From Arcuatula senhousia (Eukaryota; Mollusca; Bivalvia; Mytilida; Mytilidae), in NCBI GenBank assembly GCA_963971305.1, contig CAXARO010000135.1:34075-98074 (forward strand): a stretch of 64,000 nt of DNA, written 5' to 3'. The first letter of the stretch is position 1. Each line of letters starts with the position of its first letter. Positions 1 through 64,000 of this stretch are shown in pieces. The position numbers and the translations under genes were made by a program. Under the pieces are notes generated by a model that did not search any database, was not told the origin of the DNA, and was given only the letters and a program-made list of their open reading frames with translations.

Positions 1-210
1 GTTTGCTATAGCAAGCAGGAACCGCTTACTCTTCCGGAGCACCTGAGTTCACTCTTGTCACGACGTTGATTTCCGTTCGGTTGATTTTGTGCTTTGTGCT
101 TCCTCGTGCTGTTTTTGTTCGTGTTTACCGGTTTTGTCGTTGCCCTTTCGGACTTGAATGCCCCTTGGTGCCGCTTTGCTTCTTTCGTTTAATGCACCAG
201 ATGACATGTT
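1..210 (+). repeat. Dispersed repeat family R1, copy 1
   Basis: Starts at the window edge with GCTATAGCAAGCAGGAACCG and runs through CTTCCGGAGCACCTGAGT to a TTGGTGCC...TTGCTTCTTTC end. Related copies occur at about 640-930 (minus), 985-1140 (plus), 1330-1455 (plus), 14890-15225 (minus), 40320-40430 (plus) and 41670-41960 (minus). It looks like a retroelement untranslated tail; short open frames in it are not conserved between copies. Confidence 0.6.
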
Positions 211-639
211 TTGGTCCTCTGAAAGAAAATTTCGGCAGATACATACTACATGTATTAGATAAAGTCGTTGGCTTTTCCCTATTTACCGTTCAATCGCAAT
301 AAACCGATTGCCAGTTTACCAATTCCGGAAATTTCCGGATATTAAAATGCACTTATGTCAAAGGTCAACTGAGGTAAAATCTGACGTGCAATGAAAGCAA
401 GACGTTCACTGATACATTTCAAGACTAATTGGAAGAAAATTAAATAAAAAGACCTGTTACGCCAATTTGCCATGAAGAAATTCAAAAACAAGATTCCCAA
501 GTATTTTAGAGAAACGTGGAACTACCCCTATTTTATTTGACTGACAGTATGTACAAGTTTTCCAGTAAAATCGGGGTAAAAATGGAGGCTATTTTGGACA
601 CTCGCAATCCGAGTAATACTTTCAATCATTTCCTTATTA

Positions 640-1455
640 TGTTCTATCTATTTAGGAAAATCTAGTTTCGTGCTTAAATGTTACGGCTGTACAAAATGTT
701 GTAATTTTATAACTTAAATTTCGGTAAAATAGATAAACGATATTTAAGGAAGCAAAGTGGCACCAAAGGGGGATTCGAGTATCAAAAGTTCGAAAGGGCA
801 ACGACAAAACCGGTAAAAACGAACAAAAACAGCACGAATTAACACAAAACACACAATTAGTCGAACGGAAATCAACAACATAACAAGATTTACGGTAGAC
901 CCCGTGCACTCGTAGACAAATATTGGATTTTTATCACTTAAATGAGTGCAGATGTGTCAATTTTCCCTTTTTGTGTAACACATCGACGGGTGTGCTATAG
1001 CAGGCAGGAGCCGCTTACTCTTCCGGAGCTCTGAGCTCACTCTTGTTACCACTTGCAACGTCTTGTTGCTAATTTCCAATTCAGCGTGTCAAATCTGGTA
1101 AAGGAAGACAAAACAAATTTCTACGACGACCCAATATCTGCACTCATATTGGTTTGTCGTAGAAATTTATTTTGTCTACCGTAAAAATTTTTGAGTAAAG
1201 ACAACAAGCAGGGAGCAACATAAACCTGTGTCAGCCATTTCTGTGTTAAACGTGACGCTCTGCTATGAAAAGAGAATTTATTCATGGTTTTCTTATAAAA
1301 CAATGATAGATCTTAGACAATAAAGGTGTTGTTGATTTTAATTCGGTTGATTTTGTGTTTTTGTGTTTCTTCGTGCTGTTTTTGTTCGATTTCGTCGTTG
1401 CCTTTTCGAACTTTAGACACTCGAATGCCCTATTGGTGCCTCTTTGCTTCTTATA
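640..1455. repeat. Cluster of R1 copies in opposite orientations
   Basis: Copies in minus (640-930), plus (985-1140) and plus (1330-1455) orientation. At 1104-1136 / 1145-1180 two arms of about 33 bp, nearly complementary (core AATTTCTACGAC / GTCGTAGAAATT), form a potential hairpin. No host gene is visible here. Confidence 0.55.
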
Positions 1456-1984
1456 AATGTATTTTAACAAATGCCTTTTGATTTTGTCTATTTATAAGAT
1501 TTTTATTTTTCAATATCATGATACATATATTGCCGGTTACAGTATAATCTTTTTTCTATTCATGTTTGGAACATAAATATTTCATATCACTTCGTCTATC
1601 TTACATGGTGTACCTCATCTGTACAATCATTTTTGACAACACTTTGCAATCACGTTCAGATTTAATTTTGCATCCTGTGACCCAAATATATATTTCAGAC
1701 ATTTTCTTAATTTAGGCATTTTTTAATGCCTGGTTATTTAGGAATTCAACCAAATGACAAAACGAAATGAATATTATATATGATGACCGAAATCATTGGC
1801 GTTACTTAAATACATTGGCTATAGCAGTTCTTAGCTTCACAACTATTACAGATATATGTATTTTTCCAAGGAATAATTTGGTATGCTTGACTATGAGATC
1901 ATTCGACTCAGTATGCTAAATGCTTGAAATGTATACGTAATAGGTAGCATTTGATGTTGTTATTAATTATTGGTCCAAAATTGT

Positions 1985-3730
1985 CACATGACATATGCAG
2001 AGCATGCAAAAGCAACCGCATAATAGTCGTAAACCATAGTTATCACTCGGTTACTATAGTTTGCGTTCGTGAAACCAAGTTTATCAGCGGTAACTTTGGT
2101 GTGCGCAGCGCAAATGCTACTCTATCAACGAAAAACAGTATGTATAGTCCATAAACTATAGTTTACGGTTGATTAACTCAGTTTATCGCCGATAAACTCA
2201 GTTTAGCATCGATAAATTCAGTTTATCACTATGGCAAGCGACAGTCACAAAAACCCCATAAACTGAGTTTATCGACCGTAAACTATAGTTAGCGGTCGAT
2301 AAACTAGGTTTATCACTCGCTAACTATAGTTTGCTGATGCTAATGATAATTTCAGTTGTTTGAAATTTATCATTAGCGGTCGATAATGGGGGTTTCTAAT
2401 GCTAATTATGGTTTCTCGGTGATAAACCGAATTTATCGGTGATAAACTGAGTTTATCGGCGATAAACTCAGTTTATCAACCACAAACTATAGTTTACGGT
2501 CGATAAATGCTGTTTTCGTTGATAAAGTAGCATTTGCGCCGCGCAAACTAAAGTAATCGAGTAAAATATGGTTAACGTTATAAAATAGTTTATTATGCGG
2601 TTGCTATTGCATGCTATGAATATGTCAGAAACCAAGTAAGCGTGCTTTCATACCCTACGAGTTCAATTAATATTATCCCTGAGGAATACCTATTGAGGTA
2701 CAACAAGCATTGTAAAGATAATTTGCACGTATATGAATGCCATAACAAGATTCCGTTAAACTTAGAAATATGAAATGCAGAATTCAAGATTTTCTTAGTC
2801 AAAAGGGTCGCATCTTTTATAAAAAAAATACAGAAAAAAAATCCTAATTATATGCACAACTTCACGACGTGTACTTCTTGCATACCAAGTTTCATTTATT
2901 TCTGCTAAGTAGTTTCAGAGGATTTGCGTCCATAAAATATGATTACAGACGGGTGGGATGGGCTGACGCTCGAGTTAGTCAAAAACAAATTTGCATTGTA
3001 GGTTATAAAACCCTGATAAACCAAGTTTGTTTAATTAACATTAGCTGTCGACTATGGAAATTTTCAATGCTAATTAGGGTTCCTGGGTGCTGAACTGCAT
3101 GGCATGCGACAGTCACAAAACCCCATAAACTGAGTTTATCGACCATAAACTGTAGTAAGCGGTCGATAAACTGGGTTTATCACTCGCTAACTATAGTTTG
3201 CTGATGCTAATGATAATTTCAGTTGTTTGAAATTTATCATTAGCGGTCGATAATGGGGGTTTCAAATGCTAATTAGGGTTTCTCGGTGATAAACCGAATT
3301 TATCGGCCGATAAACTGAGTTTATCGGCGATAATCTCAGTTTATCAACCGCAAACTATAGTTTACGGTCGATAAATGCTGTTTTGCGTTGATAAAATAGC
3401 ATTTGCACCGCGCAAACTAACGTTATCGCTGATAAACTTGGTTTCACGAACGTAAACTTTAGTTAGCGTGCGACAAACCTAGTTTATCCACAGCAAACTA
3501 TAGTTTACGGTCGATAAATGTGGTTTATCAGGTTTTTGTTATTATCGCGTGCCATATATCACCGAGAAACCCTAATTAGCATTTGAAAATCCCATTATCG
3601 ACCGCTAATGATAAATTTCAAACAACTGAAATTATCATTAGCATCAGCAAACCCAGTTTATCGACCGCTAACTATAGTTTACGGTCGATAAACTCAGTTT
3701 ATTGGGTTTTTATGACTGTTGCGTGCCATA
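1985..3730. repeat. Array of short palindromes (GATAAACTGAGTTTATC type)
   Basis: Dominated by self-complementary words such as GATAAACTGAGTTTATC and AAACTATAGTTT joined by CGACCG/CGGTCG. A direct pair lies at 2231-2540 and 3100-3420, and an inverted partial copy at 3540-3730. Copy borders share a CTATGGCA..CGACAGTCA-like end. No open frame is shared between the copies. Confidence 0.65.
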
Positions 3731-3739
3731 GATATTACT

Positions 3740-5130
3740 GGCTAATAATCCTTAATATTTTAATGGCTTTATAGAGTATAAAATACACCAAAGCATCAAA
3801 ACTTTTAATATATCTCATAGAATTTCAAGCTATCCTTATATCTTAAACGCGTGCTAATTGTAAATACATTCAATAGCAGAAACATGAAAAAAATGTTCTG
3901 TAACTTCTAAACTATTGATAAATACATGATGTTACATGTATAATAGTAAACTATTACGTAAATCTTAATGGAGAATGTAAAAATGTTATTCATTTAATTC
4001 ATCATTTTGAACTTGCATTTGCTAAGAATAATTTTGACATCTAGTGACAATTTTTAACGCCAGGCTTACCAAATCATATAATACATGTATATATTTAAAA
4101 TATTTTAATTCTTAAGCATTTGCTAGCTTTATATGAAAATAATGCAGCAAAGAGATAATAACACCAGGTCTTCTAAATCAGGACCCATATACATGTACAT
4201 CCTAGACCCATATTTTGGTCCTTGCATGCACATCAGCCAAATATTGGAATGTCGGGACTATATGGTACCTAATATGGATAGATTTATATGTATTGTAGCA
4301 TACACAACGAATGATACATTCTTTTCGCGATAGTACTTGTTAGTTCGATTTCTTTATCTTTTTGTAAGAAATGTAATCAATGACCTAGAATTTATTTTCA
4401 AAACGTTTGATGTTTTATATCCGAAAAGTCTTAGTTTGAAGGTTATCTGTGAAGACAGAGCACAACCTTGGACAATATCAAAATGTTATAAATTTTGTTG
4501 AAGTATATTGGTATGTAGAAGCGTTCGGTTACATTCATGTAAGTACGCTAGGCATAATCTAAAAAGAATAATTAACTGTTAGTCAAATAATAAATGACCT
4601 ACCGATTTTCAAATCTGACAAAGGAATAGCGAGTGCATTACATTTAGGTAAGAACGTTTTCAACTCAAATTTTCATTTCGGGTTATCGCATTCTATCACT
4701 GGCGTTTTGGTCCAGGATAATGATACTTTATAAATCATGTGTAAATAAAAATTTCTGATCCTATACATAATAGATTTTAAAAAAGTACAATCCTGAACCC
4801 AAGCGCCTGTCCATGCGATTATTGGGCTTGTTTTCCGCATAAGAGTTATCTTCCTTTTTTGCTTAAAAGTTGGTTGACGCTGTTGTATTTACACGTTTAT
4901 GTTTTCTACATAGAATTATTAGTATTTGTAAAATGAAGCAAATCAATCTAAACTAAAAAAAAGATAAAGTATTGAATGATCTAATATTATTTTTGCCACA
5001 TTATTTTGTTTGTTTGTTGATGTGTTACATGTATATTTGAAGGGTTTTACGTTTCTCATACAAAACAAATCAAAGATGATGAGTTAGATCATCTAAAGTG
5101 TTGTCACAAGTGTTCTATATGTAAGTTGGT
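3740..5130. other. AT-rich flank with first half of a diverged duplication
   Basis: No gene seen. 4330-4610 resembles 6345-6610 (shared order: GATAGTAC, TTTGTAA, GA..GAGCACAACC, AATAATTAACTGTTAGTCAA-like end), an old duplication of about 270 bp. The remainder is unremarkable AT-rich sequence. Confidence 0.45.
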
Positions 5131-5149
5131 TCTTGTTGGTCGTATTAAG

Positions 5150-5935
5150 CTAACCTGGACCAAAAAGTGAGCTATTGCCGTCACTTGGCGTTCGTTTTGT
5201 AGTCGTCTGTCGTCCGTTAACAATTTTCAAAAATCTTCTCCTCTAAAACTAGTGAACAAACTTTAATGAAACCTGGTATGATCCATTCTTAGGGTGCCCT
5301 GCACAAAAGTGGCGTTTTGATTTTTGATCCGTGAAAAACATGGCCGCTGTTGCTAAAAAAAAACAAGGGGTCAAACTAATTTTTGACTTATAAATCGAAA
5401 AGTATAAGAGATAGAAAAATTCTGGTTCAGCCTTACTTCTTCAAAATCAACAGTTCTGCAAAGGTCTCCATTGGTTCAAAATTGTCAGATGCCCTTTTGA
5501 AGGATTTAATGCACATAAAACGTCAAAAATAGTGTTTTTCATGTTTTTGTCCCATATAATGAAAATATTGCAGATAGAGAAAAGCTGCTGCTTGTTCAAA
5601 CCTATTGCTCATTAAGCTCTACAAAGTCTCCATAGGGTCGAAGTTGTCAGGTAACCTCTTATAGGGGTAATGGGTCCTTTATAGGTCAAAAATAATGTTT
5701 GTTCATGTTTTTGGCATATAAAATAAAAACTATTGCAATTAGAGAAAAGCTTTTGATTGCTAAAATGTTCAGCTCATTTAGCTCTACAAAAGTCTCTATT
5801 GGATTGAAGTTGTCAAATGACTTATTGTACTGATGATAGCTACATGTAATAGAAGAGACTCATAGCTTAAAAACCAGATATGCGATTTCGGCATCTGGTG
5901 GCCTCTTGTTTCTCATCGTTTTAGCTTATCTCATA
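5150..5935 (+). repeat. Dispersed repeat family R2, partial copy
   Basis: Begins CCTGGACC..GTGAGCTATTGCC, then CACTTGGCG, and contains several units carrying GTCTCCAT..GGTC and AAGTTGTCAGATG. The same family forms the long arrays at 8214-10030 (minus) and 54405-57595 (plus). Non-coding. Confidence 0.65.
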
Positions 5936-7000
5936 AAATAATGGCGGTTTATTTGAGACTCCAAGAGCGTCGGAATCTGTATCAAATTAAAGCAGAATGG
6001 TTAGGTCCAAACCTGCTTACATTTCAAGTGACACATTAACTATATTAGTATGGTTGAGTCACCTAGTAAGCACAATCCTGGCTTCGGGTACTGTGGTAAC
6101 TTACATTTACTGAATGGATGACCACTTACAGCAGATGATATAGCGTCTTCTATTTCATGACCTATATACATGTATCTCTTAAATTTCTAAATATGGTTCT
6201 CGCTTTCGCCTTGAACAAAAATATGGGTTTGAGTTTTATATAAGACCTAATATGAAAAAAATATTTGTAATAATCATATACTATCCTTTCATAAATTATT
6301 TATTGTACGATACATAGCTTATGACAAGGTTTAAATTCTTTACGTGATAGTACAAATAAGTCCGATTATTTTGATCTGTTTGTAAAGAATGCAAACAATG
6401 ACAAAGAAATCTTAAAAAAAAAGTATTATTTACGAATCGTCTTACTTTAAAGGTTAAATAAATAGCTTATCTGTAAGATAGAGCACAACCATAGAAAATA
6501 TAGATAATGTTATAGATTTGCTTGAAGCATATAAAAATAAAAGCGGTCAAGTCGAATAGTAGAACTTAAAAAGAATAATAGACTGTTAGTCAATTAATAA
6601 ACCACGACAGACATATGTAGCAATGGTGCATACATTTAAGCATTCGACTTTTTGGCGAATTTGATTTATGCATGAGCAATAAAACGGGCAAATTAAGGCT
6701 AATTTCTACCATAGTGTCAATTTGGTTGGATTATGAATATTTATGATAAAATACTCTATATGTCATCACTTCAGTTCGGTAAATTTTCGTTTTATTGTTC
6801 TACGTTCTACGTATTTCATATTCTGATTGAAAACTGATTGAAAACTCAAAATTACAAAATGTATTGCCGATGAACGCATAGGAGGGCTTGACAGACGTAA
6901 AAACACATTGACCAGTAACATTTAATAAATTAAAACACAAGGAAGATACAAACACTACACATCGTCGCTGCAGACCTATTTTAGGTTTACTTTATACCAG
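5936..7000. other. AT-rich stretch without recognisable gene
   Basis: Contains the second half of the diverged duplication (6345-6610). Nothing else recognised. Confidence 0.4.
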
Positions 7001-7002
7001 TC

Positions 7003-7455
7003 GATAAATGCTTCTTAGCTAGCTGTCAGTAACTGCTAGTGTTCTCAAGAGAGTTCCCTTACGTCTCGTTGTTCTCGTACTCTTGTCTCAGGTTCTCTCT
7101 TGTTGAATTAAACTTTTATCGATTTGATTTTTAAAGTGTGTTATTATTTATGCTTTGTACAAGGTAAACAATAGGGGGAAGGTTGGGCCAAAAAAAAAAC
7201 TTGTTTAACCCTGAGTTACGTACCCGCCACATTTTATGTGTGCCTGTCCTAAGCCAGGAATCCTTGTCAAAGCTTTTGTTTGTCCCTGTCAACTATTTTT
7301 TTATGTCCAATACAAAACAACGAGCTGTGACCTCTGGTCATATTGAAGACTGCTGGTTGTTTTCCTTTGTGATTTTTCAAATTGCCGTTTCTTTAATGTT
7401 GGTTGTGTCGCTTACACTCATTCCGCTTTTAAGCTGCATAATAAAGACCGCTTAA
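7003..7455 (+). repeat. Retroelement 3'-tail repeat R3, copy 1
   Basis: Shares a long ordered set of words (AGCTGTCAGTAACTGC, TTTTATCGATTTGATTT, CGCCACATTTTATGTG, GTGTCGC..ACACTCATTCC) with 46420-46950, and more distantly with 58390-58670 and 60200-60645. At 46 kb it directly follows a reverse transcriptase relic, so I infer it is the 3' non-coding tail of that retroelement. The 90-codon frame inside it is not conserved among copies. Confidence 0.6.
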
Positions 7456-8023
7456 ATTTATATCCGCAAATTTATCCCAGTTCAAGAAACCGCGAAAATT
7501 AATATAGTTTTGTCATTTGGATATTTTCTTTTTATACTCCGGAGTTTTCACAACTGTTCAATGTATTTGCCTGGTCTACCAAAATAATCATCAACGTGAA
7601 AACTCAAAAATAATACAAAATATTAAAATCAAAAACTAACGGAGACAAAGTGATGACACTTTAAAACTGTAATAAACTGTATACTGTAATAGGGATGGGC
7701 CATAAAAGGGACAAAAACAATATAAAGTGGACCGTCACATGTCAACGCCGCTGCTACTTTTCATATCTGCATACAGAAAAAAACACTGTCATACATCAAA
7801 TATTCTCATCTACACTGTACTGCAAAATAAAAAAAATAAAAAACTTACCAACCATTCAGTAGGGCGTTGTCGTGCTGAATTAATAAGCAGTAAAATAAGC
7901 GCTAAAAAACCTACAATCACCCATGCGGGAAAATGAAAAATCATTACCCCCGTTTTTGATGAAATAATACAAGGAGAAAATCAATGCATTCTAATTCATT
8001 TAACGAATGAAATTATTCGTTTT
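7456..8023. other. No feature recognised
   Basis: AT-rich stretch between two repeats; a 69-codon frame at 7727 has no recognisable motif. Confidence 0.3.
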
Positions 8024-8213
8024 TAGCCCACCTGAACCGAAGGTCCATGTAAGCTTATACCATCACTTGGCGTCCGTCGTCGTCGTCGTCTGTTAACATT
8101 TTTCAAACGTTAACTTGTCCGACACCATAGGTCCAATTGCAACCAAACTTGGTACAGTTGTTGAGTAGCATTATGTGTACAAAACTATTGTTCGGATTTT
8201 TGATTCGTAAAAC

Positions 8214-10030
8214 AAGAGGCTCACAGGAGCCTGAATCGCTCACCTGGTCTTGATGTTGACCCTATACTTTTGTAGAGCTAAATGAGCTGAACATTTAAGC
8301 AAGCAACAGCTTTTCTCTACCTGCAATAGTTTTCATTCTAAAGGCCAAAAACACCATTTTTCACCTATAATGGGCCATAACCGCTATAAGGAGTCACCTG
8401 ACAACTTCGACCCTATGGAGACTTTTGTAGAGCTAAATGAGCTGAACATTTAAGCAAGCAATAGCTAATCTTTATCTGCAATAGTTTTCATTCTGTAGGC
8501 CAAAAACATGAAAAATCGCTATTTTTCATGGGCCGTAACCCCTATAAGAGGTCATCTGACATCTTCGACCTTATGGAGAATTTTGTAGAGCTAAATGAGC
8601 TGAACATTTAAGCAAGCAACAGCTAATCTCTATGTGCAATAGTTTTCATTCTGTAGGACAAAGACATGAAAAAACGCTATTTTTCAGGGGCCGTAACCCC
8701 TATAAGGGGTCATCTGACAACTTCGACTCTATGGAGACTTTCGTAGAGCTAAATGAGCTGAACATTTAAGCAAGCAACAGCTAATCTCTATCTGCAATTG
8801 TTTTCATTCTGCAGGCCAAAAACATGAAAAATCTTTATTTTTCAGGGGCCATTACCTCTATAAGGGGTCATCTGACAACTTCGACCCTATGGAGAATTTT
8901 GTAAAGCTAAATGAGCTGAACATTTAAGCAAGCAACAGCTAATCTCTATCTGCAATAGTTTTCATTCTGTAGGACAAAAACATGAAAAATCGCTATTTTT
9001 CAGGGGCCGTAACCCCTATGAGGGGTCATCTGACAACTTCGACCCTATGGAGAATTTTGTAAAGCTAAATGAGCTGAACATTTAAGCAAGCAACAGCTAA
9101 TCTCTATCTGCAATAGTTTTCATTCTGCAGGCCAAAAACATGAAAAATCGCTTTTTTTCAGAGGCTGTAACCCCTATAAGGGGTCATCTGACAACTTCAA
9201 CCCTATGGAGAATTTTGAAGAGCTAAATGAGCTGAACATTTTAGCAAGCAACAGCTAATCTCTATCTGCAATAGTTTTCATTCAGTAGGACAAAAACATG
9301 AAAAATCGCTATTTTTCAAGGGCCGTAACCCCTATAAGGGGTCATCTGACAACTTCGACCCTATGGAGAATTTTGTAGAGCTAAATGAGCTGAACATTTA
9401 AGCAAGCAACAGCTAATCTCTATGTGCAATAGTTTTCATTCTGTAGGACAAAAACATGAAAAAACGCTATTTTTCAGGGGCCGTAACCCCTATAAGGGGT
9501 CATCTGACAACTTCAACCCTATGGAGACTTTCGTAGAGCTAAATGAGCTTAACATTTAAGCAAGCAATAGCTAATCTCTATCTGCAATAGTTTTCATTCT
9601 GTAGGCCAAAAACATGAAAAAATGCTATTTTTCACCTTTAAGGGGCCGTAACCCCTATAAGGGGTCATCTGACAACTTTGACCAAATGGAGACTTTCGTA
9701 GAGCTTTTGATGCTGAATCAGTAGCGAGGCCTCAGATTTCCTTTATCTCTTATACTTTTTGATTTATAAGCCAAAAACAGTAGTCTGACCCCCCCTAGTC
9801 TATTTTTAGCAACGGCGGCCATGTTTTTTAACGGATCAAAAATCAAAACACAAGTTTGGTGCAGGACACCCTAAGAATCAATCATACCAAGTTTCATTGA
9901 ATTCTGTTCAGTAGTTTCAGAGGAGAAGATTTTTGAAAAATTGTTAACAGACGACGACGACGACGACAGACGACGACAGACGACGACGACGGACGCCAAG
10001 TGATGGCAATAGCTCACCTGGACCTGAGCT
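8214..10030 (-). mobile_element. R2 element nested in R4, with about nine 158-bp units
   Basis: Bounded by AAGAGGCTCACAGGAGCCTG and TAGCTCACCTGGACCTGAGC, between AAAAC-like flanks that would be continuous in R4. Inside, AATGAGCTGAACATTTAAGC recurs about every 154-159 bp from 8281 to 9542. A CGA/ACG trinucleotide tract lies at 9953-9991. No open reading frame. Copies at 5150 and 54405-57595 run in the opposite orientation. Confidence 0.65.
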
Positions 10031-11106
10031 AAAAACATGGCTGCCATGGCTAAAAATAGATCATAAGGGTAAATTGCAGTTTTTTGCTAATAACTCAAAA
10101 ACAGTACCAGATATCAAAATTCTGGCGAGGGTAAAAGTAATCAGCACCTCAAGATCAACCTGCCCAGAAATTTTCAAGAAGATCCAACAACCGATGTAGG
10201 AGTTAATGCCCTTTTTCTGGATTTTTTTTCAAAATTTTGCAGTATTTAGCCCTATAACTTGAAAACTATACAAGATATTTTAAAAATTCAAATTGCATAT
10301 GATTAAGCACATCAAGATCTACATTTCATGTAATTACATGTAGGTCAAAGCTAACGCAATTTCTTTTAGGAGTTGTGGCCCTTAAAGGGTCAAAATTTAC
10401 CATTTTTCATTACTTTTCCCCTGAATTCCAAAGATTAACTTGTCTGACACCATAAATCCAACTTCAACCAAACTTGGCACAGTTGTGTATTAGCATAAAT
10501 GCTACAATTGTGTTGTTCAGATTTTTGATTCGTCAAAAAATATGGCTGCCATGGCTAAAAATAGAACATGAGGTAAATTGCAGTTTTTTGCTAATTACTC
10601 AAAATTAGTTACAGATATCAAAATTCTGATGGATACAAAAGTGATCAACATCTCAAGATCTACCTGCTCTGAAATTTTCAAGAAGATCCAGCAATCGACA
10701 TAGGAGTTATTGCCCTTTTTCTGGATTTTTTCAAAATTTTTCACTTATTTAGTCCTATACATGTATCTTGAAAACTATACAAGATATTTCAAAAATTTAA
10801 ATTGCATATGATTAAGCACATCAAGATCTACATTTGATGTATATAGGTCAAAGCTGTATGACCATTTCTTTTAGGAGTTATTATCCTTAAAACAACAAAA
10901 TATACCATTTTTCATTACTTTTCCCCTGAATTTCAAAGATTAACTTGTCTGACACGGTAAGACCAACTGCATCTTAACTTGGCACAGTTGTTTAATAGCT
11001 TTGATGCTACAACTCTATTGTTCAGATTTTTGATTCGTGAAAAAACATGGCAGCCATGGCTAAAAATAGAACTATGGGGTAAATAGCATTTTTTTGCTAA
11101 TACTCA

Positions 11107-12198
11107 CAGTCCGAAAACCGGTGGTATTTAAACAATAGAATGTGAGCTCTTCATCGGAAAAGATAGGAAAGTCAATTCGAATGTTTATCCTGGTTGTCAA
11201 GTGAATCAAAAGTTCTTTTTAGTACAAAATTTCTTCCAATTTTAAGTTATGCTGATAAAATAAACTTTTTTGAATTAAAAAGAGTTTTTAAAAGTAACAG
11301 ATTGCATTTTAATGCATGTTATTATGTGGATATTTATGAAATGCATACGGTGCAAACTGAAATGGATCGCACAACTTTAACTTTTATATAAAAAATTGAA
11401 AAAAATCACACTATTTGTTTAAATGTATATCTTCCCATATGCAAATTTTCAGACATGTACTGCAAGAGGTAAAGCCAAAATAAAATTAAGAAAAAGACCT
11501 ATTTTTCTAGTCCGTCTTGACAACCTTCTTTTTAAGAGCACACGATTTACCTGTTGAATTCGATTATGTCATAGAACATGTTTACCTTTTTGACCGGTAT
11601 CCGTAAATTGGGATCAACAGTATGTGAATTTGCATTGTGTTGGAGTAAATGTCCAATTCAATATTCAGTCATCCGTTTTAAAAATAGGAATGCCTCCCAT
11701 TTATCATGTTTATAATTTATTAAAGATAGAACTTGGTTGTGTCCCTTGAAAGTTTTTCATAGTTACACATTGAATTCAAATGGATCGTTATATGATAACA
11801 GTAAAATATAATTTTCAAACTAATATCTGTCGAAAGAAAAGGTAATAACCTAACTTTCCCACAAGTTTTGAAAATGTACTGCAGGTATTACGCCTTGTGT
11901 GATTTTTTAAAGGTTGAGTTGACATTTTAATTTTTTCCAACGGCCAATAAGTTTCACTCGATTTGTTAAAATATGCACTTTTGTTGACCTTATAAACAAC
12001 TGTTTACGCAACAGAAAAGATTCGTTAATAACATAACATGTCCAACGTATATGATAGAAGTCAAATCCATGCGTAATAAATGAAAATTGAAGATTGTTTA
12101 TATGCCGTCGCCATCGTTGTTGTCATCGTTAAAAATTTAAAAACACATTAGCTGTTTTCTGCAGGGGAGATAATTGAATACCACTAGATATTAGACTG
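11107..12198 (+). mobile_element. Non-autonomous DNA transposon T1, copy 1
   Basis: 1092-bp block from CAGTCCGAAAACCGG to ATATTAGACTG, terminal inverted bases CAGTC/GACTG, flanked by CTCA duplicated on both sides (11103-11106 and 12199-12202). The flanks together restore the R4 unit sequence. It is clearly homologous to 24776-25798. No transposase frame (longest about 65 codons). A 4-bp target duplication with such short TIRs does not let me name the superfamily. Confidence 0.75.
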
Positions 12199-12810
12199 CT
12201 CAAAAATGGTTTCAGATATCAAAATTGTGCAAGAATCAAAAGTGATCAGCATATTAAGATTTACCTGTCCTGAAATTTCGGAAAAGATCTCAGACTGCTG
12301 ATGTGGGAGTTATTGTTCTTTTTCCTAATTTTTGCCAAATTTTCACTTATTAAGCCCAATATCTTGAAAACTAACCAAGATATATCAAAAATTTAAATTG
12401 CATACGGTTAAGCACAATAATATATACAAATATATGTATCTGTGTAGTTCAGGTGAGCGATTCAGGCTCTTGGGAGCCTCTTATTAGGTATTGATTTAGT
12501 TTGATCTGATTCAGGCATTTTATTAAGTTTGCTCATTTATTTTACTCAGCAAACTTTGTGCTCTGACTGAAAATTTTAAAATTGTATAGAATGCATAAAA
12601 AGAGTGAGCAGTTTATAACATGCCTAAATTTTTAATCATTCAAAAAAACCATAATTGAGAATAAAAGACCTTTGTACATTGATTTAACGTTTAAAAAATT
12701 TTAAAAAGGCACACAACACATTCATGACATTCATTTCATTGTATTTTCTTCGTTTTTGTTATTTTCCTGGTCATATATTTTGCACCTTGCATTATGAAAT
12801 TTATTTTCAG

Positions 12811-13018
12811 CTTTTTATCACATATTGTACAAATATGGAATCGTCAGTCCCTATTCGCAGACCAGAAGAATTAGTCGATATACTGACACAAAGGGTTAAC
12901 GGTAGGAACCCGAGGCTTGTTTTGTCTGTCGTAGGTGATTCTAGTAATTTCGTCCCGAAGCCTTGGTTAACTCCCGTGTTTCAACGTGGATTGATGGAAA
13001 CCGCAAACGGCGCAAAAG
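12811..13018 (+). CDS. TRPM exon a: start of SLOG/MHR1 domain
   Basis: Begins after a TTTTCAG acceptor and ends in phase 1 at G|GTGTTT. It encodes about 69 residues including RPEELVDIL, NPRLVLSVVGD and WLTPVFQRGLMETA, which match the TRPM pattern of a beta strand ending in SVTGG-like residues followed by the helix that ends in GL..TA. The frame is open upstream of the acceptor (back to an ATG at 12724), but the upstream residues do not look like TRPM. The ATG at 12835 could be the true start if this exon carries 5' UTR; alternatively an upstream coding exon was missed. Confidence 0.85.
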
Positions 13019-16000
13019 GTGTTTATAAATACTCTTTATACAGACTATGTCTCGCTTGATGAAAACATTTCTTTTAGAAGATGAACAAGGAGCCACGGAA
13101 TACCAAATGGCATTCAAATATTCAAAGTCTAGAAAGGCAAATATAAAAGCATTATACATACATGGCAAAGGTATCAATTGCTAAAACGAAATGCACAACA
13201 TAACAGAAAAAAAACCCAAATCGAACCAATACTGACTTTGAGTTCCCCGGGAGTGATACTGGTTGGATTTTAATTGTTATACAAGGATGCAATGGATAAG
13301 TGTGAATCAAATCTGTTAGTGGACACCAAAACAAACAATCTGTGACACGCCAACATTTGTATATAGTAAAAAACCTCGTCTTTCGTCCAGTCTGGACATG
13401 GTGTCCTTCGTAAATTTTCTTTACTGCTGACAATAATCGATAAGAAACCTAAACATGTACAAGCAAGATATACTGACTTATGGTTAATAGAAGCATACTT
13501 AGGTACCATAAGGCATTTGAATGTCAAATAATTCGAAAGCAACGCATCTCTCAAACAAATCACCAAAAGATCTTTCATCTAATGTAAAAGTTCAACGTTA
13601 TTACAATGTTTTGATATTTCAAAAAAACAAACATATCTACGTATTGTACCTGTTTTATTCCAGTATGCAAAATAAAATGTAAGTATTTAGCTGAATATTT
13701 GAAAGTACAAATGTATATTCATAATCTACTTTGATCTCACTGCTTTATATCTTTTTAAAGACTGTCTTATCCTACACAAAGGCTCTGATGAAAAAGTCAG
13801 TACTCTTGTACGTGAAGCTGTTTACAACTACAAAGTGATGAATCGCGCTGACCATACTGAGAATGAAAATCGTATTTCACTAGTGGGACTGAGATCTCAA
13901 TACGATTTACAATCGGTATGTCAAATTATTTAGACATAACAAATGGACATTTTAACTTTTAATAGACTATCACAGATTTGTTAAGATGGTGGTCGGGTGT
14001 AAAAGCAAAATGCATCATTTTTTTTCAGTTTTGTAGAATTCAACTTAAATGAACATTAAAAAATGAAAACATTGGGCGTCACGGACTTTTCTACAGATTT
14101 ATGACTTTGCAAAGTTTGTGTCCTAAAATAAGGGTCTATTTAAGGTTAAGGTAATTCGGCAGTATAAACAAAATCCATTGCTTGCCGATTTGCTTCTTCA
14201 TTCATATGGTCGGATTTCTCACACTCACTTCTAGACAAAAAAAGGATTGCATACTTGCTTTATCGTTTAACCTCATTTTCGTTATATTGATGATGTCCTT
14301 TCTCAAAACAATCCCGTATTCGGGACTTTTTACATCTAATATATCCATATGAACTTTAGATAACGGACACTACAGGTTATAGGAGGTGAGCTTCATATTT
14401 GGATTTCTATCCCGAAATTCACAAAGCTTTACGACAAACGTGATGACTTCAACTTTCAAATAGTCAACATTTCCTTTCTGTGTACCTACATTCCATCCGA
14501 TCCAGCCTATGAATCTACGTATCAGAACTGATTCGTTATTTCAGCGCTTCTGGGTGTGTTGTGACGTATTTTATAAAGCTTCACGTTTAAAAGACAATTT
14601 GTTAACACAAGGTTACGTTGCTCCCCGGTTTTTGTCGTCACCAAAAACATTTAACGGAAGACAGCATGTGCTTGCAGAGAAATAAGGGATTTCTTTCTCT
14701 AAGACGAGCGCATATATTGGTTTGAAATAAAATTTTAGTATTGTCTCCCTTTACCGGTATTGTCCCACACTTAATAAATCGTTGAAAACGTTACAGGTAT
14801 GCTTAAATCAATTTCAAATTAAGTATAGTAGGACCTAGATATTGACACACCTTATTGTATTGACACATTTTCCTTGACGATAGCGTAGGTTTTTTTTCAG
14901 TATAATTCTTTTCCATTCAAAATAGATTTTGAAAGAAGCAAAGAGGCACCAATGGGACAATCCAGCGTCAAAGTCTGAATAGGCAACGATAAAACCAGAA
15001 AACACGAACGAACAACACAAAGAATCCAAAAACACCCAAAACAACACAAATTCAATGGAATAGAAATCAACGACGCGAACTCAAGTCGTAACTAGAAGTG
15101 CTCCGGAAAAGTAATCAGTTCCTACTTGCTATAGCGCACCCGTTGTGCTACCGATTCCCAATTCAATTCGCAAACAAATAAAACCCTATGACAAACCAAC
15201 ATCTGCGTTCATCTGAGAGATATTAATCCCATATTTTTCTATGAGCTCATGATGTCTTCCGTAAGATCAGCAACCGATAAATTATATATTACAAATACCA
15301 AAACGCGGGTACAAACGGTTAATTTGGATATGCTATATATCGATATTTCAAGGAGTAACCTCTCATCAGTAGCATTTAAACCAAAACATTGGAAGATCAA
15401 ATTCCAAAACAGTTGAAAACGAAAAGTACTCAAAACCAAAACGTTCGAACAAGGAAGCCAAATCCAGCACCGAGGATATCGACCATGTGCATTACAAGGA
15501 AAGAAACCTGGTGTTTTCATCAATTTTGAATTTAACAATCGGAAATTTCAGCGACAATATATTAGAAATTTTATGGTAATTCGTGTCAGACAAGTCTGAC
15601 TACCAGGCTTGTGATTACCCTCGGGGACCTCTGGTCCACCAGCAGCGGTTATCGCCCAGTGGTTTCAAAATTACAAATACCAAAACGCGGGTACAAACGG
15701 TCAATTTGGATATGCTATATATCGATATTTCAAGGAGTAACCTCTCATCAGTAGCATTTAAACCAAAACATTGGAAGATCAAATACCAAAACAGTTGAAA
15801 ACGAAAAGTACTCAAAACCAAAACGTTCGAACAAGGAAGCCAAATCCAGCACCGAGGATATCGACCATGTGCATTACAAGGAAAGAAACCTGGTGTTTTC
15901 ATCAATTTTGAATTTAACAATCGGAAATTTCAGCGACAATATATTAGAAATTTTATGGTAATTCGTGTCAGACAAGTCTGACTACTAGGCTTGTGATTAC

Positions 16001-19000
16001 CCTCGGGGACCTCTGGTCCACCAGCAGCGGTTATCGCCCAGTGGTTTCAAAATTACAAATACCAAAACGCGGGTACAAACGGTTAATTTGGATATGCTAT
16101 ATATCGATATTTCAAGGAGTAACCTCTCATCAGTAGCATTTAAACCAAAACATTGGAAGATCAAATTCCAAAACAGTTAAAAACGAAAAGTACTCAAAAC
16201 CAAAACGTTCGAACAAGGAAGCCAAATCCAGCACCGAGGATATCGACCATGTGCATTACAAGGAAAGAAACCTGGTGTTTTCATCAATTTTGAATTTAAC
16301 AATCGGAAATTTCAGCGACAATATATTAGAAATTTTATGGTAATTCGTGTCAGACAAGTCTGATTTTCAATACATTGTACAGGTGTACTCCATGAGAGTC
16401 TATTCTGAGATGTATTTATTTTCTATGATCGACTAGACTATGAGCAAGCATAAAAGTCAACTCAATGGTCAACAAGCCAAACGCAAATTTATCATGTTAT
16501 TGTTTTTTTTTATCATGAAATATACAGAAAAAAGCTAAAATAGGAAAGAAAAAGACAGACTCTAAACCAGACCCTAAGCAGCCGGCCACAAACCAGTTGC
16601 AACCAAACCAGTCAGGCTATAAGACGGGCGTTGAAGAGACGTATTACTGTGAGGCGGCTGACGGAAAACCGTACAGAACATTTCAAGCAAACTTATTGCA
16701 AAAGCTATCTGAAATATACGTGCCATTTGTTGAGCTGGAAGAAAAAGAAAGTAAGAGACGTACGGATTATCCTATTTACTCATACAAGCTACATGCATAT
16801 TTTGAACTAGTTCAGTTTCGGGTAGTTTCTCAAGTTTTTATTCTGGTGAAACATGATTGATTTATTTGACCGTATACGCTTTTGTTAAATTTAACCCTGA
16901 GCTTTCTTCTACTTCATTAAAATTAAATACCTATGTTGACTCGGTCAGCCTTCATACATGTATATATGCTTGTCATTTACCAAGAATCCTCAATTGTCAA
17001 ATCTATTGTAATTATGATTGATACAGTGCGTGTATGGTAAAAGCTTCCCACTCTCCCCGTTTACCATTGTACCATAAACCATCCTCATACACCATACGCA
17101 ACTCAATCCTCATACACCATTTGCCATCTCCATACCCATTTACTATTAACAGATGGGAACACATAATAACCTGTATGGTAAGATAGCCTGAGTAGCAGAC
17201 AAAAAGTTAACTGCAAGTCCACCTATTACTGTTCATGCGACTGCTTTGAGCAGCCACGCGGCTAGTTCCAAATAAACTTACAAAGCAGTCATTCTTCCAT
17301 TTCTGCTTTTAAAAGCAGTCGCGTTCTTATGACAGGTTTGGTCAAGTTAACTTTGTGAAGGGTCAGCTTTATAGACTAAAATTCATGTAACAGCTTTCAC
17401 AAGACAAAGTTCATGTTCCATCACCTAAGCTGTCGTCTAAATTCATTTTAATGATATGAAAAGTTTTTAATAAAATTATATAAATTTTAATTGTCGTATT
17501 ATTGAACTGAGTCTGCTTAGAGCAGGCCTCTCAAAATGACTGGTCTGGTTCAAATGAGTGTGCGCAAGTTAACCTTGATGTCTGCTATAGAAAGCATGAG
17601 CAGACATGGCACAACGTTTACTTGATGTTAACGTGCGTTCAGGTTCTGTAACATCCCCATCTAACAGAATACAAATAAAACAAATATTAGTATTTATTTC
17701 TTGAATATTTAATAACAAGAGTTGCATTAGATTTATTCTGAAAGTATTGATAATACGCAAAAACAAAACAACTATCGTGTGCCGTAGTTAAAAACAACAT
17801 ACATGTACGTCATTTATTTTGATCCTAAACTTTCCGATAATTTGTGCACTGTCCATTTTTATAAGCCAGTGTCTACTTTATATAACAATTTTCGAATCAA
17901 AATATTTTAATAACATTAAACTTAATAACATAATTTTAAATCAGATACATGTACAAGCCTGTTCAGTAAAAATATAATAATTTGAAAATAGTCTTAATTG
18001 TCTCAAATTGAAAGGCACTTTACAATTTATTTTCAACTAAATAAATAAAGTAACCACCTTTTTACACGAAGTAAATGAAATGAAGTACTGCTATTTCTTA
18101 AATATTACAAGTTTTAATTAAAGTTTATGATATCTTAAGCAATATAAACTAACATTTTTGTGGTTGGATTCTCGTCAGCGGTAAAAATTCCATGAACTGA
18201 TTTTCCGTCTCTCTATTGACACCATTTGCAAAGATGGTTTCAAGAAACGATACTAGTCAGTCGGAAGAAACGAAAAAAGGTTGTCCCGTGTATAGGGAGA
18301 GCAATACCTTGCGCAATGCACTGTGCAGTTTAAGACCCCTTTGTAAATCTCAATAAGAGTAGGCTCAATGGGGGCCGTTTACAAAGACCACACAGACGAA
18401 CTGCCAGCTAGAGGGAGATTTATAGAAACATTTAGCTTGTTTCCCCATTCCCCAAAAAATAAATATGTTAAAATTCCAATAAATTAACAATTAAAACTAG
18501 AAAAACTGTGAGCCGCATCTCACAAATAAATACCCCCCTTCCCCCCCCAAAAGAAATAAATCAGATAAAATTTAGAATAGGAGATGCACATCTACATTAT
18601 GTCACAAAGATTGTGTGTAGGTTTCATGAAAATCCATCGAGGGGTTTAGGAGGAGTTGTGGATAAGAGATGGGTACCCCCATGTAGGCGAATGGCTAAGT
18701 CCATGTTTTGCTATGGGAAACTCCAAAAATCATTCTGATCAAATTTTAAAATAGTAGGTGCACATCTATATTATGTCCTAAAGATTGTGTGTAAGTTTCA
18801 TGAAAATCCACCAAGGGGTTTAGGAGGAGTTGCGGATAAGAGATGGGTACCCTGAAGTGTAACGGAAGGACGGACGGACACCCCTATCAATATATACCCC
18901 CACTTCACATCTACATTATGTCACAACAATTGTGTGTAAGTTTCATGAAAATCCATCAAGGGGTTTAGGAGGAGTTGTGGATAAGAGATGGGTACCCCCA

Positions 19001-22000
19001 TGTAGGCGAATGGCTAAGTCCATGTTTTGCTATGGGAAACTCCAAAAATCATTCTGATCAAATTTTAAAATAGTAGGTTCACATCTACATTATGTCACAA
19101 AGATTGTGTGTAAGTTTCATGAAAATCCACCAAGGGGTTTAGGAGGAGTTGCGGATAAGAGATGGGTACCCTGAAGTGTAACGGAAGGACGGATGGAAGG
19201 ACGGATGGACACCCCTATCACAAAAGTGGGGGTATAAAAAATAGACTAATCAAATTCAAAATATTATTTACCATCCCATTCCCGATTTACTTTTCAATTG
19301 ACCCATCTAATTCGAGATACCATTTACCATCCCCATTCCCCATTTACATTCATATGTATTATTATTCCCATCCCAATACACGATATTATTCCCAATATAC
19401 CATTTATCATTCACCCTCCTAATCCCCATTCCCCACCCCACCATATACCATAAATTGGGAAGCTTCTACTATACAGGAACTGTACGCGATGTTTTTGTTC
19501 ATAAGCTTGGTGGTTATTTCTGTGAGTTGTTAGGATCGGTTTTGATGAATAAAACTACCAAACTGGGAGTTCAAATTCAAATGCCCAAATGGAAAGACCA
19601 AACAATGCAGACATACCGGAGAAATTGAGAATAGCAATGACATAATACAATTATAAAGTTTTTGCAAAGGAAATGATGTATTAAACCTAATTAAACTAGG
19701 TTATAGACCTAAACGTCTTTCTTCTCTTTTAATATATAAAAAAAATATATATAAATTTGAAACGTACTGAAAGGATAAAAAGCTACCGAACATGGAGGGT
19801 CAATTTGAAATGTACACGAGAAAAGACAAAACATAGTTGAAATACCAGAGAAATTGAAGATCGCAATGGTCCTGGTACATTGTACAGCCATTTCAAAAGA
19901 TATTGTGGGTTAAACCAGGTTTTATGGTACGCCAAGCCTCCAATATTCATTGTGATCCTAAGGTACGGTCGTATCACACAACACTACTTCTTGTGAAGAC
20001 ATAATAGGGATATTGAGTTGAAGCGCAACCAGATTTATTGACAATAGAATCGCAATTACCCGTTTATTTATTAAACCAAAAATTGACAGTTCTTATTAAC
20101 CTTAAAAAAAGAAATAATATAATAATTTCTGAATTCAATATTTACTTTATTGTTATCTCTGTGCTCTTTGAAAAGGTCACAAATCCCTAAAGACTCTAAA
20201 ACGTCTTTAAAACGTTTGTTGTAGAATTTTTGATGAGGATTCCTGTGTTGGTCATTGTTGTTGAAGGTGACCTCGAAACATTAGATCACGTGACTGAATT
20301 GCTGGAGCGTAAAATACCGATACTAATTTTGAAGGGATCTGGAAAAGCAGCAGACCTCATTGCAGATTGTTTACAAGAGGGACAACCAAGGTTGGTCAGT
20401 CAACTTACAATGAATAATTAAAACAATATTCTAATGAATACTTTTGACAATACTTTCTTAATTGTGTGATACAAACATATTTATCAGGAATTCTTATTTT
20501 ACTTTTGATGCCCTTCAATACCTATGGAAAATCGTAACAACTGGAAAGAAAATCTCGTTATGTGAAGGGATATACATGCAATGACTAGAATATGGAATAC
20601 ATGTACATGTATTGAGTCTTTTATCTATTTTAGTGATGAAGCAATTACCGAATTGATTCCTCTTTTGTTTGGTATTTGCTTTCGTAATATGGACCTGGAG
20701 AGACTGAAAGGTTATATGCAGAAAATACAGAAGCACAGACATTACGTATGTTCTATAAATAGCTTTACTAATTACTACGTTTAGGCAGTCATAAGGTAAG
20801 CACGACCCTATACATTATATAGTATAATCTAAAAGTAATAATGCATAACAAATAACTTGAAGATAGGAGTTGAAGATGTATCTCGAACACACACATTTTT
20901 ATGTATCTTTACACGATTTGGTATGGTCTAGAGACGCTATAGGTATATATTTGGATATGCATTTTGAACATCTTTTGAATTGTGGATTTCCTTCGTTTGG
21001 ATTCTAATGCTGCTGATGAGGAATACATTTCCAAAATGGCCATACTGCTCATAATAAAGTAATTGCAGTTGGAGTTAACATATGTGTTATGGTCTCATGT
21101 TCATTTACTTCATATCCTTTCGTAAATTATATATTACAGGAGTTTGTCTTTTATGCCGTTTGGAGTTAGTAGAACAATTCCCTGTGTTTAAGATGTTTGC
21201 TCTTTATTTTTTTAGAAATGGTGTACTTTGTTTTTAACCACTATATAAATTTATGAAAATTCTAAAAACTTAAGGTTAAACTGACTCCATCATTGTTTGC
21301 CCTTAGGTATAAATATATCAGGATTTCGTTTAGCTCTATGCATTTTGAACATCTTTTGAATTGTGGATTTCCTTTGTTTTTGTTCTATTGCTGCTGATGA
21401 GGAATAATTTTACTGCTCATATAAATAATTACAGTTGAAGTTTACATATGTGTTGTGGTCTCATGTTCATTTACTCCATATCCGTTCATAAATTATTTAT
21501 TACAGGAGTCGTCAGACTTGCCTGACACGATTTTCCATTACATTTCTAATATTTTTGTCGCTGAAATTTCCGATTCTGAAATTCAAAATTGTTTTAAAAA
21601 AACAGGTTTATTTTCTTGTAATGCACATGGTCGATATCCTCGGTGCTAGATTTGGCTTCCTTGTTCGAACGTTTTGGTTTTGAGCACTTTTCGTTTTCAA
21701 CAGTTTTTGATATAATACTCATTGTAGTTTCGATATATATCATATCCGAATTGACCGTTTATACCCGCATTTTGGTATTTGTAATTTTGTCTTTTATGCC
21801 ATGTGGAGTTAGTAGAACAATACCCCGTGTTTAAGACTTATGTTATTTTTCTTTTAGATATGGTGTACTTGTACATGAGATTACGGTATGAGATTACTTC
21901 TCATGTGTACACTTTGTTTTTAACTACATGTACTATATCAATTTATGAAAATTCTTAATCCTAAGGTGAAATTCCTTCCATCGTAGTTTTGCCCTTAGTT

Positions 22001-25000
22001 ATATATATTTGGATTTTTTTTTGCTTTTTTTTAACATCTTTTTAATTTTTGATTTCTTTTATTGGCTTCTAGTGCTGCTGAGGAATAATTTTACAAAATG
22101 GCATTACTGCTCATAAAAATTAATTGCAGTTGGAGTTGACATATGTGTTGTAGTCTCATGTTCATTTACTCCATATTCTTTCATAAATTATTAGAATACA
22201 TTCTGTGCATTTAGAATACAATACACATTTTTATACTATATACATGTAATATAGAGTATCCCTATTGGGCCTCTCGACAATCTTTATGTACATTTTTTTA
22301 CGCCAGGATTGCATCAATTTCGTGGTCTAGAGGATAGAAAGGTAAACTTGGAATGGCGAGGACCGTCGTTCAAATCCCAGTGGGAACTACGTAGTTTTTA
22401 AACTTCAAAAAACTTTGTCGTTGATTTAAAATTTGCCTTTGCCAACTTAGTGACCATTTCTAAAAAAAATGTGCTTTGAAAAACAACAGAAAAAGAAAAA
22501 TAGAGTTGAAACGTAGAACGAGTCGGCTCAGATCATCCCTGTTATAACAAAAGAGTTGGGATGCAAGAACAAAAATATACTTTATAAAAGCCCACTTCCT
22601 GTTTTCCTTCCCCCAAAAATGCATATCATGTAAACGGTGTAACGACTTTGTTTATGTAGGAGAAACAAGTGACAACCTGTATCAAAGACATCTTTTAAAT
22701 TTGTCGCTGATCAGAACTCGGAAACCGGATCCCGTAGCAATACACTTTTATACTTACGGCAATTCCGTGGATGACTACGAAATTGTAGGATTGGAAAAAA
22801 AAATTGCGGCAATAATTCATACCGACACACAATAGAAAAGTTGTGGATGCAGAAACTACCTACCAATAAACCACATGTAATTAATCCAAAACGTAATGTT
22901 ATCTCCCCCGGCATGTCTTTGTTCTTTGTGACGTTATCTTTTTGTTCTATACCATTATAAAAGTTCCGCTGATGAAGGCCGGCGTGTTCGGTCGAAAGCT
23001 TCGGTTAAAATTATTAGAGTTTTGGAGATATAGAAATATATAGAAATAGAAATACTGATGTTATGCTCTTAGATAATCTGCTTCCTATTTATCGAAAACT
23101 GCTTACACATAATGAATTTACATGCTAAATTTCCGTTGCCGATTTCTAAGCATGACGTAGCGATAATGTTTTAGCCTGTTGCTTTATGCTATATGGACTT
23201 GCTACAAGTCCCTTTCTTTTTTTAAAAATATATAGTACCATGTTTTTTTTTTCCTTTCTACAAAATTTAACTATAGCTGTGAACAAATACATTTCTTGCT
23301 ACAGTTGCAAAAATGTACCCAGTAATATTAATGTCTACATAAACAGGATATTATAGACAAACTTATAAATCTTTTGTTAGTGAGATTACATACAGATATA
23401 CTATATTAATACAATAAAATAGATTCTGAGTGAAGAAAAAAAAAACATTCTCAGAAATAATGTCTCTTTATATATACTTAACCATTTTCTTAATTATATA
23501 ATTGAGGGACGTTTAAGTTAAAAGATTTAAACACGCTGTAGTACCATGTGATGTATAGCGCTTTAAAGGTTTAAGGTAGTCTTCTCCTTGTTAGTGGATA
23601 CTTATTTTTTTCAGCAGAGTATAAATTTCAGCTCACAGATTTATCTGTTTCTTTTTTTTAAAGTAGAAACAGTTTTCAAGAAATTATGTGGAAAATTCTT
23701 GTTCTGTTACAAACAGATAAACATTTAACATTTTTTCAAGTGAATTTCTTCGTTTTAAACCCTTTAACCTTTCTACTCCCAGTAACCGCCACAACTGCAT
23801 GAGAAAATTTTATTTTATTACCTTTCGTTCTCAGTTATTTAGTTTATTTTTTTATCTTATGGACAGTTTCCCAAATGAGCCTTTTAAATACCCCAAAAAC
23901 ACGTGTCAAATGTAAGTGTGCAATCATGCTGGCCTGACACTACCATGTATATATAAAAAAATGTATTTCTTTAATAGGTTAACATTTTTGATATAAACAA
24001 ACGTGCTGATGCAGAGTTCTCTGATGCTGTAGTAAAAGCAATTATAAAAGCATGGTCTCACAGTACTGAAGAACATGAGAGACCGGTCAAATCTGCCATT
24101 GAAAGATCTGGATATGTCATACAAGCAATATCAGAAGAGGATACGGTTCCTGATTTCGGTATTTTACTCGTTATATGATTACTACTAATGCATGCATCCA
24201 TAATATTATATTAAACATATACATACACATACACATTATATACATACATCTATAAAACGATTTGACAAAAAAGTCCTTAAGAATTTAAAACAATGCTAAA
24301 ATGATCAATAACTTATGTTAAAAGATGTACACACTATTAGACATTATAGAAAAAAAGTTCAAATTTGACGTTTTCGATTTAGATTCGAAATATTGGGACG
24401 GGTTTAATACAAAATGTAGTGTAAAATTATCATTTACATATTGCTATGCACTTTACCGTAAAGGAGGAGGGATATTTGAAAAAAAAAAATTGACAATTGT
24501 AAAGATCGAACTGAGGTTCCCTTTTCCCAAATGTTCCCAAAAATATCAGCTAAAGGCGACTTAATAATGGATAAAAGATTCAGTTGCGGAATTAGGGTCG
24601 CTAGAGGTTGGATGTTCAATGAAAATAAAAAAAATTCTCACCACACACTAAAAATATCATATTTTCAACAACCACTATCCTTGTACTGACTTTCTTTCAT
24701 GCACAATAATTTTAGAATCCTTTGTCATGGCTGTACTCGACCATTTAAAGATAAAAACTGTGAATAATCCGCATACAGTCCAAAAACGGTCGTATTTAAA
24801 CAATACAATGAGAGCTCTTCATCGGAAAAGATAGGAAAGTTCATTCGAATGTTTATCCTTGTTGCCAAGTGAATTAAAAGTTCTTTGTAGCAAAAAAATT
24901 TCTTCCATTTTAAGTTATGTTGTTTAAATAAACCATTCTGAATTAAAAATAGTTTATAAAAGTAACAAATTACATTTATAATGCATGTTATTATGTGGAT

Positions 25001-28000
25001 ATTTATAAAATGCATACGGTGCAACTGAAATGGATCGCGCAACCTTAACGTTTATATAAAAAATAGAAAAAAAATTCTTGAAATGTATATTTTTCCATTT
25101 CTAAATTTTCAGACATGTACTGCAACAGGTTAAGCCAAAATAAATTTATGAAAAAAGGCCGTTTTTCTAGTCCGTCTTGGCAACCTTCTTATTAAAATTA
25201 CACGATTTACCTCTTGAATTCGATTACGTCATAGCACATGTTTACCTTTTTGACCGGTGTCCGTAAATTGGGATCAACAACATGTGAATTTGCATTGTGC
25301 TGGATTAAATTCCCAATTCAATCTTCAGTCATCCGTTTCAAAAATAGGAATGCCTCCCTTTTACCGTGTTTATTATGAATAAAAGATAGAACTTGGTTGT
25401 GTCCCTTGAAAGTTTTTCATAGTTGCACATTCAATTCAAATGGATCGTTTAATGATAACAGTAAAATATAATTTTCAAACTAATATCCGTCGTAAAAAAA
25501 GGTAATAATCTAACATTCCTACAAGTTTCGAGAATGTACTACAGGTATTATGCCTTGTGTGATTTTAAAATATGCATTTTTGTTGACCTTAAAAACAACT
25601 GTTTACACAACAGAAAAGATTCCTTAATAAAATAACATGTCCCACGTATATGATATTAGTCAGATCCATGCGCAATAAATGGCAATTGAAGATTGTTTAT
25701 ATGCCGTCGCCATCGTTGTTGTCATCGTTAAAAATTTAAAAAACACATTAGCTGTTTTCTGTAGGGGAGATAATTGAATACCACTAGATATTAGACTGCA
25801 TATGAATTTGGTCTTGATATTATAGATAAAATTAGGACACTAGACAATAAGACCGATTACGTAACAAAACCTGAAGTACAAGTATCGTCTGCTTTTGTAA
25901 ACGGGACTCATCACAGAGGAAATAAGAGTAGCGTTCAACCAGCACCAGTGAGAACAGTGACATCTAATAATGTTGATATAAAAGGAGATATTCCAAAATT
26001 TATGGAAAAATACCAAGATTCTTTAACACCAGCTTCTTTGACACTATATTTCTACATTGCCTATCAGTTCATACAGGAGATGCAAGAAAAGAAGAAACGA
26101 ACATATGTAAATATGTTTTTCCTTAATTATCCGATTAACAAAACATGTGACTGTATACAATTATTACCCAAAAAACCTCTCGTGCGAGAGAAAATTTAAT
26201 CACATATTTTTAACGCCATTTGGCTGTCTGAACAGGTAGTCTGAACAATTGAACGTATCTTAACTCTTTTTTTCCTATTTAATTTTGTTTCCGTTTATTG
26301 AAATAAACTTAGTATCATAAAAAGGCTGACAAAACAAACAATAATTTTCTCATGGCCAACATACCACTTGAACTGATCTTAAAAACTTATCACATTTATT
26401 GCACAGTCATTGCAGTTGCGGGTTTTTATCGAGAAATTGGAATGTACTGGGTTTGTTGGGGCACGTTTGTCAAAAGTATCTGAGAAATTTAAGAACGTAG
26501 ATATTTTATTAAATTGTGTTTTACTAAAATAAAGAAGTATGAAAATTACCTCTGTCAAAATGTTCTACCTTTCTACCCTTATAGTTACTATAATAACATG
26601 TTTTAAGACCTTGTGGTTTACGTCTATGATTTCCAAGGTTAACAGCATTTGCCTATGTCTGTAACCTGTAACGTCATCTCTGCCATTTTGGATTCATTGC
26701 GCCTGTCTGTTGCATCTTATGCTTTTCCGGTCTGCCGTGCCATCCTACTTCAGATAAAGGGGTATGATTTCGTAAAGTAACCGCAATGTAAAAGGCTTGT
26801 TGACCGATTCTTTTCGGGTTTGTTGTAGAATAATATTTCTTTGTTAATTAACTTTGTAATTATTAGTGATCATTAGGCGCTTGAACATTATGTGACCATT
26901 TCTCAATAATTTTCAAAGTTGGGATTGTTGTATATCGTTGTTTAGCTTAAAAAGTGAAGATGACATTTCGGATCATGAGTTGTTTGAGTTGATAGGAGTC
27001 AATGGTCACTCGAAGCTTAACCATTAGGTGACCCATATTTTTTTCTTCTTGTTGTATACTAAGCATGTAATATATCATTGTAAGGCTTTTGAGGCCAAGT
27101 TTTTAAATCCTCCTTTTATGTATATCTAAGGGGAGTAACTCATGGTTTTTACTGTGTTTCAAATGAAAGTTTTGTATTTGATAACGATTTATAAGGAATT
27201 TGTCGTGCTTTGGGATTAATATCTAAGTATTGTCTTGAATTTTCATGAAATTGTAACATAGGGTGTAAGGAATAACAAGTCGATTATTAGTTTTGAAACT
27301 TTATTTTGAAAACAAAAATGCAGTGTTTGTTTCAGTCTTTTTCTTTCTCCTCGGCAGGTTTGAACTTTTCTATTCTCTCATCAAACAATTACTTTCTCTT
27401 TTCAATCGCATATTTCAAGGAATCTTCATACTCAAAATCTTCATAGTCTTTTAATATTTTTGCCGTTTCATTGATTTAATTGTGAATTGGATTGCGTGCC
27501 ACATCCATTTGCAACATTATACTATTGACGTAACGATTTTTCAAAGCTTTTCTATAGAGTGGGAGATTTTTCCTGTCTGCTTCTGAAATTGCCTCTTTTT
27601 TCGTGGTGTATCAATCCATTTTTTTTTCGTGTTCGTCCTTGTAACTTATCAATACTTCTCAAATAAAACCGCCCCACGGATAGAGTTATTCTCCGGGAAA
27701 AGTTTCTTGATCTTCAGACAAGTCGTCACTCTTTTCTGATTTCGTATCCGACTCATTTTCTTAATCCAATTCTTTAGTTAGCGATTCGGGATGCTCCTTT
27801 AACCATTCAGGTATTTCCACTTTTGCCTGATGCTTGTGTCTTTATGTGTCTGTAGATTTAACAACTTATTAAGGAGTAACAAAGTTACAAACTTTTTACC
27901 GTGCGATTACTTTACAAAATCCCCCTTTTAAATAACTGGAAGCAAGATGACCGTCCAGATCCAAGATGGTGGACCGGAAAAGGATATGATGTCACAAATA

Positions 28001-31000
28001 CATGTATGCACAGGGAATTCAAGATGGCAGATAAAACTTAACTGACAAGTGCAAATGCCGAAAAACCTCCTGAAAAATCATAGACGTGAACCAAGAGTTC
28101 AAGTACTCTCCTTTTTCAATAAAGAAAGACTTAAAATTTTCAAGGTCATTTTTAGTCCATGGAATTACATGAATTACGTTTTAACTCACTTGACCCACAG
28201 GGTAATGTGAGATATTACCATCACTTGGCGTCCGACATAATCGTCGCCGTCGGCCGTCGTTTATTCCAAAATCTTCTATAAAACTACAAAAGAGATTGCT
28301 TTGAAACTTTGCCCGTATCCTCCATTGGATGTCCATTACCAAGATTGCAAAAATTGTGACTGCTTACTGCCGCCGTTGTTGAAATAGAAAAGTAAGGTCA
28401 GACCCCAGCTTTTGGCCTATAAATCAGAATATGAAAGAGAAGATTTGATGCAATCTTCCTTCTTCAGCAAGAAAAGCTCTTCAAAAGTCTTCATATAGTC
28501 AAAGTTGTCAGATGATCCCTTGCAAGGGTTACGAGAAAAGTAGAAATAGCTTTTTTTATATTTTTGTGCATAGAATGAAAACTATCGCAAATAGAGAAAA
28601 GCTGTTGCTTGATTAAACCTTCAGCTAATTGAGATCTACATAAGATTAAATTGGGTCTAAAATGTTAAATCAACTCTATATTGATATGGTAATTTAATAG
28701 TGAAAATAGAATTTGTTCGTGCTTTTGGCCCATGGAATAAAAACCAAAACAGATAGAAAAAAATCTGTAGCTTGCTTTGGACACCTTTTATTGTAAAACA
28801 ATTGACTTTTCACTAAACTTTTCCAATTCATATATAAATGGCGTTATATTTGTATGTTAACTAATTTTTAAAAATTTTCTTTGAATATGAAAAAATATAC
28901 ATATTTTTGATATTGTAGAATTTCAAGATTTTGCTTAAGCAAGCTATTGTCGCCAATCGAGTGGACTATGTGAAAGTTCTACTGCAGGAAAGAGGTGTAG
29001 AGTTTGACAGAAAACATTTTCCGTACTTGTACTACAAAGTAATTATATAGATTATTATCTTATTATCTGGTCTGCATAGAAGCACCCAGGGAAATCAAAG
29101 TTTGATTTTCGTTTGGTATTTTTTGTTTCACCACGCCAAACACATTAACACATTTTCAAAAAAAATGTACATATAGATGCATTTTCCCTCAATAATGTTC
29201 AGCTTGTGGACTCGTGTTGTTAAACATATACTCTCATTATTTTCTTAAGAGTAATTGTTTAGCTAATATTTCTCAAACTGTATTAGAACGAATGCTATGT
29301 TCAAATGTATTTTTTTCTTAGTTATTGCATTATATACTATTAAAGAAAATCGGATAAGGAACATTACATAAAGTTAAGGTTCACTTTAGATACTTAACTC
29401 GACATAAGGTATGCTTTCTTTTGTGTTTCTAATGTCACTTATTGCTGTAATAGAATTTGAATTGTCGTTCTTTGCATGGTTTTTACGTTAGACTTACATT
29501 ACGAGGAGCAGAACGTTAGAAATACTCTCTCTTGTTTGTAAGCTTATATAAGTTTTATATAAGTAATAAATAAAGGTAATAACAAAACTACCGAACTTGA
29601 ATGATCAATCTCATAGTCCAGAGAAAATGACAAAAACGAATCAGTCATACCGGAGAACTGGTGGATCGCAATGGTCCTGACTTGGTACAGGCATTTCAAA
29701 CGAAATGGTGGGTTAAACCAGGTTTTATGGCGCCAAACCTCCCTCTTCCATTGCGATCTCAAGTTCACAACATACAAAGTTACATAGAATAGTGCGACAC
29801 TGGAAAATTTTCTTTGAATTAGGTTTTATAAGTCGAACAAAATAAGACATGTAGGATATGAAAATTATCATAAAAAAATACAGAAGCTTTTGTCTGGAAC
29901 TTGGTTGTAATTTTTATTTGAGAGAAACACGAAACCAGAAGAAATTAAGATCGCAATGGTCCTGACTTGGTACAGGCACTTCCAAAGAAGTGGTGGGTTA
30001 AACCAGGTTTTATGGCGCCAAACCTCCCTCTTCCATTGCGATCTTAGGATCCGGTAATGACCATAGAACACAACATAGTTGTGAGACACAATAGGGATAT
30101 TGAGGTGATCATCTCAGTACAGCACACCAGTCAAACACTAATTAAAACAATTAACTATCATATCTTTTAACTCAATTTTGAACTTTTCTACTAGTGGCTG
30201 ATAACGAAGAAAGAATTTTTTTAGGGATCGTATGAGACGTATTTTCTTATAGCCCTGCTTCAAAAGTCGGTCACGAAGAAACCGGTGTCTGATCAAAAAA
30301 TCTGTGAATTGTGTGCAAGCTCTGGCATATCGAATAAGTTGAGAAATATAAACACCGTATGCAGGAGAAGTAGGTATATTGCTCTGTAGATTAGGAAAAT
30401 TAATAATTCGAAAATTAAAATCGTCTCGTTTATCGTAAATTTTTGTACTGAGATGACCACCTGGGTCAAATTCGAGGTGCAAATCCAAGAAAGACGTGAA
30501 GCAATTAGATTCGGTGGTCTCTTTAATCTCCAATTCCGGAGCATATATTGAAGGAATCCAACTACCAAATGAAGTATTATTGATAGAAAGGACATCGTCA
30601 ATATATCTGAATGTAAGATTAAATGACCTTGCCTCTTTCATCTTCTTGTTCTTTGCGAGTCCCTGAAGAAATTCAGTCTCGTAAGAGTATAAAAACAAAT
30701 CGGCGAGGAGAGGAGCACAGTTTGTGCCCATTGGAATGCCGATTTGTTGTTGAAAAATCTCTCCTCCGAAGGTGACAAATATGTTGTCAATGAGGAAATC
30801 AAGCATACTGCAAACTTGTTCCAGTGTGTAACAAATTTTATCTTTGAAAGATGTTTTGGAAAAGAATGTAGAATTATAACCCAAAACAACACAATTCCTT
30901 GAGTTTGAAAAGGCTTTTTCGAGAAGTTTTTTCAGGCGACATTTTAGTTTTTCGTGTGGCAAGGTAGTGTATAAAGTTGAAAAATCGAACGTTTTCAAAG

Positions 31001-34000
31001 AGTGAACCTCAGAAAATGATCTAGATTTAAAATGATCTAACAAATCTTTTGAGTTTTTCAAAATCCACATATGGTTAATTCCACTACTAATTTCAATTAT
31101 TTCAAATGAAATAAATTGATAAAATCCATGCTATACTGAAGATCATTAAAGTTTATACAATAAACGTATTTTTACACTATTTTATATAAAACCGTAATAA
31201 GCATTTGCAAATCAATTAGATTCGTATACCATATATATGAGAAATGTTTATTATTTATTAGTTCATCTTCTCTACCGTTTAGTAAAGTTGAAATTTATTG
31301 ATAAATTGCCTGATAAGCTCGATGAAATATCAGTTGCTTCACATGCTTGTACATATTTATGATTCATAGGCCTTTTGACCCTTGACCGCGGTTCCACATT
31401 TTCAACATGGAGCGCCAGCGCGTTTCATTAAAAATGTGCTTTAGTCAACAGTTTTACATACCAACGAAACATCAAAATACAAACATTCTATTCTTAAAAT
31501 AATGTTCTGTATTTTCAATCTTTTGGCAGAGTGCATTCGATGAATCTTGTATAGACGACGGCGCGTTAGGAGAAGCAAAAGTTGTTACATGTATCTAGAA
31601 CTTTGTTGTGTTTTTCTATTTCTAACATCCGTACCGGTAAGCGCTGCTGGTAGAGTTTTAATCCCCCGTGGTTAGTCCGCTCCGGAATCAATACTTTTGC
31701 AATGAGGAACACGTAAACTTTAAAATTATCCGCTTGAATTTTTTAAAAATGCCAAAACTCTAAGGGTCTTCCTTCCCCAGACACATTTTGGTCTTAGTCA
31801 TAATTTGGTTCCCTGTTCAGCATTTTATGTTTAATCGTTCTATGCTCTTCATATTCATTAATGTTTGACATTTTAAATCTTTTGCAAGAGCGCCTCTGAT
31901 GAGTCTTGAATAGACGAAATGCGCGTCAGACGTAGCAAAATTATTTGTCTTGAGCTTTGTTGTAATTTATATTTCGAAAATAAACTTTTGCGCTTTTGAA
32001 AGGTAAGTGCACCACATCCGTTGCTTTACGAACAGTCGTAATGTTTTGGAGACCACTTCCACATTAAGGTTCATCTGTACCTTTCTCTAAAACATGCACA
32101 CAAAATTGAAATATAAAATGTAGCTGGACCTAGATATTAAAAATTCTTACCTTATTTCTATGAATTATTCCTGTAAAATATCTTTATTTTAGAGATCTCT
32201 TTTTTCTCCGCTTTTAAAAACACCCGATTTAATATCACTTTCACCCTTTCTTGTTACCTCAAATTTCATGCAACTTTAATAAGGGATTTAACTAAAAAGT
32301 GTTCACCTCGTTTCATGTAAGAGGCACAATAGGGATAATATGTCCTTTTTAAATCTAAAATCTGAACAGGAAAAAAAAGAGATCATTATTTTTAAGGAAC
32401 TTAAAATGAAAAATTGATAGAAAATTGAATCAGAAATTACCTTATCTAGGTCCAGCTATGCTTTATTCTATTATTTTATTTGTAGTTTTTTGTTCTGCAT
32501 ATACTAGAAAATAGGTAGAAAATTTCGCCATTTTAAACGAAAGATATTGATGAACCTTAATGCGACTGAATCGTTTTTTTTTATTTGTTTATAAAAGCAA
32601 GTCTTTGTAAGTAGCAAATTGCAGTAGTCTTCTCTCAGTTGAGCGCCTATCATTTCCAGTGGCGGATCGAGAAAGTCTAAAAAGAGGGGGTCCACTGATT
32701 GGCCTAAGAGGGGGCCGCTTTGGTCACGCTTCAATGATTTTCTATATATTCAACCAAATTTTTCCGCCAAAAAGGGGGGGACCCCAGGCCCCCCTGGATC
32801 CGTCTATGATTTATCGTTTGAGCCTTTGGTTTGTATCTTTCAAGTATTTTTTTTCTATTACTCGTTATAGATGCAAGTATTTGTCACGGCTATTCTTTTT
32901 TTATCTTAACAAATAGACTGACCAAACCAGTTTTGTACATCGTATAACAACTTTCGGAGTTTCCAGTACAAAAGCTGACCCCTACTCTTTATATTAATAT
33001 TTGAATAACAATAGAAAGATGAACCATTTAAACTGATCATTTAATTGTCGAATCGAGTCGCCGCAGCCCTGGTGCGATAAACCATTTGCATCGGTCTTCA
33101 AGCTATTAATTTAAATAACAATTGTACATGTATATCCTATATAGAACTTGTTTCGCCAGATTGTGTGTTACTGATTGAAAATGACATAAAAAGGGGGGGG
33201 GTTAACTCATGCAAGCGATAGATTCTATGAAAATTAATTGATTTTTTCTAACGAAAATGGTGTTTTGCAAAATTGTAGATTAGCAAATCATGCATGGACG
33301 TAAATTCGAATTTTTTACTAGATGATTTCTTAGTACTTACAACCCCAATTTCTAAGTTCTAAATTTCACCGTCTGCATCGATAAAAACAATTTATAAATC
33401 AAAATTAGAAATACATTATAATTTTATAAAGATGGCAAAACTTGCCATCATCAAGAAAAAAAACTAAGTTAGGGAAACGGGGACACACCGCCAGTGGGGG
33501 GAGAGTTTTGACTTGCAATGCATGGGAAAAGGAGTGATGGTATGGACTGGCAATTTAGCCTCCTATGGATATCCTATATTTTACGAGACCTGCAACTAGG
33601 TTATTTAACGCGCGAGGAACGTGGCATTTTTCCTAATATGGCGCCCTTCTATGGTTTGCGGTTAGGTTATTCAGATTATAGCAAAGCGACCCAAGCCGAT
33701 GTCAGGTTTCTTGAGCGCTCTTTAGTGGACTGTTACCGACAAGCTTAGCGCTGCTGTGGGTCAATTCGCTACATGGAACCCACAGGGGTAAATAAAGAGA
33801 AAATGAATGATAAACACTAAAACAATTAACAGAGAAAGAAGACTTTTGATCCTAATAAGTTTCTATAAATCGGAACATAAATGTATATACAAGTATGTCG
33901 ATTTTATTTCGAATTCTTTCCATGATACTGCTTAAGACATTGTGTTAACTTGTTTATAAGAAGAGTTGTATGTATTTTTTTCTGATGTTTAAATATCACC

Positions 34001-37000
34001 AGGTGCTGTTAGCAACCAGGCTTATATCGGACTAGGATTGTAAGAGCAAAACAGACAGTTTTACGCATTGGACATAACAATTGTTAACGGTGTTTTTAAA
34101 GCTTTAAAAAGTCTTATCGCGCAACCTAGAACGGCCTGTACTAGGGTATACACTTGGTCGCGCTACAACAGTAAGAAAACTACTCTGTTGAAAAGTATCA
34201 TAAGTATATCAACGGTAAACTTAGTCATGTTAGTCGCAAGCTTAAAGATGAGCTACACATTTCAACCATTATTGTGAATCTTCTTAAAACTGAAAATATC
34301 TGCTTTAAATATCATACCAGTTTGCAGATACCTTTGATTTTCATTGACTTGCAATAAATTTATTGTTTTAAAATAATAATCATGATTATTTTCTACATTA
34401 TTTGCATGTATAAACTATTGTTAAGATACATGTTAACAGTTGTATTGTATTTTCCAAAGCCCGGAACAGGTGGAGGAAGTATTAAAACAATAAAATGTTA
34501 CTTCAGCCATGTATAAGTCAGAATTTTCGTTAAACTCAATATGAGTGGCGCAATTGAATTCATAAAATTAAATATTGACGCAAATAATCTTACCCTTTCA
34601 AAAAATATGTTGGCGCAATTATAAATTGTGGCACAACAAATAGTCAAATTTGCGTAAACGGATATTTCCCACCCCACACTAAGGTTGATTTCCAGATATA
34701 AAGTCGAAATTCTTTACAAACATCAAAACAAGAATTTGACAAAAGTACCGGTATGTATAACAACAGGAAGTGAATAATTATGGAAAGGATTATATCACCG
34801 AAGTATCATGTTAAAGGTCAATATAAAATATAAATAGATTCTCCTCCCTTCCTGCCCTGATTTTTTCAGCCTAAAGTCCTCAAAATATATCTATTTCTGA
34901 TTTTATGGGCACTAAATGACAGACATTTTATAAAATTAGTAATAGAAATTGTTTTAGAAAAGAATCATTCTCATATATCAAACTGGACAACATAAACCTC
35001 AAAAAATGGCAAAATTAATGACATTCATTTTTTTTTCTTTGCAATTTACAAGCTGCTTATACATTAAATGACAGAAAATAATATCTACACCAAAGTCCCA
35101 ACCTTTCAGGAAGGAGTCTCACGACTTTTTTATAAGTAATAGGAGGCTATATCCAAATTCTGCACCCCAACTTATTAGATCACCAGGTGTTTCGAACATC
35201 TATTTAGACCAATTAGCTTATACTAATTGACCTTGACCATGTTCATCATCAGGGACCAAGCCATAATATGGTGATTTCATGTTAATAAAGGTAATACCAA
35301 AACTACCGAACTTGAATGATCAATCTCATAGTCCATAGAAAATGACAAAAACGAATCAGTCTCACCGGATAACTGGTGGATCGCAATGGTCCTGACTTGG
35401 TACAGGCATTTCAAACGAAATGGTGGGATAAACCAGGTTTTATGGCGCCAAACCTCCCTCTTCCATTGCGATCTTAGGATCCGGTAATGACCGTAGAACG
35501 GAAGATAGTATTTATATGTGTCGTATATAATCTCATCTTTAACAGATTACGTTGCACTGACATTTTATTAAGGGTCCGACACCTTAGCGATCTATTATTT
35601 TTATTTGTTTTAAGAATGATTAATTTTATTTTCAGCATCCATCTTTTTCTCTCATTGATGAAATATGGTGTAAATTGATGTAATTTGGAAAGAAGATATA
35701 ATATTTGTCTGATTGCATGGGTTATCTTGTCAAGAAAAACCTTTGGGTGCATTTCTTTCGTTAATTTGTTTATTGTTCGAACTCTTGATCTCTTCCTTTC
35801 TTTGATATATAATTCCTTTCTGTCAAAAATAACAGTGATGTTGTTTTGTTTACTAATCTATAATGATCATTATTGTGTTGCTTTTCAATTATCTAATTGC
35901 ATTTCCATTTCTGACTTGCTTATTTTTGTCAAGTACTGTTCAATACGCAAATTATTGATTAAATATCTAAGTTTCTGTTGCATTGTTTGCGAAGAGGGGT
36001 TTTTAACCTGATTTCCCCAGAACGTATGATTATGTCACTATCACCGTTCGTGAATTGGTATTTACATCTTAATTTCCTTGCCGGCTCATTAGAGTCTGAT
36101 ATAAATTGTGATTTCAATTGTCTGGTATCCCTTGCTAAGCGATTGGATATTGATTTATTTGTAAATATTTTTTTCCAATTTCTCAGCTATATGTAATCAT
36201 TTTTATAGCGCTTTTAATTTTCATTTGTTATTTGATAATAGACCTTCATCTGAATGGCCTTTTCATTGCGCTTTTGTCTATCAAGACGTGTATTAGCCAT
36301 GCTTTTTTTAAAACAGACTGGCAGATAACCTTTTCGGGGAAAACCAAACACGCCCTAAATTATTTTAGACCAATCAGCTTACAGGCGGGAATACCAGGTC
36401 AATGATCTACTATTATGTCAAAATATGTTTATTTATATCAATTTTCTAATCATTCTTTCTATCATTATATCGATCTTTTGTAGTTTATTGAGTTTAATAA
36501 TGCAACTCAAGACTAGTACAGCTATGGCATTATAAGCAAATTCAATAAATATCCTTTATGTTTTTTTTTTTTTTCCTCCTGATATATTAAATTCCGTTCT
36601 ATCAAAAAAGACAAGTGTGTTGTTTGATCAGCTTTTTTAATGATTATTATCTGTGTTGCTTTTCATTTAGCTAATTGCATTTCCTTTCTGACTTGCTTAT
36701 TTTTTAAGTACTGTTCAATACGCAAATTATCGATTTGATATCTAAGTTTCTGTTGCATTGTTTGTGAACGGGGGTAATAACCTGATTTTCCCAGAACGTA
36801 TGATTATGTCACTATCACCGTTCGTGAATTGGTATTTACATCTTAATTTCCTTGCCGGCTCATTAGAGTCTGATATAAATTGTGATTTCAATTGTCTGGT
36901 ATCCCTTGCTAAGCGATTGGATATTGATTTATTTGTAAATATTTTTTTTCCAATTTCTCAGCTATATGTAATCATTTTTATAGCGCTTTTAATTTTCATT

Positions 37001-40000
37001 TGTTATTTGGTAATAGACCTTCATCTAAATGGCCTTTTCATTGCGCTTTTGTCTATCAAGACGTGTATTAGCCATGCTTTTTTTAAAACAGACTGGCAGA
37101 TAACCTTTTCGGGGAAAACCAAACACGCCCTAAATTATTTTAGACCAATCAGCTTACAGGCGGGAATACCAGGTCAATGATCTACTATTATGTCAAAATA
37201 TGTTTATTTATATCAATTTTCTAATCATTCTTTCTATCATTATATGCGAGCGAAGCGAAGCTCACTATTGCACAGAGTCTGCCAATTTGCACGAGACTCA
37301 AAATACGATGGTTGAAAATAAATTCTGTCGCTACTCGGAATGCATTTAGAATTTACGAAAATACCGGGTCTCGCGTTAGCGAGATTCTTTATTTTCGCTT
37401 ATTTATTTACAAACGGTAACAAAACAAAACCTTTTCTTGTTGTTAATGACAATAACTTTCTCAATAAATAATAACTATCTAACGAACGAACACTAGTTGT
37501 TTTGTTTTTACAGAAATATGGCTTTCTCTCGCGAGAATTCGTGACCTTTTACCCATAGTGCATATATAGTCATGCGCAGAAAAATGGTGGGAGTTCTGTC
37601 AGGAATCAATTTTCGGAACTTTTCATAACATAGATTCATTAAAATAAAGTGATCAGCAACTGTTTTTCTACATATGTATGATAATTTGATCCTACCTGAT
37701 CTGAAATAAAATCCTAATCCATCCTTATCCTATGTGGTCCCTCAAACTGACAAAGTTAATTGAACATTTGGATAAGTCGTCATTTTCCACCAGGTTTCTA
37801 AATCAATTTTTTGCAGACAGTACTTGGCAATTGTAGATACGGGTATACAAAAAATATAACAAAACCTGGCAGAAGAGCGGTGACATTTTGGTGTCCTCTG
37901 CTTGTCGCGTGATATGATGTGACTGAAGGATCTATTAAGTTATGGATGATGTTGTCCGGGCCGCAAACCATATTTTTGCGTTTTACGGATAATACATTTT
38001 TTTTCAAATAAATTATTAAATTTTTATCCAAAAGTGGACCCTCTTAGCTCCAGCCGAGGATATTTTGACATTTTTTTCCAGATCCAATTAAGTTTAAACC
38101 TAGTTTTTGGTTGCACCTATTATATTGATTTTGTATCTTCGCGAACTTTTAGGGCAGAGCCATTATCATATTATCGATCTTTTGTAGTTTATTGAGTTTA
38201 ATAATGCAACTCAAGACTAGTACAGCTACGGCATTATAAGCAAATTCAATAAATATCCTTTATGTTTTTTTTTTTTGTTTTTTTTTCCTCCTGATATATT
38301 AAATTCCGTTCTATCAAAAAAGACAGTTGTGTTGTTTGATCAGCTTTTTTAATGATCATTATCTGTGTTGTTTTTCATTTAGCTAATTGCATTTCCTTTC
38401 TGACTTGCTTATTTTTTAAGTACTGTTCAATACGCAAATTATCGATTGATATCTAAGTTTCTGTTGCATTGTTTGTGAACGGGGGTAATAACCTGATTTC
38501 CCTAGAATTTATGATTATGTCTCTATCACTGTTAGTGAATTGATATTTACATCTTAATTTCCCTGCTAGTTTATATATATAAAGAGTCCGATATATATTG
38601 TGATTTCATTTGTCTGGTATCCCTTACTAGGCGGTAATATTTCATTATTGAATATTGATTTATTTGTCAATATTGTTTTCCAAGTTTCTCAGCTTTATGT
38701 AAGCCTTTAGATAGCGCTTTAAATTTTCATGTTATGAGTAATAGGAGGCTATATCCAATTTCTGCACACCGACTTATTAGATCACCAGGTGTTTCGAACA
38801 TCTATTTAGACCAATTATTACTCTTTTTTATTGACCGGGTTGGTCACGGGTCAATTATTTCGGGCTTCTTCGTTTAAATCTGACCTAAAAGATAGAGAAA
38901 TTTAAGCTCCGCCCAACCTTGTGAATAGAATAGAGTAATAGCTAATACTAATTGACCTTGGCCATGTTCATCATCAGGGACCAAGCCATAAAATACTGAT
39001 TTCATGTTAATATAGTATTCTTGTATGTCGTATATTATCTCATCTTTAACAGATAATGTTGCACTGACATTTTATTAAGGGTCCGACACCTTAGCGATCT
39101 ATTATTATTATTTGTTTTAAGGATGATTTATTTTATTTTCAATATCCATCTCTTTCGGGTTCTTTTGTCGATGCTTGTCATCATAGGTTTTCTGTCAATA
39201 ATAGGTTTGCATCGTCATTTGTCATCTTTATAATCAATAGCTTCAGATGTTATGTGTTTCGTTAAAACGCATATTGTTCAGTCATTTTCTCTTTCATTGA
39301 TGAAATATGGTGTAACTTTATGTGATTTGGAAAGAGATATAATCTGTGCCTGATTGCATGGGTTATCTTGTCTATAAAATCCTTTGCGTGCATTTCTTTC
39401 TTTATTTTGTTTATGGTGGCGTAAGTTCAATGTTTCAAACTCTTTATCTCTTTCTTTCGTTGATATATTCCGTCCTGTCAAAAACGACAGTGATGTTGTT
39501 TTGTCGGCTAATCTAATGATCATTATTGTGTTGCTTTTCAATTTCCATTTCTGACTTGCTTATTTTTGTCAAGTACTGTTCAATACGCAAATTATTGATT
39601 AAATATCTAAGTTTCTGTTGCATTGTTTGCGAAGGGGGGTTTATAACCTGATTTTCCCAGAACGTATGATTATGTCACTATCACCGTTTGTGAATTGATA
39701 TTTACATCTTAATTTCCTTGCCAGCTCATCAGAGTCTGATATAATGTCTGGTATCCCTTGCTAAGCGCTATAATTTTATTATTGGATATTGATTTATTTG
39801 TAAATATTTTTTTTCCAATTTCTCAGCTATATGTAATCCTTTTTATAGCGCTTTTAATTTTCATTAGTAATTTGATAATAGACCTTGCTAAGGAACTTGG
39901 AAAACAATATTGACGGTAATATTAAAAGAACATTTGTTGACTGCCGCTTGTTTATTTGACCAGTACATGTAGTACAAACACATTTACATTTACTAGCATT

Positions 40001-43000
40001 GAAACTCAATTTTATCTTTCATATGGTGTTTCCCTTTCTAAAGGCATTTTGAAAGGTTTTCAATCAATTTTTATTAACATTTAATATGTTTCATAGATTT
40101 CAGTCCTGTCACGACTTGAATTCGCGTTAATGATTGTTAGTCCGTTGCTTGTATAATTATTTTTGTGTTTTATGAAGGCGGATTTAGAACCGGCGTGCCG
40201 TGTGCGCACCCTCCCGTTTGACAGACATGTTTGGTTAGGAACCGTTTGAAACAAGAGGTCCCGGAAGATTTTTTTAACTTGGGCGCCCTCCCATATGAAA
40301 ATTTCTGGATCCGCCATAGATGCTGTCTGTTTCTTTGTCCTATCCTCGATCATAGTGTTTATTAGTTTTGTTTTTGCCTTTTCGGAATTATAACATTCGG
40401 ATGCCCCATTGGAAACTCTACTTCATGAACTGTTCATAGACAACTGATTAAGATATTCAAGTCTCTGATTGTTTTGTTATAATTGCGGCGTATATTTGTC
40501 TTCATTAACAACATAAACCTCTGTATTGAAGAGCTCATGAGAATTGTTTGTTGTCTTATGTTATTTTATTGCAGGGCCACATGCACATTCAAAACATCAA
40601 ATATTCGCACCCCACTGCAAATAAGTTCACTTTACATTTTAAGTCTAATTAATTTGTAACAAGTAAAAAAATATATATGCCGGAACCAAGCCGGTTTCAT
40701 TTTGAGGAATGATTGTCACATTTAACCACTTTCTATCAAAATAAGTGTAAAGATATCTAGTTAAACTGCTTACAGTATAACCAGCTACCTCACCTCATTC
40801 GATCTTGTATATGAAGTGTGTAACAATAAATAAACTCTTCTAGCGGTAAACAAATTCTAATTTTTTGCAGTAAATATTCGTTGTAGAATAGTATTTCTAT
40901 AGTTTAGATTTCTTAATCACAGCTTAACATTGTATTCATTATTCAACGCACTCAATTATCATTTTAAATTCCGTATCGATATTGAGAAGAGGGTATATCT
41001 AAAACAAGGGAAACAAGTCTACTTTTTGCTAAATGTACTTTAAACTTAAGTAATTTTCGTAATGTTTGACAAATAAACATCCAAAGAACGATAATTCAAA
41101 TTTTATTACAGCACTTAGTGACGTAAGAAAGACAAAAGAAAGCATACCTTATGACGAGTTAAGTATCTAAAGTGAAACTTAACTTTATGTAATGTTCCTT
41201 ATCCGATTTTCTCTGTTATAAATTAACATGGTACTATTTGATTTGATACTGCAAAAACTGCTCCTGCAATATTATAGCACGTGCAAGGCCAATACAGCAT
41301 AAACCCGTATTGGCAGAGTTTAATCCGTATTGGCAAAGAACATCTTGTACGTTTTGTTTATTATTTGTTATTGGTCCTCGGCCAGCTGCATTGGCATTCG
41401 GCTCCGCCTCAGGCCAATACAGCAAACCTCGGACCAATAATACGGCCAATACAGAAATCATCAAGTAATAATATCATAGTATAACATATTTTACTGTACT
41501 ATTTATAGACCATTAGCTGTAAATGTAGCAACAATTATTATAATAATGGGGAAAGAAACAGAACTGATGGTGATTGTCAGCACATTTGGTCGATTCTCAA
41601 GGTAAAATATCTACATGTTAAATACCATCAAATTGTATAATATGCATAACACACTTTTCTTGTATTTTCTTAAGCTAGGAAGAAGCAAAGAGGTAAAATT
41701 GTGCGTTTGGATGTCAAAAGTCCCAAAGCGCATAGGAAAACCAAGTAAACACTAACGAGAACGCACGAAAAGTATAATCATAAAGATACTTAAAGACACC
41801 GCGAACTCAAGTCGTAACGATAGTAGATTCAGGTGCTCTGGAAGAGTAAGCAGTCTCTTCTTGCACACAATAACGTTGCTCATGGTTTATTCCGTGTCTC
41901 AAATGCGGTACAGAAGGACAAAAAAACCTATGACAAATCAACATCTGCACTCGTCTGAGAACCACAAAAGTAGTATCAACAGCAGATTATTAGGTCAAAT
42001 AATCGTATAGAATCTGATTTTCTAAACATGTGCATTAGAAGAATCAAACAGAGAAGTGATTTAGGCGTTTGACATAATTACATTTCCTTACCTGAAGGGT
42101 AATGTTAAATTTTGCCGTCACGTCGTTAACTCAGCATTGAAAATTCTAGGAACGTTTACAAAAGACCAGTTTTCATATGACCCCCTATAAGGGTTTTGTT
42201 CTTTGGTTTTGTCCCATAGAAAAACACTATGGCATATTGAGAAAAGCTGTTGGCTGCTAAAAAGTGTCTAACATATAAGTGCTTCTATTCTTAACCCCTT
42301 ATTACATGGTAAAATTTTAATAAGATGAATGTTTGTAAAAGCTGAGTAATGAGTGGTTCGTTCGGTAATTTGCGGTAATTCATTTGATGTATGTCGATCA
42401 TGAAGGTTTTGTCACGTACACTTATTCCACATCTCATTTTCCCCCAGAAACGCATTCCTTGTAACCTCCACCTTACGTTTTTCTGCATACTGTGGTTTAA
42501 ACATTTTTTTTGGATGGCTGAAAAAATGCCAGTTCATGGGGTTTTAATTTCATGGTTCTGAAGTTTGCAATATGCAAAGTAATGTAAAATTTCTTCTTTA
42601 GGGGAACATATCCTTCTTTGTCTTGTTGGGTCTAAATTTGATATAAATATCTCAAGTTTATATGGCATGACATGTATGAAATGTAACAACTTATTACATC
42701 AACATGCATTATAAATGATTCCAGGACCTAAGACTTATCATTAAGAAAAAATAAAACAAATCATCCTTTTTTATTGTCACACGAGTCTGTTCGGTTCAAT
42801 ATTACCTATTTGCAACGACTTCATCTTTAATGGTAGAGTGCATCTGAGGATTCTACAGAATGTTTGCTTAAAAATCCAAACGAAAAAACCAAACATCAGG
42901 AATACATAAAGGAAGCCAGAAAACTTTGTCAGAAGTTCTTACACTATCCAAGAAGTAAGTTCTTTAAATTAAAAATTTGTAATATGACTTACTAGCATTT

Positions 43001-46000
43001 CCGAATATTTAATAAACATGTACTTGTAAATTTCCATCAATTGGATTAAATGTACAACAAACTTTTAACTGACATTTATATATTCTAATTTTCCCCTACA
43101 ATTCAACGAAAAGAATACCGAAAGACAACAAGAGTAATACTGATCAAACTTAATTATAATTCGGTGGTTTGAACCATATTCCTTTTTGAAAGCACTTTAC
43201 TATTTTACCGTTTTACAACACATATTTTTAAAGTTGCATTTTCCTGAAAAATATTGGATATCATAATATCATAGATGTTGAAAAGAGCTTACCTTCTAAT
43301 GTTTTTTTCTTTCGATATAATCATACAAGATTTGTTACATACTTCCAAATATATTATCAACTTACAAAAGCGAAATTTAAACAATTTGTAGGCAAAATGA
43401 GCAGTCTGCGTCTAAGACAAATCCCACATTTGTTTTCCTAAAAGTAGTATTTTTCTGTTGCATTGTTTCGCAGATGAAGCTTGGCTAAAAGGTTCAAAAT
43501 TATCTAATTTTACAGGCAGTTTTAACCAATGTTAGCTTTATCATATTAATTTTGTTTCGTTCATTTTACTACGTCTTATGAAACTTTGGTATGACAAATT
43601 CTATACAGTCAAGATTTTGAACTTGAAAAACACAACCTAAACTTATTTATGTATTTGGTAGAGCACCTCTTATGAGTCTTGAAAGACGAAACACGCGTCA
43701 GGCGTAGCAAAGTTTATTGTCTGGAACTTTGTTGTCATTTGTATTAATGAAGGTTTAATTTATCCTCTACATATTACCTACCTATAATTCAGACAAATAT
43801 GTATTGACATATGAAATATTTATCATAAGGACTTACGGTACTTTCAAGGGGAGATGAAAATTATGACAGGCCGTAACCACTTTAATGAGAAAATCTTAAT
43901 TCAAGTTACTTAATCCTAGTTTACATGTAACTGAGCTTAATCTAGGATAAAGTAACATAAATCAAGATTAACCCAGCTAAATGTTAGTTACAGAAAAACC
44001 TCATTTTTTTGCTCAAATAAATGATAGATATTCAGTTAACCCTAGATAATGTTACTTTAACTAAGATTAAATAGTACTTTTAAAGGTTTGTCACTAAAAA
44101 AAAACACAGTTCATTCGTGTGTTTCGAGGGTTTTGATTTGCCAAAAGATAACCCATTTTTTCTTGCAGGAATTTTGGTTGGCTAGAACATAGCCCATTTT
44201 TACTGGAAACTTAATCTAAGATAAAGCTAGTTAAACGTGCCTTACAGAAAAACCTAGATCGTCTTAATTAAAACTTAATTTTTCTCATATGTCAAATTAA
44301 GCTTAGAAAAACTAAGATTAACTGAAAAATAAGCGAAAATCTTAGTTTGAGCAGTTTTTATCTAGCAAAAACTTGGTTTTTCTCAGCTAAATGATAGTTA
44401 AGTCAGTTAATCCTAGACAAAGCTCGGTTAATCTAGGATAACGATACTCTATCTAGGTTTTCCCATAATTGTGGCTGTGGTATGCCATAGATAATTTCGT
44501 TTTGGAATTTTGTTGGGGTATTTGTAGTTTTACTTTCAGTAAGTATTAAAAATTACATTTTAGTGACACAAATGAGTTTTTAGTACGTGTTTTGGATTTT
44601 AAACAAGTTTAAAATGTTGGGATACTTTGGGCTCTTAATGGGTCTTTTTAAGAGAGTGAGGGTTCGATCGCCTCGCTTTGTAACGAACCAATTGTAAAAT
44701 TTATAAATTGCATCAATCACTTGTCCCAAGGTGTCATTTAAATTTTTTGTAAATATTTTATGCACTATATGATAAGTCACCGATTTATAGAGGCATTATA
44801 ATTGTAAAATCTATTTGTTTATATCTGTTTCAGAAAATTATGGCAAGGAAAAAATTGACAAGGACAACAGTTATCAGGACCTACTAATATGGGCAATTTT
44901 TGCCAACAGACAAGATCTTGCATCATTATTTTGGCTGAAATGCGAAAACCAATTGGGTAAAACATTTATTTATTGATTAAACGGAAGTAAGGGTTAGTAG
45001 ACGTAAACATTCAATTCTGTAGGCTTATATCCTATTTAAAACGGGGTTTATGCCTAAAACACTGTTAATTTCAATGATGAAACGATTGACAATATGTCAT
45101 ATTAATACAACAGAGAATGGTAAACTTTCGTTCGAGTCATCGATAGCTTTATGGTAAATTACGTGAAAAGTTGAGAGAAAGATTGCGGATTTTAATCTAG
45201 GCATAAAAAAATTGTTAAAAAACTGTTTAACTGTTTTTTCTTAAAAAAACATTAATTTTGTACAACGTTTAAGTCAAAACATTTCATTACTGACTGTCAT
45301 ATATTATACGAAAGCCATCCAATATCACGTATAATGACGTCCAAATATTTATCGGAAAAATGAAAAATGAAAATACTGTATTAACATAAGCGTGGCGTCA
45401 CGACTGTGTTTGAACAAACTAAATCTTTAGCGTTTGAATTGATTTCAAATTGGCAATTTAAGGACAGCATTGATATTGTTCATAACAGTCCTGCCAGAAG
45501 TACAGACTGTAAGATTTTTAAAATAATACGTTATTGAAACTTTAGACCACCTTATCAAATGAATTTAGGAATATTAGAAATATTATATCTTATTTGAATT
45601 CTAATTTTCTTCTTATATACCCCAGACATAGGTTGGTCCGAGTGATAATTTGAGTTGTTATACGGCTCATATAGGTTTTACTGTACTACATGTATGTTCT
45701 TTATACTGTGATTGTCATGAATCGAATAAAATATGACTATATGTGTTGATTGTTTTAAAAACTATTTTCTCCAAAGTAAATGATATTTCACATCGTTTTA
45801 CATTTTACGTGTGTTTAAAGAGGGTTGTTAATTAAAAGTAAGAGTAAACAATATTATCTGGCGATAGATGTCCATTTTTAGATTAAGAAATAATCATTGC
45901 CAATGGAAAATTACACACTTTATATGTATATGATAAACGCAATGACTTTTCTTTCCCAATTGTCAATTTTACTTTCCTTGAAGGCGATGTACCTTTTGCT

Positions 46001-49000
46001 CCCTCTTACGAAGTGTACATTTCACGGCTAGTCAGATATGCTCGAATTTATAGTCGTGTTTCTGATTTGAATGACAAAAACTGTTTTATTATAGAAAAAA
46101 TACTAAAACAAGGTTGTCGATACCACAAATTAGCCAAATCCTTATTTATTCGGTCATAATATGGGTATCTTAATTGTAAAGTTTTGATTGTAAAACGAAT
46201 ATCACATCCTGAGTTTAATGGTTATGTAGTTTATAAGGCACGGAATTTAAAACAAAAGGAAGGATATATGTTGGAAGTTATCTTTAAATTTGGTGTTTTT
46301 TGGGGTAGAAATATTAATAATTTGATGGTTACTTTAAACCTTTCATTTTTTTATTGTTTTTTTTTAAACAAAACAGCGATCCGATGTGTAGGTTTTGTGT
46401 AATGATATAACACTAAATCAGTAGTTGACGCTTCTGAATCAGTAAATAAATGTTTCTTAACTAGCTGTCAGTAACTGCAAGTGTTCTCAGGTGAGTTCCT
46501 TTACGTCTTGTTGTTCTCGTAATACTTTTGTCACAGATTCTCTCTTTGTGAATTGAACTTTTATCGATTTGATTTTGAAAGTGTATTATTTTCGTGTTTT
46601 AAACAAGATTAACAATAGTGGGAAGGTTTGGTAAAAAAAAACTAGTTTAACCCCGCCACATTTTATATGTGCCTGTCCTAAGTCAGAATTCTTTGTCAAA
46701 GTTTTTTTTTGTCCCTGTCAACTATCCGTTGTGTTCTATGTTCAAAAATGTGTCTTTCGTTGATAATTTAGGGATTTGCTTGAATCTAATGTATTGTATT
46801 CTAAGTCTTTGGCCAATGCAAGACATAAACATCGACTTCTGGTCATGTTGAAGACTGTTGGCTGTTTTCCATTGTGCGTTTTTTAAATGCCGTTTCTTTA
46901 TGCTGGTTGTGTCGCCTACACTCACACCACATCTCTTTATCGTCTAATACCTTTAGTAAGAACTAGAAAGCTTTTGTTTTTAAATTCAAATTTTATTTTC
47001 CAAACAATCCCTAAATTCTATTTTTGATATTATGTTATACATTGTACATATATTCTATGCCATTATTACTGCGATGAGGTAAAAAAACTTGCTGAAATCC
47101 ATATGATGATCCAAATTGGAATGACTGTTCTCTGTCTATGTGCTCTATTAAAACATTATATCTTCAACAGAAACTGCCGTTTTAGCAAGTTGTGTTCTGA
47201 AACAAATGGCGGCAAAAGCTAAAGACGGAAAAGACCAGGCATTGTTCAACTCTATCAAAGAACACTCAGAGTATGTAAATAAATCTATTACCTTTGATCG
47301 AGTTATTAATTGGATTTTTTCAGGGAAGAAATGAGTTGGATTAGGGACCGACCATTTAACTTGAAAGGGGGGGCCTTGGTTTTTTCCTAAAAAATATTCT
47401 GAAAATTATTTTTGATGAAAAAAATATTTTGGCAGCTGAAGGTAAGAAAAAAAAATATTCTGAAGAAGGATTTCTGCTAAAGAAAAATAATGCTGATAAT
47501 GAAAAAAATATTCTGTCGCGACGCCTTTCAAAAATAAATATTTTGTCCGCGCTGTGCGCAGAAAAAAAATTTCTGATCAAAACAAAAAACCAAGCCCCCC
47601 CCCCCTTCAAGTTAAATGGTCCGTCCCTTAAATGAAAAAAAATAATAATAAAAATATAATAATAAAGCTTCAAATTAAGACGAACACTTAAACGATTGCA
47701 AAGAATTCTTAATTCTTGGTCTATTTTTGTTTTGTTTAGTCCCAGTATTAAATCAACATTCCTACTTTGGATTAGAAATTATGAACCACCAAATCAAAAT
47801 CAAATTTGGGCTATTCTATAATAATTATTAGGCACAGGATACGGTTACGGCAAATTTGGGCAAAACCGTAACAATAAGAAATTCTTATTGTTACGGCAAA
47901 GACGAAAATCGGGAACGGATGACGGGACGGAGACCGAATCATTTACGACCGTAACAATAAGAAATTTCTTATTGTTACGGCACTTATTATTACGGCAAAT
48001 ATATATAGGTCCATATAACGACGATATGAAATAAAGAGTTTATTAATTTATACAATCCAAGCAGGTAAAAAATTCTAATAATCTAAATTTAACTCAAAGT
48101 TATTCTGATAACTTATTGTACATGCAACACAACCAATAAGTGGATTTCGGGTTTTGTATTTCTGGTGAAAGCATTCAAGGCATCCATCACAGACAATAAC
48201 AAGTTGTACGTCTACATCTATCTTGAGTTTTAAAGCATGGTCTATGATTTAATTTTTTTCCCAAAACCGAAAATTTTGATCCGGTCCGTCCATTGTTTAC
48301 AATTTAAAAGTATTAAATAATTTTTAAGAACATAGGAGTTTATGCAGAAGAGATCGAGTTCTCTTTAGCCGGGGCACTCACTTCGGCAAACAATTTTATT
48401 CAACAAAGAGAAGAGCCCGGAGAATGTTTTCTTATACCAACTACCGATGAGCTGAATTTTTTCGTTTATTCTTTTATTGTCACTTAATTCAATTATTATT
48501 AATAATAGCGAAAGAAGTTAACTATAAAATATCTAATTATCTATGGTAAATATCATTATGCCAATTTTATCGTCCATGCCGTAAGAATAAGTGCCGTAAT
48601 AATAAGAATATTCTTATTGTTACGGTCATAAATGATTCGGTGTCCGTCCCGTCATCCGTTCCCGATATTCGTCTTTGCCGTAACAATAAGAATTTCTTAT
48701 TGTTACGGTTTTGCCGTAATCGTATCCTGTGCCTAATTATTATGGCTTGTATGGTAAAACTAACCCACATTTTGAATAAGTTATTTTTTAATTATTGAAA
48801 TTATGTTGCGTTTTGTTACATGTAGTCTTGCGTATATATCACATCAGTGTTGTAAATGCTAGTATGATATTAAATGATGTTTCTGAATTGTGTGTTTATT
48901 AGGTACTGATACCTGCAGGTATTGATAATTTGAATTTCATGTTAATTTAACGCCTAGTCAGATGTGACTAATTTCATGTATGTTAACCAATCCATTATAT

Positions 49001-52000
49001 AGGTACAAATGTACCTGTCGTGAGAAAATGACAATATAATCGCATAAATTAATTCTAGAACGACTTGTTATGTATTTAAGAGGCCATGTCAGAAACCATT
49101 GAGATTCGAATGGAAAGTCAAAAAATGTAAAATTTGAATTAACCACCTAAATACATTCAAATAAGTACTACAAACACATTTTAGGTCAAATTAACACATT
49201 CATTCAAAATTATGAGTTTCTATGGCAACGAAAAATAAAGAATGACTAAAACCAATTGAAAAGTGGTAAAATATCTTAATTTTCTATCATTTCGTTTCCT
49301 AATAACTTAAAATTGGTACATGTAAGCATCTTTTTTTATGCTGGGGTGTTCAAAAGAACAAAAATAAAACATACTAATATATGTTTTTGGTTTTTTTCAA
49401 AATCATGCATGGTTGCTATGGTAACGGAAAGAACCTAAGGTTTTTGCTGGACCAAAAACTGTAAAAAAGTAAGCTTTAAGTTTTTTTAAAAGTTTACTAC
49501 CAGAAAAGGCAACATAGCTTGATATTTTTCTATACACTGAAATAAAGACATTGTCTTGTAGTATCAAATTATGAAAAAACATTGGGTACTCAGGTGTTTT
49601 TAATTTTTTATTATTGGGTTAAAAGTATTGAATTTTTCAAGTCTTATTTGGTAAAATCACGACTGTCAAAGGCTTTAATGACCTGGAATATATAAAAATC
49701 GATAGCTTTATATACACTAAAACAAAACAAGAATACCCAACAGACATTATTATTGCAAAAATACTATGATTTATAAAAATATAATAAGCAAAAACCTCCA
49801 TAGCAACCATTTTTTTCCTTAGAAACCATTTTATGACAAACGGTTTTACCATAAATTTCGCTAATATGCAATAGTAGAATAATTAATCAAAGAAACATGT
49901 TTTAGGGAATCAGAAATCATTGTTAAACACTTTGTTTCACTATCTGTGGTACATGTGCATGATGTGGTAAGTGGATGTTGTATATTTAAGTGCAGTATCA
50001 ATGTATCGCCATGGCAATAAACAGGAGACATTTTAACAAAAATCCTATTTATGAACATTTTCTTTTGAACAAATTTGTATATTTTTAATGTGCATACATG
50101 CATATCCTTATACTCTCTTTTGTTCAACATCTCTCTTTATAATATTATATGACCTTGGCCTTTAACTGTAAAGGCAAACAATAGTTGTTCAATTGAAAAT
50201 ACAGTGTCAAGGTCAAAAGAAGAGGAAGCAACTGTAACAGTCTAGCTCTGATGCAAAAATACATAACACATTTGGTAAACCTAGGACTTATAGTTCCTGA
50301 GATGTGAAGGTGCTCATGCTTTTGCAATGCAGTAAAAATGGCTATAGTCACTCAACAGGAAAATCAAGGTCAAGGTCAAAAGATGGAGCATCATGGCATA
50401 TGAATACCAGGTTTCATCAACCTATATGCAAATATGTATATAATTATAAGACTAACCGTTCTTGAGATTTACAATGTAGAGCTGCTCATAAAATTTTTAT
50501 CATTGATAGGTAAAGTAACAAATACACCATGTACATGTAATAACTGTTGTAAAAGAACAAACAGAAGTAAAAAATAAAGCCATATTACTACCTGTACATA
50601 ATCATACATTGCAAGCATGAGTATTAAACAGCCCTACTCTTTACACATTACTTGTGTTTCTTCTCTTAATATAAACAGTCACCTACATGTACATATTATT
50701 ACAAGATGTATTAATGAACAGAATTCAAATTTTTATCAGATAATTTAGGTTTGTTTTTGTCTGTCCCCCTTATTTCCCCTAAAGTATTATTTCAAAGGTA
50801 TGTTACCTCCGCAAAATTTTGAGGATCAAAATTTCTTTGTTAATATGCACAACTACATATGGTACACAAGGCTACAAGCTACGGTACATGTATGTACCAT
50901 TTTCTTGGACCAAGTTACATAAAATTTGGTTGAGTAGATAGTTAAAGAGGAATTGAGTTGAAACCTTTCTAATAAGGATTTTCTGAAAATTTCTAAGTTC
51001 AAAGGGTCATAACTACCACCAAAATCAAAGGATAAAAATTCCATGGTGATATGTACAACTTTAAATCATTATTGCAGTCTTCCTACCTACCAAGTTTTGT
51101 TGAATTTTGTTCTGTTTGAGGAGAATCATAGACAAACTTTGTGATGGACAGACAGAAACAACATAAACAATAAGGGGTGACATAATTCAATTTTAGAAAA
51201 CATTCACACATTAATATGTACAAAATTAAAGGAAGATTGTTAAGGTTGCTAGGCATAAATAAAGTAAATATGTTTGCTACTCATACACTGTAACACATTT
51301 TATATTTAACATGAACCATGGGTTTTGGTCTGGTAGTGGCATAGAAGTAATTTACAACAAACAAAATAAATCATGTATTTGGAAAAAAAAACTTTTGAAC
51401 AAAGTATGTATTAAATGTGTTCAGTTTCTTCTGCTTTTTGATCTCCTTTACAACTTGCTTTCATTTTCTCAAAAGCTTGTAGATGGTAAAAATATTTCAA
51501 TTTGAATGTTTAAAGAAGACATCTCTAAGTGTTGTAGAAAATAAACTTGAGTGTAACTTCTCTCCAATTCAATGTACTTGTACATGTACATGATGAACAC
51601 AAAGTGTTTCTGTCTTAAGAAAATTAGCAGACAATTTTCTTTTTTGTAATAATCATGGACAATAATTATAATCACAATGATATATATTTTGATCTTCATG
51701 TCTTTCACAGCAAGAAGGGACTCTTGTGTTGATCTATTAACATTCATGGGTTTCAATCATTCGTGTCTGCTAAATCCAATCATTTCATTTCTAATATTGC
51801 TGGATTTCAAAAGCTTATAATTAATTCCAACCATAGGTGATGCACCATAAATGATATAAAGCAAATCTGGCAGTCAGTTTAACAGCAGTTTCCTGTAAAT
51901 AAAAATATTATTCTTGTTATAACATGTATAAGTATGGTGAATATAATATATAAACAAAGTTTAATCAATATCATAACAAATTTCACACGCGCTACCTTTA

Positions 52001-55000
52001 AATGAACAACATTGTCAACCAATAGTAGTGACTTTCTTAGTGAATCAAGTTTGTGACTAGACAATTTTAGGTCGTAATAAGCAACAGCTTTGTCGTGGTA
52101 AAATTTCTCACGTGCCCAGGTATTTAAGTTTGTCATTGGTTAAACTTTTGATTGTAACATAAATAGAATATGGAAGGTATTATTGCAACGACCCTATATT
52201 ATATAGGCCAGTGTTTCTGTTAACCCTAAAATGAGGGTAATTTATTCTCCAAAATTAATTTTGACCCATAAATTCTGCAAAATTGCAAAAAAGTTCCTGT
52301 ATTTACCTTGTCAGAATCTTTGAATATTATTTAGATAAATAAAATAAATAAATAAATCTTTATTTTCTAATCATAGGGCTCATAAGGGCATATCAATTAC
52401 AAATCATATATGTTTGATTACGTGGATCATGAACATAAACATATAAGAGATACAAGAAACATGAGAGCCAGCTGTTTTAGCACATATGAAAAGTTTCCCT
52501 GAAATACTACTTAAATTGTACATTTTCTTGGTTTTTTACCCTTCATGATTGGACATGCAATTGGCATTTTTATATTCTGAACATTTTTTATCAACTATAA
52601 ATACAAACACAAACCTTAGAGAATGACAAACTTCATTGACATGTCTCTCTAAATCATCCTTTAGGTTTCCAACATTTGTCCAACATTATGAGTAGAAATA
52701 CTTGCTGGATAATTCCGTCCATTGCACTAACAGCTTCTTAAGTATAAAAAGTAAATAAATAGAGTTTAATACGTGAAGCTTATAAACAAGGACTGATACA
52801 TGTACATGTAATAGATCCTGAACATGCCGAATAAGAGATTAATTGCTACATGTATACATTTTGTAACTATACAAAATATGTCTTTATAAGATTGAAGTCC
52901 ACATTCATGACATTTTGTACATATATGAAATTGTTGTATTTTGAAAACAAACATATATACACTGTTTGTACATGCAATGAGAAAACAATAATTTTACTAA
53001 TTATACATATGTAGATTGATACATGTGTGTAAGGCCACGCCAAATTGATTCATAGTTTGTCTGACATTTGCATGAAAAAATTAGGTGCGAGGTGGTGAAT
53101 TTTTTTTTCATTTGTTTCTTTTTCTAAAATAAGTGTTTTGGGAAAAAAAATCATCAGGACCTGTTTTCAGCCATACATTGCCTTAGATTCATGAACATGA
53201 CTGATGCAGGTGCTACTTAAAAGAAAAGTTAAGATTCAAAACATGTAAAGTTGGAGTCTGTCTTAATATCCCTATTCAATCTGACTTGTCTGACAATCCA
53301 ATTGACAAAACTATTAAACAGATGACATCTAAGCTGTTATTAAACATCAGCTCAATTTTTTTGCCAAATAAAATGGTTTCGGCTTATTTTCTACATTATT
53401 TTTATCCCACAAATCGAAAGTAAAACTGAAAGTAGAATTTTGTTTTCTGAATTTGAATAAATACTGACATAACTGTTACAACTAATGATTGTACATTGTT
53501 AAACATTTATGAAATGAAGTTTTTTCGTCGTTTGCAATTACATGTACTTACATTTGTTTAATCTGAAAGATTTCTCCAATCCGACATGCTTCCACCACTT
53601 TGACTGCCAATTTTCTACTTCCTGTAAGTTGAATTACCTCCCTTTGTGCCAAGGGAGGTAATTGGCGGGAAAATATTTGAAAATGCATGAACTTTTGACA
53701 TTTTGGAATTCAATTTGTAAAAAGATTGCCTCCAACTACCAATTTTTATTGTTGATTCTAAATCTACAATATCATTTTTGCTATACAATTAAGACATTTC
53801 GGATTCACTGTTGCTTTTTTGTACAAATAGTTATTTTTTAGACGTGCTAATTTAAGGGTTTTGATTGAAATATAACAAACTAAGGACATTTTCTTTGAAA
53901 TATCCATCAATTCTATTTGAATTCTATTTGATATTGCTTATTACAAAACTTTAGTTAAATCGTTTTAGTGATTTTGACAAATTTTAGAATTTTCAAAATT
54001 CTCATTTTTGCATGAAAAATACCCGGTTGCCATGGTAACAACAAATATATGACCTTAGTAATTTGTTTTTGAATACATATTTATATTGGCTTTAATGTAC
54101 CTAATTTATAAGGAAATAATTTTTTTCCACTCTTTCTATATAAAATACTTAATGGTTACTGACAGGGCCTCTTAATTATATCACAATATTTTCAATGAAA
54201 TATGATTGCTTACAACTTTAAACAACTTCTTTCTTTACGGAAACTTAAATGAATAGCTTTATTGAAACAACGGATTTTAATTTAAATTGATTGGTCATAA
54301 ACTTAAATTTAAAAAAGATAGATATAATAGATAAAACAATTATTTCCATAAAATTTTACAAAGAAGTAAAAATACTGCTTGATCTTGTTGACTTTTGTTT
54401 GTTTTTGGCTCACCTTACTCGAAGGGTCATGTAAGCTATTGTCATCGTTAAGCGTCCGTCGTCCGTCCGTCCGTCCGTCCGTTGACTTTTCTTCAAACTC
54501 TGAAACCACTGATGGGATTGCTTTGAAACTGTGTACACTTGATCTTTAGGATGTCCGCTACCAAGTTTGTGAAATTTGTGAACGTCGACCAACCAACATG
54601 GCGACTGTTACTAAAATAGAACAGGGGGTAAGACCAAAGTTTGTAGCTCACCTGAAAGGTCCATGTGAGCTATTGCCATCACTTGGCGTCCGTCGTCGTC
54701 CGTCGTCGTTAACTTTTCTTTGAAAATCTTCTCCTCCGAAAGGACTGAAGAGATTGCTTTGAAACTTTGCACACTTCATCTATGGGATGTCCTCTACCAA
54801 GATTGCACAAATGGTGACCGCCGTCTAAACAACATGGCCGCCGTTACTAAAAATAGACCAGGGGGTCAGACTACTTTTTTTGGCTTGTAAATCAAGAAGT
54901 ATAAGAGATAGATGAAATCTGATGCCACGTTGCTGCTTCAGCATCAAAAGCTCTACAAAAGTCTTCATTGATTCGAAGTTGTCAGATGACCCCTTATAGG

Positions 55001-58000
55001 AGTTACGGCCCCTTAAAGGTGAAAAATAGCATTTTTTCATGTTTTTGGCTTAAAGAACAAAAACTATGACAGATGGAGAAAAGTTGTTGCTTGCTTAAAT
55101 ATTCATCTCATTTAGCCCTACAAAAGTCTCCATAGGGTCGAAGTTGTCAGATGACCCTTTAAAGGGGTTACAGTCCCTAAAATAACGTTTTTTTTATATT
55201 TTTGGCCTATGGAATGAAAACTATAGCGGATAGAGAGAAGCTGTTGATTGCTTAAATGTTCATCTCATTTAGCTCTACAAAAGTCTCCATAAGGTCAAAG
55301 TTGCCAAATGACCCCTTATAGGGGTTATGGCCCCTTAAAGGCAAAAAATAGAGTTTTTGGCCTATAGAATGAAAACTATTGCAGATAGAGAAAAGCTGTT
55401 GCTTGCTTAAATGTTCAGCTCGTTTAGCTCTTCACAAGTCTCCATAGGGTCAAAGTTGTCAGATGACCCCTTATAGGGGTTCTTGCTCCTTAAAGGCTAA
55501 AAATAGAGTTTTTGGCCTATGGAATGAAAACTATTGAAGATAGAGAAAAGTTGTTGCTTGCTTCAATGATCAGCTCATTTAGCTCTACAAAAGTTTCAAT
55601 AGGGTAAAAGTTGCCAGATGACCCCTTATAATGGTTACGGCCCCTTAAAGGCAAAAAATAGTGTTTTTGGCCTAAAGAAAGAAAACTTTTGCAGATAGAG
55701 AAAAGATGTTGCTTGCTTAAATGTTCAGCTTAACTAGCTCTACAAAAGTCTTTTTAGGGTCGAAGTTGTCAGATGACCCCTTTAAGGGGTTATGGTCCTT
55801 TAAAGGTGAGAAATAGTGTTTTTTGTTTTGGAATGAAAACTATTGCAGATAGAGAAAAGCTTTTTATTGCTCATTCAGCTCATTTAGCTATACAAAAGTC
55901 TTCAAAGGGTTGACATTAAGACCAGGTGAGCGATTCAGGCTCCTGGTAGCCATTTGTTACATTTTGTAATTGTTAAAGGAAAATATTAACTTCGGTCCAG
56001 GTGAGCTATTGCCATCACTTGGCGTCCGTCGTCGTCTCTCGTCTGTCTTCGTCTGTTATCAATTGTTCTAAAATCTCCTCTGAAACTTCTGATCAGAATT
56101 ATATATATGAAACTTGGTATGAATGATCATTATGGTGTCTTCCACTTAACTTGTGTTTCGATTTTTGAATCGTAAAAAACATGGCTGCCGTGACTAAAAA
56201 TAGACCATAAGATTAGACTACTGTCTTTGGCCTGTAAATCAAAAAGTATAATAGATAAATGAAATCTAATGCACATAACTGCTTCAGCATCAGATGTTCT
56301 ACAAAAGTCTCCATCGGGTCAAAGTTGTCAGATGATCCCTTATAGAGGTAACAGTCCCTTAAAGGTGATAACTAGCGTTTTTCATGTTTTTGGCTTATAG
56401 AATGAAAACTATTACAGATAGAGAAAAGCTGTTGTTTGCTTAAATGTTCAGCTCTACAAAAGTCTCTATAGGGTCGAAGTTGTCACAGGACCCCTTATAG
56501 AGGTTACAGCCCCTTCAAGGGGAAAAATAGTGTTTTTGGCCTAAAGAATAAAAAATATTGCAGATAGAGAAATGCTGTTGCTTGCTTAAATTTTGAGCTC
56601 ATTTATCTCTACAAAAGTATTCATATGGTCCAAGTTGTCAGATGACCCCTTATAGAAGTTACAGTCGCTTAAAGGCAAAACGAATGTGTTTTTGGCCTAT
56701 TGAATGAAAACTATTGCAGATAGAGGAAAGCTTTTGCTTGCTTAAATGTTCAGCTCATTAAGTTCTTCTATAGTCTCCACAGGGTTGAAGTTGTCACATG
56801 ACCCCTTATAGGGGTTACAACCTACTAAAGGCAAAAAAAGTGTTTTGGTCTATAGAATAAAAACTATTGCAGATACATAAAAGCTGTTGCTTGCTTAAAT
56901 GTTCAGCTCATTTAGCTCTACAAAAGTATTCATAGGGTCGAAGTTGTCAGATGACCCTTTATTGGGATGACAGTCCCTAAATTAATATGTTTTCATGGTT
57001 TTGGCCTATAGAATGAAAGCAATAGCAGGCAAAGATAAGAGGTTGCTTGCTTAAATGTTCAGCTCATTAAGCTGTTAAAAAGTCTCCATAGAGTCAAAGT
57101 TGTCAGATGACCCCTTTTAAGGGTAACGCCCCCTAAAATAACATTTTGCATGTTTTGGGTCTACAGAATGAAAACAATTGCTGAAAGAGAAAATATTTTG
57201 CTTGCTTAAATGTTCAGTTTATTTAGCTCTATAAAAGTTTTTATTAGGTCAAAGTTGTCAGATGACCCCTTAAAGGGGTTACGCCCCCTTAAAGGTGAAA
57301 AATAATGTTTTTGGTCTATAAAATAAAAACTTTTGCAGATAGAGAAAGCTGTTGTTTGCTAAAACATTCATTTCATTAAGTTCTCCAAAACTTTTCTTAG
57401 GATCGATATTGAAAAGCCCTTAAGCTTAAAGGGGTTATGACCCTTCAAAGGTGAAACATTGTGTTTTCTTGCTTATAGTATGAAAAATGTTGCAGATAGA
57501 GAAAAGCTTTCTCTAGCTAAAACATTCAGCTTATTTAGTATACAAAAGTCTTAATAGGGTTGACATCAAGACCAGGTGAGCGATAAAGGCTCCTGGGAAA
57601 TTCCGTTTAAGCCAATCAAAACTATTGGAATTAAGCAAAATTATATGCCCTCGGAAAATAGGACCTTGGTCATTATTACCTTACTTTTTAGTTTTTTGTT
57701 CTTGTTTTGTTTTTTTTTTATTTTCACATTGGTACATATTAGGACCGGCCCCGATTGTTATTTATTTATTAATTGCTTACTGACAACATACACACGACAA
57801 TAAATTATGTATAAATACATGTAGTAAAAAGCGTTAAAAACAATTAAATGTATGTGAACACATATCCTTTTATTTATGATATTTATTGCTATATGCAATC
57901 ATGTAGTATTTTTAAAGAAGCATTGGAAAAATCATTTTTATAATGCAAACCTTTATCAATATTCAGATTATTTGAAAAGAGATCCATCGATTTGCAAACA

Positions 58001-61000
58001 ACATTATACGAAGATGACGCAGAGTATGCCATGGACCTTATGTTAACCAAAAATACTGTTTGGGATATCGAAGTTAGTCCACTTGAATGTGCCTTTGACA
58101 ATGTAATGCTTGATTTCATTGCACATAGCTGTGCACAAAGACGACTAAACAAGATTTGGTACAAAAAGATTGGAGCAAGTCTCTGGGATTTCTGGAAGGT
58201 AAGCATTTGTCTAGCAAACCCTATAAAAACAACAAAAAACTAAAACATTCAACATAGATTAATTATAATTGAAAACGTCTACATTGTATGTACTGTTTGC
58301 TCTTTTACTGTACTTTTTTCTTAAAACTATTGTTGCATAGAAAACACATTTATTTGTTCGTTTCTTTTGGAAAGTTAAGATTGACTTCTCAAAAAACTAG
58401 TATTACCTTTGACAAAGCTTTCGTTTGTACTTGTCTTTTTGATGTTTTCTGTTCCTTGTTTAAGAAGGGGGTCTATCTGTGACTTCATGTATTTCAGGAC
58501 TGGAATTGAATTATATGCATTTTATTTAGACCATGGGCCAATTGCAGAACCTCGAGCAGTAACAAATGGTCTCGTTGAAGGCTGCTGGCGGTTGTCCATT
58601 GTGGTTTTCTGAATTGCCGCTTGATTGTGGGCTGTGTCGCGTACACTTATTCCACATCTCATTATTTTCTATTCTAGTACATGTACGGCAAGGGTTTTAA
58701 GGGTTTAATTTAAACTTTTTTTACTGACATCAAAAAATGATTCAAACAAAAATATTTGTTACTTATTTCATGGGCTATATAAATACATATATACAAAATC
58801 TCTAAAGAGGTTTTACCAAAGCTTTCGTTCGGACACGACGGTTTTCATCAGCGGAACTATTCTTTTTGGTTTTAAACAACCAAATTTGGTAATAATGAAT
58901 GACGTCACACAGAACAAAGACATGCCGGGAAAGATAACGTTACGTTTAATATTAATGTTCTATGGTTTATTGTCCATAATTTCTGCATCCATAACTTTTC
59001 TATGATTTGTCTGTATGCATTGTTGCCGCAAATTTCCCAATCCAAGGAATTAATAGTCATCCACGAAATGGCCGTCAGAAGTAAACGCTACGGGATCCGG
59101 TTAGGGATAAATTTTAAAGATGTCATTGATATAGAGTGTTACTTGTTTCACCTACGTAGACAAATTCGTTACAGCTTTTACAGTGTTATCATAGACGACG
59201 TTTTCAGTTGTAGAGTAAATGTAGTTCCTAATTTGTTTTTACTATACCAAAGTCAAAAGCTCCGTTGATGAAGACCGGCGTGTCCGGTCGAAAGCTCAAG
59301 TTATATTTCTTTAGAGTTTTTGATTATACCTCAATTTGAGAGACTGTGAATAAACATATATATACATATATTCGTACTCATGTCGATTAAGTCAAAATTA
59401 AAAAAAAGGTTAGTTATCAGGAGATACACGCATATGCAGTTGTGGAAATATGTTCTTTTATTATTTTATGAATCTGTTAAGAAATCTTTTTAAAGAACTG
59501 TTGATACTTTGATTTTGTAAATACGTGTAAAATTCCAGGTCTGAAACTTTGCAATTTATAATGCACCAAATAGTAAATTTCATCATTAGGAGGCATTTAC
59601 TAGTAATATTGCTTTTTTTTTCAGAATGGATTATTCTTTGGTTGTAAATCAAATCCAGACTTCAGAGTCTTCTCAAAGTTTTTGTTTGCTCCACTAACAC
59701 GCTTCGTCTTGCACTTTGTAAGTAAACATAGAGATTCAGCCAATGGTATTTCAACTACTGTAGCATGAAAAGGTTTACAATTAACTTAAGGAACTTGGAG
59801 GAGCAATTGCAATGTCCAGGGGAAAACAATACAAGGAATACATACCAGAAAAATCCTGACTTTCTACAGATATCTCAAAAGAAAGTGTGATACAACCAGG
59901 TTTTTTGACGCGCCAAACCTCAGTCTTCCATTCCAATCTATTTGTTAAGTGATATTTTACCAAAAATGTCCTCTAGTTAAGGAGGTTATTGGACCCACCT
60001 TACATACGAATGAGTTTGATATCATTTAAAATTTTGTACTTTTAGCTGTATGAAATACCTGGTTGGTAGATCCGTAATGTTAACAAGCTCCCAAATTTGG
60101 CATTGTAAAACAAGGCAAGGAAATAACATTGTACAGGTCTTTTTTTATTTGATACTTACCTTAAAACTTTAATCAGCTTGTCTGATATTTTTTTTTACAT
60201 CTGTCGATTAAAGATACTCAGCTAGGAATCAGTAACAGCAAATCTTCTATAGAGATTCCTCTACCGTTCATTTGTTCTAGTTGTCTTTTGTCTAAGGTTT
60301 TTCTCTAGTGGAATTTGACTTTGATCGATTTTGTTTTCATTTTGTTAAATTTGTGTTTCGTCTGGGATTATTGATAGCAGAAACAAGTTTAACCCCACCA
60401 CATTTTAAATGCGCCTGTCATAAGCCAGGATTCTCTGATAAAGCTTTTGTACTTGTCTTTTTGGTGTTTTCTGTTCCTTGGTTTAGTTTGAATATTTCAG
60501 GACAGGGTTTTATATTGACATGGAGCAGCGCCTACTGGTGTCTTTGAAGGCTGCTAGTGGTTTTCCTTTGTAGATTTTTCTAAATTACCGCTTTTTATGT
60601 GAGCTGTGCCGCGTTCACTTATTCTACATCTCATTATTTTTAACCATTACTTATCATGCATATATCATGTGCAAAAAGGGGTTTATATAAAACGGTGAAC
60701 TAATTAAACGTTTTCTATGACATAAACATATTACTAAAATCCTTAATTCTCAATGTATTTATCTTTAAAAAGGGAAAGTTATTAGAAAATTTACTCAAAA
60801 GTCAAAATGATGCTTTATACAATGCTTTATATGCACTTTCAGAAGAAATATCACTAAATATGATTAAAACTTACTTATATAATAACCTGAAAACATGTCT
60901 TCATCCAAAACCGTTATAGCAAACAGAAGCACACATTTTAAAGGGAATTATTGCATAATCTCTAAGAATTTCTTTCAAAAGCGATCCAAAAATCAGCAAA

Positions 61001-64000
61001 ATGAATATGATAAATATTTCGTTGAAATAAATACACACACTAACCTCGAACAAGAATTCGGATTCCAGTATTTCCATAAAACAATAAGTCTATTTGTTTA
61101 CATGTGTAACGCTTTCACCTCTGTAGAAATAGACTTCCATACCTCTGAAATAAAAAAAAACAAACTTGTAAATTTAAACTGATTATCAATCACATGTTTG
61201 TGTAATTTTTTTTTACTCAAGCGAATCAATTACTTTTAATAAAAGAGGACACGTGAACGTCATTCAATACAATTCAAATTTATGTGACCTTAAAAATCGA
61301 ATATTCCGCATATAAACACAATGCACTCGAAAAAGCATGGAAATGCTCTATCATTGATTTTTTTCAGCATCTTATTCTTTCTTCACAGTTTTTGGCATAT
61401 ATGTTTTCTATAAACTGTACGCAACAATCATCTACACGTATAACTAAATATTATTTCCGGCCACCACAGCATATAAAAATATCTTTGCATGGAAACCTAG
61501 GCCTATATGTGCATATGTGCATAAGCACCTAACTCTATATTTGCATGACCACCTAGGCCTATAAGTGCATGGCCACCTTGGCCTATATGGGCATCACCAC
61601 CTTGGTCTATAAGGCCATCTAAGCATTAACGCGCATGGCCACCTAAGCCTATATAGGCATCACCACCTAGGTCTATATGACAACTAAGGCCATAACGCGC
61701 ATATAAGTGCATATCAAACAATACAAATAAAATGCAAAACATTATCAGTATAAAGTTTCGAACTCGAAATGTCCGTTCCCTAGCATGGATATCAAAATAA
61801 TGAGAATGAGTAACGGAAACTTCGGTCTATGTCATCAGCTAATGCGAGTAGCAGGGTTTTTATACAAACACACACCAGTATTTTCTGGTGTAATCTTATT
61901 TTGAAAAGTCACTGATTTCTTTTCCAAAACGATTAATAAGTTCACATGGTCATATTCCATCTTATCCACAACCACCTTATTCTATTGCTATTATGCTTTT
62001 ATATAGATACTTTTCATCGGAGCCTTGGTGTGTTACAGCTCGTTTTTGTTGATTGAACTAGATTTCAAAAATGTCAAGTCCATAGGAATTTACGAATGGA
62101 TAGTTTACATTTGGCTATTTGGAGATATAATAGAGGAATACAGAGGGGTGAGTAGAGGTTTTCTTGCATTTTGATTTGCAGAATTCACTACTTCAATTAG
62201 GTTTAAGTTGGGCTCTTATCTCATTGGTTACAAATACAGAAAGCTGAGGTAGGTATCGTACCAGCCCAATGTAGCATGCATCCAGGTACAAACAAACATT
62301 GAATGAGATACATGTATTGATAAACTTAAAGAGAAAAAACTTAAATTTCTAAGTAATTAACTGTCTTACATGTACAGTATTAGTTTAGTGACATTGTTTA
62401 TATGCTGCCCTTATAAAGTTTTATGTTGGAAATGTTGGAAAGTTGTCTTTGCTTATACGTTAAATCATTTACTATTGCTAATTAAACTAACATCCACTAT
62501 ATAATACTGTTGTTTTTATTCCAAATACCTTTGTTTCTTTAGAATTTCAAATTCTTCGTTTGGCGCACCAGCAGTACTAGAAATTGAAAAGAGTGAATTT
62601 ATTATCATATTGCAAGGTCATTTATTTTGGCACATATTCCATATTCTTTCGTTTTTAATATGATTTCAAACTATTTGAATTTATAAAAAGAAATTTACTG
62701 ATAAGGTTTTTGAATTGTGTTTACTTATTTTTTTTTCTTTTTATTTTCTCATAGATACTTCCATGGAATGAAGATGCTATAAAAAGCAAATTTTTGCAGA
62801 GAGATAATACTAAAATGGGAATGACTCAGTCAATTAGCTACAGACTTAAACGATACTTTTATGACTTTTGGAACTTTTTAGACTTTTTTTCGTATTTCAT
62901 TACAATTTCTGCTATATTAGTTCGGTTTTTATACCAGGACTCAAGGCAGTACAGTCCTTTAGCTAGACGATTGTACAGTCTAAGTCTAGCAACCATGTAT
63001 ATGAGGTTTCTACATGCTGTCTTGATGTCAAGAAAACTTGGACCTAAAATCATAATGATTAAGGAAATGGTGAGTGATCTGTAAATCGTTAATATTGTGC
63101 ATTTGCTTAAAAAGGTTTTTTTTATAACAGAATTTAAGAACCAACAAATAAAAATAGTTAAAAAAAAATCAGCCCGGTTAATGTTATGAATGGTTTGTAT
63201 AGGTCACAAGAGTCTCAACACATATCCAATTCAATAATCCAAAAATGTCTTAAACCGTAAGATCTTGTCGGATGCAATAATGCAAGACTTTTTTTAACAA
63301 TTAATTTCTTTTAAAAACTATAACAAAATTAACTATTTAGTTTTGTACGCTGATATCTGGTTGGTCATTTCAAATTAATCAACCTTTGATTTACAGTACA
63401 ATATTAATAGGTGTCATGTGACATGTGGACACATTTGAAAGCACAATTTATCAAGTCAAGACAAGTTTTGTTAAGAACCTTGCAATTGAAGTCGTTTTAA
63501 TCAATTTTGAATAGTTTGCATTATATGTGTGCCTGGGGTCAACAACTTAAAAATATTTAGTAAAAAAGTAAAAATGATGTAAAGTTCCTCTTTGATAAAA
63601 GCTTCCTGTTTCCTTTCCAAGGTTGTAAATTTTTTCGTATAATGGGTGATTTCTTCTCGTCAATAATAACTCATTATGATGACATTTAAAAATTTACACT
63701 AAAACATGAATACATACAACATACGAAATATTGCAGTCTATAGCAACATTTTTAAAATGAAAAGTATATTCGCAAGTATGTACTCATGAACTTAATCAAT
63801 ATATCTTATCGTAGGGAGTTAATTAACTTCATTTACATTTTTAACAGTTGAAGGAACTATTTCGTTTCTTTGGTATTTTGTTTGTGTTTATGGTGGGAGT
63901 TGGTGTGTTGTACCATGCAAATATGTATCCAGCTCATTATGACATGTGGAATACCCATGACTGGACGTATTGGAGAATTTGGAAAATTATATACATACCT
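12811..64000 (+). CDS. TRPM-family cation channel gene, 17-exon model, open at both ends
   Basis: Composite model of a melastatin-type TRP channel, a tetrameric plasma-membrane cation channel. Exons: 12811-13018, 13761-13915, 16528-16750, 20225-20390, 20634-20745, 23978-24158, 24716-24759 (tentative), 25795-26106, 28919-29038, 42837-42954, 44834-44956, 47171-47270, 57967-58198, 59625-59717, 62007-62147, 62755-63069, 63848-64000. Together they make 2796 nt, 932 codons, with no stop; each intron is GT-AG and each phase pair closes. Recognition rests on the N-terminal block with RLVLSVVGD, the block VLVIVVEGD followed by GSGKAADLIAD, the pre-S1 LDFIAH block, and LGPKIIMIKEM after S4. S6, TRP helix and any C-terminal enzyme domain lie beyond the window, so TRPM2-like versus other subfamilies cannot be decided. 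The first exon is not certain, since the 12811 exon begins inside the SLOG domain. Confidence 0.9.
13019..13760 (+). other. TRPM intron, no inserted element recognised
   Basis: Intron between two TRPM exons; open frames on the minus strand here are short and lack recognisable motifs. Confidence 0.6.
13761..13915 (+). CDS. TRPM exon b: SLOG domain
   Basis: Enters in phase 1 after CTTTTTAAAG and leaves in phase 0 at TCG|GTATGT. It encodes DCLILHKGSDEKVSTLVREA, corresponding to the family segment that normally reads like AWILTGGT..GV...VGEAV. The usual glycine-rich TGG turn is replaced here by LHKGSD, a divergence worth noting because this loop lines the nucleotide-binding pocket in channels where the SLOG domain binds ligand. 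Confidence 0.8.
14170..14660 (+). pseudogene. Decayed reverse transcriptase relic
   Basis: In alternating frames it still reads LLADLLLHSYGR, FRYIDDVLSQNNPVFGTF (the catalytic YIDD box), KLYDKRDDFNFQIVN, SDPAYES, and LKDNLLTQGYVA, in the order found in the intact open frame at 30138-31070. Several frameshifts and stops. It is a different, older sublineage, to judge by words such as LLTQGYVAPR. Confidence 0.75.
14890..15225 (-). repeat. R1 repeat copy (minus)
   Basis: Minus-orientation copy of R1 with GAAGCAAAGAGGCACCAATGG, CACGAACGAACAACACAAAG and GTGCTCCGGAAAAGTAA. It directly adjoins the hammerhead array. Confidence 0.6.
15317..15382 (-). ncRNA. Type I hammerhead ribozyme, copy 1
   Basis: Read 5'-3' on the minus strand: stem I strand AUGCUA, core CUGAUGA, stem II GAGG-UUACU-CCUU, GAAA, stem III AUA-UCGA-UAU, then A and the other stem I strand UAGCAU (6 perfect pairs). 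A second helix GGUUUAA/UUAACC closes stem I beyond an internal loop, as in natural type I hammerheads with loop-loop contacts. Catalytic G8 and G12 and the A15.1-U16.1 pair are present; H17 is A. Predicted cleavage lies between 15336 and 15335 on the minus strand. The base of stem II is a G-U pair and stem III is only 3 bp. Confidence 0.85.
15699..15764 (-). ncRNA. Type I hammerhead ribozyme, copy 2
   Basis: Identical to copy 1 through the core and stems. One substitution in the distal stem I helix (UUGACC instead of UUAACC) turns a U-A pair into a U-G wobble, so pairing is kept. Exactly 382 bp from copy 1. Confidence 0.85.
16081..16146 (-). ncRNA. Type I hammerhead ribozyme, copy 3
   Basis: Same core, stems and predicted cleavage site as copy 1, 382 bp beyond copy 2. 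Confidence 0.85.
16528..16750 (+). CDS. TRPM exon c: lysine-rich insert and SLOG continuation
   Basis: Phase 0 entry after ATATACAG; the exon opens with a lysine-rich linker (KKAKIGKKK) and continues to YRTFQANLLQKLSEIYVPFV and ELEEKE. A strong GTAAGA donor at 16751 is chosen over simple read-through (the frame stays open to 16860) because the resulting phase 1 end joins the next exon in frame to give EEKEKFLMRIPVLVIVV, as expected for TRPM. Confidence 0.8.
17022..19484. mobile_element. Candidate 2.46-kb element with imperfect inverted ends
   Basis: Left end TACAGTGCGTGTATGGTAAA then AGCTTCCCA; right end, reversed, TACAGTTCCTGTATAGTAGA then AGCTTCCCA. CCAT-rich simple sequence lies next to both ends (17060-17150 and 19250-19450). 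No target duplication could be fixed. Internal part holds a two-copy repeat of about 318 bp (18590-19230). No transposase frame. It sits in the intron between 16750 and 20225. Confidence 0.5.
18590..19235. repeat. Two-copy tandem repeat, about 318 bp, each with internal half units
   Basis: GGGTTTAGGAGGAGTTG recurs at about 18642, 18817, 18960 and 19135, and TAGGCGAATGGCTAAGTCCA at about 18682 and 19000. A purine-rich ACGGAAGGACGGA tract closes each unit. Confidence 0.6.
19700..20025 (-). repeat. Retroelement 3'-tail repeat R5, copy 1
   Basis: Shares GTGGGTTAAACCAGGTTTTATG, a GCAATGGTCCTGGTAC-like segment and ATAGGGATATTGAG with copies at 29565-29790, 29890-30110, 35283-35500 and, diverged, 59790-59960. 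The copy at 29890-30110 directly follows the reverse transcriptase frame on the minus strand, so R5 is probably that element's 3' untranslated tail. Confidence 0.6.
20225..20390 (+). CDS. TRPM exon d: SLOG core (VVEG and GSGKAADL motifs)
   Basis: Follows a TTTGTTGTAG acceptor. Encodes FLMRIPVLVIVVEGDLETLD and, about 20 residues on, ILKGSGKAADLIADCLQEG. These correspond to the two most conserved TRPM N-terminal motifs (VVEGG..T and GSGRAAD). One family glycine (VVEGG) is an aspartate here. Ends in phase 2 at AG|GTTGGT. Confidence 0.92.
20634..20745 (+). CDS. TRPM exon e
   Basis: Phase 2 entry after TATTTTAG, phase 0 exit at TAC|GTATGT. Encodes SDEAITELIPLLFGICFRN and an amphipathic helix to QKHRHY. 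Position and helical character fit the alpha-helical stretch that follows the SLOG fold in TRPMs. Confidence 0.8.
20950..22205 (+). repeat. Three diverged copies of a local repeat
   Basis: Copies at about 20955-21200, 21335-21510 (continuing after an insertion at 21786-21835) and 21985-22200 share GCATTTTGAACATCTTTTGAATTG-type sequence, CTGCTGATGAGGAAT, ACATATGTGTTGTGGTCTCATG and GGAGTTAGTAGAACAAT. The second copy is split by the solo retrozyme core. Confidence 0.6.
21511..21785 (+). mobile_element. Solo retrozyme core, hammerhead decayed
   Basis: Diverged copy of the 313-bp core of the array at 15288, in the opposite orientation, beginning GTCAGACTTGCCTGAC and ending GGTATTTGTAAT. It interrupts a local repeat whose uninterrupted copy reads GGAGTTTGTCTTTTATGCC. 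The stem I 5' strand and CUGAUGA box are missing; the ATATCGAT-like and CATATCC segments remain. Confidence 0.7.
22314..22390 (+). repeat. tRNA-derived SINE head (candidate)
   Basis: Contains an A-box-like TGGTCTAGAGG and, about 35 bp on, a B-box-like CGTTCAAATCCC, in tRNA spacing, followed by CAGTGGGAACTACG. Arms do not fold into a convincing functional tRNA, so a tRNA-derived SINE fragment is more likely. Confidence 0.4.
22590..23050 (+). pseudogene. Penelope-like element 3' end with GIY-YIG endonuclease remnant
   Basis: One frame reads CISCKRCNDFVYVGETSDNL followed by RHLLNLSLIRTR, KPDPVAIHFY, SVDDYEIVGLEKK; after one frameshift it continues YRHTIEKLWMQKLPTN. The CxxC..C, YVGET and E..WM.KL boxes are those of the GIY-YIG endonuclease of Penelope-like retroelements. 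No reverse transcriptase precedes it, so the copy is 5'-truncated. A hammerhead-like CTGATGA...GAAA hairpin at 22968-23000 follows. Confidence 0.8.
22968..23000 (+). ncRNA. Hammerhead-like hairpin at Penelope-like 3' end
   Basis: CTGATGA, then GGCCG...CGGTC pairing, then GAAA. The related copy at 59264-59295 has GACCGG...CCGGTC, so the stem covaries (G-U to A-U). One extra A lies at the stem base, and I could not find stems I and III, so activity is unproven. Penelope-like elements are known to carry hammerhead motifs. Confidence 0.4.
23978..24158 (+). CDS. TRPM exon f: VNIFDIN segment plus non-family insert
   Basis: Phase 0 entry after TTAATAG. Starts VNIFDINKRADAEFSDAVV, which matches the family's (I)TVFD segment followed by a helix (AILKALLK type). 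The rest (AWSHSTEEHERPVKS to EEDTVPDF) is not something I recognise from vertebrate TRPMs and begins an apparent lineage-specific insertion that continues over the next two exons. Ends in phase 1 before GTATTT. Confidence 0.82.
24716..24759 (+). CDS. Tentative 44-nt TRPM micro-exon
   Basis: After a pyrimidine-rich acceptor (CTTTCTTTCATG...TTTTAG) a 44-nt stretch reads E-SFVMAVLDHLKIKT. It accepts the phase 1 end of the preceding exon and ends in phase 0 at ACT|GTGAAT, matching the phase 0 start of the exon at 25795. Both flanking phases fit, which supports it, but the donor is weak. The alternative is that 24158 splices directly to 25826 (acceptor ATTATAG), which is also in frame. Confidence 0.5.
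24776..25798 (+). mobile_element. Non-autonomous DNA transposon T1, copy 2, at a TRPM splice site
   Basis: 1023 bp from CAGTCCAAAAACGG to GATATTAGACTG, flanked by CATA on both sides (24772-24775 and 25799-25802). It is homologous along its length to 11107-12198, with an internal deletion near 25565. Its last bases (TTAG|ACTG) coincide with the apparent 3' splice site of the exon at 25795. No transposase frame. Confidence 0.8.
25795..26106 (+). CDS. TRPM exon h, beginning at a transposon end
   Basis: Encodes about 104 residues: TAYEFGLDIIDKIRTLDNK, a Ser/Asn/Val-rich linker, then DSLTPASLTLYFYIAYQFIQ and QEKKKRTY, ending at TAT|GTAAAT. The acceptor TTAG and first coding bases ACTG are the last bases of the DNA transposon at 24776-25798. 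I do not recognise the sequence from vertebrate TRPMs; placement rests on frame continuity on both sides. An internal acceptor at 25825 would give a shorter exon starting at 25826. Confidence 0.75.
26107..27285 (+). other. TRPM intron, no inserted element recognised
   Basis: AT-rich; nothing recognised beyond intronic sequence. Confidence 0.4.
27290..27870 (-). pseudogene. Decayed open frame of unknown type
   Basis: Minus-strand coding-like sequence broken by a few stops: EIPEWLKEHPESLTKELD, DTKSEKSDDLSEDQETFPGE, then in another frame EADRKNLPLYRKALKNRYV, MLQMDVARNPIHN, ETAKILKDYEDFEYEDSLK and FDERIEKFKPAEEKEKD. Most stops are TAA where CAA or GAA would fit. It is rich in Lys/Glu and helical. 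I do not recognise the family; it may be a transposon ORF remnant or a retrocopy. Confidence 0.5.
28195..28800 (+). repeat. R2/R4-type repeat fragment
   Basis: Starts with a diverged GGGTAATGTGAGATATTACCATCACTTGGCG-type end and contains AAGTTGTCAGATGATCCC and AGAGAAAAGCTGTTGCTTG, as in the R2 array at 54.9 kb. Non-coding. Confidence 0.55.
28919..29038 (+). CDS. TRPM exon i: start of MHR3-type helical repeats
   Basis: Phase 0 on both sides (acceptor TATTGTAG, donor AAA|GTAATT). Encodes NFKILLKQAIVANRVDYVKV and VLLQERGVEFDRKHFPYLYYK. The ALAWNRVDIA-like pattern of TRPM MHR3 is clear as AIVANRVDYVKVLL. Confidence 0.88.
29343..29505 (+). repeat. Inverted partner of the repeat at 41046-41213
   Basis: About 165 bp that closely matches the reverse complement of 41046-41213 (shared GAAAATCGGATAAGGAACAT and TAAGGTATGCTTTCTTTTGT). 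Both lie in the same 13.8-kb TRPM intron, about 11.5 kb apart. Confidence 0.65.
29565..29790 (-). repeat. R5 retroelement-tail repeat, copy 2
   Basis: Contains CGCAATGGTCCTGACTTGGT, GGTGGGTTAAACCAGG and CGCCAAACCTCCCTCTTCC; nearly identical to 35283-35500. Confidence 0.65.
29890..31080 (-). mobile_element. 5'-truncated retroelement: RT frame plus R5 tail
   Basis: On the minus strand the open reverse transcriptase frame (31070-30138) is followed by R5 sequence (30110-29930). No sequence homologous to an RT N-terminus or an endonuclease domain was seen upstream of 31070, so the copy is 5'-truncated. Confidence 0.65.
30138..31070 (-). CDS. Reverse transcriptase (probably Penelope-like), 310 codons
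   Basis: Uninterrupted frame. RT boxes in order: FDFSTLYTTLPHEKL near residue 28 (motif A-like), FLIDNIFVTFGGEIFQQQIG then GIPMGTNCAP near residues 92-120, FRYIDDVLSINN near residue 155 (catalytic YIDD), then FTSFLDLHLEF, TKIYDKRDDFNF and AYGVYISQLIRYAR. The first ATG lies just before the first RT box, so the N-terminal part is missing. No GIY-YIG domain follows. The motif style resembles Penelope-like RTs, but I am not certain of the clade. The lack of stops over 310 codons marks a fairly recent insertion. It is antisense to TRPM and intronic. Confidence 0.8.
   Translation of the reverse strand: MWILKNSKDLLDHFKSRSFSEVHSLKTFDFSTLYTTLPHEKLKCRLKKLLEKAFSNSRNCVVLGYNSTFFSKTSFKDKICYTLEQVCSMLDFLIDNIFVTFGGEIFQQQIGIPMGTNCAPLLADLFLYSYETEFLQGLAKNKKMKEARSFNLTFRYIDDVLSINNTSFGSWIPSIYAPELEIKETTESNCFTSFLDLHLEFDPGGHLSTKIYDKRDDFNFRIINFPNLQSNIPTSPAYGVYISQLIRYARACTQFTDFLIRHRFLRDRLLKQGYKKIRLIRSLKKFFLRYQPLVEKFKIELKDMIVNCFN
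31520..31581 (+). ncRNA. Degenerate hammerhead-like motif
   Basis: Homologous to 31880-31940 with a damaged core (CGATGA for CTGATGA, GACG for GAAA). The outer CTTTTG/CAAAAG pairing is intact. Probably a fossil. Confidence 0.4.
31880..31940 (+). ncRNA. Hammerhead-like motif with intact core boxes
   Basis: CTGATGA at 31896, stem II GTCT-TGAAT-AGAC, GAAA, then a stem III-like hairpin ending CGTA, and TTTTGC (31880) pairing with GCAAAA (31935). The 10 nt between TTTTGC and CTGATGA are unpaired, so stem I is not canonical. The same layout at 31520 and 43653 shows a dispersed family. Confidence 0.55.
32123..32456. mobile_element. 334-bp MITE with TA duplication
   Basis: Ends GCTGGACCTAGAT / ATCTAGGTCCAGC in perfect inversion (13 bp), with TA on both outer sides, which fits a Tc1/mariner-type target. 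No coding capacity. A related left end may lie at about 14829. Confidence 0.7.
32657..32810. mobile_element. Short G/C-tract MITE
   Basis: GTGGCGGATC at the left and a GGATCCGTC-type end at the right, with AGGGGG near the left end and GGGGGGG/CCCCCC tracts near the right. 40177-40316 has similar GGCGGAT / ATCCGCC ends. Confidence 0.5.
33000..35130. other. TRPM intron, mostly featureless
   Basis: A 76-codon plus-strand frame (33518-33748) sits in a locally GC-richer patch and reads MDWQFSLLWISYILRDLQLG to FLERSLVDCYRQA, then stops; no family recognised and no second copy seen in the window. Nothing else identified. Confidence 0.3.
37246..38172. mobile_element. About 925-bp insertion of unknown class
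   Basis: Interrupts the repeat unit after TCTATCATTATAT and before CGATCTTTTGTAG, which are contiguous at 36460. The insert starts GCGAGCGAAGCGAAGCTCAC and includes TCTCGCGTTAGCGAGA. Ends are not clearly inverted; a CATTATAT/CATATTAT-like target duplication is possible. Confidence 0.5.
38818..38938. mobile_element. 121-bp MITE with TA duplication
   Basis: Ends TTACTCTTTTTTATTGACCG / CAACCTTGTGAATAGAATAG then AGTAA are imperfectly inverted, with TA at both sides. The empty site is visible at about 35215 (CCAATTAGCTTATAC). Confidence 0.7.
39920..41045. other. R1 fragment with a nested MITE; otherwise nothing
   Basis: 40085-40430 resembles R1 and is interrupted at 40177-40316 by a short element with GGCGGAT / ATCCGCC ends. 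The rest is AT-rich intron. Confidence 0.4.
41046..41213 (-). repeat. Inverted partner of 29343-29505
   Basis: Close reverse-complement match to 29343-29505. Confidence 0.65.
41275..41465. repeat. Short element with repeated GGCCAATACAG words
   Basis: GGCCAATACAG / CGTATTGGC words occur several times in both orientations; the centre is GC-rich. Looks like a small non-autonomous element, but ends could not be fixed. Confidence 0.35.
41670..41960 (-). repeat. R1 repeat copy (minus)
   Basis: AGGAAGAAGCAAAGAGG, ACTCAAGTCGTAACGATAG and GGTGCTCTGGAAGAGTAAGC, as in the copy at 14890. Confidence 0.6.
42837..42954 (+). CDS. TRPM exon j: hydrophilic linker
   Basis: A 118-nt open stretch entered in phase 0 after TGGTAG and ending in phase 1 at a consensus GTAAGT donor. 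Encodes SASEDSTECLLKNPNEK then EYIKEARKLCQKFLHYPR. This linker is poorly conserved in the family; support comes from the strong donor, correct phases and position. The preceding 13.8-kb intron is full of repeats. Confidence 0.75.
43653..43712 (+). ncRNA. Hammerhead-like motif, third copy
   Basis: CTTATGA (one change from CTGATGA), stem II GTCTT-GA-AAGAC, GAAA, a stem III-like ACACGCGTCAGGCGT, then AGCAAAG. Better preserved in stem III than the copies at 31.5 and 31.9 kb. G5 of the core is lost, so it is probably inactive. Confidence 0.5.
43890..44470. repeat. Self-complementary TTAATCCTAG-type array
   Basis: Words such as AATCTAGGATAAAG, AACTAAGATTAA and CTTAATCTAAGATAAAG occur in both orientations, similar in style but not in sequence to the palindrome array at 2-3.7 kb. 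Non-coding. Confidence 0.5.
44834..44956 (+). CDS. TRPM exon k: DLLIWAIFANRQDLASLFW motif
   Basis: After TGTTTCAG. Encodes KNYGKEKIDKDNSYQDLLIW followed by AIFANRQDLASLFWLKCE. This is the strongly conserved TRPM segment (DLL.WA...NR..LA...W). Leaves in phase 1 before GTAAAA. Confidence 0.92.
44957..45940. other. TRPM intron, nothing recognised
   Basis: AT-rich intronic sequence without readable element ends. Confidence 0.4.
45945..46300 (+). pseudogene. Reverse transcriptase C-terminal relic
   Basis: Reads NFTFLEGDVPFAPSYEVYIS followed by RLVRYARIYSRVSDLND, ILKQGCRYHKLAKSLF, then after a stop RISHPEFNGYVVYKARNLK. The APSYEVYISRLVRYAR block corresponds to AYGVYISQLIRYAR in the intact frame at 30138. 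Truncated at the 5' side. Confidence 0.7.
46420..46950 (+). repeat. R3 retroelement tail directly after the RT relic
   Basis: Same ordered words as 7003-7455. Its position after the RT C-terminal relic is the evidence that R3 is a retroelement 3' tail. Confidence 0.65.
47171..47270 (+). CDS. TRPM exon l: helical repeat
   Basis: After TCTTCAACAG. Encodes ETAVLASCVLKQMAAKAKDG to FNSIKEHSE, matching the family helix A.L.AS.LLK.MA..A. Phase 2 exit at GA|GTATGT. A PIF/Harbinger-like MITE begins 74 bp downstream. Confidence 0.88.
47344..47627. mobile_element. PIF/Harbinger-like MITE, 284 bp
   Basis: About 30-bp nearly perfect inverted ends (GGGACCGACCATTTAACTTG / CAAGTTAAATGGTCCGTCCC) followed by G7/C11 tracts, flanked by TTA on both sides (47341-47343 and 47628-47630). 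A TTA/TAA 3-bp target and GGG-starting ends fit PIF/Harbinger. It lies 74 bp past a TRPM exon. Confidence 0.75.
47831..48733. mobile_element. Mutator-like non-autonomous transposon, 903 bp
   Basis: Long inverted ends of about 165-175 bp starting GGCACAGGATACGGTTACGG, rich in CCGTAACAATAAGAAATTC-type inner palindromes, flanked by a 9-bp TAATTATTA on both sides (47822-47830 and 48734-48742). Long TIRs plus a 9-bp duplication fit the Mutator superfamily. The internal part encodes, on the minus strand, a short PHD-like stretch (48065-48240). Confidence 0.75.
48065..48240 (-). pseudogene. PHD-finger-like coding fragment inside the Mutator-like element
   Basis: Minus-strand frame of about 58 codons: LKIDVDVQLVIVCDGCLECF, HQKYKTRNPLIGCVACTIS, then a stop. 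The C..C..CFH.........C..C spacing resembles a PHD-type zinc finger core, but the first Cys pair and flanks are missing. It could be a captured host fragment or part of the parent element's protein. Confidence 0.4.
49080..54171. mobile_element. 5.1-kb element with TTAA duplication
   Basis: Left end GAGGCCATGTCAGAAACCAT, right end (reversed) GAGGCCCTGTCAGTAACCAT, flanked by TTAA at 49076-49079 and 54172-54175. Subterminal ATGAG..TATGGCAACG (49200-49225) and CCATGGTAACAAC (54030-54045) sequences also look inverted. TTAA targets occur in Kolobok and piggyBac transposons. No transposase frame (longest about 95 codons), so it is non-autonomous or decayed. Includes an AAATA tract near 52340 and AAGGTCAAGGTCAAA words near 50370. 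Confidence 0.6.
54405..57595 (+). repeat. R2/R4 repeats: long array of about 150-bp units
   Basis: Starts GCTCACCTTACTCGAAGGGT, then three nested starts (54405, 54648, 55993) each with CACTTGGCGTCCGTCGTCG-type sequence (at 54405 diverged to GTTAAGCGTCCG), followed by about 15-17 diverged units carrying TTTAGCTCTACAAAAGTC and TTGTCAGATGACCCCTTATA, and ends CCAGGTGAGCGATAAAGGCTCCTG. TCCG tetranucleotide tract at 54455-54482. Non-coding. Confidence 0.7.
57967..58198 (+). CDS. TRPM exon m: pre-S1 block with LDFIAH motif
   Basis: After ATTCAG. Encodes ELFEKRSIDLQTTLYEDDAE, then WDIEVSPLECAFDNVMLDFI, AHSCAQRRLNKIWYKKI and SLWDFWK. The order helix, YEDDAEYAMDLM, the cysteine-containing helix, LDFIAH and IWY is diagnostic for TRPM MHR4. 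Consensus GTAAGC donor. The preceding intron is 10.7 kb and holds at least three DNA transposons and a 2.7-kb repeat array. Confidence 0.94.
58390..58670 (+). repeat. R3 tail fragment
   Basis: GACAAAGCTTTCGTTTGTACTTG and CGTACACTTATTCCACATCTC as in 60200-60645. Confidence 0.55.
58810..59310 (-). pseudogene. Penelope-like GIY-YIG remnant bounded by inverted hammerhead-like motifs
   Basis: Minus strand between about 59190 and 58860 parallels 22640-22960: YVGETSNTLYQ-like text, SVDDY-like block, and EKLWMQK. A CTGATGA..ACCG-CGTGT-CCGAACGAAAG motif follows at 58854-58821 (minus), and a plus-oriented TTGATGA-GACCGG-CGTGT-CCGGTC-GAAA motif lies at 59264-59295. Frameshifts throughout. Confidence 0.65.
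59625..59717 (+). CDS. TRPM exon n: pre-S1 and start of S1
   Basis: Acceptor has a long T tract (TTTTTTTTTCAG); donor is TTT|GTAAGT. Encodes NGLFFGCKSNPDFRVF and SKFLFAPLTRFVLHF. The APLTRF run just before S1 is typical of TRPM. S1 begins at FVLHF and continues in the next exon. Confidence 0.9.
59790..59960 (-). repeat. Diverged R5 tail copy
   Basis: ACCAGGTTTTTTGACGCGCC and CAAACCTCAGTCTTCCATT correspond to the R5 segment at 29.7 kb. Confidence 0.5.
60200..60645 (+). repeat. R3 retroelement tail copy
   Basis: GAATCAGTAACAGCAA, TTTGATCGATTTTG, CACCACATTTTAAATGCGCC and GCGTTCACTTATTCTACATC, in the order of the 7003 and 46420 copies. Confidence 0.55.
61490..61710 (+). repeat. Minisatellite, units of about 25-35 bp
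   Basis: Repeats of CACCTAGGCCTATATGTGCA-type units with degenerate spacing. It lies in the intron before the S1-S2 exon. Confidence 0.65.
62007..62147 (+). CDS. TRPM exon o: S1 and S2
   Basis: Phase 0 on both sides. Encodes ILFIGALVCYSSFLLIELDF (rest of S1), a short loop, then YEWIVYIWLFGDIIEEYRG (S2). The EW.VY.WLF...EE pattern is the classic TRPM S2 signature. Donor GTGAGT. Confidence 0.93.
62755..63069 (+). CDS. TRPM exon p: S2-S3 linker, S3, S4 and S4-S5 linker
   Basis: Encodes a linker ending in SYRLKRYFYDFWNFLDF, S3 (LDFFSYFITISAILVRFLY), and S4 (RRLYSLSLATMYMRFLHAV) followed by LMSRKLGPKIIMIKEM. The W...D start of S3 and LGPKIIMI after S4 are family hallmarks. Entered after TTTTCTCATAG; donor ATG|GTGAGT. 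Confidence 0.95.
63070..63847 (+). other. TRPM intron, nothing recognised
   Basis: AT-rich; no element ends or coding stretch seen. Confidence 0.5.
63848..64000 (+). CDS. TRPM exon q (partial): S5 and start of pore region
   Basis: After TTTTTAACAG. Encodes LKELFRFFGILFVFMVGVGV, then LYHANMYPAHYDMWNTHD and WTYWRIWKIIYIP. S5 corresponds to the family's LFFFLFLLAVW-type helix, and WRIWKIIYIP to the pore-helix entry (family: ..IFR..YEPY). The open frame reaches the window edge; selectivity filter and S6 are not included. Confidence 0.93.
   Translation, partial: MKELFRFFGILFVFMVGVGVLYHANMYPAHYDMWNTHDWTYWRIWKIIYIP

What the first reader, a model, noticed from the sequence alone, without database searches (positions are those of the whole stretch)
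15288..16363. Retrozyme-like 382-bp array with three complete hammerhead ribozymes in a TRPM intron
All three minus-strand copies fold as a full type I hammerhead: 6-bp stem I (AUGCUA/UAGCAU) plus a distal helix, CUGAUGA, GAGG/CCUU, GAAA, 3-bp stem III, cleavage after A. The one difference (copy 2) keeps pairing as a wobble. The exact 382-bp spacing predicts 382-nt monomer RNAs that could circularise. Each 313-bp core alternates with a 69-bp spacer containing a GGACC/GGTCC hairpin. The ribozyme is antisense to the channel gene.
Basis: partly seen in the sequence, partly recalled or inferred. Interest (0 to 1): 0.85.

Follow-up and report, generated by a model that had tools for sequence, protein, structure and literature searches.

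The report
Ribozyme repeat sharing Penelope retrotransposon signature
In one animal genome, a small repeated DNA whose RNA copy probably cuts itself with a hammerhead ribozyme is inserted from one fixed internal start point, and beside that point it carries the same kind of folded RNA signature as a Penelope-type retrotransposon, which suggests which enzyme copies such elements.

Summary
Confirmed: three minus-strand copies (15288-16363, period 382, >99% identical) each fit a complete type I hammerhead descriptor, with 0 hits in 100 random windows. Rfam misses it. It lies in a TRPM intron, antisense. It is a metazoan-type retrozyme, a known kind; the host genome holds 5,481 exact ribozyme cores. 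New is its insertion anatomy. The 3' end is fixed 48 nt past the ribozyme cut in 72 of 74 insertions read, 5' ends are scattered, and flanking DNA resembles the RNA beyond the start. In 13 of 26 multi-unit arrays variants are fixed in every unit, as if one RNA circle was copied repeatedly. A second, Rfam-positive retrozyme family ends at the corresponding place in 12 of 12 captured cases. I infer that Penelope-type machinery mobilises these retrozymes. RNA and activity were not testable.

The parts
15288..15669 (-). Retrozyme A unit 1 (RNA sense on minus strand); its end at 15288 is the fixed 3' insertion junction (unit position 382)
15670..16051 (-). Retrozyme A unit 2
16052..16363 (-). Retrozyme A unit 3, 5'-truncated at unit position 71
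15330..15375 (-). Type I hammerhead, copy 1 (predicted cut between 15336 and 15335)
   Evidence: descriptor
15712..15757 (-). Type I hammerhead, copy 2 (predicted cut between 15718 and 15717)
   Evidence: descriptor
16094..16139 (-). Type I hammerhead, copy 3 (predicted cut between 16100 and 16099)
   Evidence: descriptor
15597..15661 (-).
15979..16043 (-). Structured module, second copy
21508..21789 (+). Old single A insertion (87-90% identical), hammerhead broken by deletion, same 3' end (...TATTTGTAAT)
31539..31978 (+). Decayed retrozyme B insertion of about 1.2 units, with module at 31636-31688; 3' end at B position 83
43669..43745 (+). Short retrozyme B piece, 3' end at B position 78
29568..31087 (-). 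5'-truncated copy of the Penelope-like element (RT ORF 30138-31130), 3' end typical of the family
12688..13056 (+). ORF holding a TRPM exon (SLOG domain, profile 11-60) 5' of the array
20200..20418 (+). ORF holding a TRPM exon (SLOG domain, profile 175-222) 3' of the array

Best explanation
The array is a metazoan-type non-LTR retrozyme that behaves like a SINE of a Penelope-like element (PLE). Inferred cycle: (1) the minus strand is transcribed, the hammerheads cut after A17 and the 382-nt monomer is ligated into a circle. (2) The folded module at unit positions about 10-70, a relative of which lies at the start of the PLE, is bound by the PLE reverse transcriptase/GIY-YIG endonuclease. (3) The endonuclease nicks a target whose strand anneals to the RNA at about UUUGAA just 5' of the module. 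(4) Reverse transcription starts there, internally, at unit position 382, and runs one or more times round the circle until it stops at a variable point. Shown here: the hammerhead motifs, the fixed internal 3' end and scattered 5' ends, the TTTGAA-like flanks, array clonality, and the related module at the same offset in two retrozyme families and a PLE. Inferred: cleavage, circularity, protein binding and the identity of the PLE as the enzyme source.
For: Fixed 3' end in 72 of 74 A insertions read: 37 of 38 arrays, 34 of 35 informative extra loci (5 of the 40 fetched were still inside an array), and the old monomer. 5' ends scattered. Family B: 10 of 10 captured ends at B 77-85, the other 10 of 20 loci still inside arrays, plus two window copies at B 78 and 83: 45-49 nt after the cut in ten, 51 and 53 in two, against 48 in A. 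3' flank matches TTTGAA at 3.46 of 6 positions, 2.38 one base on, 1.55-2.09 further on; it is the best of 382 unit 6-mers, though close relatives (TTTGAT 3.39, TTTAAA 3.27) follow closely; microhomology of 4 nt or more in 7 of 56 against 0.35 expected. Clonality: mean distance 1.54 within arrays against 2.67 between, 0 of 500 permutations as low; 13 of 26 multi-unit arrays have variants fixed in all their units, and in arrays of three or more units 53 of 57 segregating differences are singletons (counted from its list). Module: B against PLE 0 of 2000 shuffles as good, A against PLE 1 of 2000; a profile trained without PLE finds it in L074 and in 6 of 7 fetched PLE 5' regions (the seventh is truncated), five at E 3.7-3.9e-4 and two at 0.01, next unrelated hit E 2.6; helix P2 of one representative per family pairs 26 of 28, against a mean of 4.25 of 7 across families; offset of GGTGGA from the start is 30 (A), 27-30 (B), 27 (PLE). 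GIY-YIG above cut-off. A PLE enzyme was shown to start internally (PMC11167929).
Against: No RNA, protein-binding or activity data. The A hammerhead is not an Rfam match, has a G-U closing stem II, only A-U pairs in stem III, and is not the lowest-energy fold. The 382-nt circle is no more stable than shuffles (29 of 60 as stable). The direct alignment of the A module with the B module is weak (38 of 2000 shuffles as good); the shuffles there were of single bases. In the listing other copies of the module pair less well than the representatives (B copy L025 5 of 7; diverged Bathymodiolus copies 1-5 of 7). The consensus-fold tool found no common structure on a MAFFT alignment of the modules; pairing rests on a regular-expression register of mine. 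Two of the seven PLE profile hits (E 0.01) lie below the program's inclusion line. No CUGANGA hammerhead was seen in the examined PLE stretches, although one is described for other PLEs. Target-site duplications are not clearly above control (longest shared word 4.76 against 4.53; 7 nt or more in 3 of 38 against 4.4%). A PLE tested in vitro started at a site not homologous to the cut DNA (PMC11167929), unlike the TTTGAA signal here. The PLE's RT matches Pfam RVT_1 only below cut-off. Clustering of 5' ends near the cut (4 of 38 at 331-334) is not significant over all windows (P 0.68). Samples are biased to young copies (best-scoring or exact-core places).
Confidence: 0.68

Rival explanations
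1. Same retrozyme and same PLE-type machinery, but the template is an uncut multimeric read-through transcript rather than a ligated circle; the hammerhead is dispensable for insertion.
For: The tested PLE used unprocessed RNA and needed no hammerhead cleavage in vitro (PMC11167929). A fixed 3' end at 382 shows only that the template was continuous across the cut.
Against: Copying from an old array would pass on that array's unit-specific mutations, but in arrays of three or more units 53 of 57 segregating differences are singletons, while 13 of 26 multi-unit arrays carry variants in every unit. 99 of 110 units keep the exact 37-nt ribozyme core.
Confidence: 0.2
2. The retrozyme is mobilised by another reverse transcriptase (a LINE or a different PLE family), and the shared module serves something else, for example transcription or RNA stability.
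For: Only one PLE family was examined; it lacks a recognisable hammerhead in the stretches read. Searches for other GIY-YIG elements did not complete. In a Bathymodiolus-symbiont contig the module is its own tandem repeat, and the scan found no hammerhead there.
Against: The module lies at the same offset from the insertion start in A, B and the PLE, which a promoter role does not predict.
Confidence: 0.2
3. Ordinary satellite DNA spread by recombination or extrachromosomal circular DNA; the hammerhead is a relic.
For: Exact tandem period and near-identical units.
Against: In the insertions read, one end is fixed (72 of 74) and the other scattered (38 arrays); DNA circles would be expected to reinsert in any phase at both ends.
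Confidence: 0.03

Closest known systems
Metazoan non-LTR retrozymes, above all those of the mussel Mytilus galloprovincialis (Cervera & de la Pena 2020, PMC7229834)
   Different: This family's hammerhead is missed by Rfam; insertion start, template-like flank and a module shared with a PLE are not described in what I read (parts 1-4 of 6; figures and supplement not seen)
Penelope-like elements with GIY-YIG endonuclease; Poseidon of Anolis (PMC11167929, parts 1-2 of 4 read)
   Same: Tandem copies, hammerhead upstream of an internal RT start, RNA beyond the start required for activity, AT-rich targets
   Different: The retrozyme has no ORF of that kind; its start is 48 nt rather than about 85-92 nt past the cut (my subtraction from the paper's coordinates); flanks here resemble the RNA after the start. 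The PLE found here has its GIY-YIG at the N-terminal side (L074) and no hammerhead seen
Plant LTR retrozymes (PMC4918200, search listing only; features as given in PMC7229834)
   Same: Non-autonomous elements with hammerheads and circular RNA
   Different: Type III hammerheads, LTRs, PBS and PPT, about 700 bp
LINE/SINE pairs sharing 3' tails (recalled)
   Same: A short element borrowing the enzyme of an autonomous one through a shared RNA signature
   Different: Here the signature lies beyond the start site and is copied only if the enzyme goes round the template

Membership tests
Metazoan non-LTR retrozyme | Type I hammerhead ribozyme | tested here: met
   Descriptor met in 3 of 3 copies, 0 in 100 random windows; Rfam RF00163 not met for this family, met for sister family B at 36.5 bits
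Metazoan non-LTR retrozyme | Tandem repeat of 150-450 bp, GC below 50%, dispersed copies | tested here: met
   382 bp, 39% GC; 5,481 exact ribozyme cores
Metazoan non-LTR retrozyme | No LTR, PBS or PPT | tested here: inconclusive
   The 38 arrays read are plain tandems; PBS and PPT not searched
Metazoan non-LTR retrozyme | Retroposition signature | tested here: met
   Fixed 3' end, scattered 5' ends; TSDs not clearly above control
Metazoan non-LTR retrozyme | Self-cleavage and circular RNA in tissue | not testable with these tools
   No RNA data held
Rfam RF00163 Hammerhead_1 | Score above gathering cut-off | tested here: not met
   Retrozyme A: no hit at gathering or E<=10
Penelope-like element (P0001 family, proposed partner) | GIY-YIG endonuclease plus reverse transcriptase in one ORF | tested here: met
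   GIY-YIG 26.9 bits over cut-off 22.6; RVT_1 E 0.005-0.03, below its cut-off; several open frames of 1045-1063 aa; no single frame was scanned over its whole length
Penelope-like element (P0001 family, proposed partner) | Tandem copies, fixed 3' end, 5' truncation | tested here: met
   3' end within a few nt in the 20 loci read; tandem junction in 5 of 7 fetched 5' regions
Penelope-like element (P0001 family, proposed partner) | Hammerhead in the pseudo-LTR | tested here: not met
   No hammerhead in the PLE stretches scanned; only part of the copies read
Penelope-like element (P0001 family, proposed partner) | Telomerase-like RT phylogeny | not tested
   No tree built; 7,226 of 7,998 scored proteins are relatives, 120 listed, of which one is named from Pinctada imbricata (59%) and one from Parabacteroides distasonis (59%, partial)

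The most novel reading that the evidence does not exclude
The 60-70-nt module is the RNA address of bivalve Penelope-type machinery. Retrozymes are circular, SINE-like parasites that carry this address, so that the enzyme starts internally on an RNA circle next to the address, anneals the nicked target to the circle, and writes one to about eleven turns into the genome. Hammerhead, start site and address form one portable cassette.
Probability: 0.6. Interest if true: 0.85.

Novelty: new member of a known kind. Interest (0 to 1): 0.7.

Why it matters
Which autonomous element copies animal retrozymes is open; a 2020 review says that their repeats show no conserved motif from which it could be deduced (PMC7761336, passages). 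Here there is such a motif, at a matching position in two retrozyme families and a Penelope-like element of the same genome, together with an insertion start site at nucleotide resolution. That makes the question testable with one purified protein and a few RNAs.

Tried and rejected
A 5' pile-up at the hammerhead cut, suggested rows starting at 333: not borne out by the fetched sequence, where 5' ends are scattered; I take the rows as trimmed by the tool. TSDs: not clearly above control. Consensus folding of the module by RNAalifold on a MAFFT alignment: no pairs; shorter alignments were out of register by one base, so no covariance model was built. Similar sequences in viral contigs: 0 for three patterns. 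Proteins like the ORF over the unit: none. A literature search for the module's letters gave one paper on Plasmodium antigens. Inverted repeats of 12 nt or more in the array region: none reported. PDB relatives of the RT: none. Rows dropped before counting: L034 (same flanks as L032); a 16-nt hit at the edge of L052; L051 holds two arrays and was counted once.
Full report
OBSERVATION. The tandem array at 15288-16363 is real (period 382, 2.8 copies, 99% match). The copies differ at 3, 1 and 3 sites pairwise, and GC is 39%. A descriptor scan for complete type I hammerheads hits exactly three places in the 64-kb window, all in this array and on the minus strand, and nothing in 100 random windows from a first-order Markov model of it. 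Each has stems I/II/III of 6/4/3 bp and a predicted cut after A17. Rfam sees no hammerhead here (one search gave only a sub-threshold miRNA family outside the array). Stem II is closed by G-U and stem III is A-U only. The lowest-energy fold of the isolated 69 nt is another one (-10.1 against -6.1 kcal/mol), and the unit as a circle is no more stable than shuffles (29 of 60 as stable). Activity is therefore plausible but unproven. SLOG pieces of a TRPM gene flank the array on the + strand (25.3 bits, just under cut-off; 39.6 bits, above it) and a weak ion-channel match lies at 62755-63081: the array is in an intron, with the ribozyme antisense.

GENOME SURVEY. The window's genome is held (1.036 Gb, 1803 contigs). 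The 37-nt ribozyme core occurs exactly 2813 + 2668 = 5,481 times; the reversed control pattern occurs 0 times. A DNA search with the unit returned 142 matches from 40 scored of 555 candidates. I fetched 38 regions from these; one (L034) has the same flanks as L032 and was dropped, L051 holds two arrays and was counted once, and the window's array was added, giving 38 rows. These are the best-scoring, hence young, copies.

INSERTION ANATOMY. In RNA sense (position 1 = TTTGAAACC..., 382 = ...TATTTGTAAT, cut 334|335), 37 of 38 arrays end at 380-382 and one (L061) at 351. I fetched 40 further array ends from among the first 100 places listed, all on contig C1: 5 were still inside an array, 34 end at the same site and one (L122) does not (five of the 34 have a substitution in the tail and were read by eye from the printed letters). 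The old single copy at 21508-21789 also ends there. Total: 72 of 74. The 5' ends of the 38 arrays are scattered over the unit; four lie at 331-334 near the cut, but no cluster is significant when every window is allowed (P 0.68). One fixed end and one scattered end is the mark of target-primed reverse transcription. Because the fixed end lies 48 nt past the ribozyme cut, the template was continuous across the cut: a ligated circle or an uncut multimer.

PRIMING. For 56 insertions ending exactly at 382, the adjoining genomic bases favour T,T,T,G,A,A (40, 34, 34, 27, 35, 24 of 56), which is how the RNA itself continues. The mean match to TTTGAA is 3.46 of 6 at offset 0, 2.38 at offset 1 and 1.55-2.09 from offset 2 on. 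TTTGAA is the best of the 382 unit 6-mers, but similar ones elsewhere in the unit come close (TTTGAT 3.39, TTTAAA 3.27). Microhomology of 4 nt or more occurs in 7 against 0.35 expected. Annealing of a nicked target to the RNA is the simplest reading; an endonuclease preference for such sites could explain part or all of it. Target-site duplications are not clearly above control.

CLONALITY. Over 110 near-full units in 38 arrays, differences within arrays (mean 1.54) are fewer than between arrays (2.67), below all 500 label permutations. Of 26 arrays with two or more such units, 13 carry one or two variants fixed in every unit (for example 5 of 5, 10 of 10, 4 of 4); some of these variants recur in another array. 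In arrays of three or more units, 53 of 57 segregating differences are singletons (counted from its list). Each array thus seems to go back to a single unit, as expected if one RNA circle was copied round repeatedly. 99 of 110 units keep the exact 37-nt ribozyme core.

SECOND RETROZYME FAMILY. In L071 a PLE copy lies in another tandem repeat (B, period 358) whose hammerhead passes Rfam (36.5 bits, cut-off 34). Having seen family A, I expected B to end just 5' of its own module. Of 20 loci fetched, 10 contained an array end, and all 10 end at B 77-85; two B copies in the window end at 78 and 83. That is 45-49 nt past the cut in ten and 51 and 53 in two, against 48 in A.

THE PENELOPE-LIKE ELEMENT. 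An RT ORF in the window (30138-31130, minus strand) has 55,338 first-look candidates in the genome; only the best 121 were scored, and apart from the window's own they are 96-98% identical, several in frames of 1045-1063 aa. A GIY-YIG domain lies at the N-terminal side (26.9 bits, cut-off 22.6) and a weak RVT_1 match at the C-terminal side. The 20 loci read share a 3' end within a few bases, with 5' truncation. In 5 of 7 fetched 5' regions one copy follows another directly.

THE SHARED MODULE. Local alignments against shuffles of single bases: B against PLE 38, 0 of 2000 as good; A against PLE 36, 1 of 2000; A against B only 27, 38 of 2000. A sequence profile trained on A, B and Bathymodiolus copies only finds the module in L074 and in 6 of 7 fetched PLE 5' regions (L116 is truncated before it): five at E 3.7-3.9e-4, two at 0.01, below the inclusion line, in 82 kb; its two better hits are B copies (one of them, L071, in the training set) and its next E is 2.6. 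Helix P2 pairs 6, 7, 7 and 6 of 7 in one representative each of A, B, PLE and Bathymodiolus, against a mean of 4.25 when strands of different families are combined; other copies in the same listing pair less well (1-5 of 7 in diverged Bathymodiolus copies, 5 in B copy L025). P1 pairs 6 of 6 within A, PLE and Bathymodiolus, and 1-6 across. I could not assign P1 in B. The offset from start to GGTGGA is 30, 27-30 and 27. An automatic consensus fold found no structure. A contig labelled as a Bathymodiolus septemdierum symbiont MAG (L031; probably host DNA, inferred) holds about 24 tandem copies of a 74-nt relative, so the module also exists outside retrozymes.

MECHANISM AND LITERATURE. In Anolis Poseidon, a PLE enzyme starts reverse transcription internally, downstream of a hammerhead, and needs RNA beyond the start (PMC11167929, parts 1-2 read). 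The layout here (hammerhead, start, module) matches. Cervera and de la Pena named PLEs a strong candidate for mobilising animal retrozymes (PMC7229834), and a review states that no conserved motif points to the enzyme (PMC7761336, passages). A study of rotifer PLEs reports a tail and at least one insertion without TSD, joined by microhomology (PMC3846280, passages). In the held library I came upon no paper that reports fixed retrozyme insertion starts or a module shared with a PLE (search; few of the listed papers were read, and subscription papers are mostly missing). I commit to PLE-driven, internally primed copying of a retrozyme circle at 0.68.

Noticed in passing
L071:842-1218 and window 31539-31978, 43669-43745: A second retrozyme family (period 358), Rfam-positive in L071 and L090, with the corresponding insertion start relative to its hammerhead.
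   Followed up: yes
L031:4548-6368: About 24 tandem copies of a 74-nt relative of the module in a contig binned with a Bathymodiolus symbiont; the scan found no hammerhead in the locus.
   Followed up: partly
window 8268-9705 and 54949-57560: Long arrays of a 155-158-bp repeat, the two in opposite orientation by the letters of their consensus units; the same letters follow a PLE 3' end in L084.
   Followed up: no
window 18587-19197: About two copies of a 319-bp repeat, 96% alike; no hammerhead found there by the descriptor.
   Followed up: no
window 35284-35509, 19770-20021, 59854-59939: Three further 3' fragments of the Penelope-like family, 76-96% identical.
   Followed up: no
L070, L072, L079: PLE copies in which roughly the last 190 bp recur a few hundred bases after a first, earlier end, so that about 100 bp is present twice; unexplained.
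   Followed up: no
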